64,000 nucleotides of DNA from Sanguibacter gelidistatuariae (GTDB lineage Bacteria; Actinomycetota; Actinomycetes; Actinomycetales; Cellulomonadaceae). Made by a program: the position numbers and the translations under genes. The stretch is from positions 744,001 through 808,000 of the forward strand of contig NZ_FMYH01000001.1 in assembly GCF_900096585.1 (NCBI RefSeq), given 5' to 3'. The notes under the pieces are model-generated. The model was given only the letters and a program-made list of their open reading frames with translations, made no database searches and was not told where the DNA came from. Every line of letters starts with the position of its first letter. The first letter of the stretch is position 1. This document shows positions 1 through 64,000 of this stretch, one piece after another.

Positions 1-507
1 GATCGCGTGGGCCATCCGCTCGAAGGCGCCGGCGTAGGTGAGGCCGGTGCCGCCTTTGTTGGCCCGGCACCAGTCGTACTTGAGGTAGTCCACGCCCCAC
101 TCCGCGAGCGTCGCGGCGTCGAGCTCCTCGTGGCCGAAGGACCCGATCTCGCGCGCGGGGTAGCGGTCGTAGATCATCGCGCACGTCTTGCGGCCGGGCG
201 CCAGGTACAGCCCGAACCGCAGGCCCCTGGCGTGGATCTCCTCGCCGAGGGCGGCCATGCCGGACGGAAAGCGGCGCGGGTGGGAGCACAGGCGACCAGC
301 AGGGTCCCGGGCGACGTCCTGCCAGCAGTCGTCGATGACCAGGGTGGTGTAGCCGGCGTTGCGCATGCCGGAGGTGACCAGCGCGTCGGCGACGCCGAGG
401 ACGACGGTCTCGGTGAGGTCGTAGCAGCGGAACGTGTTCCAGCTGTTCCAGCCCATCGGGGGAGTGGGCACGAGCGTGGCGTCCTTGACGAACGTCGTCT
501 CATCCAT
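1..507 (-). CDS. alpha-galactosidase, GH27 (3' end cut by window)
   Basis: This is the N-terminal 169 codons of a secretion-signal-free glycoside hydrolase family 27 enzyme (melibiase/alpha-galactosidase type), which removes terminal alpha-galactose from oligosaccharides. The reading frame is open to the window edge, so the C-terminal part is missing. Seen: the family N-terminal motif TPPMGWNSWNTF near residue 14, VIDDCWQ, RFPSGMAALG, and YLKYDWC with the expected catalytic nucleophile Asp at about residue 145. The start ATG at 507 places TPPMGWNSWN close to the N-terminus, as in cytoplasmic family members. It is divergent from the beta-glucosidase/transporter pair, which suggests a shared sugar-utilisation locus. 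Alpha-N-acetylgalactosaminidase activity, also found in GH27, cannot be excluded. Confidence 0.9.
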   Translation of the reverse strand, partial: MDETTFVKDATLVPTPPMGWNSWNTFRCYDLTETVVLGVADALVTSGMRNAGYTTLVIDDCWQDVARDPAGRLCSHPRRFPSGMAALGEEIHARGLRFGLYLAPGRKTCAMIYDRYPAREIGSFGHEELDAATLAEWGVDYLKYDWCRANKGGTGLTYAGAFERMAHAI

Positions 508-599
508 GGGGCCTCGTCGTTGAGAGATGGACTCTGACCTCACATGATGGCAGGCAGGCCGGCGCGGGTGGGTTGGCGGGTGAGAGCGCGCGGCGGCCC

Positions 600-628
600 T
601 TGACGAGCCCAGGGTCCTTCGCCACGAT
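600..628 (+). promoter_or_regulatory. possible promoter of the beta-glucosidase operon
   Basis: TTGACG at 600-605 and CACGAT at 623-628 are 17 bases apart, in the 175-base divergent gap between the alpha-galactosidase and the beta-glucosidase. The -10 hexamer is poor. No clear LacI-type palindrome was seen in this gap. Confidence 0.3.
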
Positions 629-682
629 GAGCGGAAGGGGCCCCGCCCCGCCGACTCTCGCAACGACGCGTGAAAGGTCACC

Positions 683-2053
683 ATGGCGCACCCCGCATTC
701 CCCTCGATCCCCTCCGACTTCCTCTGGGGCGTCTCGACCGCCGCCTATCAGATCGAGGGCGCCGTCACCGCCGGCGGGCGCGGCCCGACCAGCTGGGACG
801 CCTTCACCGCGCAGCCGGGTCGGATCGTCGACGCCAGCACAGGGGACGTGGCCTGCGACCACTACCACCGCTACCCGCAGGACGTGGCGCTCATGGCGGA
901 CCTCGGGGTGGACGCCTACCGCTTCTCCTTCGCGTGGTCGCGGATCCAGCCGACCGGGACCGGGCCGGTCAACCCGGAGGGCCTGGCCTTCTACGACCGG
1001 CTCGTCGACTCGCTGCTCGAGGCGGGGATCACGCCCGCTCCCACGCTCTTCCACTGGGACACCCCGCTCGCCCTCGAGGAGCAGGGCGGATGGCTCAACC
1101 GCGACATCACCGAGAAGTTCGCCGACTACGCCCACCTCATGGGCACGCACTTCGCGGACCGCATCCCACGATGGATCACCATCAACGAGCCGGTTGTGCT
1201 GACGATGCTCGGCTACGGCGCAGGGATCCAGGCGCCGGGCCTGCAGCTCGGTTTCGGGGCGCTGCCCGCGGCTCACCACCAGCTGCTCGCGCACGGGCGG
1301 GCTGTGACGGCGCTGCGCGCGGCGGGTGCGACGAACATCGGGATCGCCAACAACCACGCGCCGACCTGGCCGGCGTCGGACGCGGTCGAGGACCAGCAGG
1401 CTGCCGGCCTCTACGACGCGATCGCGAACTGGGTCTTCGCCGACCCGGTCCTCGCCGGGCGCTACCCGGACGAGCTCGCGCCGATGCTCCCCGAGGGGGC
1501 GCAGGACGATCTCGCGGAGATCTCCGTCCCGCTCGACTGGTACGGCATCAACTACTACAACCCCACCCGGGTCTCCGCCCCGGATCCCACCGGCGCGGGC
1601 GCTCTCATCGACGGGCACGAGCTCGACGCCGACCTGCCCTTCGCGCTGCGGGACATCGAGGGATACCCGCTGACCGACTTCGGCTGGCCCGTGGTCCCGG
1701 CGGCCTTCACCGACCTGCTCGTCTCCTTCAAGGACAGGTACGGCTCGGCCCTGCCGCCGGTCTACATCACCGAGAACGGCTGCGCGATCAACGACGGCCC
1801 GGACGAGGACGGCGCCGTCCACGACTCCCGGCGGATCGACTACACGCGGGCGCACCTGGGCGCGATCTCCGACGCGATCGACGCCGGCGTCGACGTCCGC
1901 GGGTACTTCCACTGGTCGCTGCTGGACAACTTCGAGTGGGCGGTCGGGTACACCCAACGGTTCGGGCTCGTCTACACCGACTACGCGACGCAGGAGCGGA
2001 TCCCCAAGGACTCCTTCCGCTGGTACCGAGACGCCATCGCGGCCAGCCGGTGA
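683..2053 (+). CDS. beta-glucosidase, GH1
   Basis: This is a 456-residue glycoside hydrolase family 1 enzyme that hydrolyses beta-glucosides such as cellobiose in the cytoplasm. Length is normal for the family. Seen: N-terminal FLWGVSTAAYQIEGA, the acid/base motif TINEP with Glu169, and the nucleophile motif ITENG with Glu364, followed by the conserved C-terminal WSLLDNFEWAVGYTQRFGL. The ATG at 683 follows GAAAGG at a suitable distance. Its stop overlaps the GTG start of the downstream MFS transporter, so uptake and hydrolysis of the sugar are probably translated together. Substrate specificity within GH1 is not decided by the sequence. Confidence 0.95.
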   Translation: MAHPAFPSIPSDFLWGVSTAAYQIEGAVTAGGRGPTSWDAFTAQPGRIVDASTGDVACDHYHRYPQDVALMADLGVDAYRFSFAWSRIQPTGTGPVNPEGLAFYDRLVDSLLEAGITPAPTLFHWDTPLALEEQGGWLNRDITEKFADYAHLMGTHFADRIPRWITINEPVVLTMLGYGAGIQAPGLQLGFGALPAAHHQLLAHGRAVTALRAAGATNIGIANNHAPTWPASDAVEDQQAAGLYDAIANWVFADPVLAGRYPDELAPMLPEGAQDDLAEISVPLDWYGINYYNPTRVSAPDPTGAGALIDGHELDADLPFALRDIEGYPLTDFGWPVVPAAFTDLLVSFKDRYGSALPPVYITENGCAINDGPDEDGAVHDSRRIDYTRAHLGAISDAIDAGVDVRGYFHWSLLDNFEWAVGYTQRFGLVYTDYATQERIPKDSFRWYRDAIAASR

Positions 2054-3426
2054 CCCTGACCCCGGAGCCGGTGGGCGCGGCAGCCGCCGCGCCGCCCGGC
2101 GAAGCGGATCTAGCTTCCGGCCCGACGCCGACCACCCGCGCCTCCCGCGCCTGGGTCACCAAGTTCACGCTCGCCTACCTCGGCATCAACATTGTCTGGG
2201 CTGGTCCGGCCCAGGTGCTCATGTCGCCCCAGGTCGAGAGGCTCACCACGGCCGCACCCTGGGGGTTCTTCAGCGACACCAAGGAGACCAACCTCGCCCT
2301 CATCGGCTTCATCACCGGCGTCTTCGCGATGATCTCGACGCCGCTGTGGGGCGCGCTGTCGGACCGGACGAGCACCCGCTGGGGCCGGCGGACGCCGTGG
2401 ATGGCGGTCGGCCTGGTCATCGTGACGATCGCGATGATCGGGGCGGGCCTGTCCCAGACCCTGCCCGCGCTGCTCCTCAGCTGGGTCGCCTTCCAGGTCG
2501 CGATCAACGCCGTCATCTCGCCGCTGTCCGCGACGGTCCCCGACCACGTCCCGACCGAGCAGCGCGGCCTGGTCTCGGGCTGGTACGGCTTCGCGTACAC
2601 CTTCGCCGTGGTGACCGGGACGGCGCTCGGCACGATCGCGACGGCGGTCTGGGCCGGGGCGCTCGGGATCACTATGGGCTACGTCATCTGCGCCCTCGCC
2701 TGCGTCGTCGCGATGACGCCGTTCCTACTCGACCGGTGGGAGCGCCGCGGAGACGCGCCCGCGCGACCCACGCTGGCTCCCTTCCGCTGGGCGGACCTGC
2801 GTGCGTGCTACTGGGTTGATGTGCGCCGCTACCCGGACTTCGGCTGGGCCTGGCTCACCCGCTTCATCGTCACGCTGAGCAGCGCAACCGCGCTGTTCTA
2901 CCTCTACTACTACCTCCAGGACGGCGTCGGCCTCGTGCGCGACGACGCGGCGTCAGGCGCGCAGGGCGGGCTGCGGGTGAGTGACGGCGTGCTTGTGCTC
3001 ACCGCGGTCTACGCGCTGTCGGTGTTCCTCACCGTCGTCGTGGCGGGCATCGTCTCCGACAAGCTCGGGCGGCGCCGGGTGTTCGTGGCGTCCTCCGCGG
3101 TGTTCGTCTCCACGGCGACGCTCCTCATGGCCTTCGTCCCGACGTTCTCGGTCACGGTCGTCGCCGCGATCATCCTCGGGCTGGGCACGGGGGTGTTCAC
3201 GTCGGTGGACTTCGCGCTGGTCACCGAGGTGCTGCCGGCCGCGGAGAGCAACGGCAAGGACATCGGGATCATCAACCTCGCGATCGCCCTGCCCAACGTC
3301 CTGTCCCCGGTCGTGGCGGCGTTCATGGTCAACAGCTTCGGCGGGTACACGGGGCTGTACCTGCTCTCGGGGGCGCTGTCGATCCTCGGTGGGGTGCTGG
3401 TGTATCGAATCAAGGGGGTGCGGTGA
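2050..3426 (+). CDS. MFS sugar transporter
   Basis: This is a 458-residue major facilitator superfamily protein with about 12 hydrophobic segments. Seen: the loop 2-3 signature WGALSDRTSTRWGRRTPWM, and a second-half GIVSDKLGRRRVF, typical of the GPH/sucrose-symporter-like MFS group found next to actinobacterial glycosidases. The GTG at 2050 overlaps the beta-glucosidase stop (GTGA), and a longer reading frame upstream would only be antisense-like shadow within the glycosidase. The likely role is import of the beta-glucoside hydrolysed by the upstream enzyme. Substrate is inferred from the neighbour only. Confidence 0.85.
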   Translation: MTLTPEPVGAAAAAPPGEADLASGPTPTTRASRAWVTKFTLAYLGINIVWAGPAQVLMSPQVERLTTAAPWGFFSDTKETNLALIGFITGVFAMISTPLWGALSDRTSTRWGRRTPWMAVGLVIVTIAMIGAGLSQTLPALLLSWVAFQVAINAVISPLSATVPDHVPTEQRGLVSGWYGFAYTFAVVTGTALGTIATAVWAGALGITMGYVICALACVVAMTPFLLDRWERRGDAPARPTLAPFRWADLRACYWVDVRRYPDFGWAWLTRFIVTLSSATALFYLYYYLQDGVGLVRDDAASGAQGGLRVSDGVLVLTAVYALSVFLTVVVAGIVSDKLGRRRVFVASSAVFVSTATLLMAFVPTFSVTVVAAIILGLGTGVFTSVDFALVTEVLPAAESNGKDIGIINLAIALPNVLSPVVAAFMVNSFGGYTGLYLLSGALSILGGVLVYRIKGVR

Positions 3427-3560
3427 TCCCGGCTGGATGAAGGCCGCAGCCCCGCAGGACCCCCACATCCGGCGCGCCGACGGTACCGTGAAGGGATCAG
3501 TTGATCACGGCCGTCCGCACTGGCAGGAGCCGGGCGCGGACCTTGCAAAGGAGACCCACG

Positions 3561-3980
3561 ATGGCACGTCTGCTACGCCGACTTCCCCTCCGACTCGCTG
3601 CGGGTGCGTTCGTCCTGAACTCGGGCATCGGCAAGGTGTCCCTCGACGCGGACAGCGCCAAGGGACTCCAGAGCATGGGCGCAAATATCCTCCCGCAGCT
3701 GAGAGAGCTCGACCCGGAGGCCTTCGGCAAGCTCCTCTCGCGAGGCGAGATCGCCGTGGGAGCCGCACTGCTGGCTCCGTTCGTGCCGACTGCGGTCGCG
3801 GGCATCGCGCTGACGGGATTCGCGGGCGCCCTGGTGGGCATGTACCTCCGGACCCCCGGTATGACCCAGCCCGACGGCGTCCGGCCCACCCAGCAAGGCA
3901 TCGCGCTCGCCAAGGACGTGTGGCTGCTCGCGATCGGGCTGTCGCTCACGATCGACGGGCTGACCAGCAGGAAGCGCTGA
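3561..3980 (+). CDS. small membrane protein, DoxX-like
   Basis: This 139-residue protein has three to four hydrophobic segments (for example AALLAPFVPTAVAGIALTGF and a C-terminal segment ending in DGLTSRKR). The layout resembles DoxX-like/YkgB-like small membrane proteins, but the family call is weak. The ATG at 3561 is preceded by AAAGGAG at 3547-3553, which is far better than the upstream ATG. A strong hairpin terminator follows at 4047. No functional partner is visible nearby. Confidence 0.6.
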   Translation: MARLLRRLPLRLAAGAFVLNSGIGKVSLDADSAKGLQSMGANILPQLRELDPEAFGKLLSRGEIAVGAALLAPFVPTAVAGIALTGFAGALVGMYLRTPGMTQPDGVRPTQQGIALAKDVWLLAIGLSLTIDGLTSRKR

Positions 3981-4046
3981 GCATCACGATGCCGCCTGGC
4001 GGCGATTGATCGATCGGAGCTGCGAGCCCGACAGCAGCTACTCCAT

Positions 4047-4085
4047 ACGGACGGCCGTGCCACGGACTGTGGCACGGCCGTCCGT
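4047..4085 (+). terminator. perfect 17-bp hairpin terminator
   Basis: The arms at 4047-4063 and 4069-4085 are perfect reverse complements of 17 bases (ACGGACGGCCGTGCCAC) around the five-base loop GGACT. It sits after the small membrane protein gene and before the surface protein gene. No T run follows, as is common in high-GC actinobacteria. Confidence 0.75.
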
Positions 4086-4334
4086 CGTCGTGCCAGTGGC
4101 CTATTTTTGCCGGTAAGTAATCGATGTCCGCTAAGGCTCCGCGGTTGCGGAGTGAAATGCGAGGTGAAGTCCAGGGTGAAATCCGGGGATCGGGCATTTG
4201 GCCAGTTCAGCGCTCGTACTGTTCAGCTGCGACGGTGTCGGACGACCCGCCTTGGGGTGGCTTCTGATGGCCGTTGCCGCGCTCGTCTGTGCCTTGTCGA
4301 GAGCGTCGATTATCACGACCACTCTGGAGGAGAT

Positions 4335-7300
4335 ATGACCGTGCGGCAACCGCTCGCGGCCGGCTTGTCAGGCCGCTCGTACCACTCACCACTGCTGAGG
4401 TCGCGTGTGACCCGCAGCGGGGTGACAGCGCTTGCCTCACTGAGTCTCGCGCTCGCCGGGGGGCTTGCCCTGCCCTCGATCGCCACGGCTGCCCCGGCGC
4501 CGTCGACACCGACGTCGAGCTTCCTACTTGGCCAGACCGTAGCCGGACTCGTTCCAGCGGGCACCTGTTCGGTGACTGCGACCGTCATCGGTGGTGCTGG
4601 TGGTCGATCTGCAGCCGGCGCCAACGGCAAGGGCGCCAACGGTGCCGGTGCCGAGATCACGGCGACCTTTGCAGTCACTCCTGGAACACCCTTCAGCGGG
4701 ATGGTCGGCGGCGGCGGAAAGATGAATGCGGATACCGGGGGTGCGGGTGGCGCAGGCGGCGCCAACGGCGGTGGCGCAGGCGGTACCGCTGTAGAGCAGC
4801 ACGGCGGGGCCGGGGGTGGCGGCTACAGCACCCTGTTCCTCGGCGGCAGCGGTTCTGACCACCTCGCGATCCAGGCTGGTGGTGGTGGCGGCAGTGGCGG
4901 CGGGCACTCCATCACGGACCGCGGGTTCGGCGGAGACGCCGGCCTTCCCTCTGTGCCTGGACAGACCGCGGGCGGAGCGGCGGGCACGGACGGGTACGAG
5001 GGCGGTTCAGTCGGCGTTGGCGGAGGTGCTGGAGGCGGAGTCACCAGCCCAGGCGCCGGCGGCATCCACTCGACCAACACAAGCTTGAACGGGTTGCCGG
5101 GAGTAGGTTCGACAGGCGGCGCAGGCGCCCCTGACCCCAACTATGACGCAGGTGGCGGTGGTGGTGGCGGCCTCTTCGGTGGTGGCGGCGGAGCGTCCAC
5201 GGTTATCAGGAATACTGACAATAATGTCAACACTGTCGCAGGTGGCGGTGGTGGTGGCGGCTCGAGCTTCGTGGCCAGCGTGGCCGAGGTTCTCGCTTCC
5301 ACGTCGTACGGTCGTCAGACCGGCACCGGTGCCGGGAAGGATGGCTCCATCACGCTCGTCTGGGTGCCCTGTGCCTATGACCTCGGCGTCACCAAGTCGT
5401 TCGTGGTCGCAGGTGCACCCGACGGGTCGCCCGAGCTCGCCCCGATCGGTTCGACGGTCACCTGGACTGTCACGGTGCGCAACCACGGTCCTGAGGCAAT
5501 GACTCAGGGTGACCTGGTCACGCTCACGGACACGCTTCCCGGTGACGGCGCAAAGAAACTGACAGCCGTCAGCGTCACGGGTGGGGCGAACACACAGTTC
5601 CAGCGTGGAGCGGTGACCTGCGATGTGGCAGTCGGCTTGCCCATGCCAGCGGCACTCGTCTGCGGCCGCGACTTCGCGCTCACCGGCGGGTCCGTCAACG
5701 GTCGTCGCGGCCTGGACGTGGACGAGACGCTGACGGTGAAGTACACCCAGAACGTCACAGACGCCGCCGCTACGGTCCTGGAAAACACCGCCACGGTCAC
5801 GGACCGCAGCAACCCTGACAACAACACCGCTACTGCGACCGTCACAGTGATCGGCCCGCCGGTCGCAGGAGACGACTCCGATCGGGGCAACACCATCGGC
5901 GACCCAGTAACGGTCGAGGTCCTCGCCAACGACAGCGCAGTGAGCGGCGAGTTCAACCTCTCCACCCTCGTGCTGTGGGACGCGGTCAACAAGACGTCGC
6001 TCGGCAACGAGCTCGATGTACCCGGTGAAGGCACGTGGACCGTGGACAACGTCACGGGTCGCCTGACGTTCACGCCCGTCGAGGGATTCTTGGTGGACCC
6101 GACGCCGGTCAGCTACCGGGTTGCGAACGAGCACGGACTCACCGCTGTCGCGGTCGTGACCGTCGAGTACGTGCCCCAGGCCGTCAACGACTCCAACCTC
6201 GGCAACACCATCGGTGACGCTGTGTCGGTCGACGTCCTGAGCAATGACGTGGGTGACTTCGACCCGAGCACGGTCGTCCTGGTGGGCGGCAGCGACCAGG
6301 GCAAGTCTCTCGTCGTGGTTGGTGAGGGATCGTGGACCGTGGATCTGGTGACCGGGTTCGTGACGTTCACCCCGGAGCCCGGCTTCCAGGTCGACCCCAC
6401 CCCGGTGACCTATCAGGTGACGGACGTGACGGGGGACACCGTCGGGGCGACGATCACGGTCGGCTACGTTCCTGACGCCGTCGACGACTTCGACCTGCGA
6501 AACGCCATCGGTGACGCTGTGTCGGTCGACGTCCTGAGCAACGACGCGGGTGACTTCGACCCGAGCACGGTCGTCCTTGTGGGCGGCAGCGACCAGGGCA
6601 AGTCTCTCGTCGTGGTTGGTGAGGGAACGTGGACCGTGGATCTGGTCACCGGGTACGTGACGTTCACCCCGGAGCCCGGCTTCCAGCTGAACCCGACTCC
6701 GGTGGACTACGAGGCGACGGACACGACGGGTAAAACCGCATCGGCGACGATCACCATCACCTACCTGCCGCTCTCCGAGAACGACGTGAGCCGTGGCAAC
6801 ACCCTCGGAGAGCCGGTCGTCGTCGACGTCCTGCCCAACGACACCGGAGACTTCGACAGCTCGACTCTGCGCCTCATCGATCCGCAGACCGGCGACCGGG
6901 TCAGGACGCTGACTGTTCGGGGCCAAGGCATATGGACCGTCGACGAGGCCGCAGGAACCGTCACCTTCACCCCGGAGACGGGCTACGACGGCAACCCCAC
7001 GCCCGTGACGTACGAGGTGTTCAACAACGCCGGTGACCCGGTGACCGCTGACGTGATCATCACCTTCCGTCCCAGTGCACAGGATGACGTGGATGAGAAC
7101 AACGTCAGTGGCAGCTCGGTCACGGTCGACGTTGTCGCCAATGACCGAGGCGCCCTCGACCCGACATCAGTCCGTCTGGTCAGCCCCGGCAGCGGAACCC
7201 TCGTGAGCTCGCTCGTCGTCGCCGGCGAAGGCACGTGGTCCGTCAACCCCGTCTCCGGTGCGATCACCTTCGTCCCGCTCGCCAGTTTCGACGGGGATCC

Positions 7301-7583
7301 CACGCCGGTCACCTACCAGGTGAGCGACGTCGAGGGGAACACCACGACGGCGCAGGTCCGGATCACGTATCGCGACCCGGCGGCCCCTCCCGTGGTGCTG
7401 CCGAACACGGGTGGGGGAGCTGTCGTTCCCGCCCCGTTGCCCATCACGGGTGGGGGAACTGTGGTTCCCGCCCCGCTGGCCATCACCGGTGGGGGAATGG
7501 AGCTCCCCGCCGCGCTCGCAGTTCTGCTGATCCTGGCCGGTGCAGCGACGATCGTCGGCCGGCGGTGGCTGAGCCGGGGATGA
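4335..7583 (+). CDS. large cell-wall surface protein: Gly-rich, DUF11, five CshA repeats, LPxTG-type anchor
   Basis: This is a 1082-residue exported adhesin-like protein. In order: a long signal peptide (hydrophobic core LASLSLALAGGLALPSIATA), a glycine-rich region at about 75-345, a DUF11-type domain at about 348-500 (TWTVTVRNHGPEAMT, ENTATVTD), five tandem CshA-fibril-type repeats of about 100 residues at 508-1010 (VTVDVLANDxxD, GEGTWTV, TFTPExGF, TPVTYxV), a linker, three LPxTG-like motifs at 1022-1052, a hydrophobic segment and the tail RRWLSRG. The ATG at 4335 has the strong ribosome site GGAGGAGA, whereas the reading frame opens earlier at 4107 without a signal peptide. CshA-type repeats form surface fibrils in streptococci, so adhesion is inferred. 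No sortase gene lies in the window. Confidence 0.85.
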   Translation: MTVRQPLAAGLSGRSYHSPLLRSRVTRSGVTALASLSLALAGGLALPSIATAAPAPSTPTSSFLLGQTVAGLVPAGTCSVTATVIGGAGGRSAAGANGKGANGAGAEITATFAVTPGTPFSGMVGGGGKMNADTGGAGGAGGANGGGAGGTAVEQHGGAGGGGYSTLFLGGSGSDHLAIQAGGGGGSGGGHSITDRGFGGDAGLPSVPGQTAGGAAGTDGYEGGSVGVGGGAGGGVTSPGAGGIHSTNTSLNGLPGVGSTGGAGAPDPNYDAGGGGGGGLFGGGGGASTVIRNTDNNVNTVAGGGGGGGSSFVASVAEVLASTSYGRQTGTGAGKDGSITLVWVPCAYDLGVTKSFVVAGAPDGSPELAPIGSTVTWTVTVRNHGPEAMTQGDLVTLTDTLPGDGAKKLTAVSVTGGANTQFQRGAVTCDVAVGLPMPAALVCGRDFALTGGSVNGRRGLDVDETLTVKYTQNVTDAAATVLENTATVTDRSNPDNNTATATVTVIGPPVAGDDSDRGNTIGDPVTVEVLANDSAVSGEFNLSTLVLWDAVNKTSLGNELDVPGEGTWTVDNVTGRLTFTPVEGFLVDPTPVSYRVANEHGLTAVAVVTVEYVPQAVNDSNLGNTIGDAVSVDVLSNDVGDFDPSTVVLVGGSDQGKSLVVVGEGSWTVDLVTGFVTFTPEPGFQVDPTPVTYQVTDVTGDTVGATITVGYVPDAVDDFDLRNAIGDAVSVDVLSNDAGDFDPSTVVLVGGSDQGKSLVVVGEGTWTVDLVTGYVTFTPEPGFQLNPTPVDYEATDTTGKTASATITITYLPLSENDVSRGNTLGEPVVVDVLPNDTGDFDSSTLRLIDPQTGDRVRTLTVRGQGIWTVDEAAGTVTFTPETGYDGNPTPVTYEVFNNAGDPVTADVIITFRPSAQDDVDENNVSGSSVTVDVVANDRGALDPTSVRLVSPGSGTLVSSLVVAGEGTWSVNPVSGAITFVPLASFDGDPTPVTYQVSDVEGNTTTAQVRITYRDPAAPPVVLPNTGGGAVVPAPLPITGGGTVVPAPLAITGGGMELPAALAVLLILAGAATIVGRRWLSRG
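6210..6389 (+). repeat. near-identical DNA repeat, copy 1 (CshA repeat 2)
   Basis: About 180 bases here match 6507-6686 almost base for base, offset by 297 bases. Both encode the core of a CshA-type repeat (GDAVSVDVLSND ... GSDQGKSLVVVGEG). The other three repeats in the gene are much more diverged, so this pair looks like a recent in-gene duplication. Confidence 0.85.
6507..6686 (+). repeat. near-identical DNA repeat, copy 2 (CshA repeat 3)
   Basis: Second copy of the 180-base unit at 6210-6389. It encodes the same peptide core with very few substitutions (for example V to A in the first SND segment, and WTVDLVTGY versus WTVDLVTGF). Confidence 0.85.
7398..7490 (+). repeat. 39-bp tandem repeat encoding three sortase-like motifs
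   Basis: Three units spaced 39 bases apart encode LPNTG (7398-7412), LPITG (7437-7451) and LAITG (7476-7490), each followed by GG and a VVPAP linker. The motif nearest the membrane segment lacks the Pro of LPxTG, so the functional sorting site may be one of the two upstream copies. Confidence 0.8.
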
Positions 7584-7599
7584 ACCGGGTAGCACCCTG

Positions 7600-7658
7600 A
7601 GAGCGCGGTAGCGCTGGACGGGCGAGCCAGGCTCGCCCGTCCAGCGCTACCGCGCTCT
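7600..7658. terminator. perfect 28-bp hairpin, bidirectional terminator
   Basis: The arms 7600-7627 and 7631-7658 are exact reverse complements of 28 bases with a three-base loop. It lies 16 bases after the surface protein stop and faces the converging S66 peptidase gene, so it probably ends both transcripts. Confidence 0.85.
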
Positions 7659-7769
7659 TGGCGTCGTGCGTCACCAGTCGTCGGGGTGCGGGGCGGCTCA
7701 GTGCAGGCGGGTGGGTATCAGCCCCAGAGGGCCTGCAGTTGAGCCGAGCCGTCCGGGGAGCAGTCCCCG

Positions 7770-8822
7770 TCAGCTGTAGTCCGCGGTGACCGTGTGCGCC
7801 TGACCGTCGAGGTGGATCGTCCCGCCGTAGGGCACGATCCACTGCGGACGGGTGTGGCCGAACGGGACGCCGACGCAGACCACGGCCTGGTCGTTGTACC
7901 GGCTCATCTCGTTGATGACCACATCGCATTGAGCAGAGCGAAGCCGGGCGCGCTCGTCCGCGGGCGGCATCACCTCGTGGCTGCTCACAGGTGGCCGTGC
8001 GACAACGACTCCCTCGACGGCTGCAAGGATGCCCCGTTCACCGAGCGCTCGAACCCATCTCTTGACCCACGATGCTGGCGGCATCTCCTCGCTGGACTCG
8101 AGGATCAAGATCGTGCCTTCGAGGGCGTCCGGTGACGGCAGCCGGTCGGCCATCGCGAGTTGGTCGATGACCTCGAAGCACCCGCCCCACGTGCGGCCGG
8201 TCACCTCGCGTTCGGGTCCGGCCCAGGTCCACGGCTCGGTGCGTTCCCGTTCACCGAACTCGACAAGAGCTTGGGGAGTCAGCCAGTCTGGCCCGAAGTC
8301 CTCCGACTCGCCTGGGTCCATGAGCTCCAGCTCTCCGCCAGTGAACAAGGCTGCTCTCAACGACGCGAGATGGACCTCGTCGATCTGAGGGCCGGGTCCC
8401 AGGTGCACCTGGGTCGAGCCGCCGTAGTATCCGGCTATGCCGAGTGACCAGAGCCAGTTCAGGAGGTTGGTGTTGTCGCTGTAGCCCATGAAGATCTTCG
8501 GGTCTGCGGCGGCAAGATCCGCATCCAGATGAGGGATGACGGTGATCTGGTCATTGCCGCCGATAGTCGCGAGGATCGCACGGATTGTCGGGTCACCGAA
8601 GGCCGCATTGAGATCGGCGGCGCGATCCTCTGCGGACGCGCCCAGCCTGCGGGTCGTCGGGTACTCCACGGGCACAAGACCCGTCTCGGCGATGAGACGA
8701 CGCATCGCCTGCTCGTGCACGGCAGGCGCGAACCCGGGGGCGGCAAACGACGGGGACAGGATCGCGACCCGGTCGCCTGCCTTGAGCTTGGTCGCGGACG
8801 CGAGGACATGGCCCTGTGGCAT
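7770..8822 (-). CDS. S66-family peptidase (LD-carboxypeptidase / MccF-like)
   Basis: This is a 350-residue serine peptidase of MEROPS family S66. Seen: AILSPSFAAPG near the N-terminus, GYSDNTNLL with nucleophile Ser115, LILESSEE with Glu242, and VPFGHTRPQW with His323, a complete Ser-Glu-His triad. Length fits the family. S66 enzymes include LD-carboxypeptidases that recycle murein tetrapeptides and MccF, which inactivates microcin C-like peptide-nucleotides. This sequence, with its long WTWAGPEREVTGRTWGGCFEV stretch, looks closer to the MccF-like side, but I cannot decide the substrate. It is monocistronic and convergent with the surface protein gene. Confidence 0.85.
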   Translation of the reverse strand: MPQGHVLASATKLKAGDRVAILSPSFAAPGFAPAVHEQAMRRLIAETGLVPVEYPTTRRLGASAEDRAADLNAAFGDPTIRAILATIGGNDQITVIPHLDADLAAADPKIFMGYSDNTNLLNWLWSLGIAGYYGGSTQVHLGPGPQIDEVHLASLRAALFTGGELELMDPGESEDFGPDWLTPQALVEFGERERTEPWTWAGPEREVTGRTWGGCFEVIDQLAMADRLPSPDALEGTILILESSEEMPPASWVKRWVRALGERGILAAVEGVVVARPPVSSHEVMPPADERARLRSAQCDVVINEMSRYNDQAVVCVGVPFGHTRPQWIVPYGGTIHLDGQAHTVTADYS

Positions 8823-8930
8823 CTACGCATCCAACCACGGAGGTTCCGAGAAACGCGGGATCGGGCTCTGCTCCCTGTCCCAGGGAGTCGACACCACAAC
8901 CCTGGGCGGGCGGGCCTGTAGCGTCGGGGG

Positions 8931-9827
8931 ATGACCACAACATCTGCCCCCGCCCTCCCGCCGTCCGTGACGATGACCGACGGCGAGGGCGGCCTGCCGG
9001 TCGTGCGCGTCTCGACCGCCGTCGCCTCAGGCGAGGTGTACCTGCACGGCGCGCACGTCACGTCTTGGCAGCCTGCCGGGGCCGAGCCGGTGATCTGGCT
9101 GAGCGCCGAGTCGGAGTTCCGCCCCGGCGCGCCCATCCGCGGCGGCGTACCCATCTGCTTCCCCTGGTTCGGGGCAGGGCGCACCCCGAGTCTCGCGCCG
9201 GCGCACGGCTTCGCGCGCATCGCGCCGTGGCGACTGACCGGCGCCAGCGACGACGACGGCACGGTCACCCTCACATTCGCGCTGACCCACGACGACGCGT
9301 CCGGCGCCCCGGGCGCGGACCGCTGGCCCTTCCGCTTCACGGCCGGCTACACCGTGACCTTTGGCGCAGAGCTCACCCTCGCGCTCACCGTGCGCAACGC
9401 CGGTGACGAGGCATTTTCCTTCGAGGAAGCGCTGCACACCTATCTGGCCGTCGCCGACGCCCGGACGGCCACCGTCGACGGGCTGGACGGTGCCCGGTAT
9501 CTGGACAAGACGTCGAGCGGCGAGCCCCGACAGGTGCTGCAGAGCGGACCCGTGACGTTCACGAGCGAGACGGACCGGGTGTACCTGCAAGGGGCGCCTA
9601 CGACCCTTCTCGACCCCGGCTCCCGCGCGATCACGATCACCCCGGAGAACGGTGCGGACACCGTGGTCTGGAACCCGTGGGTGGCCAAGGCCGCGGCGAT
9701 GGCCGACTTCGGCGACGACGAGTGGCCCGCGATGGTGTGCGTCGAGACGGCGAATGCTCTCGGCGACGCCGTTACCCTCGGCCCGGGAGAGTCGCACACC
9801 CTGCGCGTCACGTACGCGGTGCGGTGA
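8931..9827 (+). CDS. D-hexose-6-phosphate mutarotase (aldose 1-epimerase-like)
   Basis: This 298-residue YeaD-type galactose-mutarotase-fold protein interconverts alpha and beta anomers of hexose 6-phosphates. Seen: LHGAHVTSWQPAG, PIRGGVPICFPWFGAG and AHGFARIAPW, which carry the family's substrate Arg and catalytic His positions, and a C-terminal VVWNPW ... VCVETAN block with the expected catalytic Glu. It is divergent from the S66 peptidase with about 108 bases between starts. The next gene starts one base after its stop, so the two are probably one operon. Confidence 0.88.
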   Translation: MTTTSAPALPPSVTMTDGEGGLPVVRVSTAVASGEVYLHGAHVTSWQPAGAEPVIWLSAESEFRPGAPIRGGVPICFPWFGAGRTPSLAPAHGFARIAPWRLTGASDDDGTVTLTFALTHDDASGAPGADRWPFRFTAGYTVTFGAELTLALTVRNAGDEAFSFEEALHTYLAVADARTATVDGLDGARYLDKTSSGEPRQVLQSGPVTFTSETDRVYLQGAPTTLLDPGSRAITITPENGADTVVWNPWVAKAAAMADFGDDEWPAMVCVETANALGDAVTLGPGESHTLRVTYAVR

Positions 9828-9828
9828 C

Positions 9829-10878
9829 ATGGCGTTCTTCGGACTCTTCAAGGGACCAGACCCGCACTCCTGGACCGAGCTGTGGGAGTTGGTCGACAAC
9901 CTCAGCGGGCGCGTGTCCGCGCAGTACCTCGGGTACATGCGGACGACCGCGGAGGGCATGTCGCTCGAGACGCTGCTTCGCGCGGAGGAGCAGTACGGGA
10001 AGGCGATGCTGCTCCTGGACACCGAGTGGCACGCGAAGCACCTCACCCGCGACCCATGGGTCGACGCAGACCAGACCTTCGGACGCCGGCGCTTCGTCCG
10101 GGCCATGCACTCGGTGATCGCCGCCGGTCCCGACGCCGTGGTGACGGTGAGCGCGGACCCTGCGGCCCTGAGTCGCTACGACTCGGGGAGCGTCCCGGAC
10201 CTGGTCGCGCGGCTCGTCGCCGACGAACCGGTCGACCTGCGGACGAGAGTCGACGGGCTGCTGCTCAACACCGTCCTGCATGACGTGCTCACGGAGAAGG
10301 GGGCGGCGAACCAGGCGCGGTGGCGTCGGTGGAGCCCGTCGGCGTGCCGGTCAGACGTGCACCCGAAGTCCATGACGAACTGGCCGAACGTGCGCGCCTC
10401 CAACCAGATCGCGGGGCGAGCGAGCTATCCCTTCGCCCGCTTCGACCCGGACGCGTCGTGGTTGCACGTCTGGACGGACTTCACACCCGAGGGCCTCGAG
10501 ACGCAGAACCGCACGCCCGCAGAGGACGAGTGGATGCTGCACCGGCTGGAAGCCGTCGCCCGAGTCATGGAAGCGCTCGGACCGGAGAACCCGCCACGCA
10601 TCGGGACGGCGCCGATCTTCGACGTCGAGGTGGAGCTGTACGGATACGACCCCGCAGAGGGCGCCCCCGAGGACGCCGAAGACTCCGACCACAATCTGGA
10701 TGACGGCGTGCTGGCCGTCGAATACGTCATCGACTTCGCCGTGCTGGCCGCGACCGCGCCCGAAGCGCGCGCGGACCTGCTCACGCAGCAGATCGCGCGG
10801 GCGATCATGCAGGGCAAGGAGGGGCTGACGGCGGAGGCGACGTCCGCGCTCAAGGAGCTGGCGCACGCGGCCGTCTGA
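9829..10878 (+). CDS. conserved hypothetical protein
   Basis: This 349-residue soluble protein has no signal peptide or membrane segment. I do not recognise a family. It is rich in Trp and acidic residues (SWTELWELVDN near the N-terminus, WLHVWTDFTPEG mid-protein, PAEGAPEDAEDSDHNLDDG near 275). The ATG at 9829 is one base after the mutarotase stop, so it is likely translationally coupled. The long frame upstream of 9829 belongs to shadow sequence inside the mutarotase gene. Confidence 0.7.
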   Translation: MAFFGLFKGPDPHSWTELWELVDNLSGRVSAQYLGYMRTTAEGMSLETLLRAEEQYGKAMLLLDTEWHAKHLTRDPWVDADQTFGRRRFVRAMHSVIAAGPDAVVTVSADPAALSRYDSGSVPDLVARLVADEPVDLRTRVDGLLLNTVLHDVLTEKGAANQARWRRWSPSACRSDVHPKSMTNWPNVRASNQIAGRASYPFARFDPDASWLHVWTDFTPEGLETQNRTPAEDEWMLHRLEAVARVMEALGPENPPRIGTAPIFDVEVELYGYDPAEGAPEDAEDSDHNLDDGVLAVEYVIDFAVLAATAPEARADLLTQQIARAIMQGKEGLTAEATSALKELAHAAV

Positions 10879-10929
10879 ACCGCCGACGGAGCGTCTGGTC
10901 TCGACCCACCGGGAAGGCATGCTCGCGGC

Positions 10930-11121
10930 ATGCCGCAGCGGATCTATGTCGAGGCCCGGATCCGCGCCTCCATGCGCGCGCTCTGGGAAGCCACCCAGGA
11001 CCCGATGGCGCACGCCTCCTGGGACCTGCGATTCACCGGCGTCGGCATCTCGCTCGGGGAACGCCACTGCCCCGACGGTTCGTGCGAGCGGCGGGGCGGG
11101 TGCTCGCGTCGTTGCCGCTAG
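10930..11121 (+). pseudogene. truncated SRPBCC-type protein remnant
   Basis: The first ~42 codons (MPQRIYVEARIRASMRAL, then LWEATQDPMAHASWDLRFTG) look like the N-terminus of an SRPBCC/START-like protein, where this stretch normally begins a domain of about 150 residues or more. Here the frame runs into Cys/Arg-rich sequence and stops at 63 codons, three bases before the end of the converging regulator gene. This is best read as a 3'-deleted gene. A short functional protein is possible but less likely. Confidence 0.5.
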
Positions 11122-11123
11122 GA

Positions 11124-11699
11124 CTAGTCGTCGTGGAGGTGGGCACGGTGGGCGTCCTGGGTCATCATCGTGAGCACCTCGACCGGTCCGCCGTGCGCGC
11201 CGATGGCGTGCGGGATCATCGTCGAGAACTCGGCGGCGTTCCCGGCCTCGACAAGGATGAGGCGGTCGCCGAGGCGGAGCTCGGCGGTTCCGGACAGCAC
11301 CGTGAACCAGTCGCGGCCCGGGTGCACCCCGAGCCCTTCCAGGGAAGGGGCCGGGGTCGTGATCCGCATCTTGGCGACGGTCATATCGTGGGGATTACGC
11401 TCCCGGGCGAGGGTCCAGACGGTCATGCCGCGCCGTTCGTCGCGCTCGGGGCGGATGACCACGTCGTCGTCGTTCGGGGAACCCACGAGCTGGTCGAGGG
11501 TCGTGCCGAGCGCGCGGGCGAGCGGGACCAGCTGGTCGAGTGCGATCCGTCGGCCGCCGGTCTCGATGCGGCTGAGGTTGGACGGGCTGAGGAAGCTCCG
11601 CGCCGCGAGGTTGTCCAGGGACCAGCCGCGGGCGAGCCGGAGCGCGCGGATCCGTTGGCGAACGAGGGTGTCGACATCTCCATCCATTTCTTGCGTCAT
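11124..11699 (-). CDS. XRE-family regulator with C-terminal cupin domain
   Basis: This ~191-residue transcription factor has an N-terminal helix-turn-helix (RIRALRLARGWSLDNLAARSF then LSPSNLSRIETG, about residues 14-48) and a C-terminal cupin (about 110-180, VHPGRDWFTVLSGTAELRL ... LVEAGNAAEFSTMIPHAIG). Cupin-fused XRE regulators usually sense small metabolites. The ATG at 11699 was chosen because the palindrome TTGCGT-CAT-ACGCAA overlaps it, and because the longer frame to 11771 would run over the divergent methyltransferase start. It probably represses itself and the methyltransferase gene. Confidence 0.85.
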   Translation of the reverse strand: MTQEMDGDVDTLVRQRIRALRLARGWSLDNLAARSFLSPSNLSRIETGGRRIALDQLVPLARALGTTLDQLVGSPNDDDVVIRPERDERRGMTVWTLARERNPHDMTVAKMRITTPAPSLEGLGVHPGRDWFTVLSGTAELRLGDRLILVEAGNAAEFSTMIPHAIGAHGGPVEVLTMMTQDAHRAHLHDD

Positions 11700-11705
11700 A
11701 CGCAA
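11691..11705. promoter_or_regulatory. candidate operator TTGCGT-N3-ACGCAA
   Basis: A perfect 6-bp inverted repeat with a 3-base spacer overlaps the start codon of the XRE-cupin regulator, 41 bases upstream of the divergent methyltransferase ATG. Its position suits autorepression and control of the divergent gene. Binding is inferred. Confidence 0.55.
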
Positions 11706-11745
11706 GAGTCTATGCCTTGACGACACGGTCGGGTTAGGTTGAGAC

Positions 11746-12660
11746 ATGCCCTCACGCCACGACGTCCACACCCACGATGCTCACGCTACCGACGCTCACG
11801 CTCACGCTCACGCTCACGGAGCGAGAGCCCACGGTGAACACGCTCACGGCGGGCATGCTCATGCCCACGACGAGGGTCTTGCACGGATGCTCGAGCTCGA
11901 CGCCCTGGTCCACAAGGGCTACCTGACGGACGTGACGACCTGGCTCCAGGGCCTCGCCGCCGACGCTGGAGTGCAGCGGGTCCTGGACGTCGGTGCAGGT
12001 GCCGGGTCCGGAACCATCGCGCTGGCGCAGCGTTTCCCCGAAGCGAACGTTGTCGCGACCGACCTGTCCGAGGGCATGCTCGAGCGCGTGCGCAGCCTCG
12101 CCGACGCGAGCGGCCTGGCGGGCCGGGTGTCGACCGAGCTGGCCGACATCGGCGCGGATGTAGCGCGCCTGGGAACCTTCGACCTTGCCTGGGCATCGGC
12201 CTCGCTGCATGAGGTCGGTGACCCGGACCGGGCCTTCCGGAATCTCCGCGACGCACTCCGCCCCGGTGGACTCCTGGCTGTGGTCGAGATGGATAGCCCT
12301 CCGCGGATGCTGCCGCTCGATCTCGCGGACTTCGAGGACCGGTTGTACGCCGCCTTCGCTCACGCCAGCCAGGGCAACGCCTACCACCCTGACTGGACCG
12401 ACCCCCTGTACCGCAGCGGCTTCGAGCTCGAGGTCCGCCGCACATTCATGATCGATGAGCCCGCGGACGGCCGGGGCCGGGCCGGGGAGTACGCCACCCT
12501 CTACCTGAGCAGGATCGCGCAGGCATCCACGGCCAACCTCGACGACGCCGACCGAGCCCTCCTGACGACGCTCCTCGGCGACGGCCCTGACGGGCTTCGC
12601 CAGCGCGCCGACCTGCGGCTCCGCGGCTCCCGCACCGCGTGGATCGCCCGCCGACCCTGA
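11746..12660 (+). CDS. class I SAM-dependent methyltransferase with His-rich N-terminus
   Basis: This 304-residue protein has a canonical class I motif I (VLDVGAGAGSGTIAL, about 79-93), motif II-like VVATDLSEGML and a later LRPGGLLAVVEMD, so it binds S-adenosylmethionine. The substrate is unknown. The first 42 residues hold 14 histidines in HAHAHAH-type runs, encoded partly by a GCTCAC hexamer repeat around 11792-11820. Such tails often bind Ni, Zn or Co. The cupin regulator lies divergently 46 bases away, and cupins also bind metals, so a metal-responsive pair is possible but unproven. Confidence 0.85.
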   Translation: MPSRHDVHTHDAHATDAHAHAHAHGARAHGEHAHGGHAHAHDEGLARMLELDALVHKGYLTDVTTWLQGLAADAGVQRVLDVGAGAGSGTIALAQRFPEANVVATDLSEGMLERVRSLADASGLAGRVSTELADIGADVARLGTFDLAWASASLHEVGDPDRAFRNLRDALRPGGLLAVVEMDSPPRMLPLDLADFEDRLYAAFAHASQGNAYHPDWTDPLYRSGFELEVRRTFMIDEPADGRGRAGEYATLYLSRIAQASTANLDDADRALLTTLLGDGPDGLRQRADLRLRGSRTAWIARRP

Positions 12661-12706
12661 CGCCCCTCGACTCGCGCCCAATCAGACGCCCCAGCCGTAT
12701 CCATAG

Positions 12707-12724
12707 GTGGACAATTCTGTCCAC
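12707..12724. promoter_or_regulatory. inverted repeat GTGGACA-N4-TGTCCAC upstream of sulfur cluster promoter
   Basis: This perfect 7-bp inverted repeat with spacer ATTC lies about 24 bases upstream of the -35 box at 12749. It is placed where an activator, or an upstream repressor site, would sit for the long organosulfur cluster. The regulator is not known. Confidence 0.5.
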
Positions 12725-12748
12725 ATTCTGAACTCTTTCCGGAGTTGG

Positions 12749-12777
12749 TTGACTTCCCGCTCCCTGGTGCATACGTT
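12749..12777 (+). promoter_or_regulatory. promoter of the organosulfur cluster
   Basis: TTGACT (12749-12754) and TACGTT (12772-12777) are separated by exactly 17 bases, a good sigma-70-type match in very GC-rich DNA. A short inverted repeat, AACTC-N6-GAGTT, lies just upstream at 12731-12746. Transcription from here would give a leader of about 490 bases before the first LLM gene. Confidence 0.6.
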
Positions 12778-12842
12778 CCGGGCACTGAAGTCCTCGGGGA
12801 CCACCCGCGGACACCGCCTCCAGGCGGACCTGAAGGAGACAC

Positions 12843-12950
12843 ATGATGACCGGACGAGCGATGGGCACGGCGACGCCGAACTCCCGGCTGTCCGCGAGCT
12901 GTCTTCCCCATACCGGTGCCGCGCTCACCCGCCAGCTCTGTCGTAGCTGA
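12843..12950 (+). CDS. Cys-containing leader peptide (uORF)
   Basis: This is a short ORF of 35 codons (34 if translation begins at the second ATG, 12846). An AAGGAG ribosome site at 12833-12838 supports real translation. The peptide contains SASCLPH in the middle and ends LTRQLCRS, with Cys three residues from the C-terminus. Actinobacterial sulfur operons are often preceded by short leader peptides with C-terminal Cys residues that may sense cysteine supply. It lies in the long leader of the organosulfur cluster, followed at once by a hairpin. The attenuation role is inference. Confidence 0.55.
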   Translation: MMTGRAMGTATPNSRLSASCLPHTGAALTRQLCRS

Positions 12951-12963
12951 CCTGATCGCCACC

Positions 12964-12981
12964 GCGCGAGCTTCCTCGCGC
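12964..12981 (+). promoter_or_regulatory. leader hairpin after the uORF
   Basis: GCGCGAG and CTCGCGC form a perfect 7-bp stem with loop CTTC, 13 bases after the uORF stop. A weaker stem, CCGGC-CACA-GCCGG, follows at 13010-13023. The remaining ~250 bases to the first LLM gene at 13276 show no gene I can support. These hairpins could couple leader translation to expression of the cluster. Confidence 0.4.
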
Positions 12982-13275
12982 CGACGTCGGTAGCCACCCC
13001 GACGTCCCGCCGGCCACAGCCGGTTCCCCACCCCGAGCACGACCCTCTGCGCCATTGCGCGCGTGTGCGCCTGCGTGCACCCGCGCAGCCGAGCGGTCGC
13101 CCGCCCGAATCCCGCCGAGCTCCTCCCGAGCCCGGCGCCCCCATCGCCTGAGACGCCTGTGACATCACGCGCGTCCCTTCTGTCATCCCTGCTCAAGGGG
13201 GACAAAGGTCCCGGTCCGCCGATTTCGGCAGCCAGAACCCGAGTTGTCCCTGACGAACCCGTGAAGGAACCCCGC

Positions 13276-14454
13276 ATGTCCAGCAGCCTCGACTTCCCCA
13301 TCACCGGCGCCCCGCGCCAGCTCCACCTCGCTGTCGACCTGTCCGACGCCGGAGCCCACCCGGGCGCCTGGCGCACCCAGGGCTCCCAGGCGCAGCAGCT
13401 CTTCGACGCCAACCGGCTCCAAGACCTCGTCTCGACCGCCCAGCGCGGCGCCCTCGACTTCGTCGTGCTCGACGACGCGTTCTCCCTCCAGCCTGGCCGC
13501 CCCGGAGCCCACGGACTCCAGGGCCGCCTCGACGCGGCGCTCGTCGCCTCCCGGCTGGCCCCGCGGTCCGCCGGCATCGGCCTCGTGCCGACCGTGACGA
13601 CCACCCACACCGAGCCCTTCCACGTGTCCAAGGCACTCGCCACGATCGACCACGTGAGCCACGGCCGGGCCGGCTGGCAGGTCGCCGTCTCCACGACCGA
13701 GCAGGAGGCCGCCCACTTCGGCCGCAAGCCGGCGCCCACCCTCGAGGACGCCTGGGCCGAGGCCGCCGAGGCGATCGACGTGGTCACTCGGCTGTGGGAC
13801 AGCTGGGAGGACGACGCGGAGATCCGCGATGCCTCGACCGGACGCTTCATCGACCGGGACAAGGTCCACTACGTCGACTACGACGGCGTGCACTTCGCGG
13901 TCAAGGGCCCCTCGATCACCCCGCGCCCCCCGCAGGGCCGACCCGTCGTCGTCGTGCGGGCGGACGACCCGCCCTCCCTCGCGGTGGCCGCGCTGCGTGC
14001 CGACGTCGCGCGGATCCGGGCGACCGACGTCGAGCAGGCCCGCGAGCTGCGGGACCAGCTGCGGGCCGCGGCGGCCGGGCACGGCCGCGACCCCGACGAG
14101 CTCACGGTCCTGGTGGACCTGTATGCGGTGATCGGGCTGGACCGGGCGAGCGCCCAGGCGCGCCTGGACCTGCTCACCGACCTCGCCGGGGCGAGCTGGG
14201 ACAACGACTCCCTCACTCACGTGGGCACCGCCCGCGACCTCGCGGTGACCGCGGAGGAGTGGTTCGCGGCGGGCGCTGCCGACGGCTTCACCGTCCGGCC
14301 GTCCTCCCTGCAGACCGACCTCGCCGCGCTCGTCGACGCGGTCGTGCCGCTGCTCGTGAGCCAGGGGATCTTCCGCAGCGAGTACCCCGGCACGACCCTG
14401 CGGGACAGCCTCGGGCTGACCCGCCCCGCCAACCGCTACGCAGCGATCGCCTGA
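13276..14454 (+). CDS. LLM-class flavin-dependent monooxygenase (short NtaA/DszA-like partner)
   Basis: This 392-residue luciferase-like monooxygenase would use FMNH2 and O2. Seen: a TIM-barrel start (LHLAVDLS), a family motif in divergent form (HGRAGWQVAVST in place of GRAAWNLVTS), the linker WDSWEDDAEIRD-STGRFIDR, and the family C-terminal EYPGTTLRDSLGL-RPANR. It is clearly shorter than the canonical NtaA-type gene that follows 11 bases later. The ATG at 13276 has GAAGGA upstream. It opens the long sulfur cluster. A near relative, with the same linker, precedes a canonical NtaA-type gene again at 45443-46672. Confidence 0.8.
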   Translation: MSSSLDFPITGAPRQLHLAVDLSDAGAHPGAWRTQGSQAQQLFDANRLQDLVSTAQRGALDFVVLDDAFSLQPGRPGAHGLQGRLDAALVASRLAPRSAGIGLVPTVTTTHTEPFHVSKALATIDHVSHGRAGWQVAVSTTEQEAAHFGRKPAPTLEDAWAEAAEAIDVVTRLWDSWEDDAEIRDASTGRFIDRDKVHYVDYDGVHFAVKGPSITPRPPQGRPVVVVRADDPPSLAVAALRADVARIRATDVEQARELRDQLRAAAAGHGRDPDELTVLVDLYAVIGLDRASAQARLDLLTDLAGASWDNDSLTHVGTARDLAVTAEEWFAAGAADGFTVRPSSLQTDLAALVDAVVPLLVSQGIFRSEYPGTTLRDSLGLTRPANRYAAIA

Positions 14455-14465
14455 GAGGCCCGGAC

Positions 14466-15887
14466 ATGACACTCGCCTCCCGTCCCGACGGACGCCCCCG
14501 CAAGCAGATCCACCTCGGCGCGCACTTTCCCGGCGTCAACAACACGACCGTGTGGACCGACCCCCGCTCGCTCAGCCAGATCGACTTCAGCTCCTTCGAG
14601 TACCTGGCCCGGCGCGCCGAGGCCGCCAAGTTCGACTTCTTCTTCCTCGCCGAGGGCCTGCGGCTGCGCGAGCACAAGGGACGCATCCACGACCTCGATG
14701 TCGTCGGGCGGCCCGACACTCTCCCGGTGCTCGCCGCGCTCGCCGCGGTGACCGACCGCCTCGGCCTGGCCGGGACGCTCAACACCACCTTCAACGAGCC
14801 CTACGAGGTGGCCCGCCAGTTCGCCACCCTCGACCTGCTCTCGGGCGGGCGGGCCGCGTGGAATCTCGTGACCAGCTCGGACGCCTTCACCGGGGAGAAC
14901 TTCCGCCGTGGCGGCTTCCTCGACCACGCCCACCGCTACGAACGGGCCGCCGAGCTCGTTGCGGCGAGCCGTGAGCTCTGGGACTCTTGGGAGGACGGCG
15001 CCGTCGTCGCCGACACCGCGACCGGGACGTTCGTGCGGCCCGGCTCTGCCCGGCCCTTCGACTTCCGCGGTGAGCACTTCGACATCGCCGGGGAGTTCAC
15101 CACTCCGCGCAGCCCGCAGGGCCACCCCGTGCTCTTCCAGGCCGGGGACTCCGACGAAGGCCGGGAGTTCGCGGCGGCGACCGCCGACGTTGTCTTCTCC
15201 GCCCACGGCTCCTTCGACGACGGCCGCGCGTTCTACGCCGACGTCAAGGGTCGACTCGGCGCGTACGGGCGGACCGAGGAGTCCCTCAAGATCCTCCCCG
15301 CGACCGCCGTCGTGCTCGGCGCGACCGAGGCCGACGCGCAGGAGAAGGCCCGCGAGATCCGGCTGCAGCAGGTCTCCGGGCCGACCGCGATCGCCTTCCT
15401 CGAGCAGGTCTGGGGACGCGACCTCACCGCCTACGACCCCGAGGGCCCGCTGCCCGACGTCGAGCCGGACACGGCCAACGCAGACGTGACTCGGGGGAAG
15501 GTCCGCCATATCAAGGACCCGGCCCCCGTCGTCGCGGCGTGGCGGGAGAAGGCCGCCGCCCGCGGCTGGTCGATCCGCGACCTCGTCATCGAGGTGACCG
15601 GCCGCGGACAGTTCGTGGGCACCGCGGCCCAGGTAGCCGACGACCTGGACCGCCACGTCCAGGAGGACGCCTCCGACGGCTTCATCCTCGTCCCGCACCT
15701 GACGCCCTCCGGCCTGGACGACGTCTTCGACGAGGTCGTCCCGCTGCTCCAGGAACGCGGTTCCTTCCGGACCGAGTACACCGGCACCACGCTCCGTGAC
15801 CACCTTGGGCTCGGCGCCCCGCGCCCGGCCCAGCCCGCGTCGTCGGGCACCGCATCTTCCGACGCCGGCCGCGTGCTCGTCGGCTGA
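14466..15887 (+). CDS. NtaA/SnaA/DszA-family FMNH2-dependent monooxygenase
   Basis: This 473-residue canonical LLM protein belongs to the family that includes nitrilotriacetate, dibenzothiophene-sulfone and Bacillus CmoJ (YtnJ) monooxygenases. Seen: LGAHFPGVNNTTVW, GEGLRLRE-type AEGLRLREHKGRIHDLDVVG, GRAAWNLVTSSDAFTGENFR, PQGHPVLFQAGDS, and the C-terminal EYTGTTLRDHLGLG. The likely reaction is oxidative C-S or C-N cleavage, with the electron donor supplied by a separate flavin reductase (candidates at 50137-51311). It follows the short LLM gene by 11 bases in one operon. Substrate is unknown. Confidence 0.88.
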   Translation: MTLASRPDGRPRKQIHLGAHFPGVNNTTVWTDPRSLSQIDFSSFEYLARRAEAAKFDFFFLAEGLRLREHKGRIHDLDVVGRPDTLPVLAALAAVTDRLGLAGTLNTTFNEPYEVARQFATLDLLSGGRAAWNLVTSSDAFTGENFRRGGFLDHAHRYERAAELVAASRELWDSWEDGAVVADTATGTFVRPGSARPFDFRGEHFDIAGEFTTPRSPQGHPVLFQAGDSDEGREFAAATADVVFSAHGSFDDGRAFYADVKGRLGAYGRTEESLKILPATAVVLGATEADAQEKAREIRLQQVSGPTAIAFLEQVWGRDLTAYDPEGPLPDVEPDTANADVTRGKVRHIKDPAPVVAAWREKAAARGWSIRDLVIEVTGRGQFVGTAAQVADDLDRHVQEDASDGFILVPHLTPSGLDDVFDEVVPLLQERGSFRTEYTGTTLRDHLGLGAPRPAQPASSGTASSDAGRVLVG

Positions 15888-15938
15888 CTCACCCTCCTGC
15901 TCACGCCCTTTCCTCACCTCTCCTCCAAGGACCTCCTC

Positions 15939-17603
15939 ATGTCGCTCCTCCCTCGTTCCTCGCGTCCGCCGCGTCGCCGACTCACCCTCCTGACCGTCAC
16001 CGCGCTCGCCGGCGCGCTCACCCTGAGCGCGTGCGCCGGAGGCAGCTCCGCGAGCTCCGGAACCGCAGGAGCCACGACCGCCGCGCCGACGTCGGCACCG
16101 ACCCCCGGTGGAGACCTGCGGTTCGCGCTCGGCGCCTCGCCGCAGGGCGTCGACCCGCAGCAGGTCGGCTCGAACGTGAGCATCTACATCGCCCGCCAGC
16201 TCGCCGACTCCCTCACCGACCAGGACCCCAAGACCGGGGAGATCGTGCCCTGGCTCGCCTCGAGCTGGGAGGTCAGCCCCGACCTCACCCAGTTCACCTT
16301 CCACCTGCGCGACGACGTGACGTTCTCCGACGGCACGGCGCTGACGGCCGAGACGGTCAAGAAGAACTTCGATTCACTCACGACCGACCTCGCCGGCGTC
16401 GCTACCCTCGCCGGCTCCTACCTCGCGGGATACACCGGAACGACGGTCGTGGACGAGCACACGGTCACGGTCGCCTTCGCCGAGCCGAACGCGCAGTTCC
16501 TCCAGGCCACCTCGACCGTCTCCCTCGCGATCGTCTCCGACGCGACCACCACCGTGCCCGCCCCCGAGCGGTTGCAGGGGAAGGTCATCGGATCGGGACC
16601 CTTCACGCTGGGCAGCTACACCCAGGATCAGGGCGCCGCGATCGTCAAGCGGGCCGGGTACAACTGGGCCTCGGATGCCTTCGACCACCAGGGCGAGGCC
16701 TACCTCGACTCGGTGACCTTCTCGATCGTCCCCGAGTCCGGCGTGCGGGCCGGCGGCCTGGCCTCCGACCAGTTCGACGCGGTCGGTGACGTGCTGCCCC
16801 AGGACGTGCCGCTCGTAGAGTCCGGTGGCGGGGCGATCCTCAACCGCTCCAACCCAGGCATCACGTTCATCCTGCACGTCAACACGTCTAAGGCCCCGCT
16901 CGACGACGCGGCCGTGCGCCAGGCGGTCCAGGTCGCGATCAACCGCCAGGAGCTCGTCGACACGGTGCTCTCGGACAAGTTCCTGCCGGCCACGAGCGTG
17001 CTCGCGGCGAACACCCCCGGCTACAAGGACCTCTCCGACAAGCTCGCCTTCGAACCTGACAAGGCCGCAAAGATCCTCGACGAAGACGGTTGGGTTCTCG
17101 CCGCGGACGGGATCCGGGAGAAGGACGGCCAGAAGCTGACCTTCGACGTCGTCTACGCCCCGCTGTTCACCGGCTCCCAGGCTGTGCTCGAGCTCACGCA
17201 GCAGCAGCTGCGCGCCGTCGGCATCGACCTCGAGCTGCGTCAGCAGACCCCGGCCGAGCAGAGCACCACCCAGAAGAACGGCGACTACGACACCTACTAC
17301 TACAACTCCACCCGCGCAGAGGGCGACATCCTGCGCACCGGCTTCTCCTCGAAGTTCAACAACCTCAACCGCCGCGCGGCCGACACGGTCCTGGACCCGC
17401 TCCTGGAGTCCGAGCTCAGCGAGCCCGACGCGGCCAAGCGGGCCGACCTCCTCGGCCAGGCGCAGGACATCATCGTCGACGAGGGCTACGCCATCCCGAT
17501 CTTCGAGCTCGCCCAGTCCATCGGCGTGGGCAAGGACGTCCAGGGCCTCGGCTTCGAAGCCTCCTCGCGTCTGAAGTTCTATGACGCGTGGATCCAGCAG
17601 TGA
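15939..17603 (+). CDS. ABC transporter substrate-binding lipoprotein, peptide/nickel type (SBP_bac_5)
   Basis: This 554-residue exported lipoprotein has a twin-arginine-like basic N-terminus, a hydrophobic core and lipobox LTLSAC with Cys32. Seen: family-5 solute-binding features such as GGDLRFALGASPQGVDPQQV near the mature start, LASSWEVSPDLTQFTFHLRD and GSGPFTLGSY. It delivers ligand to the permeases encoded next (17617, 18579) and the fused ATPase (19580). Placement between LLM monooxygenases and the rest of the sulfur cluster suggests a sulfur-containing peptide or amino-acid conjugate as ligand, which is inference. Confidence 0.9.
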   Translation: MSLLPRSSRPPRRRLTLLTVTALAGALTLSACAGGSSASSGTAGATTAAPTSAPTPGGDLRFALGASPQGVDPQQVGSNVSIYIARQLADSLTDQDPKTGEIVPWLASSWEVSPDLTQFTFHLRDDVTFSDGTALTAETVKKNFDSLTTDLAGVATLAGSYLAGYTGTTVVDEHTVTVAFAEPNAQFLQATSTVSLAIVSDATTTVPAPERLQGKVIGSGPFTLGSYTQDQGAAIVKRAGYNWASDAFDHQGEAYLDSVTFSIVPESGVRAGGLASDQFDAVGDVLPQDVPLVESGGGAILNRSNPGITFILHVNTSKAPLDDAAVRQAVQVAINRQELVDTVLSDKFLPATSVLAANTPGYKDLSDKLAFEPDKAAKILDEDGWVLAADGIREKDGQKLTFDVVYAPLFTGSQAVLELTQQQLRAVGIDLELRQQTPAEQSTTQKNGDYDTYYYNSTRAEGDILRTGFSSKFNNLNRRAADTVLDPLLESELSEPDAAKRADLLGQAQDIIVDEGYAIPIFELAQSIGVGKDVQGLGFEASSRLKFYDAWIQQ

Positions 17604-17616
17604 GGCCGGCGCGGTC

Positions 17617-18567
17617 ATGACCGGATACATCGCGCGCCGCCTGCTCCAGGCGGCGGGGGTGCTGTGGGCGGCGTTCACCGTCTCCTTCCTCATCCTCTTC
17701 CTGCTCCCCAGCGACCCGGTGAGCATCATGCTCGACGCGGCCTCCGGGAACGGGTACGTCGATCCGGCCAAGGCCGCCGAGCTCCGCGCGTCCTACGGCT
17801 TCGACCAGGGACCGCTCGAGCAGTACCTACGGATGCTCGGGCGGGCCCTGACCGGGGACCTGGGGACGTCGATCAGTTCGGGGGCCAAGGTCACCACGCT
17901 CATCGCGCAGTCCTTCCCCGAGACGCTCAAGCTCGCCGCGCTCGCCCTGGCGCTCTCGCTCGTACTCGGCGCGGGGATCGCGACCGCCTCGGTGTGGACC
18001 CGGTCCGGGCGGCTGCGTCAGCTCCTGCTGTCGCTGCCCCCGGTCGGGGTGGCGGTCCCGACGTTCTGGATTGGGCTCATCCTGCTGCAGCTCTTCTCTT
18101 TTCGGTTCTTCCTGTTCCCGGCCGTGGGCAACGAGGGGTTCGCGAGCCTCGTGCTGCCGGCCGTGACGCTGGCCATCCCGCTCTCGGCCGTCGTCGCGCA
18201 GGTGCTCGCGGAGAGCATGCAGACCGCATGGCGCACGCAGTACGTGGAGACGGCGCTGGCCAAGGGGGCTTCCCGCGGCCGGGTGATCACCCGGCACGTG
18301 GGCCGTAACGCGGCCATCCCGGCGCTGACCATCCTCGGGGTGCTCGTGGGGAACCTGCTCGCCGGGTCCGTGGTCGTGGAGACGGTGTTCTCCCGGGCCG
18401 GCTTCGGCCGGCTCATCCAGACCTCGGTCCAGGCCCAGGACATCCCTGTGGTCCAGGGGCTCGTCGTGGTCGCGGCCCTCGTGTTCGTGCTCGTCAACCT
18501 CGCGGTCGACCTCGCCTACCCGGTGCTCGACCCGCGCATCACCCGAACCGCTCGCACGACCACCTGA
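17617..18567 (+). CDS. ABC transporter permease, DppB type
   Basis: This 316-residue inner-membrane permease has six predicted segments, the N-terminal MTGYIARRLLQAAGVLWAAF characteristic of DppB-type subunits, and the EAA loop (ETALAKGASRGRVITRHVG) for contact with the ATPase. The ATG at 17617 is 13 bases after the binding-protein stop; the frame extends upstream to 17581 but would overlap that gene. It pairs with the DppC-type permease 11 bases downstream. Confidence 0.9.
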   Translation: MTGYIARRLLQAAGVLWAAFTVSFLILFLLPSDPVSIMLDAASGNGYVDPAKAAELRASYGFDQGPLEQYLRMLGRALTGDLGTSISSGAKVTTLIAQSFPETLKLAALALALSLVLGAGIATASVWTRSGRLRQLLLSLPPVGVAVPTFWIGLILLQLFSFRFFLFPAVGNEGFASLVLPAVTLAIPLSAVVAQVLAESMQTAWRTQYVETALAKGASRGRVITRHVGRNAAIPALTILGVLVGNLLAGSVVVETVFSRAGFGRLIQTSVQAQDIPVVQGLVVVAALVFVLVNLAVDLAYPVLDPRITRTARTTT

Positions 18568-18578
18568 GAGGAGATGAC

Positions 18579-19580
18579 ATGACTGTGCTCAAGGCGGCTG
18601 CCACTCCGGTAGCCGACGCAGACGCAGCGCGCGACGCCGTACTCGCTGCGCCCGACGAGGCGACGTCCGACGACGCGTCCGACACCCTGCCCGACGACGC
18701 GCCGCGCGCGGACGGGCGGCTCGACCGAGCCTGGAACGTCCCGCGGATCGGCGCCAGCCGGGGCTGGGCGCGCGCCCGGACGCTCCTGCGCCCCGGCGTG
18801 GTGGTGCCGCTCCTCGTCGTGCTGGTCGTCCTGGCGTGGGGTGTCGTCCCGTCGCTGTTCACGTCCTACGACCCGATCACCGGTGTGCCGGCGGACAAGC
18901 TCCTGGGCCCCAGCTCGGCGCACTGGTTCGGGACCGATCACCTCGGCCGGGACCTGTTCTCCCGGACGGTGCACGGCACCGGGCTCTCGCTCAAGGCCGC
19001 GTTCATCGCGCTCGCGATCTCCCTCGTGGTGGGGGCGGCCATCGGTCTGTTCGCCGGGTTCCTCGGCGGCTGGGTCGACGACGCGCTCATGCGCCTGGTC
19101 GATGTCCTGCTGGCTATCCCCGGCCTCCTGCTCTCCCTCGCGATCGTCACGGCCCTCGGCTTCGGGACGGTCAAGGTCGCGATCGCCGTCGGCGTCGCGG
19201 GCGTGGCGACCTTCGCCCGTGTCATGCGGGCCCAGGTGCTGCGCGTCCGGAACGCGACCTTCGTCGAGGCCGCCGGCCTGGCCGGGGCCTCGCGGCTGTC
19301 GATCATCGGCCGGCACGTGCTGCCCAACGCCGCCGGGCCGGTCCTCGCGCTCGCGGCCGTCGAGCTCGGCGCGGTCATCCTCGCCGTCTCCGCCCTGAGC
19401 TTTCTCGGCTACGGGGCTGTCCCGCCCACCCCCGAGTGGGGTTCGCTCATCTCCGAGGGTCGCAACTACCTCGCGGTCGCGTGGTGGTACTCGACCATGC
19501 CGGGCCTCGTCATCATCGTCTTTGTCGTGGCGGTCAACCGCCTAGGACGATCCCTGCACCCCGCGGAAGGACACCACTGA
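18579..19580 (+). CDS. ABC transporter permease, DppC type
   Basis: This 333-residue permease subunit pairs with 17617-18567. About 60 N-terminal residues rich in Asp and Ala precede the first membrane segment (VVPLLVVLVVLAWGVVPSLF). Seen: the conserved GTDHLGRDLFSR, and the EAA loop EAAGLAGASRLSIIGRHVLP. GGAG lies just before the ATG. Its stop overlaps the ATPase start by one base (TGATG), so expression is coupled. Confidence 0.9.
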   Translation: MTVLKAAATPVADADAARDAVLAAPDEATSDDASDTLPDDAPRADGRLDRAWNVPRIGASRGWARARTLLRPGVVVPLLVVLVVLAWGVVPSLFTSYDPITGVPADKLLGPSSAHWFGTDHLGRDLFSRTVHGTGLSLKAAFIALAISLVVGAAIGLFAGFLGGWVDDALMRLVDVLLAIPGLLLSLAIVTALGFGTVKVAIAVGVAGVATFARVMRAQVLRVRNATFVEAAGLAGASRLSIIGRHVLPNAAGPVLALAAVELGAVILAVSALSFLGYGAVPPTPEWGSLISEGRNYLAVAWWYSTMPGLVIIVFVVAVNRLGRSLHPAEGHH

Positions 19581-21313
19581 TGGTTGCTCCAGCGCTCACC
19601 GTGACCGACCTGCGCGTGGCCTACGGGTCGCGTGCCCGCGGCACCGACCCGGCCACCGACGTCGTGCACGGCGTGTCCTTCTCCGTCCTGCCCGGTGAGG
19701 TCGTCGCCCTCGTGGGCGAGTCCGGCTCGGGCAAGAGCACGACGGCGCACGCCGCGGTCGGGCTGCTGCCCGGCAGCGGGCACGTGACCGGCGGGCAGAT
19801 CCTGCTCGGCGGCGATGCGCTCGACCTCACGACCCTGCCGCCGCGCGCCTGGCAACGGGTGCGCGGCGCGCGCATCGGGCTTGTCCCGCAGGATCCGGCG
19901 GTCGCCCTCAACCCGGTCGCGCGGATCGGTGACCAGGTTGCCGAGGTGCTGCGGATCCATCGCTGGGCCACCCGGTCCCAGGCGAAGGCGCGCGCGGTCG
20001 AGATCCTCGAGTCCGTCGGGCTGGACAACCCGGCCGCCCGCGCCCGCCAGTACCCGCACGAGCTCTCCGGCGGCATGCGCCAGCGCGTGCTCATCGGCAT
20101 CGCGCTCGCCTGTGAGCCCGAGCTGGTCATCGCCGACGAACCGACGAGCGCCCTCGACGTGACCGTCCAGCGCACCGTGCTCGACCTGCTGGGCGAGCTC
20201 ACCTCACGGATCGGCACCGCGGTCCTGCTCATCACGCACGACCTCGCCGTGGCGGCCGACCGCGCGGACCGGGTCGTGGTGCTCAAGGACGGGCTGATCG
20301 TCGAGCAGGGGGTGACTGCGGACGTGCTGGGCAACCCCCAGCACGCCTACACCCGCGAGCTGCTGGCCGCGGCGCCGAGCCTGAGCGACGTGCGGCGCCG
20401 GCCGGTAGCTGGTCCGGTGGCTGCCGCTGCGGCACCGGAAAGTGGCGTGCTCGCGGCTGCCGTGCCACGAGTTCCGGTGCTGGCCGTCTCCGGGCTGACG
20501 AAGGTCTTCCGGCTACCCGGCGGGCGCGGGCAGGACGCGTCGATCACCGCGGTCGACGACGTGAGCTTCGAGGTCCACCGCGGTCGCACCCTCGCCCTTG
20601 TGGGGGAGTCCGGCTCGGGCAAGTCGACGACGGCTCGCCTCGTGCTGGGGCTCACCTCCGCGGCCGCCGGCACCGTGCGCTTCGACGGGACCGACGTCAC
20701 CGTGAGTGGCGGGGGCCGCGGACGGGGTGGACGGGTCGACGCGGCCGCGCTCAAGGAGCTGCGCCGCCGGACGGCGCTCGTCTACCAGAACCCCTACGCC
20801 TCCCTCGAACCGCGGTTCAGCGTCGGGCAGATCATCGACGAGCCGCTGCGCGCCCACCAGATCGGTTCCTCGGCCGAGCGCCGCGACCGGGTGGCCGAGC
20901 TCATCGATCTGGTACGGCTGCCCGCCGGCTATATCGAGCGTCGACCGGAGGAGCTTTCGGGGGGCCAGCGTCAGCGCGTGGCCATCGCCCGGGCGCTCGC
21001 CCTCGACCCCGAGCTCGTGGTCCTCGACGAACCGACCAGCGCCCTCGACGTCTCCGTCCAGGCGCAGATCCTCGACCTGCTGGCCGGCCTGCAGGACTCC
21101 CACGGCCTCACCTACCTGTTCATCTCCCACGACCTCGCGGTCGTGCGGCAGGTGGCCGACGACGTCGCGGTCATGCGTGGCGGTCGCGTCGTCGAGCTCG
21201 GTCCGACGCAACAGATCTTCGACCACCCGGTCGAGGAGTACACCCGGTCGCTGCTCGCGGCGATCCCGGGGAGCCACCGCCCGACCCGCACCCTCGAAGG
21301 AGTCATCGCATGA
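19580..21313 (+). CDS. fused ABC transporter ATP-binding protein (DppD-DppF type)
   Basis: This 577-residue protein carries two complete ATPase domains in one chain. Domain 1 has GESGSGKST near residue 47 and LSGGMRQRV near 162; domain 2 has GESGSGKST near 342 and LSGGQRQRV near 459. An Ala/Val-rich linker at about 270-300 joins them. In many peptide importers these are separate DppD and DppF subunits. It energises the importer encoded by the three preceding genes. Start overlaps the DppC stop, and its own stop overlaps the DUF1684 gene start (ATGA). Confidence 0.92.
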   Translation: MVAPALTVTDLRVAYGSRARGTDPATDVVHGVSFSVLPGEVVALVGESGSGKSTTAHAAVGLLPGSGHVTGGQILLGGDALDLTTLPPRAWQRVRGARIGLVPQDPAVALNPVARIGDQVAEVLRIHRWATRSQAKARAVEILESVGLDNPAARARQYPHELSGGMRQRVLIGIALACEPELVIADEPTSALDVTVQRTVLDLLGELTSRIGTAVLLITHDLAVAADRADRVVVLKDGLIVEQGVTADVLGNPQHAYTRELLAAAPSLSDVRRRPVAGPVAAAAAPESGVLAAAVPRVPVLAVSGLTKVFRLPGGRGQDASITAVDDVSFEVHRGRTLALVGESGSGKSTTARLVLGLTSAAAGTVRFDGTDVTVSGGGRGRGGRVDAAALKELRRRTALVYQNPYASLEPRFSVGQIIDEPLRAHQIGSSAERRDRVAELIDLVRLPAGYIERRPEELSGGQRQRVAIARALALDPELVVLDEPTSALDVSVQAQILDLLAGLQDSHGLTYLFISHDLAVVRQVADDVAVMRGGRVVELGPTQQIFDHPVEEYTRSLLAAIPGSHRPTRTLEGVIA

Positions 21314-22251
21314 CGATCACCGACCCCACCCCAGCCGCCCCGACCACCGCCGCTCCGTCCGCTGACGCCGCCGACTGGCAGGCCTGGCGCGCTTCCCGCG
21401 AGGAGGGCCTGACCGGCGAGCACGGCTGGCTCACGCTCACCGCGCTGCACCACCTGCCCGCGACCCCGCAGGCGCTGCCGGGCCTGCCCGGGCAGTGGTG
21501 GGCCGATGCCGACGGCGCCCACGTGCGGGCCGCCGCCGACGAGGCGATCCGCGCCCTTGACACCCGGATCGGGCTGGAGGCCACCGACCAGCCCCTCGAC
21601 GGCGTGCACACGGTCGTGGTCCCCGAGGCTGCCAGCACCGTGGCCGCGATCGCCGGTGACAACCGGGCCGTCGAGGTGGCGCTGCGCACCGGCGGGTACA
21701 TCGCCCGGGTCCGCGACCCCGAGGCTCCCGCCCGGGCCTCCTTCTCCGGGGTGCCGACCTACGCCTATGACCCTTCCTGGGTGCTCGAGGCGCCGGTGCG
21801 CTGGTACGACGAGCCGGTTGCCGCCGTCGTCGGCGCCGCGCAGCTGGGCCTGCGCCACGACGTAGTTGTCATCGGCGAGCTCGACCTGACCCGCGACGGC
21901 CTGACCGCCACCCTGAAGATCACCGGCAAGGGCCCAGACACCGCGACCGTGCTGTTCTCCGAGGAGAACGACGCAACGGCCGAGTGGCGGATCCTCTTCC
22001 TCGACAGCGCCGCCGGGGCGAGCGCCGCCGGCGAGGCGCCCGTGACGGTCCGCCTCGACCTCAACCGCACGCTCAACCTGCCCTACGCCTTCTCCGACTT
22101 CGGCACGTGCCCGCGGCCGGTCGAGGGCAACCACGTGCCCTTCGCGGTCACGGCCGGCGAGCAGGTACCGACGGTGCACACACCCGCAGTGCACACACCC
22201 GCAGTGCAGGCACCGGCTGCGACGACGCCGGGGACGAGGCTTCCGCAATGA
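21310..22251 (+). CDS. DUF1684 protein
   Basis: This 313-residue soluble protein belongs to the DUF1684 family of unknown function. Seen: a start-region WQAWRASREEGLTGEHGWLTL and a C-terminal RLDLNRTLNLPYAFSDFGTCPRP-type block, written in part (FSDFGTCPRPVEGNHVPFAV), typical of the family. A 15-base repeat near 22180-22210 gives the tail TPAVHTPAVQ. Overlaps of four bases with the ATPase gene before it and the GNAT gene after it place it firmly in the sulfur cluster. Its presence between an importer and monooxygenases is unusual and may hint at a role for the family. Confidence 0.82.
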   Translation: MTITDPTPAAPTTAAPSADAADWQAWRASREEGLTGEHGWLTLTALHHLPATPQALPGLPGQWWADADGAHVRAAADEAIRALDTRIGLEATDQPLDGVHTVVVPEAASTVAAIAGDNRAVEVALRTGGYIARVRDPEAPARASFSGVPTYAYDPSWVLEAPVRWYDEPVAAVVGAAQLGLRHDVVVIGELDLTRDGLTATLKITGKGPDTATVLFSEENDATAEWRILFLDSAAGASAAGEAPVTVRLDLNRTLNLPYAFSDFGTCPRPVEGNHVPFAVTAGEQVPTVHTPAVHTPAVQAPAATTPGTRLPQ

Positions 22252-22853
22252 CGCTCTCGACCCGGCGGAACCGGGCCAGCGCCCCGGGTGGGGAGCTCCT
22301 CGATGTGCGCTCGGTGCACCTCGACGACCCGCTCGTGCGGCCGCTGCTGGAGGACCTGGCCGCAGAGTACGCGACGCGCTACTCCGACGTGCTCACCGCC
22401 GACGACCTGCTCCACGAGATGGAGGAGTACCCGGCCGCGGACTTCGCCGCCCCCGACGGCGACCTCATCCTCGTGCTCCTCGGGCCGGCGCCCGTCGCCG
22501 GTGGCGCCTTCCGCCGCCGGACCGAGCCCGAGCTCGGTGACGTGCGGCTCAGCGCCTACCCGAGCCGCGCCCGGGCCGAGGACGGCACGCCCGCGGTGCC
22601 CACCGCCGAGCTCAAGCGCATCTGGACCCACGGCGCGCACCGCCGGCGCGGGCTGGCCCGGGTCGTGCTGACCGAGCTCGAACGCCGCGCCGCCGCGAGC
22701 GGCTACGAACGCATCTACCTCACGACCGGCCCCCGCCAGCCCGAGGCGGCCGCCCTCTACGTCGCCACCGGGTACACCCCCCTGTTCGACCCCGCCGCGC
22801 CCGCCGAGGAATTCGGCCCGCTGGCCTTCGAGAAGTGGCTCTGTCCGGCCTGA
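22248..22853 (+). CDS. GNAT N-acetyltransferase
   Basis: This 201-residue Gcn5-related acetyltransferase has the acetyl-CoA loop at THGAHRRRGLARVVLTELE (about 125-145) and the C-terminal ITLTTGPRQPEA-type segment (YLTTGPRQPEAAALYVATGY). The start overlaps the DUF1684 stop by four bases. In Bacillus, S-substituted cysteines are N-acetylated by GNAT enzymes before monooxygenase cleavage, so this one could act on the imported amino acid. The parallel is inference from gene content. Confidence 0.85.
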   Translation: MTLSTRRNRASAPGGELLDVRSVHLDDPLVRPLLEDLAAEYATRYSDVLTADDLLHEMEEYPAADFAAPDGDLILVLLGPAPVAGGAFRRRTEPELGDVRLSAYPSRARAEDGTPAVPTAELKRIWTHGAHRRRGLARVVLTELERRAAASGYERIYLTTGPRQPEAAALYVATGYTPLFDPAAPAEEFGPLAFEKWLCPA

Positions 22854-22922
22854 CCTTGTGCGCCCCGGCGGTCGACGCAGCCGCCCCCGCATCACCCGGA
22901 CCCACCCCTCCCGAGGAACCCC

Positions 22923-24107
22923 ATGAGCTCGACACTAGCCACAGGTACGCCCACTTCCGGCTCGACCGACACGCCCGCCCCCGCCGCTGACGCGGCACTG
23001 ACCGCCCCGACCGCCCCGTCCACTCCGACCGCCCCGTCCACGACCCGGACGGAGCTCGAGTCGCTGCGCATCGTCGCTGCCCGCCACCCCGGCCGGTGGG
23101 TCGCGGTGGCCGCGGTCGCCGTCGTGCTCGCCATGATCGTCAGCTCGCTGGCTACCAACCAGCGCTGGGAATGGTCGATCATCGTGCAGTACCTCACCTG
23201 GCCCTCCGTGCTGCAGGGGCTGTGGGCCACGCTCCGCCTCACCGCGGTCGCCGCGGTCCTCGGCTTCGGCCTGGGGACAGTCCTCGCGCTCATGCGCCTG
23301 TCCCGCTCACCGCACCTGCAGTGGGTCTCCTGGGCCTACACCTGGGTCTTCCGGTCCGTGCCGCTGATCCTGCAGCTGCTGCTCTGGTACAACCTCGCCT
23401 ACCTCTACCCGACCCTGTCGCTCGGCATCCCCTTCGGCCCCGAGTTCACGGAGTTCAGCACGCTCTCCGTGATCAACAAGTTCGGCGCCGCGGTGCTCGG
23501 CCTGGGCCTGTCCCAGGCGGCCTACTCCGCCGAGATCATCCGGGCCGGCATCCTCAGCGTCGACCAGGGCCAGCACGAGGCCGCCGCCGCGCTGGGCATC
23601 CCGCGCTCGCGGCAGTCCCTGCGCATCGTCCTGCCGCAGGCCATGCGGACCATCGTGCCGACATCGGTCAACGAGATCATCGGCCTCGTCAAGGGCACCT
23701 CGGTCGTCTACGTCCTCGCCTACGGCGAGCTCTTCTACACGATCGGGGTCATCTACGGCCGCAACCTCAAGGTCGTCCCGCTGCTCATGGTCGCGGCCAT
23801 CTGGTACCTCATCATCACGACCGTCATCACGATCGTGCAGTTCTACGTCGAGCGTCACTACGCCAAGGGGGCCGTGCGGACCCTGCCACCCACCCCGCTG
23901 CAGGTGCTGCGCTGGAACGCGCTCGTCGTCTGGGCGCGTCTGACCAAGGGCGAGGCCCACCCAAGCCTGCCGCCCGCCTATGCCGCTCGCGCCGCGATCC
24001 GCGGAGGCCTGACCTGGTCGCCGGGGCACCTCACCCGGACCAGCAAGACCGCCGCGGACGTCGTCGGGCAGTCCACCCCCCGCCCCAGCCACCGCGAAGG
24101 AGCTTGA
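22923..24107 (+). CDS. amino-acid ABC transporter permease (HisM/TcyL type)
   Basis: This 394-residue membrane permease has a disordered Pro/Thr/Ala-rich N-terminus of about 45 residues, segments typical of polar-amino-acid permeases ([20 protein letters not shown]), and the coupling loop [20 protein letters not shown]. About 60 extra hydrophilic residues follow the last segment. The ATPase gene starts two bases after the stop. A single permease gene suggests a homodimer. Amino-acid importers of this class carry cystine and S-substituted cysteines in related operons. Confidence 0.9.
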
Positions 24108-24108
24108 C

Positions 24109-24873
24109 ATGACCACCGGACTCCTCGAAGTGCACGGCGTGCACAAGAGCTACGGCACCCTCGAGGTGCTCAGCGGCGTCGACCTCACCGTCAAGCCGGG
24201 CGAGGTCACCGTGATCCTCGGTCCCTCCGGATCGGGCAAGTCCACGCTGCTGCGCGTCATCAACCACCTCGAGAAGGTGGACCGCGGCTTCGTGGCCCTG
24301 GACGGGGACCTCATCGGGTACGCCCGCAAGGGCGACACCCTGCGCGAGCTCAAGGAGAAGGACATCCTCAAGCAGCGCACCCAGATCGGCTTCGTCTTCC
24401 AGAACTTCAACCTCTTCCCGCACCTGACTGCCCTCGAGAACGTCGTCGAGGCACCGGTCAGCGCGCAGGGGCGGCCACGCGCGGAGGTCGAGGTCGAGGC
24501 CCGCGCGCTGCTCGAGCGGGTGGGCTTGGCCGACAAGGCCGACGCCCGCCCGCGCCAGCTCTCCGGCGGGCAGCAGCAACGCGTCGCGATCGCCCGGGCG
24601 CTGGCCACCAAGCCACGGCTGCTGCTCTTCGACGAGCCGACGTCGGCCCTGGACCCCGAGCTCGTCGGCGAGGTGCTCGACGTCATCAAGGGCCTCGCCC
24701 ACGAGGGGACCACCCTCGTGGTGGTCACCCACGAGATCGGCTTCGCCCGCGAGGTGGCCGACACGGTCGTCTTCATGGACGCCGGCGTCGTCGTCGAGCA
24801 GGGGCCGCCGGCCCAGGTGATCGACGCGCCCCTGCACGAGCGCACCCGCGCCTTCCTCGACAAGGTCCTGTGA
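24109..24873 (+). CDS. amino-acid ABC transporter ATP-binding protein (GlnQ/TcyN type)
   Basis: This 254-residue ATPase has Walker [10 protein letters not shown] (about 40-48), the signature [15 protein letters not shown], Walker [15 protein letters not shown] and switch His in [10 protein letters not shown]. All motifs are intact. GAAGGAG precedes the ATG at 24109, which follows the permease stop by one base. It energises the importer with 22923-24107 and the lipoprotein at 24974. Confidence 0.93.
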
Positions 24874-24973
24874 CCCTGGCCGCCGCGGCGGCCCATCCCG
24901 ACTTTTCCATCCCTCTGCTGTACCCGACCGCCGACCGCGCACCCGCGCCGTCGACCACCTGAAAGGCACTCCG

Positions 24974-26020
24974 ATGACCCGAACGACCACTCGCCGAACG
25001 CCTGGCCGCACCCAGGCGGGTGCGCCTGCGGGCCGTGCGCCTGGCCGCACCCGCCTGGGGGCGGCGCTCGCCATCCTCCCGCTCGTCGTCGCGCTCGCCG
25101 CCTGCTCGTCGAGCAACGCCGAAGAGCCCGGTGGGAGCAAGCTCGCCGCCGACGCCAAGGCGGCCGGGCTGACCGTGAACACGACCGCAGACCAGGACCG
25201 GATCACCACGACGGAGTCCGCCGAGGCGATCGCCCTGCTCCCCGACGCCTACAAGGACAAGGACACGCTCGTCTTCTCGGTGAGCGCCTACGTCGCCCCG
25301 CTGACCTTTCTGGCCGACGACGACAAGACCCCGATCGGCTCCGAGACGGACATCGCCCACCTCATCGGCGACGCCCTCGGCAAGGAGGTCCAGATCGAGG
25401 TCAAGGCGTGGGCCGACTGGCCCCTCGCCCTGCAGTCCGGTGCCGTCGACTCCACGACCTCCAACGTCACGGTGACCGAGGAGCGCAAGGAGCTCTACGA
25501 CTTCTCCTCCTACCGGGTCGACCAGCTCGGCTGGCTCGTCAAGGCCGACAACACCAAGATCACCAAGATCACCGAAGCTAAGGACATCGCCGGTCTCACC
25601 GTCGCCGTCGGCTCGGGCACCAACCAGGAGAAGATCCTCATCGCCTGGGACGAGGAGAACAAGGCCGCCGGCCTGGAGCCGGTCGCCATCGAGTACTTCG
25701 AGAACGACGGCGACACCATCCTCGCGCTGCAGTCCGGGCGGATCGACACGTCCTTCGGCCCCAACGCGACCGCCGCCTACAAGGCGGTCGTGGCCCCCGA
25801 CGAGTTCAAGGTCGTGGGCACCGTCAACGGCGGCTGGCCGGCCACCGCACAGATCGCGGCGGCGACGCTCAAGGGCAATGGACTCGCGCCGGCCTTTACC
25901 GCGGCGATCAACCACGCGATCGAGGACGGGTCCTACACCAAGGTCCTCGGGCGCTGGGGCCTGACCGCGGAAGCGATCACCACGTCCGAGACGAACCCGC
26001 CGGGACTGCCCAAGTCCTGA
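24974..26020 (+). CDS. amino-acid ABC transporter substrate-binding lipoprotein
   Basis: This 348-residue family-3 solute-binding protein has an Arg-rich start, a hydrophobic core and lipobox VALAAC with Cys44. Seen: [35 protein letters not shown] and a block of [17 protein letters not shown], as in glutamine/cystine-binding proteins. It completes the amino-acid importer. GAAAGG lies before the ATG. A strong hairpin follows at 26030, so it may be the last gene of a major transcript, with reduced read-through into the oxidase gene. Confidence 0.9.
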
Positions 26021-26029
26021 TTCGTGAGT

Positions 26030-26069
26030 CGGCCGTGCGGCGCCCCCGGATGGGGGCACCGCACGGCCG
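26030..26069 (+). terminator. hairpin terminator or attenuator inside the sulfur cluster
   Basis: An 11-bp stem (CGGCCGTGCGG) continues after one C-A mismatch into a 6-bp GCCCCC stem with loop GGAT. It begins nine bases after the binding-protein stop and 63 bases before the oxidase gene. It may divide the cluster into two transcription units or allow partial read-through. Confidence 0.7.
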
Positions 26070-26132
26070 CGCAGCTCGGCACCGCAGCACCGTAGCAACC
26101 CGGAAAAGCAACAAGCAGGAAGCAGGAACGAC

Positions 26133-27326
26133 GTGACACGCACAACGCACACGGTGGACACCGTCGTCGTCGGCGGGGGAGTGATGGGGTCGGCCGCGGC
26201 CTGGCACCTCGCACGCAGGGGGCGTGAGGTGCTGCTGCTCGAACGCTTCACCCCCGGTCACGTCCGGGGAGCCTCGCACGGGGCGTCCCGGATCTACCGC
26301 ACCACCTACGCCGAGCCCGAGTACCTCGACCTGGCCCAGGAGGCGCTCGGGCAGTGGCGTGCGCTCGAGGCGGAGTCCGGCCTCGACGTGCTCTCCCTCA
26401 CCGGCGGGATCAGCTCGGGCGCCGTCCGCCGCGACGACATCGCGACGGCCTTCTCCGCCCGGGGCGTCCCGCACGAGTGGCTCACCGCCCAGCAGGCGGG
26501 CGAGCGGTGGCCCGGGCTGCGCTTCGACCACGACGTGCTGCACGAGCCGGAGACGGCCGGACGGATCAACGCCGACCGCGCCGTCGAGGCCTTCCAGGCC
26601 GCAGCCCGGTCGCACGGCGCCACCGTCCTGCACGAGAGCCCGGTCCGCCACCTCGAGCTCACACCCACCGGGGTGCGGGTGATCACCGAGACCGGGGAGC
26701 ACCACGCCCGCCGGGTCGTGGTCGCGGTGGGTGCGTGGAGCGCGGGGCTCGTCGGGCAGGTGCTGGGTACACCGGACCGTCCGGACCCGCTGCCGCTCGT
26801 CGTCACGCAGGAGCAGCCCGCGCACTTCGCGCTGCGCGCCGGGGCGCCCGGCGAGGCCGACTGGCCCAGCTTCACCCACGACCCCGGTCCCGAGCTCACC
26901 GGTCCCGGCCGGCGGTGGCCGAGCGGCGTCTACGGTCTGGCGACCCCGGGGGAGGGGATCAAGGTCGGCTTCCACGGCGTCGGCCCGGTCACCGACCCCG
27001 ACCACCGGACCTTCCGGCCCGAGCCCGATCAGCTCGCCCAGCTGCAGGACTACGTCGCCCAGTGGGTGCCGGGGGTCGACCCGACGGCGCTCAAGCCCAT
27101 CTCCTGCACGTACACGACCACCCCCGACCACGACTTCGTGCTCGACCGCGCGGGCCGGCTGGTCGTGGCCGCGGGGTTCTCCGGGCATGGCTTCAAGTTC
27201 GCCCCGGCGATCGGCCGGGTACTCGCGGACCTTGCCGAAGAAGGCGCCGAGGACCCGGTCGGGGCCGCCGCGTCGAGGTTCCACCTCGCCCGGTTCGCGC
27301 GGGCGGCGGCCGGCTCCCGGCCCTGA
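26133..27326 (+). CDS. N-methyl amino-acid oxidase (sarcosine oxidase / SolA-like)
   Basis: This 397-residue FAD-dependent oxidase of the monomeric sarcosine oxidase/N-methyltryptophan oxidase group makes the demethylated amino acid, formaldehyde and H2O2. Seen: the FAD-binding VVGGGVMGSAAAWHLARRG at the N-terminus, GASHGASRIYRTTY, and CTYTTTPDHDFVLD with Cys325 in the position that binds FAD covalently in the family. The start is GTG at 26133 after GCAGGAA. It is unusual in a sulfur cluster. A close paralogue lies at 35706-36950. Confidence 0.88.
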   Translation: MTRTTHTVDTVVVGGGVMGSAAAWHLARRGREVLLLERFTPGHVRGASHGASRIYRTTYAEPEYLDLAQEALGQWRALEAESGLDVLSLTGGISSGAVRRDDIATAFSARGVPHEWLTAQQAGERWPGLRFDHDVLHEPETAGRINADRAVEAFQAAARSHGATVLHESPVRHLELTPTGVRVITETGEHHARRVVVAVGAWSAGLVGQVLGTPDRPDPLPLVVTQEQPAHFALRAGAPGEADWPSFTHDPGPELTGPGRRWPSGVYGLATPGEGIKVGFHGVGPVTDPDHRTFRPEPDQLAQLQDYVAQWVPGVDPTALKPISCTYTTTPDHDFVLDRAGRLVVAAGFSGHGFKFAPAIGRVLADLAEEGAEDPVGAAASRFHLARFARAAAGSRP

Positions 27327-27424
27327 CCACCGCGCCCCGCTTCGCCTTCCCCGCCCTTGTCACCCCACCGCCGCTGCCACCCGCACCGCGCCCTCGCCCC
27401 ACCTTTCACCTCAGGAGACCTGCC

Positions 27425-28750
27425 ATGACCCGCGTCCCCCTCTCCATCCTCGATCTGGCTCCCGTGAGCGCGGGCGCGACCGGTGCGCAGTCCCTGCGCG
27501 ACGCCGTCGCGCTCGCCGAGCGGGCCGACACCCTCGGGTACACCCGCTACTGGTTTGCCGAGCACCACCTCTCCGCCGGGGTCGCCTCGTCCGCGCCGGC
27601 CGTGCTCACCGCGATCGTCGCGGCCCGCACCCAGCACCTGCGCGTCGGCTCGGGCGCCGTGCTCTTCAGCACGACCAGCCCGCTGCTGGCCGCCGAGCAG
27701 TTCGCCACGGTCGCGGCGCTGCACCCCGGGCGGATCGACCTCGGCGTCGGGCGCGCCTTCACCCCGCCGCCGACGCCGGGCGTCCCGGCCTCCGGCGAGG
27801 CGGCGACCACCCCGTCGAGCGGCGCGCCCTCCGCCCCGCCCTCCGCCCCGGTGGTGCCCGTCCGCGGCCCGAGCCCGTCCTCGGTCGAGCGCACAGTCGG
27901 GGGCGTGACCTTCCCGGCCGCCCCGCCGATCGACTTCACGGACTCCGCCCTGCGCGAGCGGATCCTCGCCCAGAGCCGGGTGATCTCCGTCAACCGCACA
28001 CCCAGGGACTTCCGCTCCGAGGTCGAGCTCATCCTCGGACTGCGCGCGGGCACGTACACCGATGCCGAGGGCACCCGCTACGCGAGCGCCGCGGTCGAGG
28101 GGACCGACGCCGAGCTGTGGGTGCTCGCCTCGAGCGGCGGGGAGAGCGCTCGCGTCGCCGGTGAGCTCGGGCTGCCGCTCGTGGCGAACTTCCACGTGAG
28201 CCCCGCGACGGTGCTCGACACGATCGCCAGCTACCGGGAGGCCTTCGTCCCCGGTGTGCTCGCCGAGCCCTACGTCGTCGTCTCCGCGGACGTGCTCGTC
28301 GCCGAGACCGACGCCGAGGCCGAGCGCATCGGCGCGCCCTACGCGCAGTGGGTGCTCTCGATCCGGTCCGGGCCCTCGGGGGCGATCACCTACCCGAGCC
28401 CGGACGCGGTCACCGCGCTGAACGAGGAGGAGCTCGCCGTCGTCGCGGACCGCCTCAGCACCCGGCTCGTCGGCTCGCCCGAGACGGTCGTCGCCCGGCT
28501 GGCCGCACTGCAGCGCGCGACCGGCGCCGACGAGATCATCACGACGACGATCGCCCACGACCCCGCCGACCGACTGCGCTCGGCCGAGCTGCTCGCCCAC
28601 GCGTGGGGACTGCGGGCGCCGGGTGCCGCCCCGGCGGCAGCCGAGCAGGCCACCGACGCGCCCAGCGTAGACACCAAAGCACAGGCCACCGACGCGGACA
28701 GCTTCTCCTCCGGGGTGACCGCGCTCGTCGGGACGGGTGCGCACTCGTGA
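27425..28750 (+). CDS. LLM-class flavin-dependent oxidoreductase, MsnO8/CmoO-like
   Basis: This 441-residue luciferase-like protein opens with LSILDLAPVSAGATGAQSLR and has YWFAEHHLSAGVASSAPAVL and LHPGRIDLGVGRA, as in the MsnO8-type group that includes Bacillus CmoO (YtmO). It is longer than usual because of a Pro/Ser/Ala-rich insertion at about 116-165 after GRAFTPPP and an extended C-terminal tail. AGGAG precedes the ATG at 27425. The stop overlaps the GNAT start (GTGA). The likely role is FMNH2-dependent oxidation of a sulfur compound. Confidence 0.85.
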   Translation: MTRVPLSILDLAPVSAGATGAQSLRDAVALAERADTLGYTRYWFAEHHLSAGVASSAPAVLTAIVAARTQHLRVGSGAVLFSTTSPLLAAEQFATVAALHPGRIDLGVGRAFTPPPTPGVPASGEAATTPSSGAPSAPPSAPVVPVRGPSPSSVERTVGGVTFPAAPPIDFTDSALRERILAQSRVISVNRTPRDFRSEVELILGLRAGTYTDAEGTRYASAAVEGTDAELWVLASSGGESARVAGELGLPLVANFHVSPATVLDTIASYREAFVPGVLAEPYVVVSADVLVAETDAEAERIGAPYAQWVLSIRSGPSGAITYPSPDAVTALNEEELAVVADRLSTRLVGSPETVVARLAALQRATGADEIITTTIAHDPADRLRSAELLAHAWGLRAPGAAPAAAEQATDAPSVDTKAQATDADSFSSGVTALVGTGAHS

Positions 28751-29346
28751 GCGTCGTCATCCGCCTGGTCGAGCCCGCCGAGCACGCCGCCGTCGCTGAC
28801 CTGCTGCTGGACGCCTACGGCAGCGACTACATCCTCTCCGAGGACTACCGCGCCTCCCTCGTGGAGGTCGCCGAGCGCGCGGCCGAGCACGAGGTCTGGG
28901 TCGCGGTGGACGGCGCGGTGGTCGACGGCACTGCGGCGCCAAAACCGGGCCCCGGCGTCGGGCAGCGCGGCGCGCGCGAGGTGACGCCCGGCGCGCTGCT
29001 GGGCACCGTCGTCACGCCGCGGCCCGGGCGGCTCATCTCCGAGCTGGCTCAACCCGGCGAGGTCGACTTCCGGCTGCTCGGCGTCGCGCCGGCCGCGCGC
29101 GGACGCGGCGTCGGCGAGCAGCTCACCCGCTTCGTGCTCGACCTCGCGCGGGCGCGCGGGGCGGAGCGCGTCGTCATGAACTCCGGGCCGCAGATGACTA
29201 CCGCGCACCGGCTCTACCACCGGCTCGGCTTCGAGCGGCTCCCCGCCCGCGAGACGCGCGTGCTCGACGACGGCACCCGGCTCTTCGCCTTCGGCTACGA
29301 CCTCGTCCCCTCCCACAACACCCACCTCCTGACAGCAAAGGCCTGA
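28747..29346 (+). CDS. GNAT N-acetyltransferase
   Basis: This is a 199-residue GNAT-fold enzyme. Seen: VDFRLLGVAPAARGRGVGEQL carrying the acetyl-CoA-binding RGRGVG loop, then VVMNSGPQMTTAHRLYHRLG in the last third. The GTG start at 28747 overlaps the LLM stop. It is the second acetyltransferase in the cluster, and together with 22248-22853 suggests N-acetylation steps. Low-complexity Gly/Pro/Arg residues occupy about 58-78. Confidence 0.85.
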   Translation: MSVVIRLVEPAEHAAVADLLLDAYGSDYILSEDYRASLVEVAERAAEHEVWVAVDGAVVDGTAAPKPGPGVGQRGAREVTPGALLGTVVTPRPGRLISELAQPGEVDFRLLGVAPAARGRGVGEQLTRFVLDLARARGAERVVMNSGPQMTTAHRLYHRLGFERLPARETRVLDDGTRLFAFGYDLVPSHNTHLLTAKA

Positions 29347-29348
29347 CC

Positions 29349-30485
29349 ATGCCCGTCGAGTTCCTCGGCATCGCGACCACGTCCGACGCCTCCGAGACCA
29401 CCGCCCCCACGACCAAGCCCTTCGACACCGACTACCTGCTGCGCATCGTGCGCGCCCACGAGGACAACGGCTGGACCCGGGTGCTCTTCGCCTACGGGCC
29501 CTCCGGCCCCGAGCCGTCGGTCCTCGCGTCCTACGTCGCGAGCAAGCTGGACACCGTCGAGCTGCTGCTCGCGCACCGCCCCAACGTGTCCTACCCGACC
29601 TTCGCCGCGAAGTCTTTCGCGACCCTCGACCAGCTCTCCCAGGGGCGACTGTCGGTCCACTTCATCACCGGCGGCAACGACCACGAGCAGCAGCGCGAGG
29701 GCGACACCCTCACCAAGGACGAGCGCTACGCCCGCACCCAGGAGTACATCCAGATCGTCAAGAAGGCATGGACCAGCGCCGAGCCCTTCGACCACGAGGG
29801 CGAGCACTACCAGTTCCGCGACTTCGTCTCCACGATCAAGCCCTACGACGGCCGGGTGCCGACCATCTCCTTCGGCGGGTCCTCCGACGCCGCATTCAAG
29901 GTGGGCGCCGCCGAGGCGGACATCTACGCCGTCTGGGGTGAGCCGCTGGCCAGCACCGCCGAGCAGATCGCCCGCGTGCACGACGCCGCAGCGCTCGCCG
30001 GGCGGGTGACCCCGCCTCGTATCCACGCGGCCTTCCGCCCGATCATCGCCCCGACCGAGGAGCTCGCCTGGGCCAAGGCCGAGCAGGTCCTCGGCCGGAT
30101 CGAGGCCCGCAAGGCTGCCCAGGGCGGGGTGCTCAGCGCCCGCCACCCGATCACCAACCCGGAGAACGCCGGCTCCCAGCGGCTGCTCGCGATCGCCGCC
30201 CAGGGCGACCGCCACGACACCGCGCTGTGGACCGCGACCGCCAAGGCCACCGGCGGCGCGGGCAACTCCAACGCGCTCGTCGGGACTCCCGAGCAGGTCG
30301 CGCAGGCGCTGCTGGCCTACTACGACCTCGGCGTGCGGATCATCTCCGCCCGCGGCTACGACCTGCTCGACGACGCGATCGACTTCGGTCGGTACGTCAT
30401 CCCGCTCGTCAAGGAGGGGGTGGCGGCGCGCGACGCGGAGGCGGCGCGGACGGCCCAGCTCGTGACCCAGGGGGCGGTGGCCTGA
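29349..30485 (+). CDS. LLM-class monooxygenase, SsuD-like (alkanesulfonate type)
   Basis: This 378-residue protein matches the SsuD-type FMNH2-dependent monooxygenase layout. Seen: VEFLGIATTSD at the barrel start, AHRPNVSYPTFAAKSFATLD, LSVHFITGGND, YQFRDFVSTIKPY and ISFGGSSDAAF. SsuD enzymes release sulfite and an aldehyde from sulfonates. Whether this one acts on sulfonates or another C-S substrate is not decided by sequence. The stop overlaps the start of the next LLM gene by one base. Confidence 0.85.
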   Translation: MPVEFLGIATTSDASETTAPTTKPFDTDYLLRIVRAHEDNGWTRVLFAYGPSGPEPSVLASYVASKLDTVELLLAHRPNVSYPTFAAKSFATLDQLSQGRLSVHFITGGNDHEQQREGDTLTKDERYARTQEYIQIVKKAWTSAEPFDHEGEHYQFRDFVSTIKPYDGRVPTISFGGSSDAAFKVGAAEADIYAVWGEPLASTAEQIARVHDAAALAGRVTPPRIHAAFRPIIAPTEELAWAKAEQVLGRIEARKAAQGGVLSARHPITNPENAGSQRLLAIAAQGDRHDTALWTATAKATGGAGNSNALVGTPEQVAQALLAYYDLGVRIISARGYDLLDDAIDFGRYVIPLVKEGVAARDAEAARTAQLVTQGAVA

Positions 30486-31582
30486 TGCGCTTCCAGGTCC
30501 TCGACATCGTCTTCAACCCCCCGCACCCCGTCACCGGGGAGGCCATCGCCCCGGCGGACCGGCTCAACCGGGTCGTGGAGACTGCCGTGCTCGCCGAGCA
30601 GCTCGGCTTCGACTCCTTCTCGGTCGGTGAGCGGCACGCGGGGGAGGTGCTCTCGTCGGCGCCCACGGTGATCCTCGGCGCGATCGCTGCGCGTACCTCC
30701 CGGATCCTGCTGAGCACCGGCGTCACGGTGCTATCCCTGCTCGACCCGATCCGGGTCGCCGAGGACTTCGCGACGATTGACCAGCTGAGCCGGGGGCGGC
30801 TCGAGGTCGCGATCGGCAAGGGCAACGAGGTGGCGCAGTACCCGCTGCTCGGCCTGGACATCACCAAGCAGTACGAGTACCTAGAGGAGAACTACGAGCT
30901 GCTGCGCCGGCTCCTCTCCGAGGAGGAGGTCACCTGGGAAGGGCGCCACCACTTCCCGGTCGACGGCGTCACGACGTTGCCGCGGCCCTTCGCCGGACCG
31001 TTCCGGATCTGGCACGGCTCGGCGACGTCGGCCTTCGCGGTCGACCTCGCCGCGAAATGGGGCGACCCGATCATCAGCGCCAACGCCCTGCAGCCGCGGG
31101 AGAACTACAAGGTGCTCATCGACCGGTACCGCGAGCAGTACGCCGCCCACGGGCACGACCCGGCCAAGGCGTTTGTCGGCTCGGGCTCGGGCGGGCTGTT
31201 CCTCGCGGACACGACCGAGCAGGCCATCGAGCAGTACCGGCCGTTCTACGAGGGCGCGGTCGCCCGGCAGGACCTGCGCGCCCACGACCCGGCCGCCGTC
31301 GGGAAGGTGACGTCTTTCCGCACGATCGAGGAGGCCGTCGACCGCGGACCCGCGCTCGTGGGGTCCCCGGAGCGGGTGGTGGAGAAGATCCTCGACTACC
31401 ACGCAAGCTTCGGCCACGACCTGCAGTCGGTGTCCATCAACCACCTGCTCGCCCCCGAGCACCAGGACGACGTGCTGCGCCGCTTCGCCGAGGAGGTCAT
31501 CCCCGCGGTGAAGGCCGAGGTCAAGACGGACCTGTGGAGCGCGGCGGACGCGGGGCGGGCGGCGGGGTTCACCGCGGCCTGA
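30485..31582 (+). CDS. LLM-class flavin-dependent oxidoreductase (LuxAB-like)
   Basis: This 365-residue bacterial luciferase-like protein is the last gene of the long sulfur cluster. Seen: FSVGERHAGEVLSSAPTVIL, LLDPIRVAEDFATIDQLSRG and GKGNEVAQYPLLGLD, all typical of the LuxAB-like LLM group. It overlaps the SsuD-like gene by one base (TGATG). A modest hairpin, CCCCG-N7-CGGGG, follows at 31597-31613. Substrate is unknown; context suggests an organosulfur compound. Confidence 0.85.
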   Translation: MRFQVLDIVFNPPHPVTGEAIAPADRLNRVVETAVLAEQLGFDSFSVGERHAGEVLSSAPTVILGAIAARTSRILLSTGVTVLSLLDPIRVAEDFATIDQLSRGRLEVAIGKGNEVAQYPLLGLDITKQYEYLEENYELLRRLLSEEEVTWEGRHHFPVDGVTTLPRPFAGPFRIWHGSATSAFAVDLAAKWGDPIISANALQPRENYKVLIDRYREQYAAHGHDPAKAFVGSGSGGLFLADTTEQAIEQYRPFYEGAVARQDLRAHDPAAVGKVTSFRTIEEAVDRGPALVGSPERVVEKILDYHASFGHDLQSVSINHLLAPEHQDDVLRRFAEEVIPAVKAEVKTDLWSAADAGRAAGFTAA

Positions 31583-31701
31583 GCGCTCCGTACGGTCCCC
31601 GGACCACTCGGGGCGGCGGGACGGTCACGGGATAGGCTCGATGGGTCGGCAGGGAGCGGCGCGCGCCGCGTGCCCCGCGCTGAGACCACCGAGGAGTTCC
31701 C

Positions 31702-32559
31702 GTGACCGAGCCCGCGCGCGACCAGCGCGATCACGACACCGCTGCGCTCGTCGACGAGCTGGTCGACTACTTCCAGAAAGAGGCAGGTGGGCTGCCCGGC
31801 GGCGTCTCGCTGCCCGACGGCGCCGGCCCGGCGCAGCGCCGCGAGGTACTTGCCGCGCTGCTCACCGTCCGACCGCCTTCGGCTATCCCCGGGCCGATCC
31901 AGGCGACGCTCGACACGCTCCTCGACGCAGAGGCCGCCGTTCGCCCGGTGGTCGAGGCGACCACCCTGACCACCCTCGCGGCGTCGGGCATCACCGGCCC
32001 GCTCGGGCAGGTTGTGCTGTGGCAGGGGGACATCACGACGCTGCGGGTCGACGCGATCGTCAACGCCGCGAACTCCCAGATGCTCGGTTGCTTCGTGCCG
32101 GGCCACCGGTGCATCGACAACGCCATCCACGCCGCCGCCGGGCCCGGCCTGCGGGAGGAGTGCAACGAGCTGGTGATCGCCCAGGGGCACCTGGAGCCGA
32201 CCGGCAGCGCCCAGCTCGCCGGCGGCTACCACCTGCCGGCCACGCACGTCATTCACACCGTCGGCCCGATCGTCGCCGACCACGAGCCCACCCCCGAGCA
32301 CGCGGCCCTGCTGGCGTCTTGCTACCAGGCGTGCCTCGAGGTTGCCCGCCGGGCCGGGGACCGGTCGATCGCGTTCTGCTCGATCTCCACCGGGGTGTTC
32401 GGGTATCCGATCCTCGACGCCGCGCGGGTGGCGCTCACCGCGATTGAGGGGTGGCTGGTGGCCAACCCCGACGTCGGGATGCTGGTTGTCATCGACACGT
32501 TCAGCGATCGGGACACAGCCGCCTACCGGCAGGCGTTCGTGGAGCATTCCGGCGCGTGA
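31702..32559 (+). CDS. macrodomain protein-ADP-ribose hydrolase
   Basis: This 285-residue protein has an N-terminal helical region (about 1-95) and a MacroD-type domain. Seen: ITTLRVDAIVNAANSQMLGC, the family-specific GCFVPGHRCIDNAIHAAAGP, and THVIHTVGPIV. The CID/GCF pattern with the extended N-terminus matches the zinc-containing macrodomain hydrolases that remove ADP-ribose from proteins, in some bacteria linked to sirtuin/lipoate operons. No such partner is seen here. The GTG start at 31702 follows GAGGAG. It probably begins a new transcript. Confidence 0.88.
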   Translation: MTEPARDQRDHDTAALVDELVDYFQKEAGGLPGGVSLPDGAGPAQRREVLAALLTVRPPSAIPGPIQATLDTLLDAEAAVRPVVEATTLTTLAASGITGPLGQVVLWQGDITTLRVDAIVNAANSQMLGCFVPGHRCIDNAIHAAAGPGLREECNELVIAQGHLEPTGSAQLAGGYHLPATHVIHTVGPIVADHEPTPEHAALLASCYQACLEVARRAGDRSIAFCSISTGVFGYPILDAARVALTAIEGWLVANPDVGMLVVIDTFSDRDTAAYRQAFVEHSGA

Positions 32560-32687
32560 GGGGCGACGTCTGAGGATTCCGCTGGAGCACTGTGTAGGCG
32601 GCGCTAGGGTCACGAACGACAAGCAGGGGGCTCGGTGACCGAGAATGACACCCCACATGGCGAGTTCTTCAAGAGACGGATGGTCCG

Positions 32688-33005
32688 GTGAACGGTCTGA
32701 CGATCGACCTGAACATGGTTCGCGAATCGATAGACCAGCTGATCGCAGAGGTCATTCGCCAACGTGGGCCGAATCTGGAAGTCTCCTTCGACTACTTCTG
32801 GGCTATCCAGGACCCGAGGATGGGGGACCCGCTGGAGGGCCCTGACGTCACGATCGGCCAGCTCTCGGAGACGCTGCACATGCTCGGTAGAGAAGAAGTA
32901 GAACCATGGGAAGGGATGTCCCTGGCGCTCGCTGGCACCCCACTCCGGTGGCTCTCTGATGTCCTCGCTGGTGTCGCGGTGCAACTCGAACGTGGTGAGA
33001 GGTGA
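32688..33005 (+). CDS. hypothetical protein
   Basis: This 105-residue acidic, soluble protein is not recognised. It has IRQRGPNLEVSFDYFWAIQD and a hydrophobic C-terminal stretch (PLRWLSDVLAGVAVQLERG), with no signal peptide. The GTG start at 32688 lacks a strong ribosome site, so the start is uncertain. Its stop codon lies inside the stem of the terminator at 32990-33037. Confidence 0.55.
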   Translation: MNGLTIDLNMVRESIDQLIAEVIRQRGPNLEVSFDYFWAIQDPRMGDPLEGPDVTIGQLSETLHMLGREEVEPWEGMSLALAGTPLRWLSDVLAGVAVQLERGER

Positions 33006-33037
33006 CGCGAGCCAGCTCTCGTCACCTCTCACCACGT
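32990..33037. terminator. perfect 18-bp hairpin overlapping a stop codon
   Basis: The arms 32990-33007 and 33020-33037 (ACGTGGTGAGAGGTGACG and its complement) pair perfectly around a 12-base loop that can itself form CGAG-CTCG. The hypothetical gene's TGA is within the left arm. It separates that gene from the converging HTH gene that ends at 33051, so it is likely bidirectional. Confidence 0.8.
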
Positions 33038-33050
33038 CCGTCCGGCATTG

Positions 33051-33638
33051 TTACATCGGGCCAATAGGCACGTTGGCGCCGAGTGGCAGGGGGAGCGGGG
33101 CCGAGGACGGCAGCACGCCGGGTCCGTCTTCGGGGGTGCTCGTGTCCTTGGGCCAGCGGCCTTCGCCCTCCCAGGTCGCGGCGACGTCAGAGAGGCTCGT
33201 GCGTCGTCGGGCCGGGGGCTGGGCGGCTTGGATCAGGCTCGCCCCGGGGACTGCCCACGTCGAGCCGATACGGGTGGCGGGCAGCGACCCGGAGTCGATG
33301 CGTTGCAGCACGGCCTGGCGGCTGACCCCTAGCTGGGCGGCGGCCTCGGAGACGGACAGCAACGGCGGGACGGGCGCGAGGCCGGCGCGCTTGGTCGACT
33401 CCTCCGCTGGCAGCGCCTCGACGGCGAGCACGTCCGCGCCGGTCGCCTGGGCGACGACGGCGACGGCCGTCTGGACCGCCTGGACGACGCTGTCGGCCGG
33501 CAGCGTGATCGCGACGACGACGTGGCCGCGGGGACCGCGACTGAGGGTCGGGTGGTAGGCGGACAGCGCGGTGGAGAGCTGGGTGCCGATGTCGTCGCGG
33601 GTGTTGAGCTCGACGCGGACTGTGTGGTGAGCGGTCAT
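33051..33638 (-). CDS. helix-turn-helix (excisionase-like) DNA-binding protein
   Basis: This 195-residue protein has an N-terminal domain of about 85 residues that I do not recognise (HTVRVELNTRDDIGTQLSTA), a MerR/excisionase-type HTH at about 92-135 (SVSEAAAQLGVSRQAVLQRI, then DSGSLPATRIGSTWAVPG), and a disordered Pro-rich tail. GGAGGG precedes the ATG at 33638, and a palindrome lies upstream of that. No integrase or phage gene is nearby, so a mobile-element role is not supported; a self-regulated DNA-binding protein is more likely. Confidence 0.75.
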   Translation of the reverse strand: MTAHHTVRVELNTRDDIGTQLSTALSAYHPTLSRGPRGHVVVAITLPADSVVQAVQTAVAVVAQATGADVLAVEALPAEESTKRAGLAPVPPLLSVSEAAAQLGVSRQAVLQRIDSGSLPATRIGSTWAVPGASLIQAAQPPARRRTSLSDVAATWEGEGRWPKDTSTPEDGPGVLPSSAPLPLPLGANVPIGPM

Positions 33639-33656
33639 GATGATCCCTCCTGGGCG

Positions 33657-33674
33657 CCTGACGTCGGCGTCAGG
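33657..33674. promoter_or_regulatory. candidate operator CCTGACG-N4-CGTCAGG
   Basis: A perfect 7-bp inverted repeat with spacer TCGG lies about 18 bases upstream of the HTH gene start and just beyond its ribosome site. It is a good candidate for autoregulation by that HTH protein. Not tested. Confidence 0.5.
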
Positions 33675-33744
33675 TCAACAAGATCATCATGACCGGTTGG
33701 TTGTCAGATAGCAAGGTTGGCTGCAGCTTCGTGCGTCGCGAGCC

Positions 33745-34218
33745 TCAGCCGCCGGTGAAAACGTGGTAAGTCAGTTCGGCGTCCACTGCCAGGCAAGGCT
33801 CGGCGAGGGTGGCAAGGGCGTTGCCCCAGGCGTCCGATCCGATGCCAAGGGGCTCGGCTCCCGTCCCGGGAGTGAGTGGAGGGGCTGTCTCCTTCAGGTC
33901 GGCGACCCCCTGGCTGACGGCGTCGTCGCCCGTTGAGGGGATGCGGTCGAGTACGCGTGTCGCGACGTCGTACCACCCCCGCTGTTCCTGGGCGGCCATG
34001 CGACCCTCGCTCAGGGCGATGTCTGCGTTGTCCGCGATCGTCATGACGTCGGAGACGGCTTTGCACGCGGCGACGTCCCGTGCGGTGTCCTCTTCGGTCG
34101 TGTCAGCTTGGGTCGCTTCTCCCGTGGGCTCAGGCTCGGCGCTAGCGCTGCCGCAGCCAGCCACCATGAGAGCCGCCAACACCAGGGCTGAAGCTCCGGC
34201 CGCTTGCTTTCCTCGCAT
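33745..34218 (-). CDS. putative lipoprotein
   Basis: This 157-residue exported protein has the signal MRGKQAAGASALVLAALMVA then GC, with lipobox VAGC at Cys22, followed by an acidic Thr/Glu/Pro linker and a compact domain with three further Cys (AACKAVSD, EPCLAVD). The ATG at 34218 has GGAGGG upstream and puts the signal peptide at the N-terminus, whereas the longer frame to 34308 would bury it. Function is unknown. Confidence 0.72.
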   Translation of the reverse strand: MRGKQAAGASALVLAALMVAGCGSASAEPEPTGEATQADTTEEDTARDVAACKAVSDVMTIADNADIALSEGRMAAQEQRGWYDVATRVLDRIPSTGDDAVSQGVADLKETAPPLTPGTGAEPLGIGSDAWGNALATLAEPCLAVDAELTYHVFTGG

Positions 34219-34357
34219 GAACGCACCCTCCGTCTTGACCGCGTGTGTCCTGAGACTACACAATCCGTCCGATTTGATTCGTGCAGGATTGGCGGGAGTC
34301 ACCGACACCCGTGGTCGCCCTCGTGGGGGACGGCTCCTGAGGTCAGCGGCGAGTTCG

Positions 34358-34888
34358 TCAGACCAGAGCCTTGCGCATGACCTCCATGCGCAGGTCGGGC
34401 ACCCGCGGGGTACCGAAACGCTCGTCGCCGTAGGAGAGATGCTTGTGCTCTCCGGTCCGGACGAACCCGCGCCGCTCGTAGAAGGCGACCAGCTCGTCGC
34501 GGATGTCGATGACCGTCAGCTCCAGCTCGCTCACGGCCCACTCCTGGCGGGCCACTCGCTCGGCCTCGGCGAGCACCTGCTTGCCGAGTCCGCCGCCCTG
34601 CAGGCCGGGGCGCACCGCGAACAGACCGACGTTGGCCGTGCCGGGCCGCGCGGAGGAGACGTGCGTGCAAGCCACGAGCTCGTCGTCGCGCATCCCGAGG
34701 AGGACGAGGCTGTCGGGACGCTCGATCTCGGGGCGGAGCATGTCCGCGTCGATGCGCTGACCGTCGATGAGATTCGCCTCGGTGGTCCACCCCACCTTGC
34801 TCGCCTCGCCCCGGTAGGCCGAGGTCACCAGCGCCACGACGGCGGGGATGTCAGAGATGGTCGCGGGGCGGAAGGAGAGCGGATTCAC
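34358..34888 (-). CDS. GNAT N-acetyltransferase (tandem paralogue 1)
   Basis: This ~176-residue GNAT enzyme has FRPATISDIPAVVALVTSAY at the start, VGLFAVRPGLQGGGLGKQVL with the acetyl-CoA loop, and FYERRGFVRTGE. It aligns along its length with the neighbouring GNAT at 35066-35626. The GTG at 34888 is chosen by that alignment and because a 10-bp palindrome at 34965-34992 lies in the longer frame. No clear ribosome site was found, so GTG 34912 or ATG 35011 remain possible. Confidence 0.8.
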   Translation of the reverse strand: MNPLSFRPATISDIPAVVALVTSAYRGEASKVGWTTEANLIDGQRIDADMLRPEIERPDSLVLLGMRDDELVACTHVSSARPGTANVGLFAVRPGLQGGGLGKQVLAEAERVARQEWAVSELELTVIDIRDELVAFYERRGFVRTGEHKHLSYGDERFGTPRVPDLRMEVMRKALV

Positions 34889-34964
34889 CTGTGGATCGTA
34901 CGGGGCACGCACCTCGACAGCCGTGGTCGAGACGGCGTGATCTCGGTCTCGCGGGCCGTTACTT

Positions 34965-34992
34965 CGTTCGTATCCTCTGGGTGATACGAACG
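34965..34992. promoter_or_regulatory. candidate operator CGTTCGTATC-N8-GATACGAACG
   Basis: A perfect 10-bp inverted repeat with an 8-base spacer lies between the two tandem GNAT genes, upstream of paralogue 1. The size and symmetry suit a TetR-type or similar dimeric repressor. No such regulator gene lies next to it. Confidence 0.6.
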
Positions 34993-35065
34993 CAGCATCA
35001 GACGGGGGCATGGCAGCCGTCCATCGGGCTGACCCGACGTCGTCACTCCCCGCCGCGAGGACAGT

Positions 35066-35626
35066 TCAGTCGAGGTCCTTGCGCAGGACGACGAGCTGGA
35101 GCCCGTCGTGCAGCACGACGATGCCGTCGGCCCCCGGCGGCGGGAACGGCTTGAGGTCCCCGGTCGGCTGGAAGCCGCGGCGCCCGTAATAGGCCAGCAG
35201 CTCGGAGCGGACGTCGAGGACCGTCATCTCGAGGGTCGCCAGCTGCCATTCCTCACGGGCGACGCGCTCCGCCTCGGCGAGGAGCCGGCGTCCCACGCCG
35301 GTGCCCTGATCGCTCGGTCGGACGGCGAAGAGCCCGAAGTACGCGGCGGTCGTCGAGACCTGGGTGACGTGCGCGCAGCCGACGAGTGCCTCGGCCCGCT
35401 CAGCGAGGAGGATCTGGCTCCCGGCACGCTCGATGTCCTTGGCCAGCATTGCCGCGTCGGCGCGCGGACCGCCGACGAGGTGCGCCTCCGTGGTCCACCC
35501 GTCACGGCTCTCGTCCGAGCGGTAGGCGACGTTCACGAGAGCAACGAGGTCAGGGAGGTCGGCGGGTGTCGCGGGGCGGAAGGCGAGCGCGCGGGGGCCG
35601 GAAGGCAGGTGGTCGTCGTGGGGCAC
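35066..35626 (-). CDS. GNAT N-acetyltransferase (tandem paralogue 2)
   Basis: This 186-residue GNAT enzyme shares with paralogue 1 the FRPATxxDxPxxVALV start, WTTEAxL, GLFAVRPxxQGxGxGxxxLAEAERVAR and YxRRGFxxTG segments. It lies upstream of paralogue 1 on the same strand, with the palindrome in the 177-base gap. Substrate is unknown; such standalone GNATs acetylate amino acids or small amines. Confidence 0.83.
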   Translation of the reverse strand: MPHDDHLPSGPRALAFRPATPADLPDLVALVNVAYRSDESRDGWTTEAHLVGGPRADAAMLAKDIERAGSQILLAERAEALVGCAHVTQVSTTAAYFGLFAVRPSDQGTGVGRRLLAEAERVAREEWQLATLEMTVLDVRSELLAYYGRRGFQPTGDLKPFPPPGADGIVVLHDGLQLVVLRKDLD

Positions 35627-35705
35627 GCATCGAGGCTAGCGCGCCGCCGGGTTTCATTGCCGCACCCTCCATCGGCCGCGATGTGGGCGTCAGGCGCCGA
35701 CGACG

Positions 35706-36950
35706 ATGACGGGCGCTACGGTCGACGAGGCGCCACGGTCGGACCGGGGCAGAGAGCAGGCAGCGGTGAGCGAGGGTCAGGTGCAGCGGGTCGACGTGGT
35801 CGTCGTCGGAGGTGGAGTCATGGGCTCGGCCGCAGCGTGGGAGCTCGCGCGCCGAGGGCGCGACGTCGTCCTCCTCGAACGCTTTGGACCGGGGCACGCC
35901 AACGGGGCCTCGCACGGTGCATCGCGGATCTACCGCACGACGTACGGGCAGCCCGAGTACCTCGACCTCGCCCAGGAAGCGCTGGGCCTGTGGCGCGAGC
36001 TCGAGTCGGAGTCTGGCCTCGACATCCTCACCCTCACGGGCGGCGTGAGCCACGGATCGCCGCGGCGAGACGACATCGCTGCGGCCTTCGCGGCCCGGAG
36101 AGTGCCCTATGAGTGGCTGCACCCCGACGCCGCAGCAGAACGATGGCCAGGTCTGCGCTTCGAGGGCTCCGTCCTCCACGAGCCCAGCACCGCCGGTCGT
36201 GTCCACGCGGACCGCGCCGTCGAGGCGTTCCAGGCGGTCGCGGGCGCCCGCGGCGCGCAGGTCCGTCACGACGCGCCTGTCCATAGCATCGTCCCCGTGC
36301 CTGGCGGCGTCCGCGTGAGCAGCGATGCCGGTGAGTTTCTCGCGCAGCACGTCGTGCTCGCGGTCGGGGGATGGGTCAACCGGTTCCTCGGTGCGGCTCT
36401 GGGTGGAGCGGCAGGGCAGGGCCCCGGCTTCGAGCTGCCCGTCGTCGTCACGCAGGAACAGCCCGCGCACTTCCAGCTGCGCGCCGGCGCGCCCGGAGAG
36501 GACGAGTGGCCGAGCTTCACGCACAGCCCGTCGCCTGACCTCCTCGGCCCCGGCCGCACGTGGCCCGCGGAGGCCTACGGCATGGCGACGCCCGGTGAGG
36601 GCATCAAGGTCGGGCTGCACGGCGTCGGCGTCGTCACCGATCCGGACCGGCGCACGTTCCTGGCCGAGCCCGACCGGCTAGCCGTGCTCCAGCGGTACGT
36701 CGAGCAGTGGGTCCCTGGTGTGGACCCGGACGACCTCGTCCCGGTCTCGTGCACCTATACGACGACGCCGGACGAGGACTTCGTGCTCGACCGCGTGGGG
36801 AGGGTCGTCGTCGCGGCCGGGTTCTCGGGGCACGGGTTCAAGTTCGGGCCCGCCATCGGGCGGGTGCTCGCGGACCTGGCGGGCGAAGAGCCGGACGCGC
36901 CGGTCGGCGGGGCCGGGCCTCGATTTGCGCTGCGGAGGCTCGCGGGCTGA
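35706..36950 (+). CDS. N-methyl amino-acid oxidase (sarcosine oxidase / SolA-like), second copy
   Basis: This 414-residue FAD oxidase is a close relative of 26133-27326, with long runs in common such as VVVGGGVMGSAAAW, GASHGASRIYRTTY, VTQEQPAHFxLRAGAPGE and GFSGHGFKF. The covalent-FAD Cys is in CTYTTTPDEDFVLD (about residue 349). GTG 35766 is an alternative start that would give an N-terminus matching the first copy; neither start has a strong ribosome site. It stands apart from the sulfur cluster, so the two copies may differ in substrate or regulation. Confidence 0.85.
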   Translation: MTGATVDEAPRSDRGREQAAVSEGQVQRVDVVVVGGGVMGSAAAWELARRGRDVVLLERFGPGHANGASHGASRIYRTTYGQPEYLDLAQEALGLWRELESESGLDILTLTGGVSHGSPRRDDIAAAFAARRVPYEWLHPDAAAERWPGLRFEGSVLHEPSTAGRVHADRAVEAFQAVAGARGAQVRHDAPVHSIVPVPGGVRVSSDAGEFLAQHVVLAVGGWVNRFLGAALGGAAGQGPGFELPVVVTQEQPAHFQLRAGAPGEDEWPSFTHSPSPDLLGPGRTWPAEAYGMATPGEGIKVGLHGVGVVTDPDRRTFLAEPDRLAVLQRYVEQWVPGVDPDDLVPVSCTYTTTPDEDFVLDRVGRVVVAAGFSGHGFKFGPAIGRVLADLAGEEPDAPVGGAGPRFALRRLAG

Positions 36951-36994
36951 CCGCCTGGTCGGCTGCGACGCCCGTACGTGGCACAATCCAGCCC

Positions 36995-37579
36995 GTGACC
37001 GCTCCCGTGACCGCTCCCGTGACCGACGTGCTCCCGGACGAGTACGAGCCCGCGCGCATCGATCCCGCATGGCTGGCCGCCCTCACCGACAGCACCGCGT
37101 GGCACGCCCCGTCGAACGCCGTCCCCACACCAGTACCGTTCCCACGCCTGGCAACCGGGCCGCTGGGCGACACAGGGACCGCGCCCTTGTTCGACCTCGA
37201 GCACGCGCCGACCGCGTGGTTCTACAACATCGGGCACCAGGTCAGCGATGCCCACGTGAACCCCGCCGGCATGACCCGTGAGCAGCACGACTGGTTCAAT
37301 GTCGACCGCGCGGTGCTGTTCACCCGTGAGAAGCGCGCGATCGCGCACCGCGGCAACCTGCTGCGCCTGTGGCCCGCGCACTCGGACGTGACCGGGGAGT
37401 ACGCCCTGGTCTGTCCGCCGACCGTGACAGGCCCGTACTCCACGTCCACCGTTGACGGGCTCATGGTGGATCTGAGCGCCACCGACCTGCCTGCCGCGGT
37501 CCGCGACGCGATCGTCGCCTCTGCCCGCATGAACACCACGGTCCTGCTGGCCAGGACCATTGACCGGATGTACTCGTGA
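36995..37579 (+). CDS. hypothetical protein, member 1 of a related pair
   Basis: This 194-residue soluble protein is not recognised. Seen: TAWFYNIGHQVSDAHV, a run RAVLFTREKRAIAHRGNLLR followed by LWP, and GEYALVCPPTVTG. The next gene has the same motif order (xxFYxxGHxxSDA, RAVxxRGxxxxxWP, GExxxxxPPTVxG), so the two are tandem paralogues. The start is taken as GTG 36995; three GTGACCGCTCCC-like repeats there give in-frame alternatives 12 bases apart. The stop overlaps the next start (GTGA). Confidence 0.65.
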   Translation: MTAPVTAPVTDVLPDEYEPARIDPAWLAALTDSTAWHAPSNAVPTPVPFPRLATGPLGDTGTAPLFDLEHAPTAWFYNIGHQVSDAHVNPAGMTREQHDWFNVDRAVLFTREKRAIAHRGNLLRLWPAHSDVTGEYALVCPPTVTGPYSTSTVDGLMVDLSATDLPAAVRDAIVASARMNTTVLLARTIDRMYS

Positions 37580-38136
37580 GCTGGCCGACGTACGACCCTG
37601 CACAGCTGGAGTTCCCCGCTGTGACCTGGTGGCAGGGAAAGAGGACCCCGGCGCTCGTGAGCCAGGAATACGAGCCGTTCCCCGGTCGGGTCCTCGCCCC
37701 GATCCCCGCAGTGTTCCCCGTGCTCGACCTCCTCGGGGTCGTGACCCCGTCGGCGGCGCTGCTCGATGTGACGCACACGCAGACGGCACTGTTCTACGTC
37801 AGCGGGCACGCGATCAGCGACGCGGTCCTCGACGGCGAGGTGCGCGACCAGGACCTCCTCGACCTTGAGGAAGCCCACCGGTCCGGGCCGGTGACCGCCT
37901 ACGACAAGCGGGCGGTCGTCGCGCGCGGTCGGGTCCAGCAGTACTGGCCCCGCGCGCGCGGGTCCGGTGAGTTCTTGACATTCTTCGTCCCGCCCACTGT
38001 GCACGGCGGTGACGCACTGCGGTTCACCGTGCCCGGGGACCCACGGTGGCAGATACCGGCCGCGGTCGTGCTCAGCGCACGGATGTGCACACCCGTCCTG
38101 GTCGGGTCCCAGGTCGTGGCGCCGCAGACCACGTAG
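37576..38136 (+). CDS. hypothetical protein, member 2 of a related pair
   Basis: This 186-residue protein is a diverged paralogue of 36995-37579. Seen: TALFYVSGHAISDAVL, DKRAVVARGRVQQYWP and GEFLTFFVPPTVHG. The N-terminal third (YDPAQLEFPAVTWWQGKRTP) differs from its partner. The GTG start overlaps the upstream stop by four bases, so the two are coupled and may form a complex. No known family is recognised. The gene is convergent with the esterase; the 113-base gap holds no clear terminator. Confidence 0.65.
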   Translation: MSWPTYDPAQLEFPAVTWWQGKRTPALVSQEYEPFPGRVLAPIPAVFPVLDLLGVVTPSAALLDVTHTQTALFYVSGHAISDAVLDGEVRDQDLLDLEEAHRSGPVTAYDKRAVVARGRVQQYWPRARGSGEFLTFFVPPTVHGGDALRFTVPGDPRWQIPAAVVLSARMCTPVLVGSQVVAPQTT

Positions 38137-38249
38137 CCGCGCCGCGCCCCGACGGCGCCACGCGGATACGAGGTTGCGGCCGCCCGAGCACGCTCACTCG
38201 GTCACGACGTACGACACGCCCTCGAGGAGACCGGACCTTACAGCGCTCG

Positions 38250-39068
38250 CTAGAAGCCCGATGCCGAGATCCACCGGACGAACGCCGCGAACCAGTCGTC
38301 CGACGGCGCCCCCTGTGGACGCGCACCGAAACCGTGCCCGCCGCGGGAGTAGGCGTGCGCCTCGACCGGTGCCCCGGCGTGGCGCCAGGCGTCGTAGAGG
38401 CGCATCGCGGAGTCGATGATCGTGTCGCCGAGCCCGTCGTCGGTGGCCCACGCGAGGAACATCGGGGGAGCAGGGGCAGGGACCACAACCTCGCCCCACC
38501 ACGCCGGGTACACGGGTGCGACGAAGGACGGACGGTCCCCGTCGGCCCCGTCGAGCGTCGTGGCGAGGGCGACAAAGCCCCCGGCCGAGAAGCCGACCAT
38601 GCCGACCTTGTCCGGGTCGAGGCCCCACGCGCCGGCGTTCTCGCGCACGGTCGCCAGCGCCGCGGCGCCGTCGTCGCGGGCTGGCTTGCGGCGTCCCTCC
38701 GAGATCTCCGCGAGGATGGCGTGGTCGGAGAATATGTGGCTCATCAGCTTCTCGACTGCGCTCTCATCCACGGGCGTGGGGACGAGTCGGTACTGAAGCA
38801 CAAAGGCTGCGATCCCCTGCTCGGCAAGGCGCTGCGCCACGTTCACGCCCTCGTTGTCCACGGCGAGGAAGTGCAGAGCGCCGCCGGGCACGACGACCAC
38901 GCTGACCCCGGTCCGGGTCGCAGGGTCGGGGAGGAAGGGGGTGAGAGTGGGGATGGTGACGTTGCGCAGCATCCGATCCTGGCCGGCCGGATCCCCCTCG
39001 TCGGCGCGCATGATCGCGGCATCGGTGAGGTCGGGGAAGTCCAGGACGATGGGGTCAAGACGCTGCAC
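38250..39068 (-). CDS. alpha/beta-hydrolase, esterase/acetylesterase-like
   Basis: This 272-residue hydrolase has VVVVPGGALHFLA (oxyanion-hole region), GMVGFSAGGF with nucleophile Ser161, an Asp pair in WATDDG near 210, and His245 in SRGGHGFG, a complete triad. The fold type resembles the BD-FAE/acetylxylan-esterase-like group. The GTG at 39068 is preceded by AAGGAG. The reading frame continues far upstream, but that part is antisense to the acyl-CoA synthetase gene and is shadow. Confidence 0.85.
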   Translation of the reverse strand: MQRLDPIVLDFPDLTDAAIMRADEGDPAGQDRMLRNVTIPTLTPFLPDPATRTGVSVVVVPGGALHFLAVDNEGVNVAQRLAEQGIAAFVLQYRLVPTPVDESAVEKLMSHIFSDHAILAEISEGRRKPARDDGAAALATVRENAGAWGLDPDKVGMVGFSAGGFVALATTLDGADGDRPSFVAPVYPAWWGEVVVPAPAPPMFLAWATDDGLGDTIIDSAMRLYDAWRHAGAPVEAHAYSRGGHGFGARPQGAPSDDWFAAFVRWISASGF

Positions 39069-39158
39069 TGATGCTCCTTGTGATCGGTCGGGTTCGTGCC
39101 TCTCCGCAGTGCTAGCGTCAGTCGCTGAGACGACGCGCCAAACGGAAGAGGCACCAAC

Positions 39159-40832
39159 ATGCTGGTCGGGCTGCACACGGACTACCTCACGGAGGACCTG
39201 GCCGACGACGGCCACCCGCTCTCCTTCTCCCTCGACTGCCCGCCCGGTTTCAACTTCGCCTATGACGTCGTCGACCGTCTCGGAACCGAGACTCCGGACC
39301 GCCGGGCCCTGCGCTGGTGCAACGACGACGGCGAACGCCACGACTACACCTTCGGAGACATCCAGCGCCTGAGCGACCAGGCCGCCTCGTACTTCCTCTC
39401 CCAAGGCATCCGCAAGGGCGACCGCGTCCTGCTCATCCTCAAGCGGCACGCGCAGTTCTGGTGGGCCATCACCGCGCTGCACAAGATCGGCGCGGTCGCG
39501 GTCCCGGCGACCAACCAGCTGCTGCGCTACGACCTCGTCTTCCGGCTCAACGAGGCGAACGTGACCGCGGTCGTGTCCACCCTCGAGGGCGACGTCGCGG
39601 CGGAGGTCGACGCGGCGCAGGAGGAGACGGGCCGGACTCTCGTGAAGATCGGCGTGCGCGGCGCCCGCGACGGCTGGGAAGATCTCGACGCCGGGATGGC
39701 CGCGGCGGCGCCCTTCGTCCGCCCCACCGATGAAGACCTGCCCACGGTCGACGACGCCATGCTGCTGTACTTCACCTCGGGCACGACCGCCCAGCCGAAG
39801 ATGGTCGTCCACGACTACTCCTACCCGATCGCGCACATCGCCACGGCGAAGTATTGGCACAAGGTCGATCCCGAGGGGCTGCACCTGACGCTGTCGGAGA
39901 CCGGCTGGGCCAAGTCCGTGTGGGGCAAGCTGTACGGCCAGTGGTTCATGGAGACGTGCGTCGACGTCTACGACTTCGACCGCTTCGACGCCACCCGCCT
40001 GCTCGAGCACCTGCAGGATGCCAAGGTCACCTCGTTCTGCGCGGCCCCGACCGTCTACCGGTTCCTCATCACCCAGGACCTCTCCAGCTACGACCTCTCC
40101 GCCCTGCAGCACTGCACGATCGCGGGCGAGGCGATGAACCCGGTCGTCTACGAGACGTTCCGGGAGAAGACCGGGCTCGAGCTCAAGGAGGGCTACGGGC
40201 AGACGGAGATGACCCTCGCCGTCGTGACCAACTACTGGGAGCCGACCAAGGCCGGCTCGATGGGTACGCCGTCGCCGGGCTACGACGTCGTCCTGCTCAC
40301 CGAGGATGGCACCGAGGCGGGCATCGACGAGGATGGCGAGATCTGCATCCGCATCTCCGGTGCCAAGCCGATCGGGTTGTTCACCGGCTACGACGGCGAC
40401 CCGGCCACGACCGCCGCGGTGTGGCACGACGGGATCTATCACACGCACGACCTGGCCCGTCGGGACGCCGATGGCTACTTCTGGTACGTCGGTCGCAACG
40501 ACGACATGATCAAGACCTCCGGCTACCGGGTGGGCCCCTTCGAGGTGGAGAGTGTCGTCATGGCCCACCCGGCCGTCATGGAGTGCGCGATCACAGGTGC
40601 CCCCGACGAGGTCCGCGGCACCGTCATCAAGGCGACCATCGTCCTTGCGGCCGGCTACGAGCCCTCCGCCGAGCTGGTCAAGGACATCCAGGACTTCGTC
40701 AAGCACCGCACGGCACCCTACAAGTACCCGCGCCAGATCGAGTTCGTCGACGCGATGCCGACGACGATCTCCGGGAAGATCCGCCGCGTCGTCATCCGCG
40801 AGCGGTCGAAGGGCGACGCCGGGGAGCGGTAG
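39159..40832 (+). CDS. acyl-CoA synthetase (AMP-dependent, medium-chain type)
   Basis: This 557-residue ANL-family enzyme activates a carboxylic acid to its acyl-CoA via an acyl-AMP. Seen: the P-loop YFTSGTTAQPKMV near residue 204, GYGQTE near 345, the hinge VGRNDDMIKTSGYRVGPFEV and the C-terminal catalytic Lys in TTISGKIRR near 539. Overall layout resembles medium-chain (ACSM-like) synthetases. It is divergent from the esterase with 90 bases between starts, so an ester-derived acid could be its substrate; this is inference. Confidence 0.9.
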   Translation: MLVGLHTDYLTEDLADDGHPLSFSLDCPPGFNFAYDVVDRLGTETPDRRALRWCNDDGERHDYTFGDIQRLSDQAASYFLSQGIRKGDRVLLILKRHAQFWWAITALHKIGAVAVPATNQLLRYDLVFRLNEANVTAVVSTLEGDVAAEVDAAQEETGRTLVKIGVRGARDGWEDLDAGMAAAAPFVRPTDEDLPTVDDAMLLYFTSGTTAQPKMVVHDYSYPIAHIATAKYWHKVDPEGLHLTLSETGWAKSVWGKLYGQWFMETCVDVYDFDRFDATRLLEHLQDAKVTSFCAAPTVYRFLITQDLSSYDLSALQHCTIAGEAMNPVVYETFREKTGLELKEGYGQTEMTLAVVTNYWEPTKAGSMGTPSPGYDVVLLTEDGTEAGIDEDGEICIRISGAKPIGLFTGYDGDPATTAAVWHDGIYHTHDLARRDADGYFWYVGRNDDMIKTSGYRVGPFEVESVVMAHPAVMECAITGAPDEVRGTVIKATIVLAAGYEPSAELVKDIQDFVKHRTAPYKYPRQIEFVDAMPTTISGKIRRVVIRERSKGDAGER

Positions 40833-40855
40833 TCAGAGCCTGCAGCGCAAGAGGC

Positions 40856-40879
40856 CTATGCAAAGATTTCTTTGCATAG
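40856..40879. promoter_or_regulatory. candidate ArsR-family operator CTATGCAAAGA-TT-TCTTTGCATAG
   Basis: The arms of 11 bp are perfect around TT. AT-rich TGCAAAGA/TCTTTGCA palindromes are typical binding sites of HTH_20/ArsR-type regulators. It lies 14 bases before the start of the ArsR gene, so autorepression of the ArsR-MFS operon is likely. It stands out strongly from the local GC content. Confidence 0.8.
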
Positions 40880-40893
40880 ATACCGTGGCGATC

Positions 40894-41526
40894 ATGACCG
40901 ACACCACGCCGCAGCAGGACGTCCCGACCGCAGCCGAGGAGCGCCGCCGCGCAGACCGCGTGCTCGACACCGGCGCGCTCCGGGCGCTCGCCCACCCGCT
41001 GCGCGTGAAGATCTACGACATCCTCAGCCAGTACGGTCCGCAGACGGCGAGCTCGCTCGCTGCGCAGCTGGGCGAGTCGAGCGGCGCGACGAGCTATCAC
41101 CTGCGTGCGCTCGCCAAGCACGCGCTCATCGAGGAGTGCCCCGATCGCGGCACCGGCCGCGAGCGGTGGTGGCAGCGTCCGGTCGGCGGCGTGACCTTCG
41201 CGAATGAGGAGGCGCTCAAGACGCCGGCGGGCCGGTCGGTCACTCAGATCGTCATGAACGAGTTCTTCCGCAACCGCCACGACCAGCTCATGGCGTACAT
41301 CGACTCCGGGATCGTCAACCACGGCGGGCCGTGGGACGACGCCGCGCTGATCTCCACCGCAAGCGCGCGCCTCACCCCCGAGCAGAGCAAAGAGCTCTCG
41401 CTCAAGATCATGACGCTGATCGACGACGCCGTGGCGACCTACCGCGACCAGACCGGCGACGACGTGCGGCCCGTGACCATCCGGGCGGACATCTTCCCGC
41501 TCCCCGACCTGGGCGGACCCTCGTGA
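40894..41526 (+). CDS. ArsR-family winged-helix transcriptional regulator
   Basis: This 210-residue regulator has an HTH_20/ArsR-type winged helix at about 25-110 ([49 protein letters not shown]) and a C-terminal helical part. No Cys metal-binding motif is seen in the recognition region, so metals are unlikely to be the ligand. The ATG at 40894 is used because the palindrome lies just upstream. Its stop overlaps the MFS start (GTGA), a common regulator-exporter arrangement. Confidence 0.9.
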
Positions 41527-42872
41527 ACGCCGTCTCCGAGGCGGTCGGGGTCTCAAAGCGGCTCAAGCGCCCGCCCCTGGGTCGTGACTTCGGGAGGCTC
41601 TGGACTGCCGCCGCCTTCAGCAACCTCGCCGACGGCCTCGGCCGCACCGCGGTGCCGCTGATCGCCACGACCCTGACCCGTGACCCGCTCGCGATCGCCG
41701 CGCTCGGCGCCATCGCCTACGTGCCCTGGCTCGTCTTCGGGCTGCCCGCAGGCATGATCGTCGACCGCTTCGACAGGCGCTGGATCATGGCAGGTGCCAA
41801 CGCGCTGCGCGGCGGGACGGCCCTCGTGCTCGCCATGATGACGGTGACCGGCTCCCTCACGATCTGGAGCCTCCTCGCGGGGGCGCTCGTCTTCGGCCTG
41901 GGGGAGACCCTCTTCGACAACGCCACGAATGCGGTGGTCCCCGCGCTCGTGGAGAGCCGCTCCCTCGACCGCGCGAACGGCTTCATGCAGGCCGCGCAGG
42001 TCACGATCGACAGCTTCGTCGCGCAGCCGATCGCAGGGGTGCTCTTCGCGGTGTCGATGGCCCTGCCGCTGTGGGTCGGCGCCGCCGGCTACGTGATCCC
42101 CGTCATCCTCGCGATCTTCCTCCCGCTCTCCGCCGCCCGCCCGCTCCGCCGGACGTCCGCCGCAGCCCCGCCCGCACCCGACGCGCCGGTCACGACCGAT
42201 GCCCGACGACGCAAGCCCGGGTCCGCCCGCGAGGCCACCTCCTACCTCTGGCACCACGAGTACCTGCGCGCGATGGTCATCTTCACCTCGGTTCTGGGCT
42301 GCGCCTTCTCCTTTGCCCAGGCACCGACGATCCTGTACTTCCTCGACGAGATGCACGTGAAGCCCGTGGCCATCGGACTGGTCACGGCGGGGATCGGCCT
42401 CGGTGCGCTTGCGGGTTCGCTGGTTGCGCCCACCCTGGTCGCTCGCTTCGGCCGCGGCCCGGTCATGCTCGGCGCCAACATCGCGGCGGGACTGTTCCTC
42501 GTCGGAGTCGGGCTTGCGCCCGAGGTGATCACCGCGGTCGTCGCCTACGCGGGCATGGCCTGCGCCGTCTCGATCTGGAACGTCCCGTGGGGCGCGCTGC
42601 GGCAGGCGATCGTGCCGAACGAGCTCTTCGGCCGGGTGCTCGGCATCATCCGGTCCTTCACGTGGGGACTGTTCCCCTTCGCGACGCTGCTCGGCGGCCT
42701 CGTCGCCCGCCACGACCTCCGGCTGCCCTACCTGATCGCTGCGGTCGTGACGCTCACCTCGACCGCGGTGTCCGTGCGGCTCTTGCTGAGAGCCTCGACG
42801 GGTGCGGGCGGTGCGGGCGGTGCGGGCGGTGCGGAGGTCGCGGGCGCAGCCAACAGCGGCCAGGCGACGTAG
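41523..42872 (+). CDS. MFS transporter, exporter type
   Basis: This 449-residue MFS protein has about 12 membrane segments. Seen: [40 protein letters not shown] in loop 2-3 and [20 protein letters not shown], typical of the enterobactin-exporter-like or macrolide-efflux-like MFS group. The GTG overlaps the ArsR stop. The last ~20 residues are a Gly/Ala low-complexity tail from a GCGGGCGGT repeat (about 42804-42835). Its 3' end overlaps the converging MFS gene by 145 bases. Confidence 0.85.
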
Positions 42873-44044
42873 ACCGGGATGTAGCGCCACATCACCGCAG
42901 CGCCGAGGACGGTTGCGGCTCCGACGGTGACCGCCGCGACGGACAGCGGCGCGAGCACTGCGATCCCGGCGACGGTCAGGGGGCCGACGAACATCCCGCC
43001 GTCGTGCATGAGGCGCCACGCGCTGAAGAAGGCCGCGCGCGTGGCCGCGGGCGCGACGTCGGCTCCCAACGTCATGATGACCCCGTTGCTCAGTCCGTTG
43101 CCGACCCCGAGGATGAGGGCCACCACCCCGAGCGTGGGAGTTGACGTGGCGAGGGTGAGCAGGAGGTATCCGGCAGCCAGGATGAGTAGGGACGGGACCG
43201 CGATCGCACGCCGCCCCAGGCGGTCCATGAGCAGGCCCGCCGGGTAGGAGACGGCCACGTCGACGGCCGCGCTGACGCCGAAGATCAGGCTGATCGTCAC
43301 CGGGTCGACGCCGAGGTGGTCGGCCCACAGCGGGAGGACCGCCATGCGCGACGCCCGTGCCAGCCCCATGAGCAGCACCCCGACGCCCAGCGTCGCGAGC
43401 AGCCTGCGGTGGGTGACGATCACGTCGCCGAGGGTGACCCGGCGCGAGGACCCGGCCGCGGCGGAGCGGCTGGCGGGGCCGGAGCCGGGGAGGTCGGGCA
43501 GGCGTGCCATGAGGACCGCCGCGAGCAGCACGGCGCCGAGCTGGACGGCGAAGCCGCCCCTTGCGCCCATGGCGTGGATGGCGAGGGCGCCGAGAAACGG
43601 CCCGACGAAGAAGCCGAGCCGCATCATCCCGGCGAGCGTCGACATCGCCCGGGCTCGCCTGGCGAAGGGGATGACCTCGGTGAGGTAGCTCTGGCGCGCC
43701 AGCCCCCACACCGCGTTGGCCAGCCCGGTGATCACGACGCCGGCCCCCAGCAGCCACAGCGTGTCCGCGAACAGGCACAGGGCCACCCCGACGACGCCGA
43801 TCGCGCTGCCGAGGAGGATCGCCCCGCGCTCGCCCAGGCGGACGACGAGCCGCCCCGCGGGGAGGTCACCGATGATGGTGCCCAACCCCGCGAGGGCGAC
43901 GACGAGCCCCGCCACTCCGAGGGACGCGCCCAGGCCACGCGCGGTGAGCGCGATGACCGGGGCGGCTGCCCCCTGCCCGAGGCCGAACATCGCGGCCGGG
44001 AGGTAGACGGTGGCGAAGAGCGACCGCTGCGACGGTGCGCTCAC
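42728..44044 (-). CDS. MFS transporter of the SAM-riboswitch operon
   Basis: This 438-residue MFS protein has about 12 segments. Seen: [20 protein letters not shown] in loop 2-3, and [20 protein letters not shown] in the second half. The GTG at 44044 overlaps the stop of the upstream LLM gene (GTGA). It is third in the riboswitch-controlled operon 46672-42728, so it may import a sulfur compound or export a by-product. The last ~35 residues (Pro/Ala-rich then [11 protein letters not shown]) run into the converging MFS gene. Confidence 0.82.
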
Positions 44045-45432
44045 GCGAGGGGCGACAGCGCTTCCTGCGGCGGGACGACCTCGCCCTGGCCAGCGTCCGT
44101 CCCCGCGCACGGGGTCCGCGGGTCGCTCAGCCCGAGGTGTCCGCGCAGCGTCGTAGCTGAGTACTCGGTCCGGTACGCCCCGCGCTCCTGGAGCTCGGGG
44201 ACCAGCTGGTCGACGACGTCGTCCAGGCCGCTGGGCACGATCCACGGGGTGATGTTGAAGCCGTCTGAGGCGCCCGTGCGCACCCAGCGCACCAGCTCGT
44301 CGGCGACGGCCGAGGGCGTCCCGACGAAGCCGCGCTGGCGCTCCTGGGCGATGATGAGCTCGCGGATGGAGAGGTTCTCGGCCTCCGCCCGGGCCCGCAA
44401 GGCGCGGGCGATCTCGTGCGGTGACCGCCCGTGCTGGGCGGAGCCGCGGGTGCCGTCGATCTCGGCGATGGCCGGGTCGTGGGCGGGCAGCGGGCCGTCC
44501 GGGTCGTAGCCGGAGAGGTCCTCTCCCCACACCTGACCGAGCAGAGACAGCGCGGTTGCGGGAGTGACCTGCTGCTCCTTGACCCACCGCGCCTTCTCGA
44601 GGGCCTCGGCCGGGGTGTCCCCGAGCACGAACTGCGTGCCGGGCAGGATCTTGACCGCGTCGGGGTCGCGCCCGATCGCGCGGGAGCGGGCGCGGATGTC
44701 CTCGGCGAAGGCGAGTGCGTCGTCGTAGTCGGAGCCGTGCGCGGAGAAGATCACCTCGGCGTGACTCACGGCGAAGTCCCGACCGTCGGGGGAGTCCCCG
44801 GCCTGGAAGAGCACCGGGTGCCCCTGCGGGCTGCGCGGGAGGGTGGGGACCGTGGTGAGGTCCACGGTCGTCCCGGTGAAGGTGACCGGCTGCTGGGTGA
44901 GCGCGGCGTCGTCCCAGCCGTTCCAGATCGCCTGGGCCGCGCGGACGAACTCCCCGGCGCGCGCGTAGCGCTGGGAGTGCTCGAGCCAGCCGCCGCGGCG
45001 GAAGTTCTCGCCGGTCCAGGCGTTGTCTGTGGTGACGATGTTCCACGCGGCCCGCCCGCCGGAGAGCACGTCGAGGCTGGCCAGACGGCGGGCGAGGTCG
45101 GCCGGGTCGTTGTAGGTGACGTTCTGGGTGGCCACCAGCCCGATGTGGGTCGTGATCGCGGCGAGGGCCGCGAGCTGGGTGATCGCGTCGGGGCGCCCGA
45201 CGACGTCGAGGTCGTGCAGCTGGCCGCGCTGCTCGCGCAGGCGCAGGCCCTCGCCGAGGAAGAACGCGTCGAAGAGCCCCCGCTCGGCGGTCGTGATGAT
45301 GCGCCGGAAGGTGGCGAAGTCGATCTGGGAGCCGCTGGCCGGGTCGGACCAGATGGTCGAGTGGTTGACGCCCTGGAAGAAGACGCCGAGGTGCACGTGC
45401 GCGTGCGGTCGCAGCAGGTCGGTGCGGGTCAT
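44041..45432 (-). CDS. NtaA/SnaA/DszA-family FMNH2-dependent monooxygenase
   Basis: This 463-residue canonical LLM protein has LGVFFQGVNHSTIWSDP, GEGLRLREQRGQLHDLDVVG, GRAAWNIVTTDNAWTGENFR and a C-terminal EYSATTLRGHLGL. It is closely similar in layout to 14466-15887. The ATG at 45432 has GAGGAGA upstream. It follows the short LLM gene by ten bases and is under the SAM riboswitch, so it is probably made when methionine/SAM is scarce and releases sulfur from an organic donor. Confidence 0.88.
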   Translation of the reverse strand: MTRTDLLRPHAHVHLGVFFQGVNHSTIWSDPASGSQIDFATFRRIITTAERGLFDAFFLGEGLRLREQRGQLHDLDVVGRPDAITQLAALAAITTHIGLVATQNVTYNDPADLARRLASLDVLSGGRAAWNIVTTDNAWTGENFRRGGWLEHSQRYARAGEFVRAAQAIWNGWDDAALTQQPVTFTGTTVDLTTVPTLPRSPQGHPVLFQAGDSPDGRDFAVSHAEVIFSAHGSDYDDALAFAEDIRARSRAIGRDPDAVKILPGTQFVLGDTPAEALEKARWVKEQQVTPATALSLLGQVWGEDLSGYDPDGPLPAHDPAIAEIDGTRGSAQHGRSPHEIARALRARAEAENLSIRELIIAQERQRGFVGTPSAVADELVRWVRTGASDGFNITPWIVPSGLDDVVDQLVPELQERGAYRTEYSATTLRGHLGLSDPRTPCAGTDAGQGEVVPPQEALSPLA

Positions 45433-45442
45433 GGTGATCTCC

Positions 45443-46672
45443 TCAGGCGTTCGCGGGGACGGGGGCGGTGGCGAACGTGGTCGCGGGATCCGTCGCGAAA
45501 CGGTTCGCGGGGTGCGCGAGCCCAAGCGTCTGGCGCAGGGTCGCTCCGGGTTGCGGGGTGGGGGTGAGACGGGCGACCCGCAGGGCGGGCAGCACCTCGC
45601 GGACGAGGACGGGAAGGTCTTCGTCGAGCTCGGAGGTGAGCAGGCGGACGCCGTCGACGACCGCGGCCAGCTCGGTCAGCAGCGCGACCAGCCCGGCGGC
45701 GTCACCCACCCACCGCAGTCCCGGGCGAGCCTCGGCTGCCGCATTGAAAGCTGCCGCATCAAAGGCCACCGCATCGAATACCACCGCGTCGAGGGCGGCG
45801 GCACGCTGGGCGCCGGTCGCCGCCGACGTGCTCAGCGTGACCGTGACGTTCGCGAAGACGAGCGGGGTGCCCGCGGCGCGCGCGGCCTCGGCGGCCACCG
45901 CCACCGAGGCGACGTCCTCGCCGTCGACGAGCGCGACGTCGGTCAGGTCGGCGGGCACTGTCCCGACGCGGGCGACGACGACGCCCTGGCCCTGCGGGGA
46001 GCGCGGGACGATGAGCGGCCCCTTGACGGTGAACGGTGCCCGCGCGCCGTCGGGCAGCGCACGCGAGGCGGGGGAGGCCGGCTCGCCGGTCCCGGCGCTC
46101 GTGAAGTCCACGTAGTGCAGGCGCTCGCGGTCGATGTAGCGCCCGGTCGCGGTGTCGCGGATGACGGCGTCGTCCTCCCAGGAGTCCCACAGCGCGCGCA
46201 CCACCTGCACGACGTCGGCGATCTCGCCTGCGAGGGCCGCTCCCTCGGGGACCGGACGGTCGAGGGCGGCGCGTGCGCCGGGGACCGGGCCCGCGCCGAC
46301 GAGCCAGCCGGCCCGGCCCGCGCTCGCGTGGTCGAGGGCGCTGAGCTGGCTCGCGGCGTGGAAGGGCTCGACGAGGGCCGGGTGGACCAGCGGTACGAGG
46401 CCGATCCGCGAGGTGAGCGGGGCGACGAAGGCCGCGCGGGTGACGGCGTCGATGCGCGCTGCGCCGTGGGGGCCGGGCAGGAGGGAGTCCTCGAAGGTGA
46501 CGAAGGTGATGCCGGCGTTCTCCGCGGCGGCGACGAGGTCGCGCACGCGCTGGGGGGAGGCGGCGTCCTGGGCGGAGCTGGCGGCGAGGTGCGCGCCCGG
46601 CCCGTCGAGCTCGAGGGCGAGGTGCAGGGTGGGTGGGACCGGTGGGACAGGTGGGGCGGGGCGGTGGGTCAC
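45443..46672 (-). CDS. LLM-class monooxygenase (short NtaA-like partner), diverged
   Basis: This 409-residue relative of 13276-14454 shares LHLALELDGPGAH, WDSWEDDAVIRDTATGRYID and the C-terminal TLRQTLGLAHPANRF. The core GRAGWLVGAGP and a middle region with FDAVAFDAAAFNAAA low complexity look degenerate next to canonical LLM enzymes. The GTG at 46672 has AAGGAG upstream. The same order, short partner then canonical NtaA-type enzyme, occurs at 13276-15887. It is the first gene after the SAM riboswitch. Confidence 0.78.
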   Translation of the reverse strand: MTHRPAPPVPPVPPTLHLALELDGPGAHLAASSAQDAASPQRVRDLVAAAENAGITFVTFEDSLLPGPHGAARIDAVTRAAFVAPLTSRIGLVPLVHPALVEPFHAASQLSALDHASAGRAGWLVGAGPVPGARAALDRPVPEGAALAGEIADVVQVVRALWDSWEDDAVIRDTATGRYIDRERLHYVDFTSAGTGEPASPASRALPDGARAPFTVKGPLIVPRSPQGQGVVVARVGTVPADLTDVALVDGEDVASVAVAAEAARAAGTPLVFANVTVTLSTSAATGAQRAAALDAVVFDAVAFDAAAFNAAAEARPGLRWVGDAAGLVALLTELAAVVDGVRLLTSELDEDLPVLVREVLPALRVARLTPTPQPGATLRQTLGLAHPANRFATDPATTFATAPVPANA

Positions 46673-46706
46673 GTGGACTCCTTGATCATGACGACGACGA
46701 ACGCTT

Positions 46707-46725
46707 GCTGCCGCGGTGCGGCAGC
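46707..46725 (-). promoter_or_regulatory. hairpin below the SAM aptamer (expression platform candidate)
   Basis: On the minus strand GCTGCCGC and GCGGCAGC form a perfect 8-bp stem with loop ACC, starting two bases after the aptamer's closing GACC. It lies 35 bases before the LLM start codon. It could act as a terminator or compete with the aptamer. Confidence 0.5.
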
Positions 46726-46727
46726 CG

Positions 46728-46808
46728 GGTCTCTTTCTCGGGGCACCCAGTCGTTGTCGTCGGGGTTGCCGTGACACCAGCCGAGCCTTCGCGTGTCATC
46801 TCTTGACC
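46728..46808 (-). promoter_or_regulatory. SAM riboswitch (SAM-I/SAM-IV superfamily)
   Basis: Read on the minus strand, the 81 bases run from GGTC to GACC, which pair as P1. Inside are the hallmark conserved segments GGCAACC and GGGTGCC, a P2 formed by TGACAC/GTGTCA around GCGAAGGCTCGGCTG, and the CCCGAGAAAGAG end block. This matches the SAM-I/SAM-IV core known to bind S-adenosylmethionine in actinobacterial sulfur genes. It lies in the leader of the LLM-LLM-MFS operon, 56 bases upstream of the first start. Confidence 0.8.
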
Positions 46809-46855
46809 GTGCGGGAACGTATCGCCTGGTTCCGCGCTCGACCAGTCATCCCTCG

Positions 46856-46871
46856 GAAATCTCATGATGTG
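46856..46871. promoter_or_regulatory. 16-bp element shared by both SAM-riboswitch operons, copy 1
   Basis: GAAATCTCATGATGTG (plus-strand reading) is identical to 51489-51504. In both places it lies 47-50 bases upstream of a SAM aptamer on the minus strand, just upstream of the likely -35 region. The core ATCTCATGAT is partly palindromic. It is probably an activator site for sulfur genes. Confidence 0.65.
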
Positions 46872-47044
46872 AACGCGAATCGTTCGACTGGTGAGTTGCG
46901 GGGTCTCAGCCCGCGGTATTCTGCGCCCGCCGATTGACTCCGCAGCGGCGGGTCCCTAGGTTCGGCGCTCACCACCACCCCGACCGTGCCCGGCGCCAGC
47001 TGGTGCGTGCCGGACGCTGGTTCAGCCGCACCGAGGAGCCCACG

Positions 47045-48574
47045 ATGGCCGCAGTGACCGTTCGCGAGAGGCCGGCGCGCCTCCCCGTGCGCACGACGGC
47101 GGGCGAGCGGCGCCTGCTGATCATCTGCCTGGCGGTGGGTTTCACCACCCTGCTCGACCAGTCGATCCTCACCGTCGCCGTGCCCTCGCTGCGCGCCTCC
47201 TTGGGGGCCGGCACCGCCGACATCCAGTGGATGCTCGCCGGCTACTCCCTCGCCTTCGCGGTCGCGCTCGTCCCGGCCGGGCGGCTCGGTGACGCTTACG
47301 GACGCAAGGGGTTCCTCATCGGCGGGGTGGCTGCCTTCTCCCTGCTCAGCGTGGTGGCCGCCACGGCCACCTCGCCCACGGTGCTCGTCACGGCGCGGTT
47401 GCTCCAGGGGGCCGCCGCGGGCACGGCCAACCCCCAGGTCATCGGCCTCGTCCAGGACCACTTCTCCGGCTGGCAGCGCACCCGGGCGCTCGGGGCCTAC
47501 GCGACGGTCGCCTCGTTCTCGGGGATCATCGCGCCGCTCATCGGCGGGGCGATCCTCACCGTCGGGGGTCACGACGGGGCCTGGCGGATGGTTGTCGCCC
47601 TCAACATCCCCTTCGGTCTCGTCACGGCTGCGCTCGCCATGCGGTGGGTGCCTGGGCGGTCCGCGTCGCCAGCCGGGCCTGCGCCTGGGGTTGGAGAGCC
47701 TGGAGCGTCCCGGGCGCATCAAGCGTCCGTCCGGCGCGGTGCGCGAGTGCGCCTGGACGGCGTCGGGCTCATCCTCTTCGCCCTGGCCACTGTCAGCCTG
47801 CTCGTCCCGGTCATCGCGCTCTCGGGGTCGCAGTCCTGGGTGATGACGACGTCGACGTGGCTGTGGTCGATCGCCGCGCTCGCGAGCGCGCTCGCCTTCG
47901 TCGTATGGGAACGGGCCTACCACCGTCGTGGGGGCACCCCGATCCTGCTCCCCGGTCTCGCGCGCTCGCCCGGGTTCGCACTCGGCACCCTCGTGGCGAC
48001 CTTCTGGTTCGGGGCCACCCTCGGGCTCTCCCTCGTCCTCATGCTCTTCCTCCAGGAGGGGGTCGGTCTCAGCGCCTTCGAGGCGGGCTTCGTCACGACC
48101 CCCGGAGCCGTGGCCTCAGGGATCTGCTCGGCGCTGAGCTGGCGCCTGGTGGCCCGGTTCGGCCGGCGCGGCGTCACGGTCGGGCTCTGGGTCATCGTCA
48201 TCAGTCTGCTCGCGACCACGGCCGTGGTGACCTGGGTGCCGGTCGCGGTCGTCGCCGTGGCGCTGGCCGCCGCGCAGGTGCTCACCGGCGTCGCCGGCGG
48301 GCTCGTGCACGCCCCCAACCAATACCTCACCCTCGAGCACGCGCCGGCCGGGGCCAACGGGCTCGCGGCAGCGTTCCTGCAGGTGACCCAGCGGGTATCG
48401 GCGACGATCTGCTTCGCGGCCCTCGGCGGCATCTTCCTCGCCTCGGCCGTCCCCGGGGACCTCGGGACCTACCGCGGGGCCGCGGCGGTCGGGATCGCGG
48501 TGACGGCTGCGCTCGTCGCGGCGGCCGCCCTGAGCTCGATGCTCGCCGACCGGTTCGGCGAGGTGACCCGATGA
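47045..48574 (+). CDS. MFS transporter, DHA2 family (14-segment type)
   Basis: This 509-residue protein has the DHA2 features: FTTLLDQSILTVAVPSL, WMLAGYSLAFAVALVPAGRL then GDAYGRKG, and about 14 hydrophobic segments. GAGGAG precedes the ATG at 47045; the longer frame to 46934 lacks a ribosome site. It begins a three-gene operon with overlapping starts (GNAT, aldo/keto reductase), lying between the two SAM-riboswitch operons. Export of a drug or metabolite is the usual role. Residues about 205-245 form a Pro/Ala/Ser-rich loop. Confidence 0.87.
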   Translation: MAAVTVRERPARLPVRTTAGERRLLIICLAVGFTTLLDQSILTVAVPSLRASLGAGTADIQWMLAGYSLAFAVALVPAGRLGDAYGRKGFLIGGVAAFSLLSVVAATATSPTVLVTARLLQGAAAGTANPQVIGLVQDHFSGWQRTRALGAYATVASFSGIIAPLIGGAILTVGGHDGAWRMVVALNIPFGLVTAALAMRWVPGRSASPAGPAPGVGEPGASRAHQASVRRGARVRLDGVGLILFALATVSLLVPVIALSGSQSWVMTTSTWLWSIAALASALAFVVWERAYHRRGGTPILLPGLARSPGFALGTLVATFWFGATLGLSLVLMLFLQEGVGLSAFEAGFVTTPGAVASGICSALSWRLVARFGRRGVTVGLWVIVISLLATTAVVTWVPVAVVAVALAAAQVLTGVAGGLVHAPNQYLTLEHAPAGANGLAAAFLQVTQRVSATICFAALGGIFLASAVPGDLGTYRGAAAVGIAVTAALVAAAALSSMLADRFGEVTR

Positions 48575-49029
48575 CCCTCGTGACCAGCGCCGTCGGGTGG
48601 ACGCACCCCGACGCCGAGACGCTGCGCACCCAGATGACGGCGGAGCTCGGCCCCCGCTACGCGTCGCTGCGGCACTCTCGCCCCGCCCGGATCGACGTCG
48701 ACCCGGCGACGGTCCTCGTCACCCTCGTGGTGCACGACGGCGCCCTGCCCGTGGCGACCGCCTCGTTGCGCCACGTGGGTGGCGCCCATGAGGTCAAGCG
48801 GGTGTTCGTGGGCCAGGACTATCGTCGTCGAGGGCTCGCTGGGCAGCTGCTCGGCGCCCTCGAGGACCACGCGCGCGAACTCGGCGTCCGGCGCCTCGTG
48901 CTCCAGACGGGAGTGCGACAGCCGGAGGCCGTCGAGCTCTACGAGCGCCTCGGCTGGCAGCCCGTCGAGCCCTTCGGTGAGTACACCGGTGACCAGTACA
49001 GCCTCTGCTACGCCAAGGAGATCTCATGA
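48571..49029 (+). CDS. GNAT N-acetyltransferase
   Basis: This 152-residue GNAT enzyme has [20 protein letters not shown] carrying the acetyl-CoA loop and [20 protein letters not shown]. The start overlaps the DHA2 transporter stop (ATGA), and its own stop overlaps the aldo/keto reductase start. A transporter-acetyltransferase pairing suggests modification or efflux of a small toxic compound, which is inference. Confidence 0.86.
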
Positions 49030-50060
49030 CCGACCATGCCGCCGCAACCGATGACACGCCCCGCGTCCCCGGGGCATCCTTGCCCCGTCGCGTGCTCGGT
49101 TCGCCCGAGCACGGCACCGCGCTCGAGGTGAGCGCCGTCGGCCTGGGTGGGATGTCTCTCACCGGTGCCTACGGGCTCACCGACCCGGGAGAGGCGGAGG
49201 CCACCGTGCGGCGTGCCCTCGACCTCGGCGTGACGTTCTTCGACACCGCCGACGTCTACGGAGCAGGGGAGAACGAGCGGTTGCTGGGCAGGGTGCTGCG
49301 CTCCCGCCGCGACGACGTCGTGCTCGCCACGAAGTTCGGGTTCGTCCACCGGGACGGACGCGAGGTCGACGGCCGTCCCGACTACGTCCGGCAGGCCATC
49401 GACGCGAGCCTGGGCCGGCTGGGGCTCGACCACGTCGACCTCTTCTATCTGCACCGCGTCGATCCCCAGACACCTGTCGAAGAGACCGTCGGTGCGCTCG
49501 CCGAGCTCGTGGAAGCGGGCAAGATCCTCAGGATCGGCCTGTCCGAGGCCTCGGCTTCGACGATCCGCCGCGCGCACGCGGTCCATCCGATCGCCGCGGT
49601 CCAGAGCGAGTACTCCCTCTTCCACCGTGGGGTCGAGCGTGAGGTGCTGCCGGCCCTGCGGGAGCTGGGGATCGGCTTCGTGCCGTTCTCCCCGCTCGGG
49701 CGAGGCATCCTCACGGGGACCGTCGTCTCGAATGCCTTCGACGCCGGCGACGCCCGCGCCGGTCACGAGCGCTATCGCGGGGCCGCCTTTGAGTCCAACC
49801 GCCTCCTGGCCGACCGTCTCGCCGTCCTCGCGGCCCGGCGCGGGGTGAGCCCAGCTCAGCTGGCCCTGGCTTGGGTCCTCGCCCAGGGCCAGGACGTGGT
49901 GCCGATCCCCGGCACCCGACGCGCCGCCCACGTCGAGGCGAACGTCGGTGCCGCGGCGATCGACCTCACGGCGCAGGAGGTCGAGGAGATCTCCCGGGTC
50001 GTCCCGTCGAGCGAGGTCGCCGGGGCCCGTCACCCCCAGGCGCACCTGCTCGAGGAGTAG
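49026..50060 (+). CDS. aldo/keto reductase
   Basis: This 344-residue NADPH-dependent oxidoreductase has the AKR barrel and catalytic tetrad region: [17 protein letters not shown] with Asp and Tyr, LATKFGF with Lys, and [10 protein letters not shown] with His. Also seen: [13 protein letters not shown] and the cofactor loop [17 protein letters not shown]. It closes the operon with the DHA2 transporter and GNAT genes (ATGA overlap). An imperfect hairpin terminator follows 13 bases after the stop. Substrate is unknown. Confidence 0.9.
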
Positions 50061-50073
50061 TCGAGGAGTACGC

Positions 50074-50111
50074 GACAGGGCTGGCACCTCCCCCGAGGTC
50101 CCAGCCCTGTC
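50074..50111. terminator. bidirectional hairpin terminator
   Basis: GACAGGGCTGG (50074-50084) pairs with CCAGCCCTGTC (50101-50111), and the inner ACCTC/GAGGT pairs around CCCC with one mismatch between the two stems. It lies between the converging aldo/keto reductase and flavin reductase genes and probably serves both. Confidence 0.78.
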
Positions 50112-50136
50112 CCGTCCGCCGCCGTCGACCGGCGCC

Positions 50137-50676
50137 TCAGATCGCCGTGTGGTCGCCGATGCGGTGGTAGGTGCGGTCGTGGAAGACCAGCGGCTGGGTG
50201 TCGGCACGAGTCGCTGACTGCGAGGCCAGCACCGAGACGAGATAGCTGTCCCCGATCGGGGTGCGCTGGACGACGCGTCCGCGCAGCCACGTGAGGGCGC
50301 CGTCGATCACGACCTCACCGGTGGGCAGCGCGGTCCAGCCGCCCGCGGCGAAGCGGTCGATGCCCGACGTCGCGAACCGCGCCGATACGTCGTCCTGGTC
50401 GTCGGCGAGGAAGCTCACCGCGACGCTCGCGGCCTGGGCCAGGGCGGGCCAGGAGGATGACCCGGAGGCGATCGAGAAGGCGAGCAGTGGCGGCTCGGCC
50501 GAGACCGAGATGACCGACGTCGCCGTGAAGCCGACGGGCCCGTCCGGTCCCACGAGGGTGACCACCGCGACGCCGGCCGGGTGCTGGCGGAACACGGTCT
50601 TGTACTCCTCCGGGGTCAGCGTCGCGGCATCGGCGAGCAGGATCCGGGCGTCGCGGTCGGTGTCCTGGATGGTCAT
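50137..50676 (-). CDS. flavin reductase-like, FMN-binding split-barrel protein
   Basis: This 179-residue protein has the flavin-reductase fold: YKTVFRQHPAGVAVVTL, GPVGFTATSVISVSAEPPLL and FSIASGSSSWPAL. The ATG at 50676 overlaps the stop of the FMN reductase (ATGA on the minus strand). It would make reduced FMN for the LLM monooxygenases. Having two unrelated reductases in one operon under a SAM riboswitch suggests shared or tuned FMNH2 supply. Confidence 0.88.
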   Translation of the reverse strand: MTIQDTDRDARILLADAATLTPEEYKTVFRQHPAGVAVVTLVGPDGPVGFTATSVISVSAEPPLLAFSIASGSSSWPALAQAASVAVSFLADDQDDVSARFATSGIDRFAAGGWTALPTGEVVIDGALTWLRGRVVQRTPIGDSYLVSVLASQSATRADTQPLVFHDRTYHRIGDHTAI

Positions 50677-51311
50677 GCCGTCACCCCCACGAGGTCGGCG
50701 GAGGCCGGGAGCGGGGCTGTGCCGGCGTCGTCGGGCAGTCCGACGGCGCGGCGCAGCGCGCGGGCCGACTTGGCCAGCCATGCCGCGACCGGTGCGTCGA
50801 GGTCGGCGAGCTGGGACTCGGTGAGGGAGAGCGCGCGGGTGGGCACGATCGCCCCGAGCTCGACGAGCACGGGGCGCAGGTGCACCTCGCCGGCGAGGGC
50901 GTGGGCGGGGTTGCCCGAGACGACGAGCGGGACTGCGACGACCCCGGCGAGGCCGTCGGGTCCGTAGAGGTCGAGGAACGCCTTGAGCAGGCCTGTGTAG
51001 GAGGCCTTGTAGACGGGGGAGGCGATGACGGCCACCGTGGCGGCGGCGAGGGTCGCCGTCGCGGCATCCGCAGCGGGGTGGTCGGCGGTGAGGATCTCGG
51101 GGGCGAAGGTCGCCAGGTCGATCGTCTCGATGCTGGTGGCCTGCGTGCTGGACGGGCCGTCCAGCCGTCCGTCCAGCAGCGCGGCGATCTGCTCGCCGAC
51201 CGCGGTCGCGGCGCTCAGGGTGCGCGAGCCGGCGCGCGGGTTGCCGGAGACGACGACCACGGAAAGATCGGGGCGAGTCCCGGCGTCGGGCGCCAGGTGT
51301 GTGTGCGACAT
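50673..51311 (-). CDS. NAD(P)H-dependent FMN reductase (SsuE/MsuE-like)
   Basis: This 212-residue flavodoxin-like reductase has LSVVVVSGNPRAGSRTLSAA (phosphate-binding loop), VAVIASPVYKASYTGLLKAF and a flavin-contact GLAGVVAVPLVVSGNPAHAL. SsuE-type enzymes supply FMNH2 to alkanesulfonate and related monooxygenases. GAAGGA lies before the ATG at 51311. It is directly downstream of the second SAM riboswitch and, with the split-barrel reductase, likely serves the seven LLM enzymes in this window. Confidence 0.9.
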   Translation of the reverse strand: MSHTHLAPDAGTRPDLSVVVVSGNPRAGSRTLSAATAVGEQIAALLDGRLDGPSSTQATSIETIDLATFAPEILTADHPAADAATATLAAATVAVIASPVYKASYTGLLKAFLDLYGPDGLAGVVAVPLVVSGNPAHALAGEVHLRPVLVELGAIVPTRALSLTESQLADLDAPVAAWLAKSARALRRAVGLPDDAGTAPLPASADLVGVTA

Positions 51312-51359
51312 GAGGTGTCCTTCGGTCCGTTCACGCTTGCCGTACCGGTTGGCACAGCC

Positions 51360-51439
51360 AGGTCATCTCCCGGAGCACCCCGCCGTGAGTGGGGGTTGCT
51401 GTCCGACCAGCCGGGGCTTCGCATCGGTTCTCGTGACCT
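51360..51439 (-). promoter_or_regulatory. SAM riboswitch (SAM-I/SAM-IV superfamily), second copy
   Basis: On the minus strand AGGTCA and TGACCT close P1 over 80 bases. The interior has GCGAAGCCCCGGCTGGTC, AGCAACCCCC and GGCGGGGTGCTCCGGGAGA, a close match to the actinobacterial SAM-IV-like pattern (AGCCCCGGCT, GCAACC, GGTGC, CCGGG). It precedes the FMN reductase gene by 48 bases. It differs from the first copy at GCAACC/GGTGC rather than GGCAACC/GGTGCC, which is a compensating change at one paired position. Confidence 0.85.
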
Positions 51440-51448
51440 TGTGGAACG

Positions 51449-51476
51449 GGTATAGCAATGACCGCGCGCTTGTCAG
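51449..51476 (-). promoter_or_regulatory. promoter of the FMN reductase operon
   Basis: On the minus strand, CTGACA (51476-51471) and TATACC (51454-51449) are 16 bases apart. Transcription would begin within a few bases of the SAM aptamer's first base at 51439. The fit of promoter to aptamer start supports both. Confidence 0.6.
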
Positions 51477-51488
51477 CGACTTGGCGGA

Positions 51489-51504
51489 GAAATCTCATGA
51501 TGTG
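51489..51504. promoter_or_regulatory. 16-bp element shared by both SAM-riboswitch operons, copy 2
   Basis: GAAATCTCATGATGTG, identical to 46856-46871. Here it ends 13 bases upstream of the -35 box at 51476, in a position suited to an activator. Confidence 0.65.
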
Positions 51505-51564
51505 GTCGGCGCCTGCTCACACTTAGGGTTCGCGGCGATGAGCAGGTCCGCTCCGGCGATCTGG

Positions 51565-51850
51565 TCACGCTCGCCACCGGTTGGCGGGACGGGCGAGGCC
51601 GAGGTGGTCGCGCGGCGTGGTCCCCGTGTACTCCTCACGGAAGATTCCGCGGGCCCGCAGCAGCGGCACGACCTCCTCGACGAAGGTGTTCAGGCCGCCG
51701 GGCAGGGTGGGCGGCATGACGGCGAAGCCGTCGGCGGCGCCCTGAGTGAACCACTCGGTCATCGTGTCCGCGACCTGCTCGGGCGTCCCGGCCACCACCC
51801 GGTGACCGCGCCCGCCGGCGAGGCGGTGCAGGAAGTGTTCTCTCGTCTCA
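51565..51850 (-). pseudogene. C-terminal remnant of an NtaA/SnaA/DszA-family monooxygenase
   Basis: About 95 codons match the family's C-terminal part: LAGGRGHRVVAGTPEQVAD, GAADGFAVMPPTLPGGL, then VPLLRARGIFREEYTGTTPR and LGLARPANRWRA. The N-terminal ~350 residues are absent; upstream sequence in this frame is antisense to gdhA and meaningless. It lies upstream of the FMN reductase operon and probably marks a deleted LLM gene of the same sulfur locus. The right-hand boundary is approximate. Confidence 0.75.
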
Positions 51851-51957
51851 CCTGCTGTGCGAATCTGATCCGTGGGCTGAGACGTTGTAACGTCATGTTT
51901 CGCGCTGCCGATCCGGGTCCCGACCTGCCACGGAATGTGCAGACAGCACAAGCCTGA

Positions 51958-53409
<1,452 letters not shown>

Positions 53410-53432
53410 TCCCACCTCGCCCCCCCGTCCCA

Positions 53433-53531
53433 CCGAACTCGTGAATCGTCCGCCCAACTCGTGAGCCACGGCCGTCTCCTAGACGGTTCGCGCCGTAGCT
53501 CACGAGTTGGGCGACTCGTTCACGAGTTCGG
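53433..53531. repeat. long imperfect palindrome after gdhA
   Basis: The arms at 53433-53466 and 53498-53531 (34 bases) are reverse complements apart from a few bases in the middle. Each arm has two AACTCGTGA-type units, so the element contains four copies of AACTCGTGA/TCACGAGTT. The centre can form CCGTCT-CCT-AGACGG. It could terminate gdhA transcription or be a REP-like intergenic element. Confidence 0.75.
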
Positions 53532-53582
53532 CGAGACGCACGAGCGCGGGTCCGCGCCTGCTGACCGTCGTAGAGTCGGGAG

Positions 53583-55109
53583 GTGCCTTCACGTCATCTC
53601 CGCCTCGACCTCCCGGCGGCCACGATCCCCGAGCGGGTCCGCATCGCCTTCGAGCAGCTGCGCGCCCAGATGGAGATCCCGCTCGCCTTCCCCGACGCGG
53701 TGCTCGCTGAGGCCGAGCGCGTCATCGCCGACGCACCCGTAGTCCCTGGCCCCCTCGCCGGGGCCAGCCCGATCGGCGCCGTCCCGCTCGCCCTGGATCC
53801 CGCCCTTCTCGACCCGCCCGTCCCGGTTCTGGGCATCAAATTCGTGACCATCGACCCGCCCGGCTCGATGGATCTCGACCAGGCCCTGCACATCGAGCGG
53901 GTGCCTGCGGGCGGCTATCTCGTGCGCTACGCGATCGCCGACGTCGCGCACTTCGTGCTCCCCGGCGGCGCGATCGACCGCGAGGCCGGCTCCCGCGGCA
54001 TGACCCTCTACGCCCCGGACGGGCGCACCCCGCTGCACCCGCCGATCCTGTCCGAAGGCGCAGCCAGCCTGCTCCCCGGCGTCGACCGCCCGGCTGCGGT
54101 GTGGCGCATCGTCCTCGACGAGCGCGGTGACATCACCGACGTCGACGTGCGTCGTGCGCGGGTCCGCTCCTCAGAGCGCCTCACCTACGACGAAGTCCAG
54201 TCCGCTGTCGACGCCGGCTCGGCGAGCGAGCTGCTCGAGCTGCTGCGCGAGGTCGGCGAGCTGCGCGAGGGCCTCGAACGTGAGCGCGGCGGCGTCTCTC
54301 TCAACGTCCCCGAGCAGAACGTCACCCTGCACGACGACGGCAGCTACGGCTTGGAGTTCCGCTCGGTCCTGCCCGCCGAGGGCTGGAACGCGCAGATCTC
54401 GTTGCTCACCGGCATCGCGGCGGCGCGGGTCATGCGCGAGGGCGGCATCGGGATCTTTCGCACGCTCCCGGCGAGCGACCCACGCGACGTCGAGCGGCTG
54501 CGGCGCACCGCCCGGGCGCTGGACATCACCTGGCCCACCGCGCAGTCCTACGGCGACCTGCTCGCCGGGCTCGACTCGAGCGTCCCCCAGCACGCGGCGT
54601 TCCTCAACGAGGCGACGTCCCTGTTCCGCGGTGCGGGCTACCTGGCCTTCGAGGGGGAGGTGCCCGCTGCGTCCGAGCATGCCGCGATCGCCTCCGAGTA
54701 CGCCCACGTCACTGCCCCGCTGCGGCGCCTGGTGGACCGCTACGGCACGGAGATCTGCCTCGCACTGTGCGCGGGGGATCCGGTGCCCGACTGGGTTCGT
54801 CTCGCCTTCCCCGACCTGCCCAAGGCCATGTCCCGGTCCGGCCAGCGGGCGTCGTCCTTCGAGCGGGCCTCGGTCGACATCGTCGAGGCCGCGCTGCTGA
54901 CCGGCGCGGTGGGCGACGTCTTCGAGGGCGTGATCGTCGACCTGGATTCCAAGGACCCACACAAGGGTGTCATCGTCGTCGACGACCCGGCGGTCCGCGG
55001 CTCGGTCACCTCGTCCGGTGGCGCGCTCCCGCTCGGGGAGGCCGTCGAGGTGCGCCTCGCCGAGGTCTCGATCGAGGACCGCGTCGTGCGTTTCTCCTAC
55101 GGCGCCTAA
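53583..55109 (+). CDS. RNB-domain ribonuclease (RNase II/R family)
   Basis: This 508-residue actinobacterial-type RNB protein degrades RNA 3' to 5'. The metal-binding core is TIDPPGSMDLDQALH with Asp91, Asp97 and Asp99. Also seen: VRYAIADVAHFV, and LTGIAAARVMREGGIGIFRT. It is shorter than RNase R and lacks obvious N-terminal cold-shock domains; only a short C-terminal S1-like strand region (GVIVVDDPAVRG) is seen. The start is GTG 53583 after GGGAG. The sterol carrier family gene follows after three bases. Confidence 0.88.
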   Translation: MPSRHLRLDLPAATIPERVRIAFEQLRAQMEIPLAFPDAVLAEAERVIADAPVVPGPLAGASPIGAVPLALDPALLDPPVPVLGIKFVTIDPPGSMDLDQALHIERVPAGGYLVRYAIADVAHFVLPGGAIDREAGSRGMTLYAPDGRTPLHPPILSEGAASLLPGVDRPAAVWRIVLDERGDITDVDVRRARVRSSERLTYDEVQSAVDAGSASELLELLREVGELREGLERERGGVSLNVPEQNVTLHDDGSYGLEFRSVLPAEGWNAQISLLTGIAAARVMREGGIGIFRTLPASDPRDVERLRRTARALDITWPTAQSYGDLLAGLDSSVPQHAAFLNEATSLFRGAGYLAFEGEVPAASEHAAIASEYAHVTAPLRRLVDRYGTEICLALCAGDPVPDWVRLAFPDLPKAMSRSGQRASSFERASVDIVEAALLTGAVGDVFEGVIVDLDSKDPHKGVIVVDDPAVRGSVTSSGGALPLGEAVEVRLAEVSIEDRVVRFSYGA

Positions 55110-55112
55110 CCC

Positions 55113-55487
55113 GTGGCTGTCCGACGACGCACCGACCCGGCCGCCGGCCGCCTCGCCGTCTCCGCGTGGCGCTCCGGCGCAGACGACCGACCCACCGTGA
55201 CCACGGCCGTGCGGTTCACGCTCGAGGAGATCGCCGACGTCGCCCCCGGGCACTCGGTCGAGGTCCGGGTCCCGCCGTGGGGGGCTGTCCAGTGCGTCGA
55301 GGGCCCCCGGCACACCCGTGGCACCCCGCCCAACGTCGTGGAGACCGACCCGAAGACCTGGCTCGAGCTGGTCACCGGCGCCACGGTCTGGGCCGACGCG
55401 GTGGCCGACGGCCGGGTGAGCGCCTCCGGCGAGCGGTCTGACATCTCCGACCTGCTGCCACTCCAGGCCACCCACCTCCGCAGCTGA
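55113..55487 (+). CDS. sterol carrier family protein
   Basis: This 124-residue protein has the actinobacterial sterol carrier family block VRVPPWGAVQCVEGPRHTRG, then TPPNVVETDPKTWLEL and GRVSASGERSDISDLLPL. The family has an SCP2-like fold; its role in bacteria is unclear. The GTG at 55113 is three bases after the ribonuclease stop, so the genes are co-transcribed. About 230 bases without a gene follow up to 55718, holding a palindrome at 55523. Confidence 0.85.
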   Translation: MAVRRRTDPAAGRLAVSAWRSGADDRPTVTTAVRFTLEEIADVAPGHSVEVRVPPWGAVQCVEGPRHTRGTPPNVVETDPKTWLELVTGATVWADAVADGRVSASGERSDISDLLPLQATHLRS

Positions 55488-55522
55488 CCCTTCCCGCACC
55501 CTTGCGGAGAGACGGCCCGGAG

Positions 55523-55538
55523 GTTACCAATGGGTAAC
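55523..55538. promoter_or_regulatory. palindrome GTTACC-N4-GGTAAC upstream of the secreted nuclease gene
   Basis: A perfect 6-bp inverted repeat with spacer AATG lies about 180 bases before the GTG of the large nuclease/5'-nucleotidase gene and 36 bases after the previous stop. Regulation by phosphate is plausible from the gene's role, but the sequence does not match a PhoP box that I recognise. Confidence 0.4.
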
Positions 55539-55718
55539 AATTCCATCTCAAACGCGCAGAGCCAGATGTTCGCCGATAACGTGCGTTGAGTTCAATGGGA
55601 TGTGCCCTGCTTGATACCAGACGTTCAGATAAGCACTGTGTGATGCATTCGGTGGGTCGATGGCGACCGACGGAGACCGCTCACCAGGGCTCGGCGTCGT
55701 ACTTCAGAAGGAGCAAGC

Positions 55719-58700
55719 GTGTTCACAAGTCATCACCGAAACGTTGCGAGTCGGAGGGTGGTGGCTGTGGCCGCCGCCCTCTCCGGCGCGCTGATCCTGG
55801 GCCCGGTGCTCTCGGCACAGGCCGCCGCACCGATGCCCGCAGCCGGAGTGGTCCCTGCCTCGGTCGACGGCGTGGGAGTCGTCATCAACGAGGCCTACCT
55901 CTCGGGTGGGAGCGCGAACGCCGTCTACGCGACCAAGTTCGTCGAGCTCTACAACCCGGGCGCCTCGCCGATCGACCTGTCCGGCTGGTCCCTGCAGTAC
56001 CGGTCAGCGACCGGTACGGGCTCCTCGAGCAGCACCGCGCCGCTGACCGGGACGATCGCTGCGGGCGGCTACTACCTCGTTTCCGGTGGATCCAACGGAG
56101 CCAACGGCGCCGCGCTGCCTACGGCGGATGTCGCCGCTCCCGGGCTCAATGCCTCAGGGACGACGGGCACGCTCGCCCTGGTCGCCGCGCCCACGACGAT
56201 CACGCTGCCGACCGGATCGGTCGTGGCCGACCCTCAGGTCGTCGACCTGCTCGGCTACGGCTCCTCGAACACCTTCGAGACCGCGGTCGCTCCGGCTCCC
56301 GCCGCGAACAACGTGCCCCAGTCGATCAACCGCACGGGCTTCGCCGACTCCGACAACAACGCGGCGGACTTCACGCTCTCGGCGACAGTGACACCGCAGG
56401 GTGCGAGCACCGATCCCGGCACGGACCCGACGACGGACCCCACCGTCGATCCCACGACCGACCCGACGACGGATCCCACGACAGACCCCACCGATCCACC
56501 GTCACCCACTCTCACCGCGATCGCGGACGTGCAGGGCGACGGTGACGTCAGCCCGCTCGCCGGGACGACCGTCACCACCCGCGGGATCGTCACCGCGACC
56601 TACCCGAGCGGTGGCTACAACGGTCTCTATATCCAGACCCCGGGCACCGGGGGAGATGTCGACCTGGCCACCCACACCCGCTCCGACGGGATCTTCGTCT
56701 ACTCCACGGCCGCCGCGGCAGCGCTCACAGTCGGTCAGTACGTCGAGGTCACCGGGACGGTGAGCGAGTACTTCACTCTCACCCAGATCACCGCGACCGC
56801 CTACACGGTCCTCGCCGAGGCCGCCGAGGTCGTCAAGCCCGCGAACGTCGCCTACCCGGGCGACGCCGCCGCGCGCGAGACGCTCGAGGGGATGCTCCTG
56901 CAGCCCGCCGGCGACTACGTCGTCGCCGACAACTACTCGACCAACTACTACGGGTCCTTCCTCCTGGCTGCCGGCACGACGGCCTTCGCCCAGCCGACCG
57001 ACGTCGGCCGGCCGGGCAGCCCCGAGGCTGCCGCGGTCGCAGCCGACGTCGCCACCCGCTCGGTCGTCCTCGACGACGGCGCGACGACGAACTTCAACTC
57101 CGCGGCCAACAAGTCCAAGCCGCTGCCCTACCTCACCGGGGGAGCGCCGGCCCGGGTCGGTGCACCTGTCACGTTCACCCAGCCGGTGATCCTCGACTAC
57201 CGCTTCGACGCCTGGACCTTCCAGCCCACGACCGAGCTGACACCCGACAACGCACCGGCCGTCCAGCCGGTGACCTTCGCCGACACCCGCACCCCGGCTC
57301 CGCAGGACGTCGGCGGTGACGTCCGTCTGGCGACCTTCAACGTGCTCAACTACTTCACCACGACCGGTGACCAGCTCACCGGCTGCACCTTCTACACCGA
57401 CCGTGCCGGGAACAGGATCACCGTGAACAGCGGCTGCGACGCCCGTGGCGCCGCGACCGCGGAGAGCCTGCACCGCCAGGAGGTAAAGATCGTCGCCGCG
57501 ATCAACGCCCTCGACGCCGACGTCGTCTCCCTCCTGGAGATCGAGAACTCCTCGGTGTTCGGCAAGGACCGCGACGCTGCGCTGGCCACCCTGGTCGCCG
57601 CACTCAACTCCGCGGCCGGCTCGCCGGTGTGGTCCTTCGCGGCCTCCCCGGACGCGGTACCCGCCGACGAGGACGTCATCCGGACCGCCTTCATCTACCG
57701 GAATGCCGCCGTGACCACCGTTGGGGAGTCGACCATCCTCGACGCCCCGGCCTTCGACAACGCTCGGGAACCCCTCGCCCAGACCTTCGTCCCGGCCGGT
57801 GGGGACTCTTCGCAGGCCTTCACCGTCATCGCCAACCACTTCAAGTCCAAGGGCTCAGGCACCGGGGCCGACGCCGACACCGGCGACGGTCAGGGAGCCT
57901 CCAACGCGAGCCGGGTCAACCAGGCCACTGCCCTCGTCACCTTCGCCGACACGGTCAAGGCCGCCTCGGGCACCGACAAGGTCTTCCTCGTCGGCGACTT
58001 CAACTCCTACACCCAGGAAGACCCGCTCGTCGTGCTCGCCGACGCCGGCTACACGAACCTCAGCGCGGGCACCGGCAAGCACACCTACCTCTTCGGGGCC
58101 CGGGTCGGCTCCCTCGACCACGTCTTCGGATCACCGGCTGCCACGGCGGCGGTCTCCGGCGTCGACATCTGGAACATCAACTCGGTCGAACCGCTCGCCA
58201 ACGAGTACAGCCGGTACAACTACAACGCCTCGATCCTCTATGACGAGTCGCCCTTCCGATCCAGCGACCACGACCCGGTCGTCGTCGGGATCAACACCGT
58301 CGCTGAGCCCATCGAGCTCAACCTGCTCGGCATCAACGACTTCCACGGGCGCATCGACGCCAACACGGTCGCCTTCGCCGGGACGGTCGAGCAGCTGCGC
58401 GCGACCAACCCCGACCGGACCGCCTTCCTGTCCGTCGGCGACAACATCGGCGCCTCGCTCTTCGCCTCGGCCTCCCAGGACGACGTCCCCACGATCGACG
58501 TCCTCAACGCCCTCGACCTGTCGGCCTCGGCCGTGGGCAACCACGAGTTCGACAAGGGCTTCGCCGACCTCACCGGCCGCGTGAGCGACGCAGCCGACTG
58601 GGAGTACCTCGGTGCCAACGTCTATATCAAGGGCACGGACGACCCCGCGCTGAGCGAGTACGTGGTCCTTGACGTCGACGGAGTACGCGTCGGCGTGATC

Positions 58701-60470
58701 GGCGCGGTGACCGAGGAGACCCCGACCCTGGTCACTCCGTCGGGCATCACCGACCTAGACTTCGGCGACCCCGTCGAGGCGATCAACCGGGTGGCCGCTC
58801 AGCTCGGCGACGGCGACGAGAGCAACGGCGAGGCCGACGTCATCGTCGCCCTTGTCCATGAGGGAGCGGGCTCGGGGACCCCCGAGGGCGCCACGATCGA
58901 GGAGGAGATCGCCGCGGGCGACGCCTTCGCCCACATCGTGACCGACACCGACCCCTCGGTCGACGCCATCTTCACCGGGCACACGCACAAGGAGTACGCC
59001 TGGGACGCCCCGGTCACCGGGACCGACCGCACCCGCCCGATCATCCAGACCGGTTCCTACGGCGAGAAGATCGGCCAGATCACGCTGACCCTCGACCCCG
59101 CGACGCTCGACGTGACCGACTACACGGTCGCCAACGTCGCCCGGACCACCACACCCGCAGCCGATCTCGTCGCGGCCTACCCCCGGGTGGCTGAGGTCCG
59201 GGCGATCGTCGACGCGGCGATCGCCGAGGCCGCGGTCATCGGCAACCAGCCGGTTGGTTCCGTCACGGCGGACATCACCACGGCGTACCTCGACGGCAAG
59301 CGCGACGACCGCGCCTCGGAGTCCACGCTCGGCAACCTCGTCGCGAACTCGCTGCGAGACACCCTGGCCACCCCCGAGCGCGGCGGTGCCCAGATCGGCA
59401 TCGTCAACCCCGGCGGCCTGCGCGCCGACCTGCTCTACGGCGACGACGGCGTCATCACCTACGCCGAGGCGAACGCCGTCCTGCCCTTCGTCAACAACCT
59501 GTGGTCCACGACGCTCACCGGTGCCCAGCTCACCACGATCCTCGAGCAGCAGTGGCAGCCGGCGGGCAGCTCGCGGGCCTTCCTCAACCTGGGGCTCTCG
59601 GACAACGTCACCTACACCTACACGGCGACGAACGCCCCGGGGGAGCGCATCACCTCCGTGACGATCGACGGCGAGGCTCTCGACCCGGCCGCCAGCTACC
59701 GGGTGGCGACGTTCTCCTTCCTGGCGACCGGTGGGGACAACTTCACCGGGTTCACCCAGGGCACCGACGCGCGCGACTCGGGCCTGATCGACCGTGACGC
59801 GTGGATCTCCTACCTTCAGGCCCACCCGGGGCTAAGCCCCGACTTCGCCCGGCGTGGCGTGACGACCGGGGCGCTCCCCGGTGCGGTTGACCCGAGCGCG
59901 GTCGTCTCCCTCGACCTCGCCAAGCTCGACCTCACCTCGCTCGGGTCGCCGGCCAACACCTCGGTGGCGGCCTTCCTTGTGCCTTCGGGCACGGTTCTCG
60001 ACCCGGCGGCGTCGCCGCTGGCGACCGCGGCCGTGACCGGAGGGGCGGCGACGGTCTCCGCCACGGTTCCCGCCGGGACCGCCGCGGGTGCCTACAACCT
60101 GCACCTGGTGGCGGCGCCGTCGGGCACGACGGTGACGATCCCGGTGACGGTCAACGCCGTCGTCCCGCCGGCGACCCTCAACATCACCTCCGACGCGTTC
60201 TCCTTCTGCCTGCTCGGGCGGTCGCAGGTGGTCGTGTACGCGACCAACCGCGAACGCACGACGGTGGCCATCACGGTGACCACACCGCTGGGGCAGCAGA
60301 CCTTCGCCAAGGTCCGACCCGGGCAGACGGTCACGGCGATCTTCGGCCGCTGGGGTGCACTGCAGGCGGGAACGGCGACCGTGGTGGCCACCGGGACCGT
60401 GGGTGACAAGCCCGCCACGACCACCCAGCAGCACACCTACAAGGCGACCAGGGGAGGCCTGTTCTCCTGA
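55719..60470 (+). CDS. secreted ExeM/NucH-type nuclease fused to 5'-nucleotidase
   Basis: This 1583-residue extracellular protein can degrade DNA and then dephosphorylate nucleotides. In order: signal peptide ending near AQA-A (about 35); lamin-tail domain about 50-165 (VINEAYLSGGS, KFVELYNPG); a TDPTTDP linker about 228-265; an OB-fold-like domain about 270-370; an endonuclease/exonuclease/phosphatase domain about 530-855 (LATFNVLNYF, GDFNSY, SSDHDPVVVGI); a calcineurin-like 5'-nucleotidase domain about 865-1140 (GINDFHGRID, VGNHEFDKG, TGHTHKEY); the 5'-nucleotidase C-terminal domain about 1180-1380; and a tail without LPxTG. GTG 55719 follows AGAAGGAG. Phosphate or nucleoside scavenging is the likely purpose. 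Confidence 0.92.
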   Translation: MFTSHHRNVASRRVVAVAAALSGALILGPVLSAQAAAPMPAAGVVPASVDGVGVVINEAYLSGGSANAVYATKFVELYNPGASPIDLSGWSLQYRSATGTGSSSSTAPLTGTIAAGGYYLVSGGSNGANGAALPTADVAAPGLNASGTTGTLALVAAPTTITLPTGSVVADPQVVDLLGYGSSNTFETAVAPAPAANNVPQSINRTGFADSDNNAADFTLSATVTPQGASTDPGTDPTTDPTVDPTTDPTTDPTTDPTDPPSPTLTAIADVQGDGDVSPLAGTTVTTRGIVTATYPSGGYNGLYIQTPGTGGDVDLATHTRSDGIFVYSTAAAAALTVGQYVEVTGTVSEYFTLTQITATAYTVLAEAAEVVKPANVAYPGDAAARETLEGMLLQPAGDYVVADNYSTNYYGSFLLAAGTTAFAQPTDVGRPGSPEAAAVAADVATRSVVLDDGATTNFNSAANKSKPLPYLTGGAPARVGAPVTFTQPVILDYRFDAWTFQPTTELTPDNAPAVQPVTFADTRTPAPQDVGGDVRLATFNVLNYFTTTGDQLTGCTFYTDRAGNRITVNSGCDARGAATAESLHRQEVKIVAAINALDADVVSLLEIENSSVFGKDRDAALATLVAALNSAAGSPVWSFAASPDAVPADEDVIRTAFIYRNAAVTTVGESTILDAPAFDNAREPLAQTFVPAGGDSSQAFTVIANHFKSKGSGTGADADTGDGQGASNASRVNQATALVTFADTVKAASGTDKVFLVGDFNSYTQEDPLVVLADAGYTNLSAGTGKHTYLFGARVGSLDHVFGSPAATAAVSGVDIWNINSVEPLANEYSRYNYNASILYDESPFRSSDHDPVVVGINTVAEPIELNLLGINDFHGRIDANTVAFAGTVEQLRATNPDRTAFLSVGDNIGASLFASASQDDVPTIDVLNALDLSASAVGNHEFDKGFADLTGRVSDAADWEYLGANVYIKGTDDPALSEYVVLDVDGVRVGVIGAVTEETPTLVTPSGITDLDFGDPVEAINRVAAQLGDGDESNGEADVIVALVHEGAGSGTPEGATIEEEIAAGDAFAHIVTDTDPSVDAIFTGHTHKEYAWDAPVTGTDRTRPIIQTGSYGEKIGQITLTLDPATLDVTDYTVANVARTTTPAADLVAAYPRVAEVRAIVDAAIAEAAVIGNQPVGSVTADITTAYLDGKRDDRASESTLGNLVANSLRDTLATPERGGAQIGIVNPGGLRADLLYGDDGVITYAEANAVLPFVNNLWSTTLTGAQLTTILEQQWQPAGSSRAFLNLGLSDNVTYTYTATNAPGERITSVTIDGEALDPAASYRVATFSFLATGGDNFTGFTQGTDARDSGLIDRDAWISYLQAHPGLSPDFARRGVTTGALPGAVDPSAVVSLDLAKLDLTSLGSPANTSVAAFLVPSGTVLDPAASPLATAAVTGGAATVSATVPAGTAAGAYNLHLVAAPSGTTVTIPVTVNAVVPPATLNITSDAFSFCLLGRSQVVVYATNRERTTVAITVTTPLGQQTFAKVRPGQTVTAIFGRWGALQAGTATVVATGTVGDKPATTTQQHTYKATRGGLFS

Positions 60471-60474
60471 TCCC

Positions 60475-60542
60475 GGCCGCCGTCGAGGCGGCCAGCTGAA
60501 CGCGTGATTCCGGTCGAGGCCTGATCCAGGTCTCGGCCGGAA
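60475..60542 (+). terminator. two successive hairpins after the nuclease gene
   Basis: GGCCGCC-N5-GGCGGCC at 60475-60493 is perfect. A second hairpin has 16-base arms at 60508-60523 and 60527-60542 with two G-U type mismatches and loop ATC. They start five bases after the stop and likely end the long transcript. The ~110 bases to the next gene hold nothing else I can support. Confidence 0.7.
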
Positions 60543-60651
60543 CCGTGTCCGCTCGGCAGTCGTGTGCGCTCCGCGAAAGGTCCGTCTCCTGCGGCGTGTT
60601 GGCCAGGTCACGATTCAGGGAGTGCCCAGCACCGGCCGATAAGATCGGCCC

Positions 60652-61041
60652 GTGAGCACCACACCCTCTTCCCCCTCGTCCGTGCCTGACGACTCTGCAC
60701 CGGACAGCTTCGCACCGGACAGCTCGGCTCAGGACACCTCGGCGCCCGACACCTCCGTGCCCGACGCCGCGCTGTCCCCGGAGCAGATCGACGAGATCGC
60801 CGCGCAGGCGGTCCCGGCGACGATCCGGCGTGCGCCGAAGTACAAGTCCTTCTTCTGGGTGGGTGCCCTCGTCGGCATCGTCGTGGGCGTGTGGTTCGGC
60901 CTGTGGGTCTCGACCGACGGCATGATCAACCGCTGGATCTACGTCACGGTGACCGCCGTCGGCGTGACCATGGTGACCGTCCTGCTCGCCGGCCTCGCGG
61001 CAGTCTGGGCCGACCGCCGCAGCACCCGCCCCCGCCGCTAG
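60652..61041 (+). CDS. small two-helix membrane protein
   Basis: This 129-residue protein has an acidic, Asp/Ser/Pro-rich N-terminus of about 45 residues (repeats like APDSFAPDSSAQ), then LSPEQIDEIAAQAVPATIRR, and two membrane segments (FFWVGALVGIVVGVWFGLWV and WIYVTVTAVGVTMVTVLLAG). A basic C-terminus RRSTRPRR suggests a cytoplasmic end. I do not recognise a named family. Start GTG 60652. Terminator-like palindromes follow. Confidence 0.7.
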   Translation: MSTTPSSPSSVPDDSAPDSFAPDSSAQDTSAPDTSVPDAALSPEQIDEIAAQAVPATIRRAPKYKSFFWVGALVGIVVGVWFGLWVSTDGMINRWIYVTVTAVGVTMVTVLLAGLAAVWADRRSTRPRR

Positions 61042-61061
61042 CTCCGGCTGGCCACGCCTGT

Positions 61062-61129
61062 CGAGTGCGTGCTTTTGGTGGCAGCGCGTGCATTCAAACG
61101 CACGTACTGCCACCAAGCGCACGCACTCG
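61062..61129. repeat. long imperfect palindrome between convergent genes
   Basis: The 23-base arms 61062-61084 and 61107-61129 pair with two mismatches (CGAGTGCGTGC..TTGGTGGCAG and its complement), and the loop contains CGTGC/GCACG. Like the element at 53433-53531 it is a GTG/CAC-rich intergenic palindrome. It may act as a terminator for the small membrane protein gene. Confidence 0.7.
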
Positions 61130-61153
61130 TGACCTCGGGGCGGCCACTGGCGC

Positions 61154-61192
61154 ACGACGTCCGGCGCCCCTCAGGGGGGCGCCGGACGTCGT
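61154..61192. terminator. perfect 17-bp hairpin terminator of the cys operon
   Basis: The arms 61154-61170 and 61176-61192 (ACGACGTCCGGCGCCCC and its complement) pair perfectly with loop TCAGG. It lies 21 bases beyond the cysA stop on the minus strand, so it probably ends the sulfate importer operon. Confidence 0.78.
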
Positions 61193-61213
61193 CGGGCATT
61201 GCGTACTCGCTTG

Positions 61214-62290
61214 TCAGACGGCAGCGACCAGCTCGCGGGGCTCGGCGGCGGCTGGGGCGTCGATCGAGATCGAGCCGGGAGCCTGCCGCAGCCAGACCTT
61301 CGCCCCTGGGGCCAGCCCCAGCGTGCGGGCCTCGGCCCGGGTGAGGACCGCCTCGACGGACTGGTCCGCGCCGTCGGCCCCGGCGACCGCGACCTCGACC
61401 CGGGCCTCGAAACCGACCCGGACCGTGCGCACCACGGTGCCCTCGACGGCCGGCCCCGCAGCGGCGGTCTGCTGGGCGCCCCCGGTCGCGCCACCGGCCA
61501 CGGTGTCGCCCGCGACCGGAACCGGCGCCTGGGTATGGATCTCGACGTCGTGCGGGCGGACGAGCTTGCCGTCCAGGTGCGTGACCGGGCCGAGGAAGCT
61601 CATGACGAAGTAGTTCGCCGGCGCGTCGTAGAGCTCGTCGGGGGAGCCGACCTGCTCGATCCGCCCGTTGTTGATCACGACGATCTCGTCGGCGACCTCG
61701 AGGGCCTCCTCCTGGTCGTGCGTGACGAACACGGTCGTCACCGGGATCTCGTCGTGCAAGCGGCGCAGCCAGTCGCGCAGCTCCTTGCGGACCTTGGCGT
61801 CGAGCGCTCCGAAGGGCTCGTCGAGCAGCAGCACAGAGGGCTGGATGGCCAGCGCGCGGGCGAGGGCCATGCGCTGACGCTGCCCGCCGGAGAGCTGGGA
61901 CGGCAGTCTGTCGGCGAACTGCTCGAGGTGGACCAGCTTGAGCAGCTCGTGGACCCGGTCGGCGGTCTGGTCCTTGGGGGTCTTGCGGATCTCCAGGCCG
62001 AAGGCCACGTTGCGGGCCACGCTCAGGTGCTTGAACGCCGCGTAGTGCTGGAACACGAAGCCGACGTTGCGCTTGCGGGCGGGCAGCCGGGTCGCATCGC
62101 GCCCCTCGATGTCGATCCGGCCGGTGTCGGCCTGCTCAAGACCGGCGATGATCCGCAGGAGCGTGGACTTGCCGCCGCCGCTGGGCCCGAGCAGTGCGGT
62201 GAGCTGGCCGGTGGGGATGGAGACGGAGACGTCGTCGAGGGCGACGAAGTCACCGAACAACTTCGAGACGCGGGAAACTTCGATGCTCAT
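61214..62290 (-). CDS. cysA: sulfate/thiosulfate ABC transporter ATP-binding protein
   Basis: This 358-residue ATPase has Walker [11 protein letters not shown], signature [15 protein letters not shown], Walker [21 protein letters not shown], and the sulfate-family C-terminal [12 protein letters not shown] followed by a TOBE-like domain. The sequence matches CysA in length and motif order. The ATG overlaps the cysW stop by four bases. It powers sulfate import, linking this end of the window to the sulfur-scavenging theme. Confidence 0.93.
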
Positions 62291-63108
62291 GACAGGCCTT
62301 TCGACTGAGCCTTGGACGAGGAGTGGTCGGGTCGCAGGAAGGACACCACGACGATGCAGGCCACGGAGACGAGCGCGAGCAGGAACGCGGTCGCGTACGC
62401 GGTGGGCTGCTGGAAGTCCTGGTACTTCTGCTCCACGAGCAGCGTCGCGGTCTGGGTCTTGCCCTCGAAGTTCCCCGAGACGATCTTGACCGCCCCGAAC
62501 TCACCGAGGGACCGGGCCAGGGTCAGCACGACGCCGTAGACGACGGCCCACTTGATGGCCGGCAGGGTGATCCGTCGGAAGGTCTGCACGGGGGAGGCAC
62601 CCAGGCTCATGGCGGCCTGCTCCTCGTCCGTGCCCAGCTCGGTGAGCACGGGCACCACCTCGCGGATGACGAGCGGCAGCGCGACGAAGGCGGTCGCCAG
62701 CACGATGCCGGGGGTGGCGAAGATGATCTGGATGCCGTTGGCCTCAAGCCCTGGACCGAACCAGTCTCCGCGCCCGCCGTAGACGAGCACGAGCGCCAGC
62801 CCGACGACGATCGGGGAGACCGAGAGCGGCAGGTCGAGCAGGGAGCTCAGCAGGCGCTTGCCGCGGAACTCGTACCGCACGAGCAGCAGCGAGATACCGA
62901 CACCGAAGATCGTGTTGAGGATGACCGCCTGGACCGCGACGATCACCGTGAGCTTGAGGGCGAAGACGACCGACGGGTCCGAGAGCGCGGTCGCGAGAGC
63001 GTCGAAGCCGTTCGCGAAGGTTGCCTTGGCCACGAGGCTGACAGGCCACGCGACGAGCAGGCCCAGGTAGACGATGACGATCGCGCGGAACGCATACGTC
63101 TTAGCCAC
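62287..63108 (-). CDS. cysW: sulfate/thiosulfate ABC transporter permease
   Basis: This 273-residue permease has the CysW-type N-terminal [40 protein letters not shown] and the coupling loop [20 protein letters not shown], with late [20 protein letters not shown]. It overlaps cysT by eight bases and cysA by four. It works with CysT as the two membrane subunits. Confidence 0.93.
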
Positions 63109-63985
63109 GACGCACCACCCGTCGCTGCAGCACGTCGAGGGCGACGATGACCAGCAGGGAGACGACGAGCAGGACCGAGGCGACGGCCGCGGCCGCAGCC
63201 TGGTCCCCGTTCTCCAAGTAGCTGAGGATGCGCACGGAGGTGACCTCGGTGCGCATCGGCAGGTTCCCCGACAGCAGTACGAGTGAGCCGTACTCGCTGA
63301 TCCCGCGGGCGAAGGACAGGGCCGCCCCGGCCGCGATCGCCGGGGTCAGGGCGGGCAGGATGATCCGCCGGAAGGTCGTGAACGGGCTTGCGCCCAGGGA
63401 CGCCGCGGCCTCCTCGACGGACTTGTCCAGCTCGGCCAGGACCGGCTGGACGGTGCGCACCACGAAGGGCAGGGTGACGAAGAGGAACGCGAGGAACACC
63501 GCCGCCCGGGTATTGGCGACGTTGACCCCGAGGGGGCTGTTCGGCCCGTAGAGAGTGAGCAGAACAAGCCCCGCGACGATGGTCGGCAGGGCGAAGGGGA
63601 TGTCGATGAGCACCTCGAGGGCGCGCTTGCCGGGGAACCGGTCCCGCACGAGCACCCACGCGATGAGCGTGCCCATGACGATGTTGACGGCCGTCACGCC
63701 CAAGGCCTGGGTGATGGTCAGGCGGAGCGCGGCCGCCGTCTGGGCGTTGGTGATTGTGGACCAGAAGACGGGCCAGCCACCGGTCGACGTCTCCACGAGC
63801 ACCGCGATGAGCGGCAGCAGCGCGAGCGCCGAGAACCAGATGAGAGCGACGCCGAGACCCACCCCGGCGGTCGGGGTGAGCCGTGTGGAGCCGGGTGCCG
63901 CGCGGCGCCCGGCTCGACGTCGGGCAGGGAGGCCGGTGGCCGCCGCCTCAGGGGCGGCGGCCACCGGAGGAGCCGTCGTCGTCAC
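63101..63985 (-). CDS. cysT: sulfate/thiosulfate ABC transporter permease
   Basis: This 294-residue permease has a basic, Ala-rich N-terminal stretch of about 30 residues, then VGLGVALIWFSALALLPLIA, FALPTIVAGLVLLTLYGPNS, and the coupling loop EEAAASLGASPFTTFRRII, followed by RGISEYGSLVLLSGNLPMRT. The start is GTG 63985 with AGGGAAG upstream; only 15 bases of the window lie beyond it. The sulfate-binding protein gene usually present upstream would be outside the window. Confidence 0.92.
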   Translation of the reverse strand: MTTTAPPVAAAPEAAATGLPARRRAGRRAAPGSTRLTPTAGVGLGVALIWFSALALLPLIAVLVETSTGGWPVFWSTITNAQTAAALRLTITQALGVTAVNIVMGTLIAWVLVRDRFPGKRALEVLIDIPFALPTIVAGLVLLTLYGPNSPLGVNVANTRAAVFLAFLFVTLPFVVRTVQPVLAELDKSVEEAAASLGASPFTTFRRIILPALTPAIAAGAALSFARGISEYGSLVLLSGNLPMRTEVTSVRILSYLENGDQAAAAAVASVLLVVSLLVIVALDVLQRRVVRRG

Positions 63986-64000
63986 GACTTCCCTGTCTCC

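Follow-up and report, generated by a model that had tools for sequence, protein, structure and literature searches.

Two SAM-IV riboswitch leaders precede a monooxygenase operon and a flavin reductase operon in Sanguibacter gelidistatuariae

INTRODUCTION

The S-alkyl-cysteine operons of the ytmI/yxe type in Bacillus subtilis are controlled by CymR/YtlI and are not known to be under a SAM riboswitch. One of their products, YtnJ, is a relative of LLM2, a luciferase-like (LLM) protein encoded at the locus described here. The ssu/seu genes of Corynebacterium glutamicum likewise serve sulfur scavenging, there from sulfonates, and are regulated by two activators, SsuR and CysR, and by McbR, a repressor; the motif there is of the TGAAT type (PMC2580772). 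The accessible text of that report describes control by proteins and mentions no riboswitch on these genes, and its motif is unlike the GAGAY element found at our locus. In a control search, the C. glutamicum genome was found to contain a SAM-IV riboswitch.

Targets of SAM-IV riboswitches include O-acetylhomoserine sulfhydrylase, according to the accessible part of one report (PMC3774663), and cysteine desulfurase, according to that of another (PMC8079986). In contrast to the sulfhydrylase and desulfurase of these excerpts, the SAM-IV targets at the present locus are FMN-dependent monooxygenases and flavin reductases. In the open-access literature, we found no report linking a SAM-IV riboswitch to a monooxygenase or a SAM riboswitch to a luciferase-like monooxygenase, and nothing on such control that links SAM-IV with sulfonate. 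Our analysis leads us to propose, with a probability of roughly 0.78, that SAM-IV leaders co-regulate an oxygenase operon and a flavin reductase operon for sulfur scavenging at low SAM.

RESULTS

Two SAM-IV aptamers on the minus strand

The window is a 64,000-nucleotide stretch of the S. gelidistatuariae genome (contig NZ_FMYH01000001.1, positions 744,001 to 808,000). A window-wide Rfam cmscan returned exactly two matches over the gathering score of 38, both to SAM-IV (RF00634) and both full length (model 1-116).

51328..51438, minus strand: SAM-IV riboswitch aptamer B, with P1, P2a/b, P3, P5, PK-1 and PK-2 (RF00634, 84.7 bits, E 1.1e-13)
46696..46808, minus strand: SAM-IV riboswitch aptamer A (RF00634, 67.3 bits, E 9.3e-10)

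These covariance-model matches bear out the original prediction of two minus-strand SAM-class aptamers; the spans it assigned to them, 51360-51439 and 46728-46808, cover P1 to P3 and omit P5, the 3' hairpin, as well as the PK-2 strand. The core had been described as SAM-I/SAM-IV. Where matches of one clan overlap, the scan output keeps only the top-scoring member, and at both sites this was SAM-IV and not SAM-I or another member. Identity as SAM-I or a SAM-I/IV variant was rejected on this ground, and by covariance model and pseudoknot pairing both sites belong to the SAM-IV class. One non-standard pair is present in P2 of aptamer B and one in P3 of aptamer A. A permissive Rfam scan of 10500-53000, up to E = 1, returned nothing beyond these two aptamers. 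A custom covariance model, partly built from these aptamers themselves and run with filters off, gave the two 102.1 and 82.1 bits; the runner-up place in 42000-52500 scored 14.7 bits, and the best place in a second stretch searched in this way scored 9.2 bits. Decayed SAM-IV copies before the divergent MFS gene (46934-48574) and at the promoter of the LLM pair at 13276 were rejected, since nothing above 6 bits was present on the right strand at either place with filters off. A third SAM-IV of the genome precedes a desulfurase-like gene.

The window aptamers share P1, P2a, P2b, P3, P5, PK-1 and PK-2 with the cryo-EM structure of the class, as given in the accessible part of its report (PMC6890682). 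Among 29 aptamers, 94.3% of 1041 cells were paired and two-sided changes were seen in 23 of 36 pairs; none of 500 shuffles matched either value, and slid controls reached at most 43.7% paired. PK-1 joins the P2 loop to the strand that follows P3. It has five pairs in both window aptamers, with 95.9% of its cells paired across the 29, and reads CTCGG/CCGAG in A versus CCCGG/CCGGG in B, both sides differing with pairing kept. PK-2 joins the P3 loop to the strand that follows P5 and has 5 bp in B and 4 bp in A; in the 29 aptamers, 80.7% of its cells were paired and all five of its pairs showed two-sided changes.

Genes of the two operons

The gene order is that of the original prediction, with aptamer A heading LLM1-LLM2-MFS (operon A) and aptamer B heading two reductase genes (operon B). 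The aptamers and this operon layout, together with the gene families below, are demonstrated computationally.

50673..51311, minus strand: SsuE-like FMN reductase (PF03358, 81 bits; PDB matches are FMN reductases)
50137..50676, minus strand: flavin reductase, HsaB/RutF/HpaC-like (PF01613, 111 bits; ATGA overlap with the SsuE-like gene)
51565..51804, minus strand: LLM monooxygenase C-terminal remnant upstream of operon B (TIGR03860 profile 356-422, 88 bits)
45443..46672, minus strand: LLM1, divergent luciferase-like protein (PF00296, 53 bits)
44041..45432, minus strand: LLM2, NtaA/DmoA-family FMN-dependent monooxygenase (TIGR03860, 368 bits, above the cut-off of 279.7)
42728..44044, minus strand: MFS transporter (PF07690, 134 bits; GTGA overlap with LLM2)

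Both aptamers thus lie, as SAM-IV 5' leaders do, ahead of genes that are sulfur related, the relation here being by family. The top NCBIfam match of the first gene of operon B, SsuE TIGR03567, scored 89 bits against an equivalog cut-off of 164, and the gene is therefore named SsuE-like; every NCBIfam match of the flavin reductase was under its cut-off. Over 74 residues, the LLM remnant shares 58% identity with the C terminus of the LLM protein encoded at 13276-14454.

The top PDB match of LLM2 was 7e36_B (4.9e-71), followed by NTA monooxygenase, YtnJ, DszA, others and dimethyl-sulfide monooxygenase. 7e36 is the heterodimeric LLM monooxygenase NtfO1-NtfO2, an antibiotic tailoring enzyme and in this respect unlike the role proposed for LLM1-LLM2. 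LLM1 matched TIGR03860 at 109 bits over part of the profile (22-189), under the curated cut-off. In 77 of 80 loci its gene immediately precedes that of LLM2, of which LLM1 is possibly the partner subunit. The top PDB match of LLM1 was 3sdo (NTA monooxygenase, 3.3e-32, residues 43-232), with YtnJ second and the heterodimer chain 7e36_A at 4e-21; that the 7e36 chain is not the top match counts against the heterodimer reading.

Leaders and predicted level of control

51449..51454, minus strand: putative -10 box TATACC of operon B, extended (TGC TATACC), proposed from sequence only
51317..51322, minus strand: Shine-Dalgarno AAGGAC of operon B, from sequence and folding
46818..46823, minus strand: putative -10 box GATACG of operon A, found by eye at a position matching the TATACC box of operon B
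46678..46683, minus strand: Shine-Dalgarno AAGGAG of operon A, from sequence and folding

Of the 16 leaders compared, 13 carry a TATAC or TAGAC box 14-17 nt ahead of the aptamer, the exceptions being site A and those of loci L056 and L135. Transcription would probably start a few bases before each aptamer. A consensus promoter scan gave no promoter.

From the end of the aptamer match, the start codon is 16 nt away in operon B (SsuE-like gene) and 23 nt away in operon A (LLM1), and the PK-2 strand ends 8 nt and 16 nt, respectively, from the Shine-Dalgarno sequence. Enforcing the aptamer in folding lowered the mean unpaired probability over the Shine-Dalgarno sequence from 0.64 to 0.32 in B and raised it from 0.61 to 0.83 in A, where the free fold leaves no base of the start codon unpaired. 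Folding of A is predicted to be the reverse of a simple OFF switch, and A and B show no common switch. Minimum free energy folding cannot model pseudoknots, so these folds are weak evidence either way, and Shine-Dalgarno sequestration, favored in B and opposed in A, was set aside.

Control of transcription, by Rho-dependent or hairpin termination inside the first gene and not by ribosome loading, is an unlikely alternative reading of these leaders. It draws on the finding that enforcing the aptamer reduces Shine-Dalgarno access in B only, and on Rho having been proposed, in the accessible text of PMC1262725, for actinobacterial leaders that lack terminators; it is opposed by the short distance to the start codon, 16-23 nt, and by the window leaders themselves, in which nothing resembling an intrinsic terminator was found from aptamer to start codon.

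Linkage in related loci

Among 80 loci with LLM2 relatives, 19 have a SAM-IV, and 27 SAM-IV matches were found across 1.57 Mb around these loci. The remaining 61 have none in the DNA examined around them, and the link between SAM-IV and LLM2 is therefore not obligatory. In four loci of three genera (L061, L066, L078 and L103), the genes that are split over two operons in the window form a single cluster, SAM-IV-SsuE-FlvR-LLM1-LLM2. The original prediction that monooxygenases and their electron suppliers are under joint control is well supported, because in these loci a single cluster headed by SAM-IV unites all four. Other arrangements are SAM-IV-FlvR-LLM1-LLM2 (L056) and SAM-IV-LLM1-LLM2 (L052 and L054). 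The first gene after SAM-IV was scanned for 14 of 26 copies, from 20 loci chosen by riboswitch match, and was an LLM gene in 8, a flavin or FMN reductase gene in 2, an ABC importer part in 2, an aminotransferase V gene in 1 and a gene without a match in 1. Within the window's family, and in Nakamurella and Streptomyces too, SAM-IV is repeatedly found ahead of LLM, flavin reductase or importer genes, a linkage likewise demonstrated computationally, and the description of such control as unusual is not supported, though 61 of the 80 loci are without SAM-IV in the DNA examined. The second LLM pair of the window (13276-15887) has no SAM-IV. GNAT, M20, amino-acid ABC and riboflavin kinase genes adjoin SAM-IV/LLM in relatives, as in the ytmI/yxe-type operons of B. 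subtilis.

These relatives bear on two further readings. It is very unlikely that only operon B is SAM controlled in function, aptamer A being a decaying copy: aptamer A does score lower (67 versus 85 bits), has the shorter PK-2 and folds against a simple OFF switch, but its PK-1 is retained with two-sided changes, its core GCAACC and GGGTGC are intact, and L052 and L054 have an equivalently placed SAM-IV. Also quite unlikely is a non-sulfur role for the LLM operon, such as efflux or modification of a secondary metabolite. Here the top PDB match of LLM2, NtfO2 of a nargenicin-like antibiotic pathway, and the resemblance of the operon A MFS transporter to drug efflux carriers (at a score under the cut-off) are set against the SAM-IV control of the operon, the SsuE-like, ABC importer, GNAT and M20 genes in the clusters of relatives, and the homology of LLM2 to YtnJ, DszA and dimethyl-sulfide monooxygenase.

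A shared upstream element

51489..51504, minus strand: operator-like element CACATCATGAGATTTC of operon B, an exact 16-mer 66 nt upstream of the aptamer
46856..46871, minus strand: operator-like element CACATCATGAGATTTC of operon A, the same exact 16-mer 63 nt upstream of the aptamer

Apart from these two, the 4.04-Mb genome has no exact copy of the last 15 letters of the 16-mer; allowing up to 2 mismatches adds one further place. The 16-mer belongs to a YGAGAY element, and 28 of the 67 SAM-IV promoters left after de-duplication (at most 60% identical) have GAGAY at -61 to -53, a single 9-nt bin, compared with a mean of 0.8 and a maximum of 4 in 500 base shuffles. The sharing of this element suggests promoters that combine an activator with the riboswitch, and probably one sulfur-starvation activator for both operons. 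The SsuR/CysR motif was rejected as its identity, since the TGAAT-type consensus does not fit.

The alternative that the shared 16-mer and GAGAY reflect promoter architecture or common descent we rate as rather unlikely. The activator-site reading names no regulator protein, GAGAY is absent at the expected place in 39 of the 67 promoters, and a strict pattern of element plus -35 box gave only 3 sites in six genomes of the genus versus 1 for the backward control, a pattern so strict that the window's own sites were missed. The confinement of 28 copies to one bin, against the shuffles, and the position upstream of the -35 region argue for an activator site. Neither this element, the third SAM-IV of the genome nor the Cys-rich open reading frames (ORFs) of relatives had been noted in the original prediction.

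Cys-rich ORFs after SAM-IV in relatives

A short ORF directly follows SAM-IV in 18 of 56 copies of relatives, and 16 of these 18 ORFs have at least two Cys among the last eight residues, versus 28 of 398 controls. Such an ORF is absent after the aptamers of operons A and B. A Cys-bearing leader without SAM-IV is present at 12843-12950, ahead of the LLM pair at 13276-15887, and the window therefore shows the two proposed layers apart. According to the accessible text of PMC1262725, actinobacterial cys operons have leader peptides with Cys codons near the stop and no clear terminator, as do the SAM-IV relatives, in which, unlike the leaders of that text, the ORF lies directly 3' of the aptamer. 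Judged from the arrangement of these ORFs, SAM and cysteine sensing may possibly be stacked in the relatives.

DISCUSSION

Our results are consistent with the following course of co-regulation. When SAM is plentiful, it would bind the aptamers and lower expression, with impaired ribosome loading as the most likely route. When SAM is scarce, a direction that we take from the convention of the riboswitch class, operon B would yield the FMN reductase and the flavin reductase, and operon A the probable LLM1-LLM2 monooxygenase and the MFS carrier. Reduced FMN from the operon B products would feed LLM2, which would oxidize an organosulfur compound and free usable sulfur. Gene family and context point to an organosulfur substrate, perhaps an N-acetylated S-alkyl cysteine, another thioether or a sulfonate.

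A broader scheme can be put forward tentatively, at somewhat less than even odds. In uptake and LLM operons of relatives, actinobacterial sulfur control may have three layers: an activator operator at about -58, SAM-IV and a riboswitch-gated Cys-rich leader peptide. If so, such an operon would open only when SAM and charged Cys-tRNA are both low.

The targets of SAM-IV are widened from the sulfhydrylase and desulfurase of the cited excerpts to a scavenging set of FMN oxygenases, flavin reductases, importers and one riboflavin kinase. The leaders provide a ready set of RNAs for studying how SAM-IV controls expression, to which they are suited because the start codons are only 16-23 nt away. The analysis also raises the possibility of a stacked SAM/cysteine sensor and points to a putative activator of sulfur genes.

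SAM-IV riboswitches and operon layout

The window (64 kb, 71% GC; C17:744001-808000 of a 4.04-Mb genome) contains two copies of the SAM-IV riboswitch detected by cmscan with Rfam, aptamer B (51438-51328; E value, 1e-13) and aptamer A (46808-46696; 9e-10), and no other Rfam family scored above the cutoff in these 64 kb. Both lie on the minus strand and match SAM-IV above the cutoff in the covariance-model check proposed for the two sites, confirming the original prediction of two same-strand SAM riboswitches. Judged by sequence and structure, A and B are true SAM-IV riboswitches, heading operons predicted to be functionally paired. The features are as follows.

51504-51489, minus: operon B 16-mer CACATCATGAGATTTC
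51454-51449, minus: putative -10 box of operon B, TATACC
between aptamer B and ATG, minus: operon B Shine-Dalgarno sequence, AAGGAC
51311, minus: ATG start codon of operon B, opening the SsuE-like FMN reductase gene
minus, ATGA overlap with the SsuE-like gene: flavin reductase (FlvR) gene of operon B
46871-46856, minus: operon A 16-mer CACATCATGAGATTTC, identical to the operon B copy
between aptamer A and GTG, minus: operon A Shine-Dalgarno sequence, AAGGAG
46672, minus: GTG start codon of operon A, opening LLM1 (luciferase-like monooxygenase)
minus, 10 nt after LLM1: LLM2 of operon A
minus, GTGA overlap with LLM2: MFS gene of operon A

The two aptamers are 67% identical (74/110 aligned letters). 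The PK-1 pseudoknot pairs CCCGG with CCGGG in B and CTCGG with CCGAG in A, so that both sides have changed and pairing is kept. Among 29 aptamers (27 from relatives plus A and B), standard pairs filled 94.3% of 1041 cells and two-sided changes occurred in 23 of 36 pairs, a pairing count that favors the stems because the model used to fit the alignment contained them and not the pseudoknots, whose columns are the best register picked on this same alignment with the published fold as a guide. None of 500 shuffles reached either value, and sliding the partner lowered pairing to 30.5 to 43.7%.

A third genomic SAM-IV (C17:717621-717736; 114 bits) heads a SufS-like aminotransferase class V protein scoring under the SufS cutoff. 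Directly upstream of operon B lies a C-terminal LLM remnant (51565-51804, minus). Divergent from operon A is an MFS gene (46934-48574, plus), 56% identical to one that follows SAM-IV in Cellulomonas locus L052; no SAM-IV was found ahead of the window copy.

Upstream element and mode of control

Upstream sequences of 130 nt were collected for 89 SAM-IV copies, and 67 promoters were left after removal of 22 that were >60% identical or too short. GAGAY, which the 16-mer contains, starts at -61 to -53 in 28 of the 67, always preceded by C or T; the chance level was 0.8 on average and 4 at most (500 base shuffles, not dinucleotide preserving). It was not found there in the other 39, some of which carry TGAGAA. 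A strict pattern of the element plus TTGAC had three matches in six genomes of the genus (two ahead of a genome's top-scoring SAM-IV, one elsewhere), and the reversed pattern had one. We read the element as the putative site of a not-yet-named activator.

Ribosome-loading control would be the most economical reading of the leaders, because the SAM-IV match ends only 16 nt (B) or 23 nt (A) before the start codon and a terminator scan of both leaders found nothing. Folding predictions of Shine-Dalgarno access (ViennaRNA) were mixed: in B, AAGGA had a mean unpaired probability of 0.64 without and 0.32 with the aptamer enforced, whereas in A the corresponding values were 0.61 and 0.83, and the start codon of A is wholly paired in the free fold. 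That SAM would switch the operons off is taken from the known riboswitch class.

Enzymes and candidate substrates

LLM2 clearly groups by sequence with the NtaA/DmoA-family monooxygenases; its best PDB relative is 7e36_B (NtfO2), and others include NTA monooxygenase, YtnJ, DszA, and dimethyl-sulfide monooxygenase. LLM1 is divergent, matching NTA monooxygenase best (3.3e-32, residues 43 to 232) and also 7e36_A (4e-21). The 7e36 structure is the NtfO1-NtfO2 heterodimer, with FMN docked into NtfO2 by its authors (PMC8027225). Because of these matches and the adjacency of the genes in 77/80 loci, LLM1 and LLM2 likely form a heterodimer in which LLM2 would be the FMN subunit.

S-Alkyl cysteines are processed by an N-acetylation/oxidation/deacetylation route. 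M20 peptidase, GNAT, amino acid ABC, and riboflavin kinase genes near SAM-IV and LLM genes in relatives recall this route, making S-alkyl cysteine-type thioethers a good guess for the LLM substrate. The genome has 20 LLM domain matches, 8 of them (7 genes) in the window, and 4 FMN_red matches, of which only the one in the window follows SAM-IV. A second organosulfur-looking cluster (21984-31411, plus), without SAM-IV, contains GNAT, ABC permease, ATPase, SBP_bac_3, DAO oxidase, a second GNAT, and three LLM genes.

Genes and Cys-rich leaders downstream of SAM-IV

First genes were assigned by script as the first long GC3-rich open reading frame (ORF) downstream of SAM-IV, skipping short leader ORFs. 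Pfam scanning of 30, of which 16 are biased because they come from LLM2-anchored loci, gave 10 LLM, 9 ABC importer parts (4 permeases and 5 SBP_bac_5), 2 FMN_red, 1 each of flavin reductase, riboflavin kinase, MFS, nitroreductase, aminotransferase I/II, and aminotransferase V, and 3 without a match. The other 14, from 26 SAM-IV copies in 20 family loci chosen by riboswitch match with most top-scoring copies excluded, comprised 8 LLM, 2 reductases, 2 ABC, 1 aminotransferase V, and 1 without a match. In Kineococcus vitellinus (L059:7836-8439), SAM-IV immediately precedes a stand-alone riboflavin kinase gene, that is, FMN supply.

A short leader ORF (20 to 60 amino acids from the first Shine-Dalgarno-bearing start ≤70 nt after SAM-IV) was present in 18 of 56 copies. 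At least two Cys among the last eight residues occurred in 16/18 leaders versus 28/398 control ORFs from the same loci, the leaders being nonindependent (several are close kin), the controls possibly still including the cases, and the Shine-Dalgarno stringency being 5/6 matches for controls and 4/6 for cases. The Cys fraction was 7.7% in leaders versus 2.8% in controls and 3.0% in shuffles (maximum, 5.3%), and is weaker evidence than the near-stop position because the +1 frame also reaches 5.8%. SAM-IV followed within 70 nt by a short ORF carrying Cys among its last eight residues occurs in L054, L061, L063, L064, L078, L103, L116, L118, L122, L124, L134, L137, L139, L140, L144, and L146, with at least two such Cys in all except L054 and mostly LLM or ABC genes next. 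Cys-run leaders were earlier predicted for cys operons (PMC1262725); among the matches listed, no literature title linked them to SAM-IV. Stacked sensing of SAM and cysteine is possible at these loci. Operons A and B have no Cys leader. A second LLM pair in the window is preceded by a short ORF and has no SAM-IV ahead of it, whereas its relatives in L137 and L146 have SAM-IV and then a Cys-rich leader.

12843-12950, plus: short ORF MMTGRAMGTATPNSRLSASCLPHTGAALTRQLCRS with Shine-Dalgarno sequence
13276-14454 and 14484-15887: second LLM pair
from 15939: SBP_bac_5/permease genes

Recurrence in relatives

A search of genome contigs with LLM2 gave 259 relatives. In the best 80 of 259, LLM1 lies immediately upstream in 77 loci, and in 2 of the remaining 3 the available sequence begins <150 bases from LLM2. 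Of these 80 loci, 19 carry SAM-IV, with 27 copies across 1.57 Mb; in 9 of the 80, a SAM-IV is codirectional with LLM2 and lies ≤4 kb upstream of it. The order SAM-IV-SsuE-FlvR-LLM1-LLM2 is found in Cellulomonas (L061 and L078), Krasilnikoviella (L066), and Cellulosimicrobium (L103), a SAM-IV cluster without SsuE in Puerhibacterium (L056), and SAM-IV-LLM1-LLM2 in Cellulomonas (L052) and Nakamurella (L054). A single SAM-IV-headed cluster in relatives is therefore the counterpart of the two operons in the window. Diverging SAM-IV pairs on opposite strands, approximately 155 to 225 nt apart, were seen at L052:8443-8818, L053:7225-7612, L061:2033-2475, L078:7199-7636, and L103:7100-7540.

The arrangement, initially considered unusual, is thus recurrent and not unique, with SAM-IV-headed LLM/reductase clusters in several genera. 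SAM-IV itself is present in 6/6 genomes of the genus (1 to 3 copies each) and in 134/150 sampled genomes of the family. The aptamer class is already known; its target set is underdescribed in the portions of the literature consulted.
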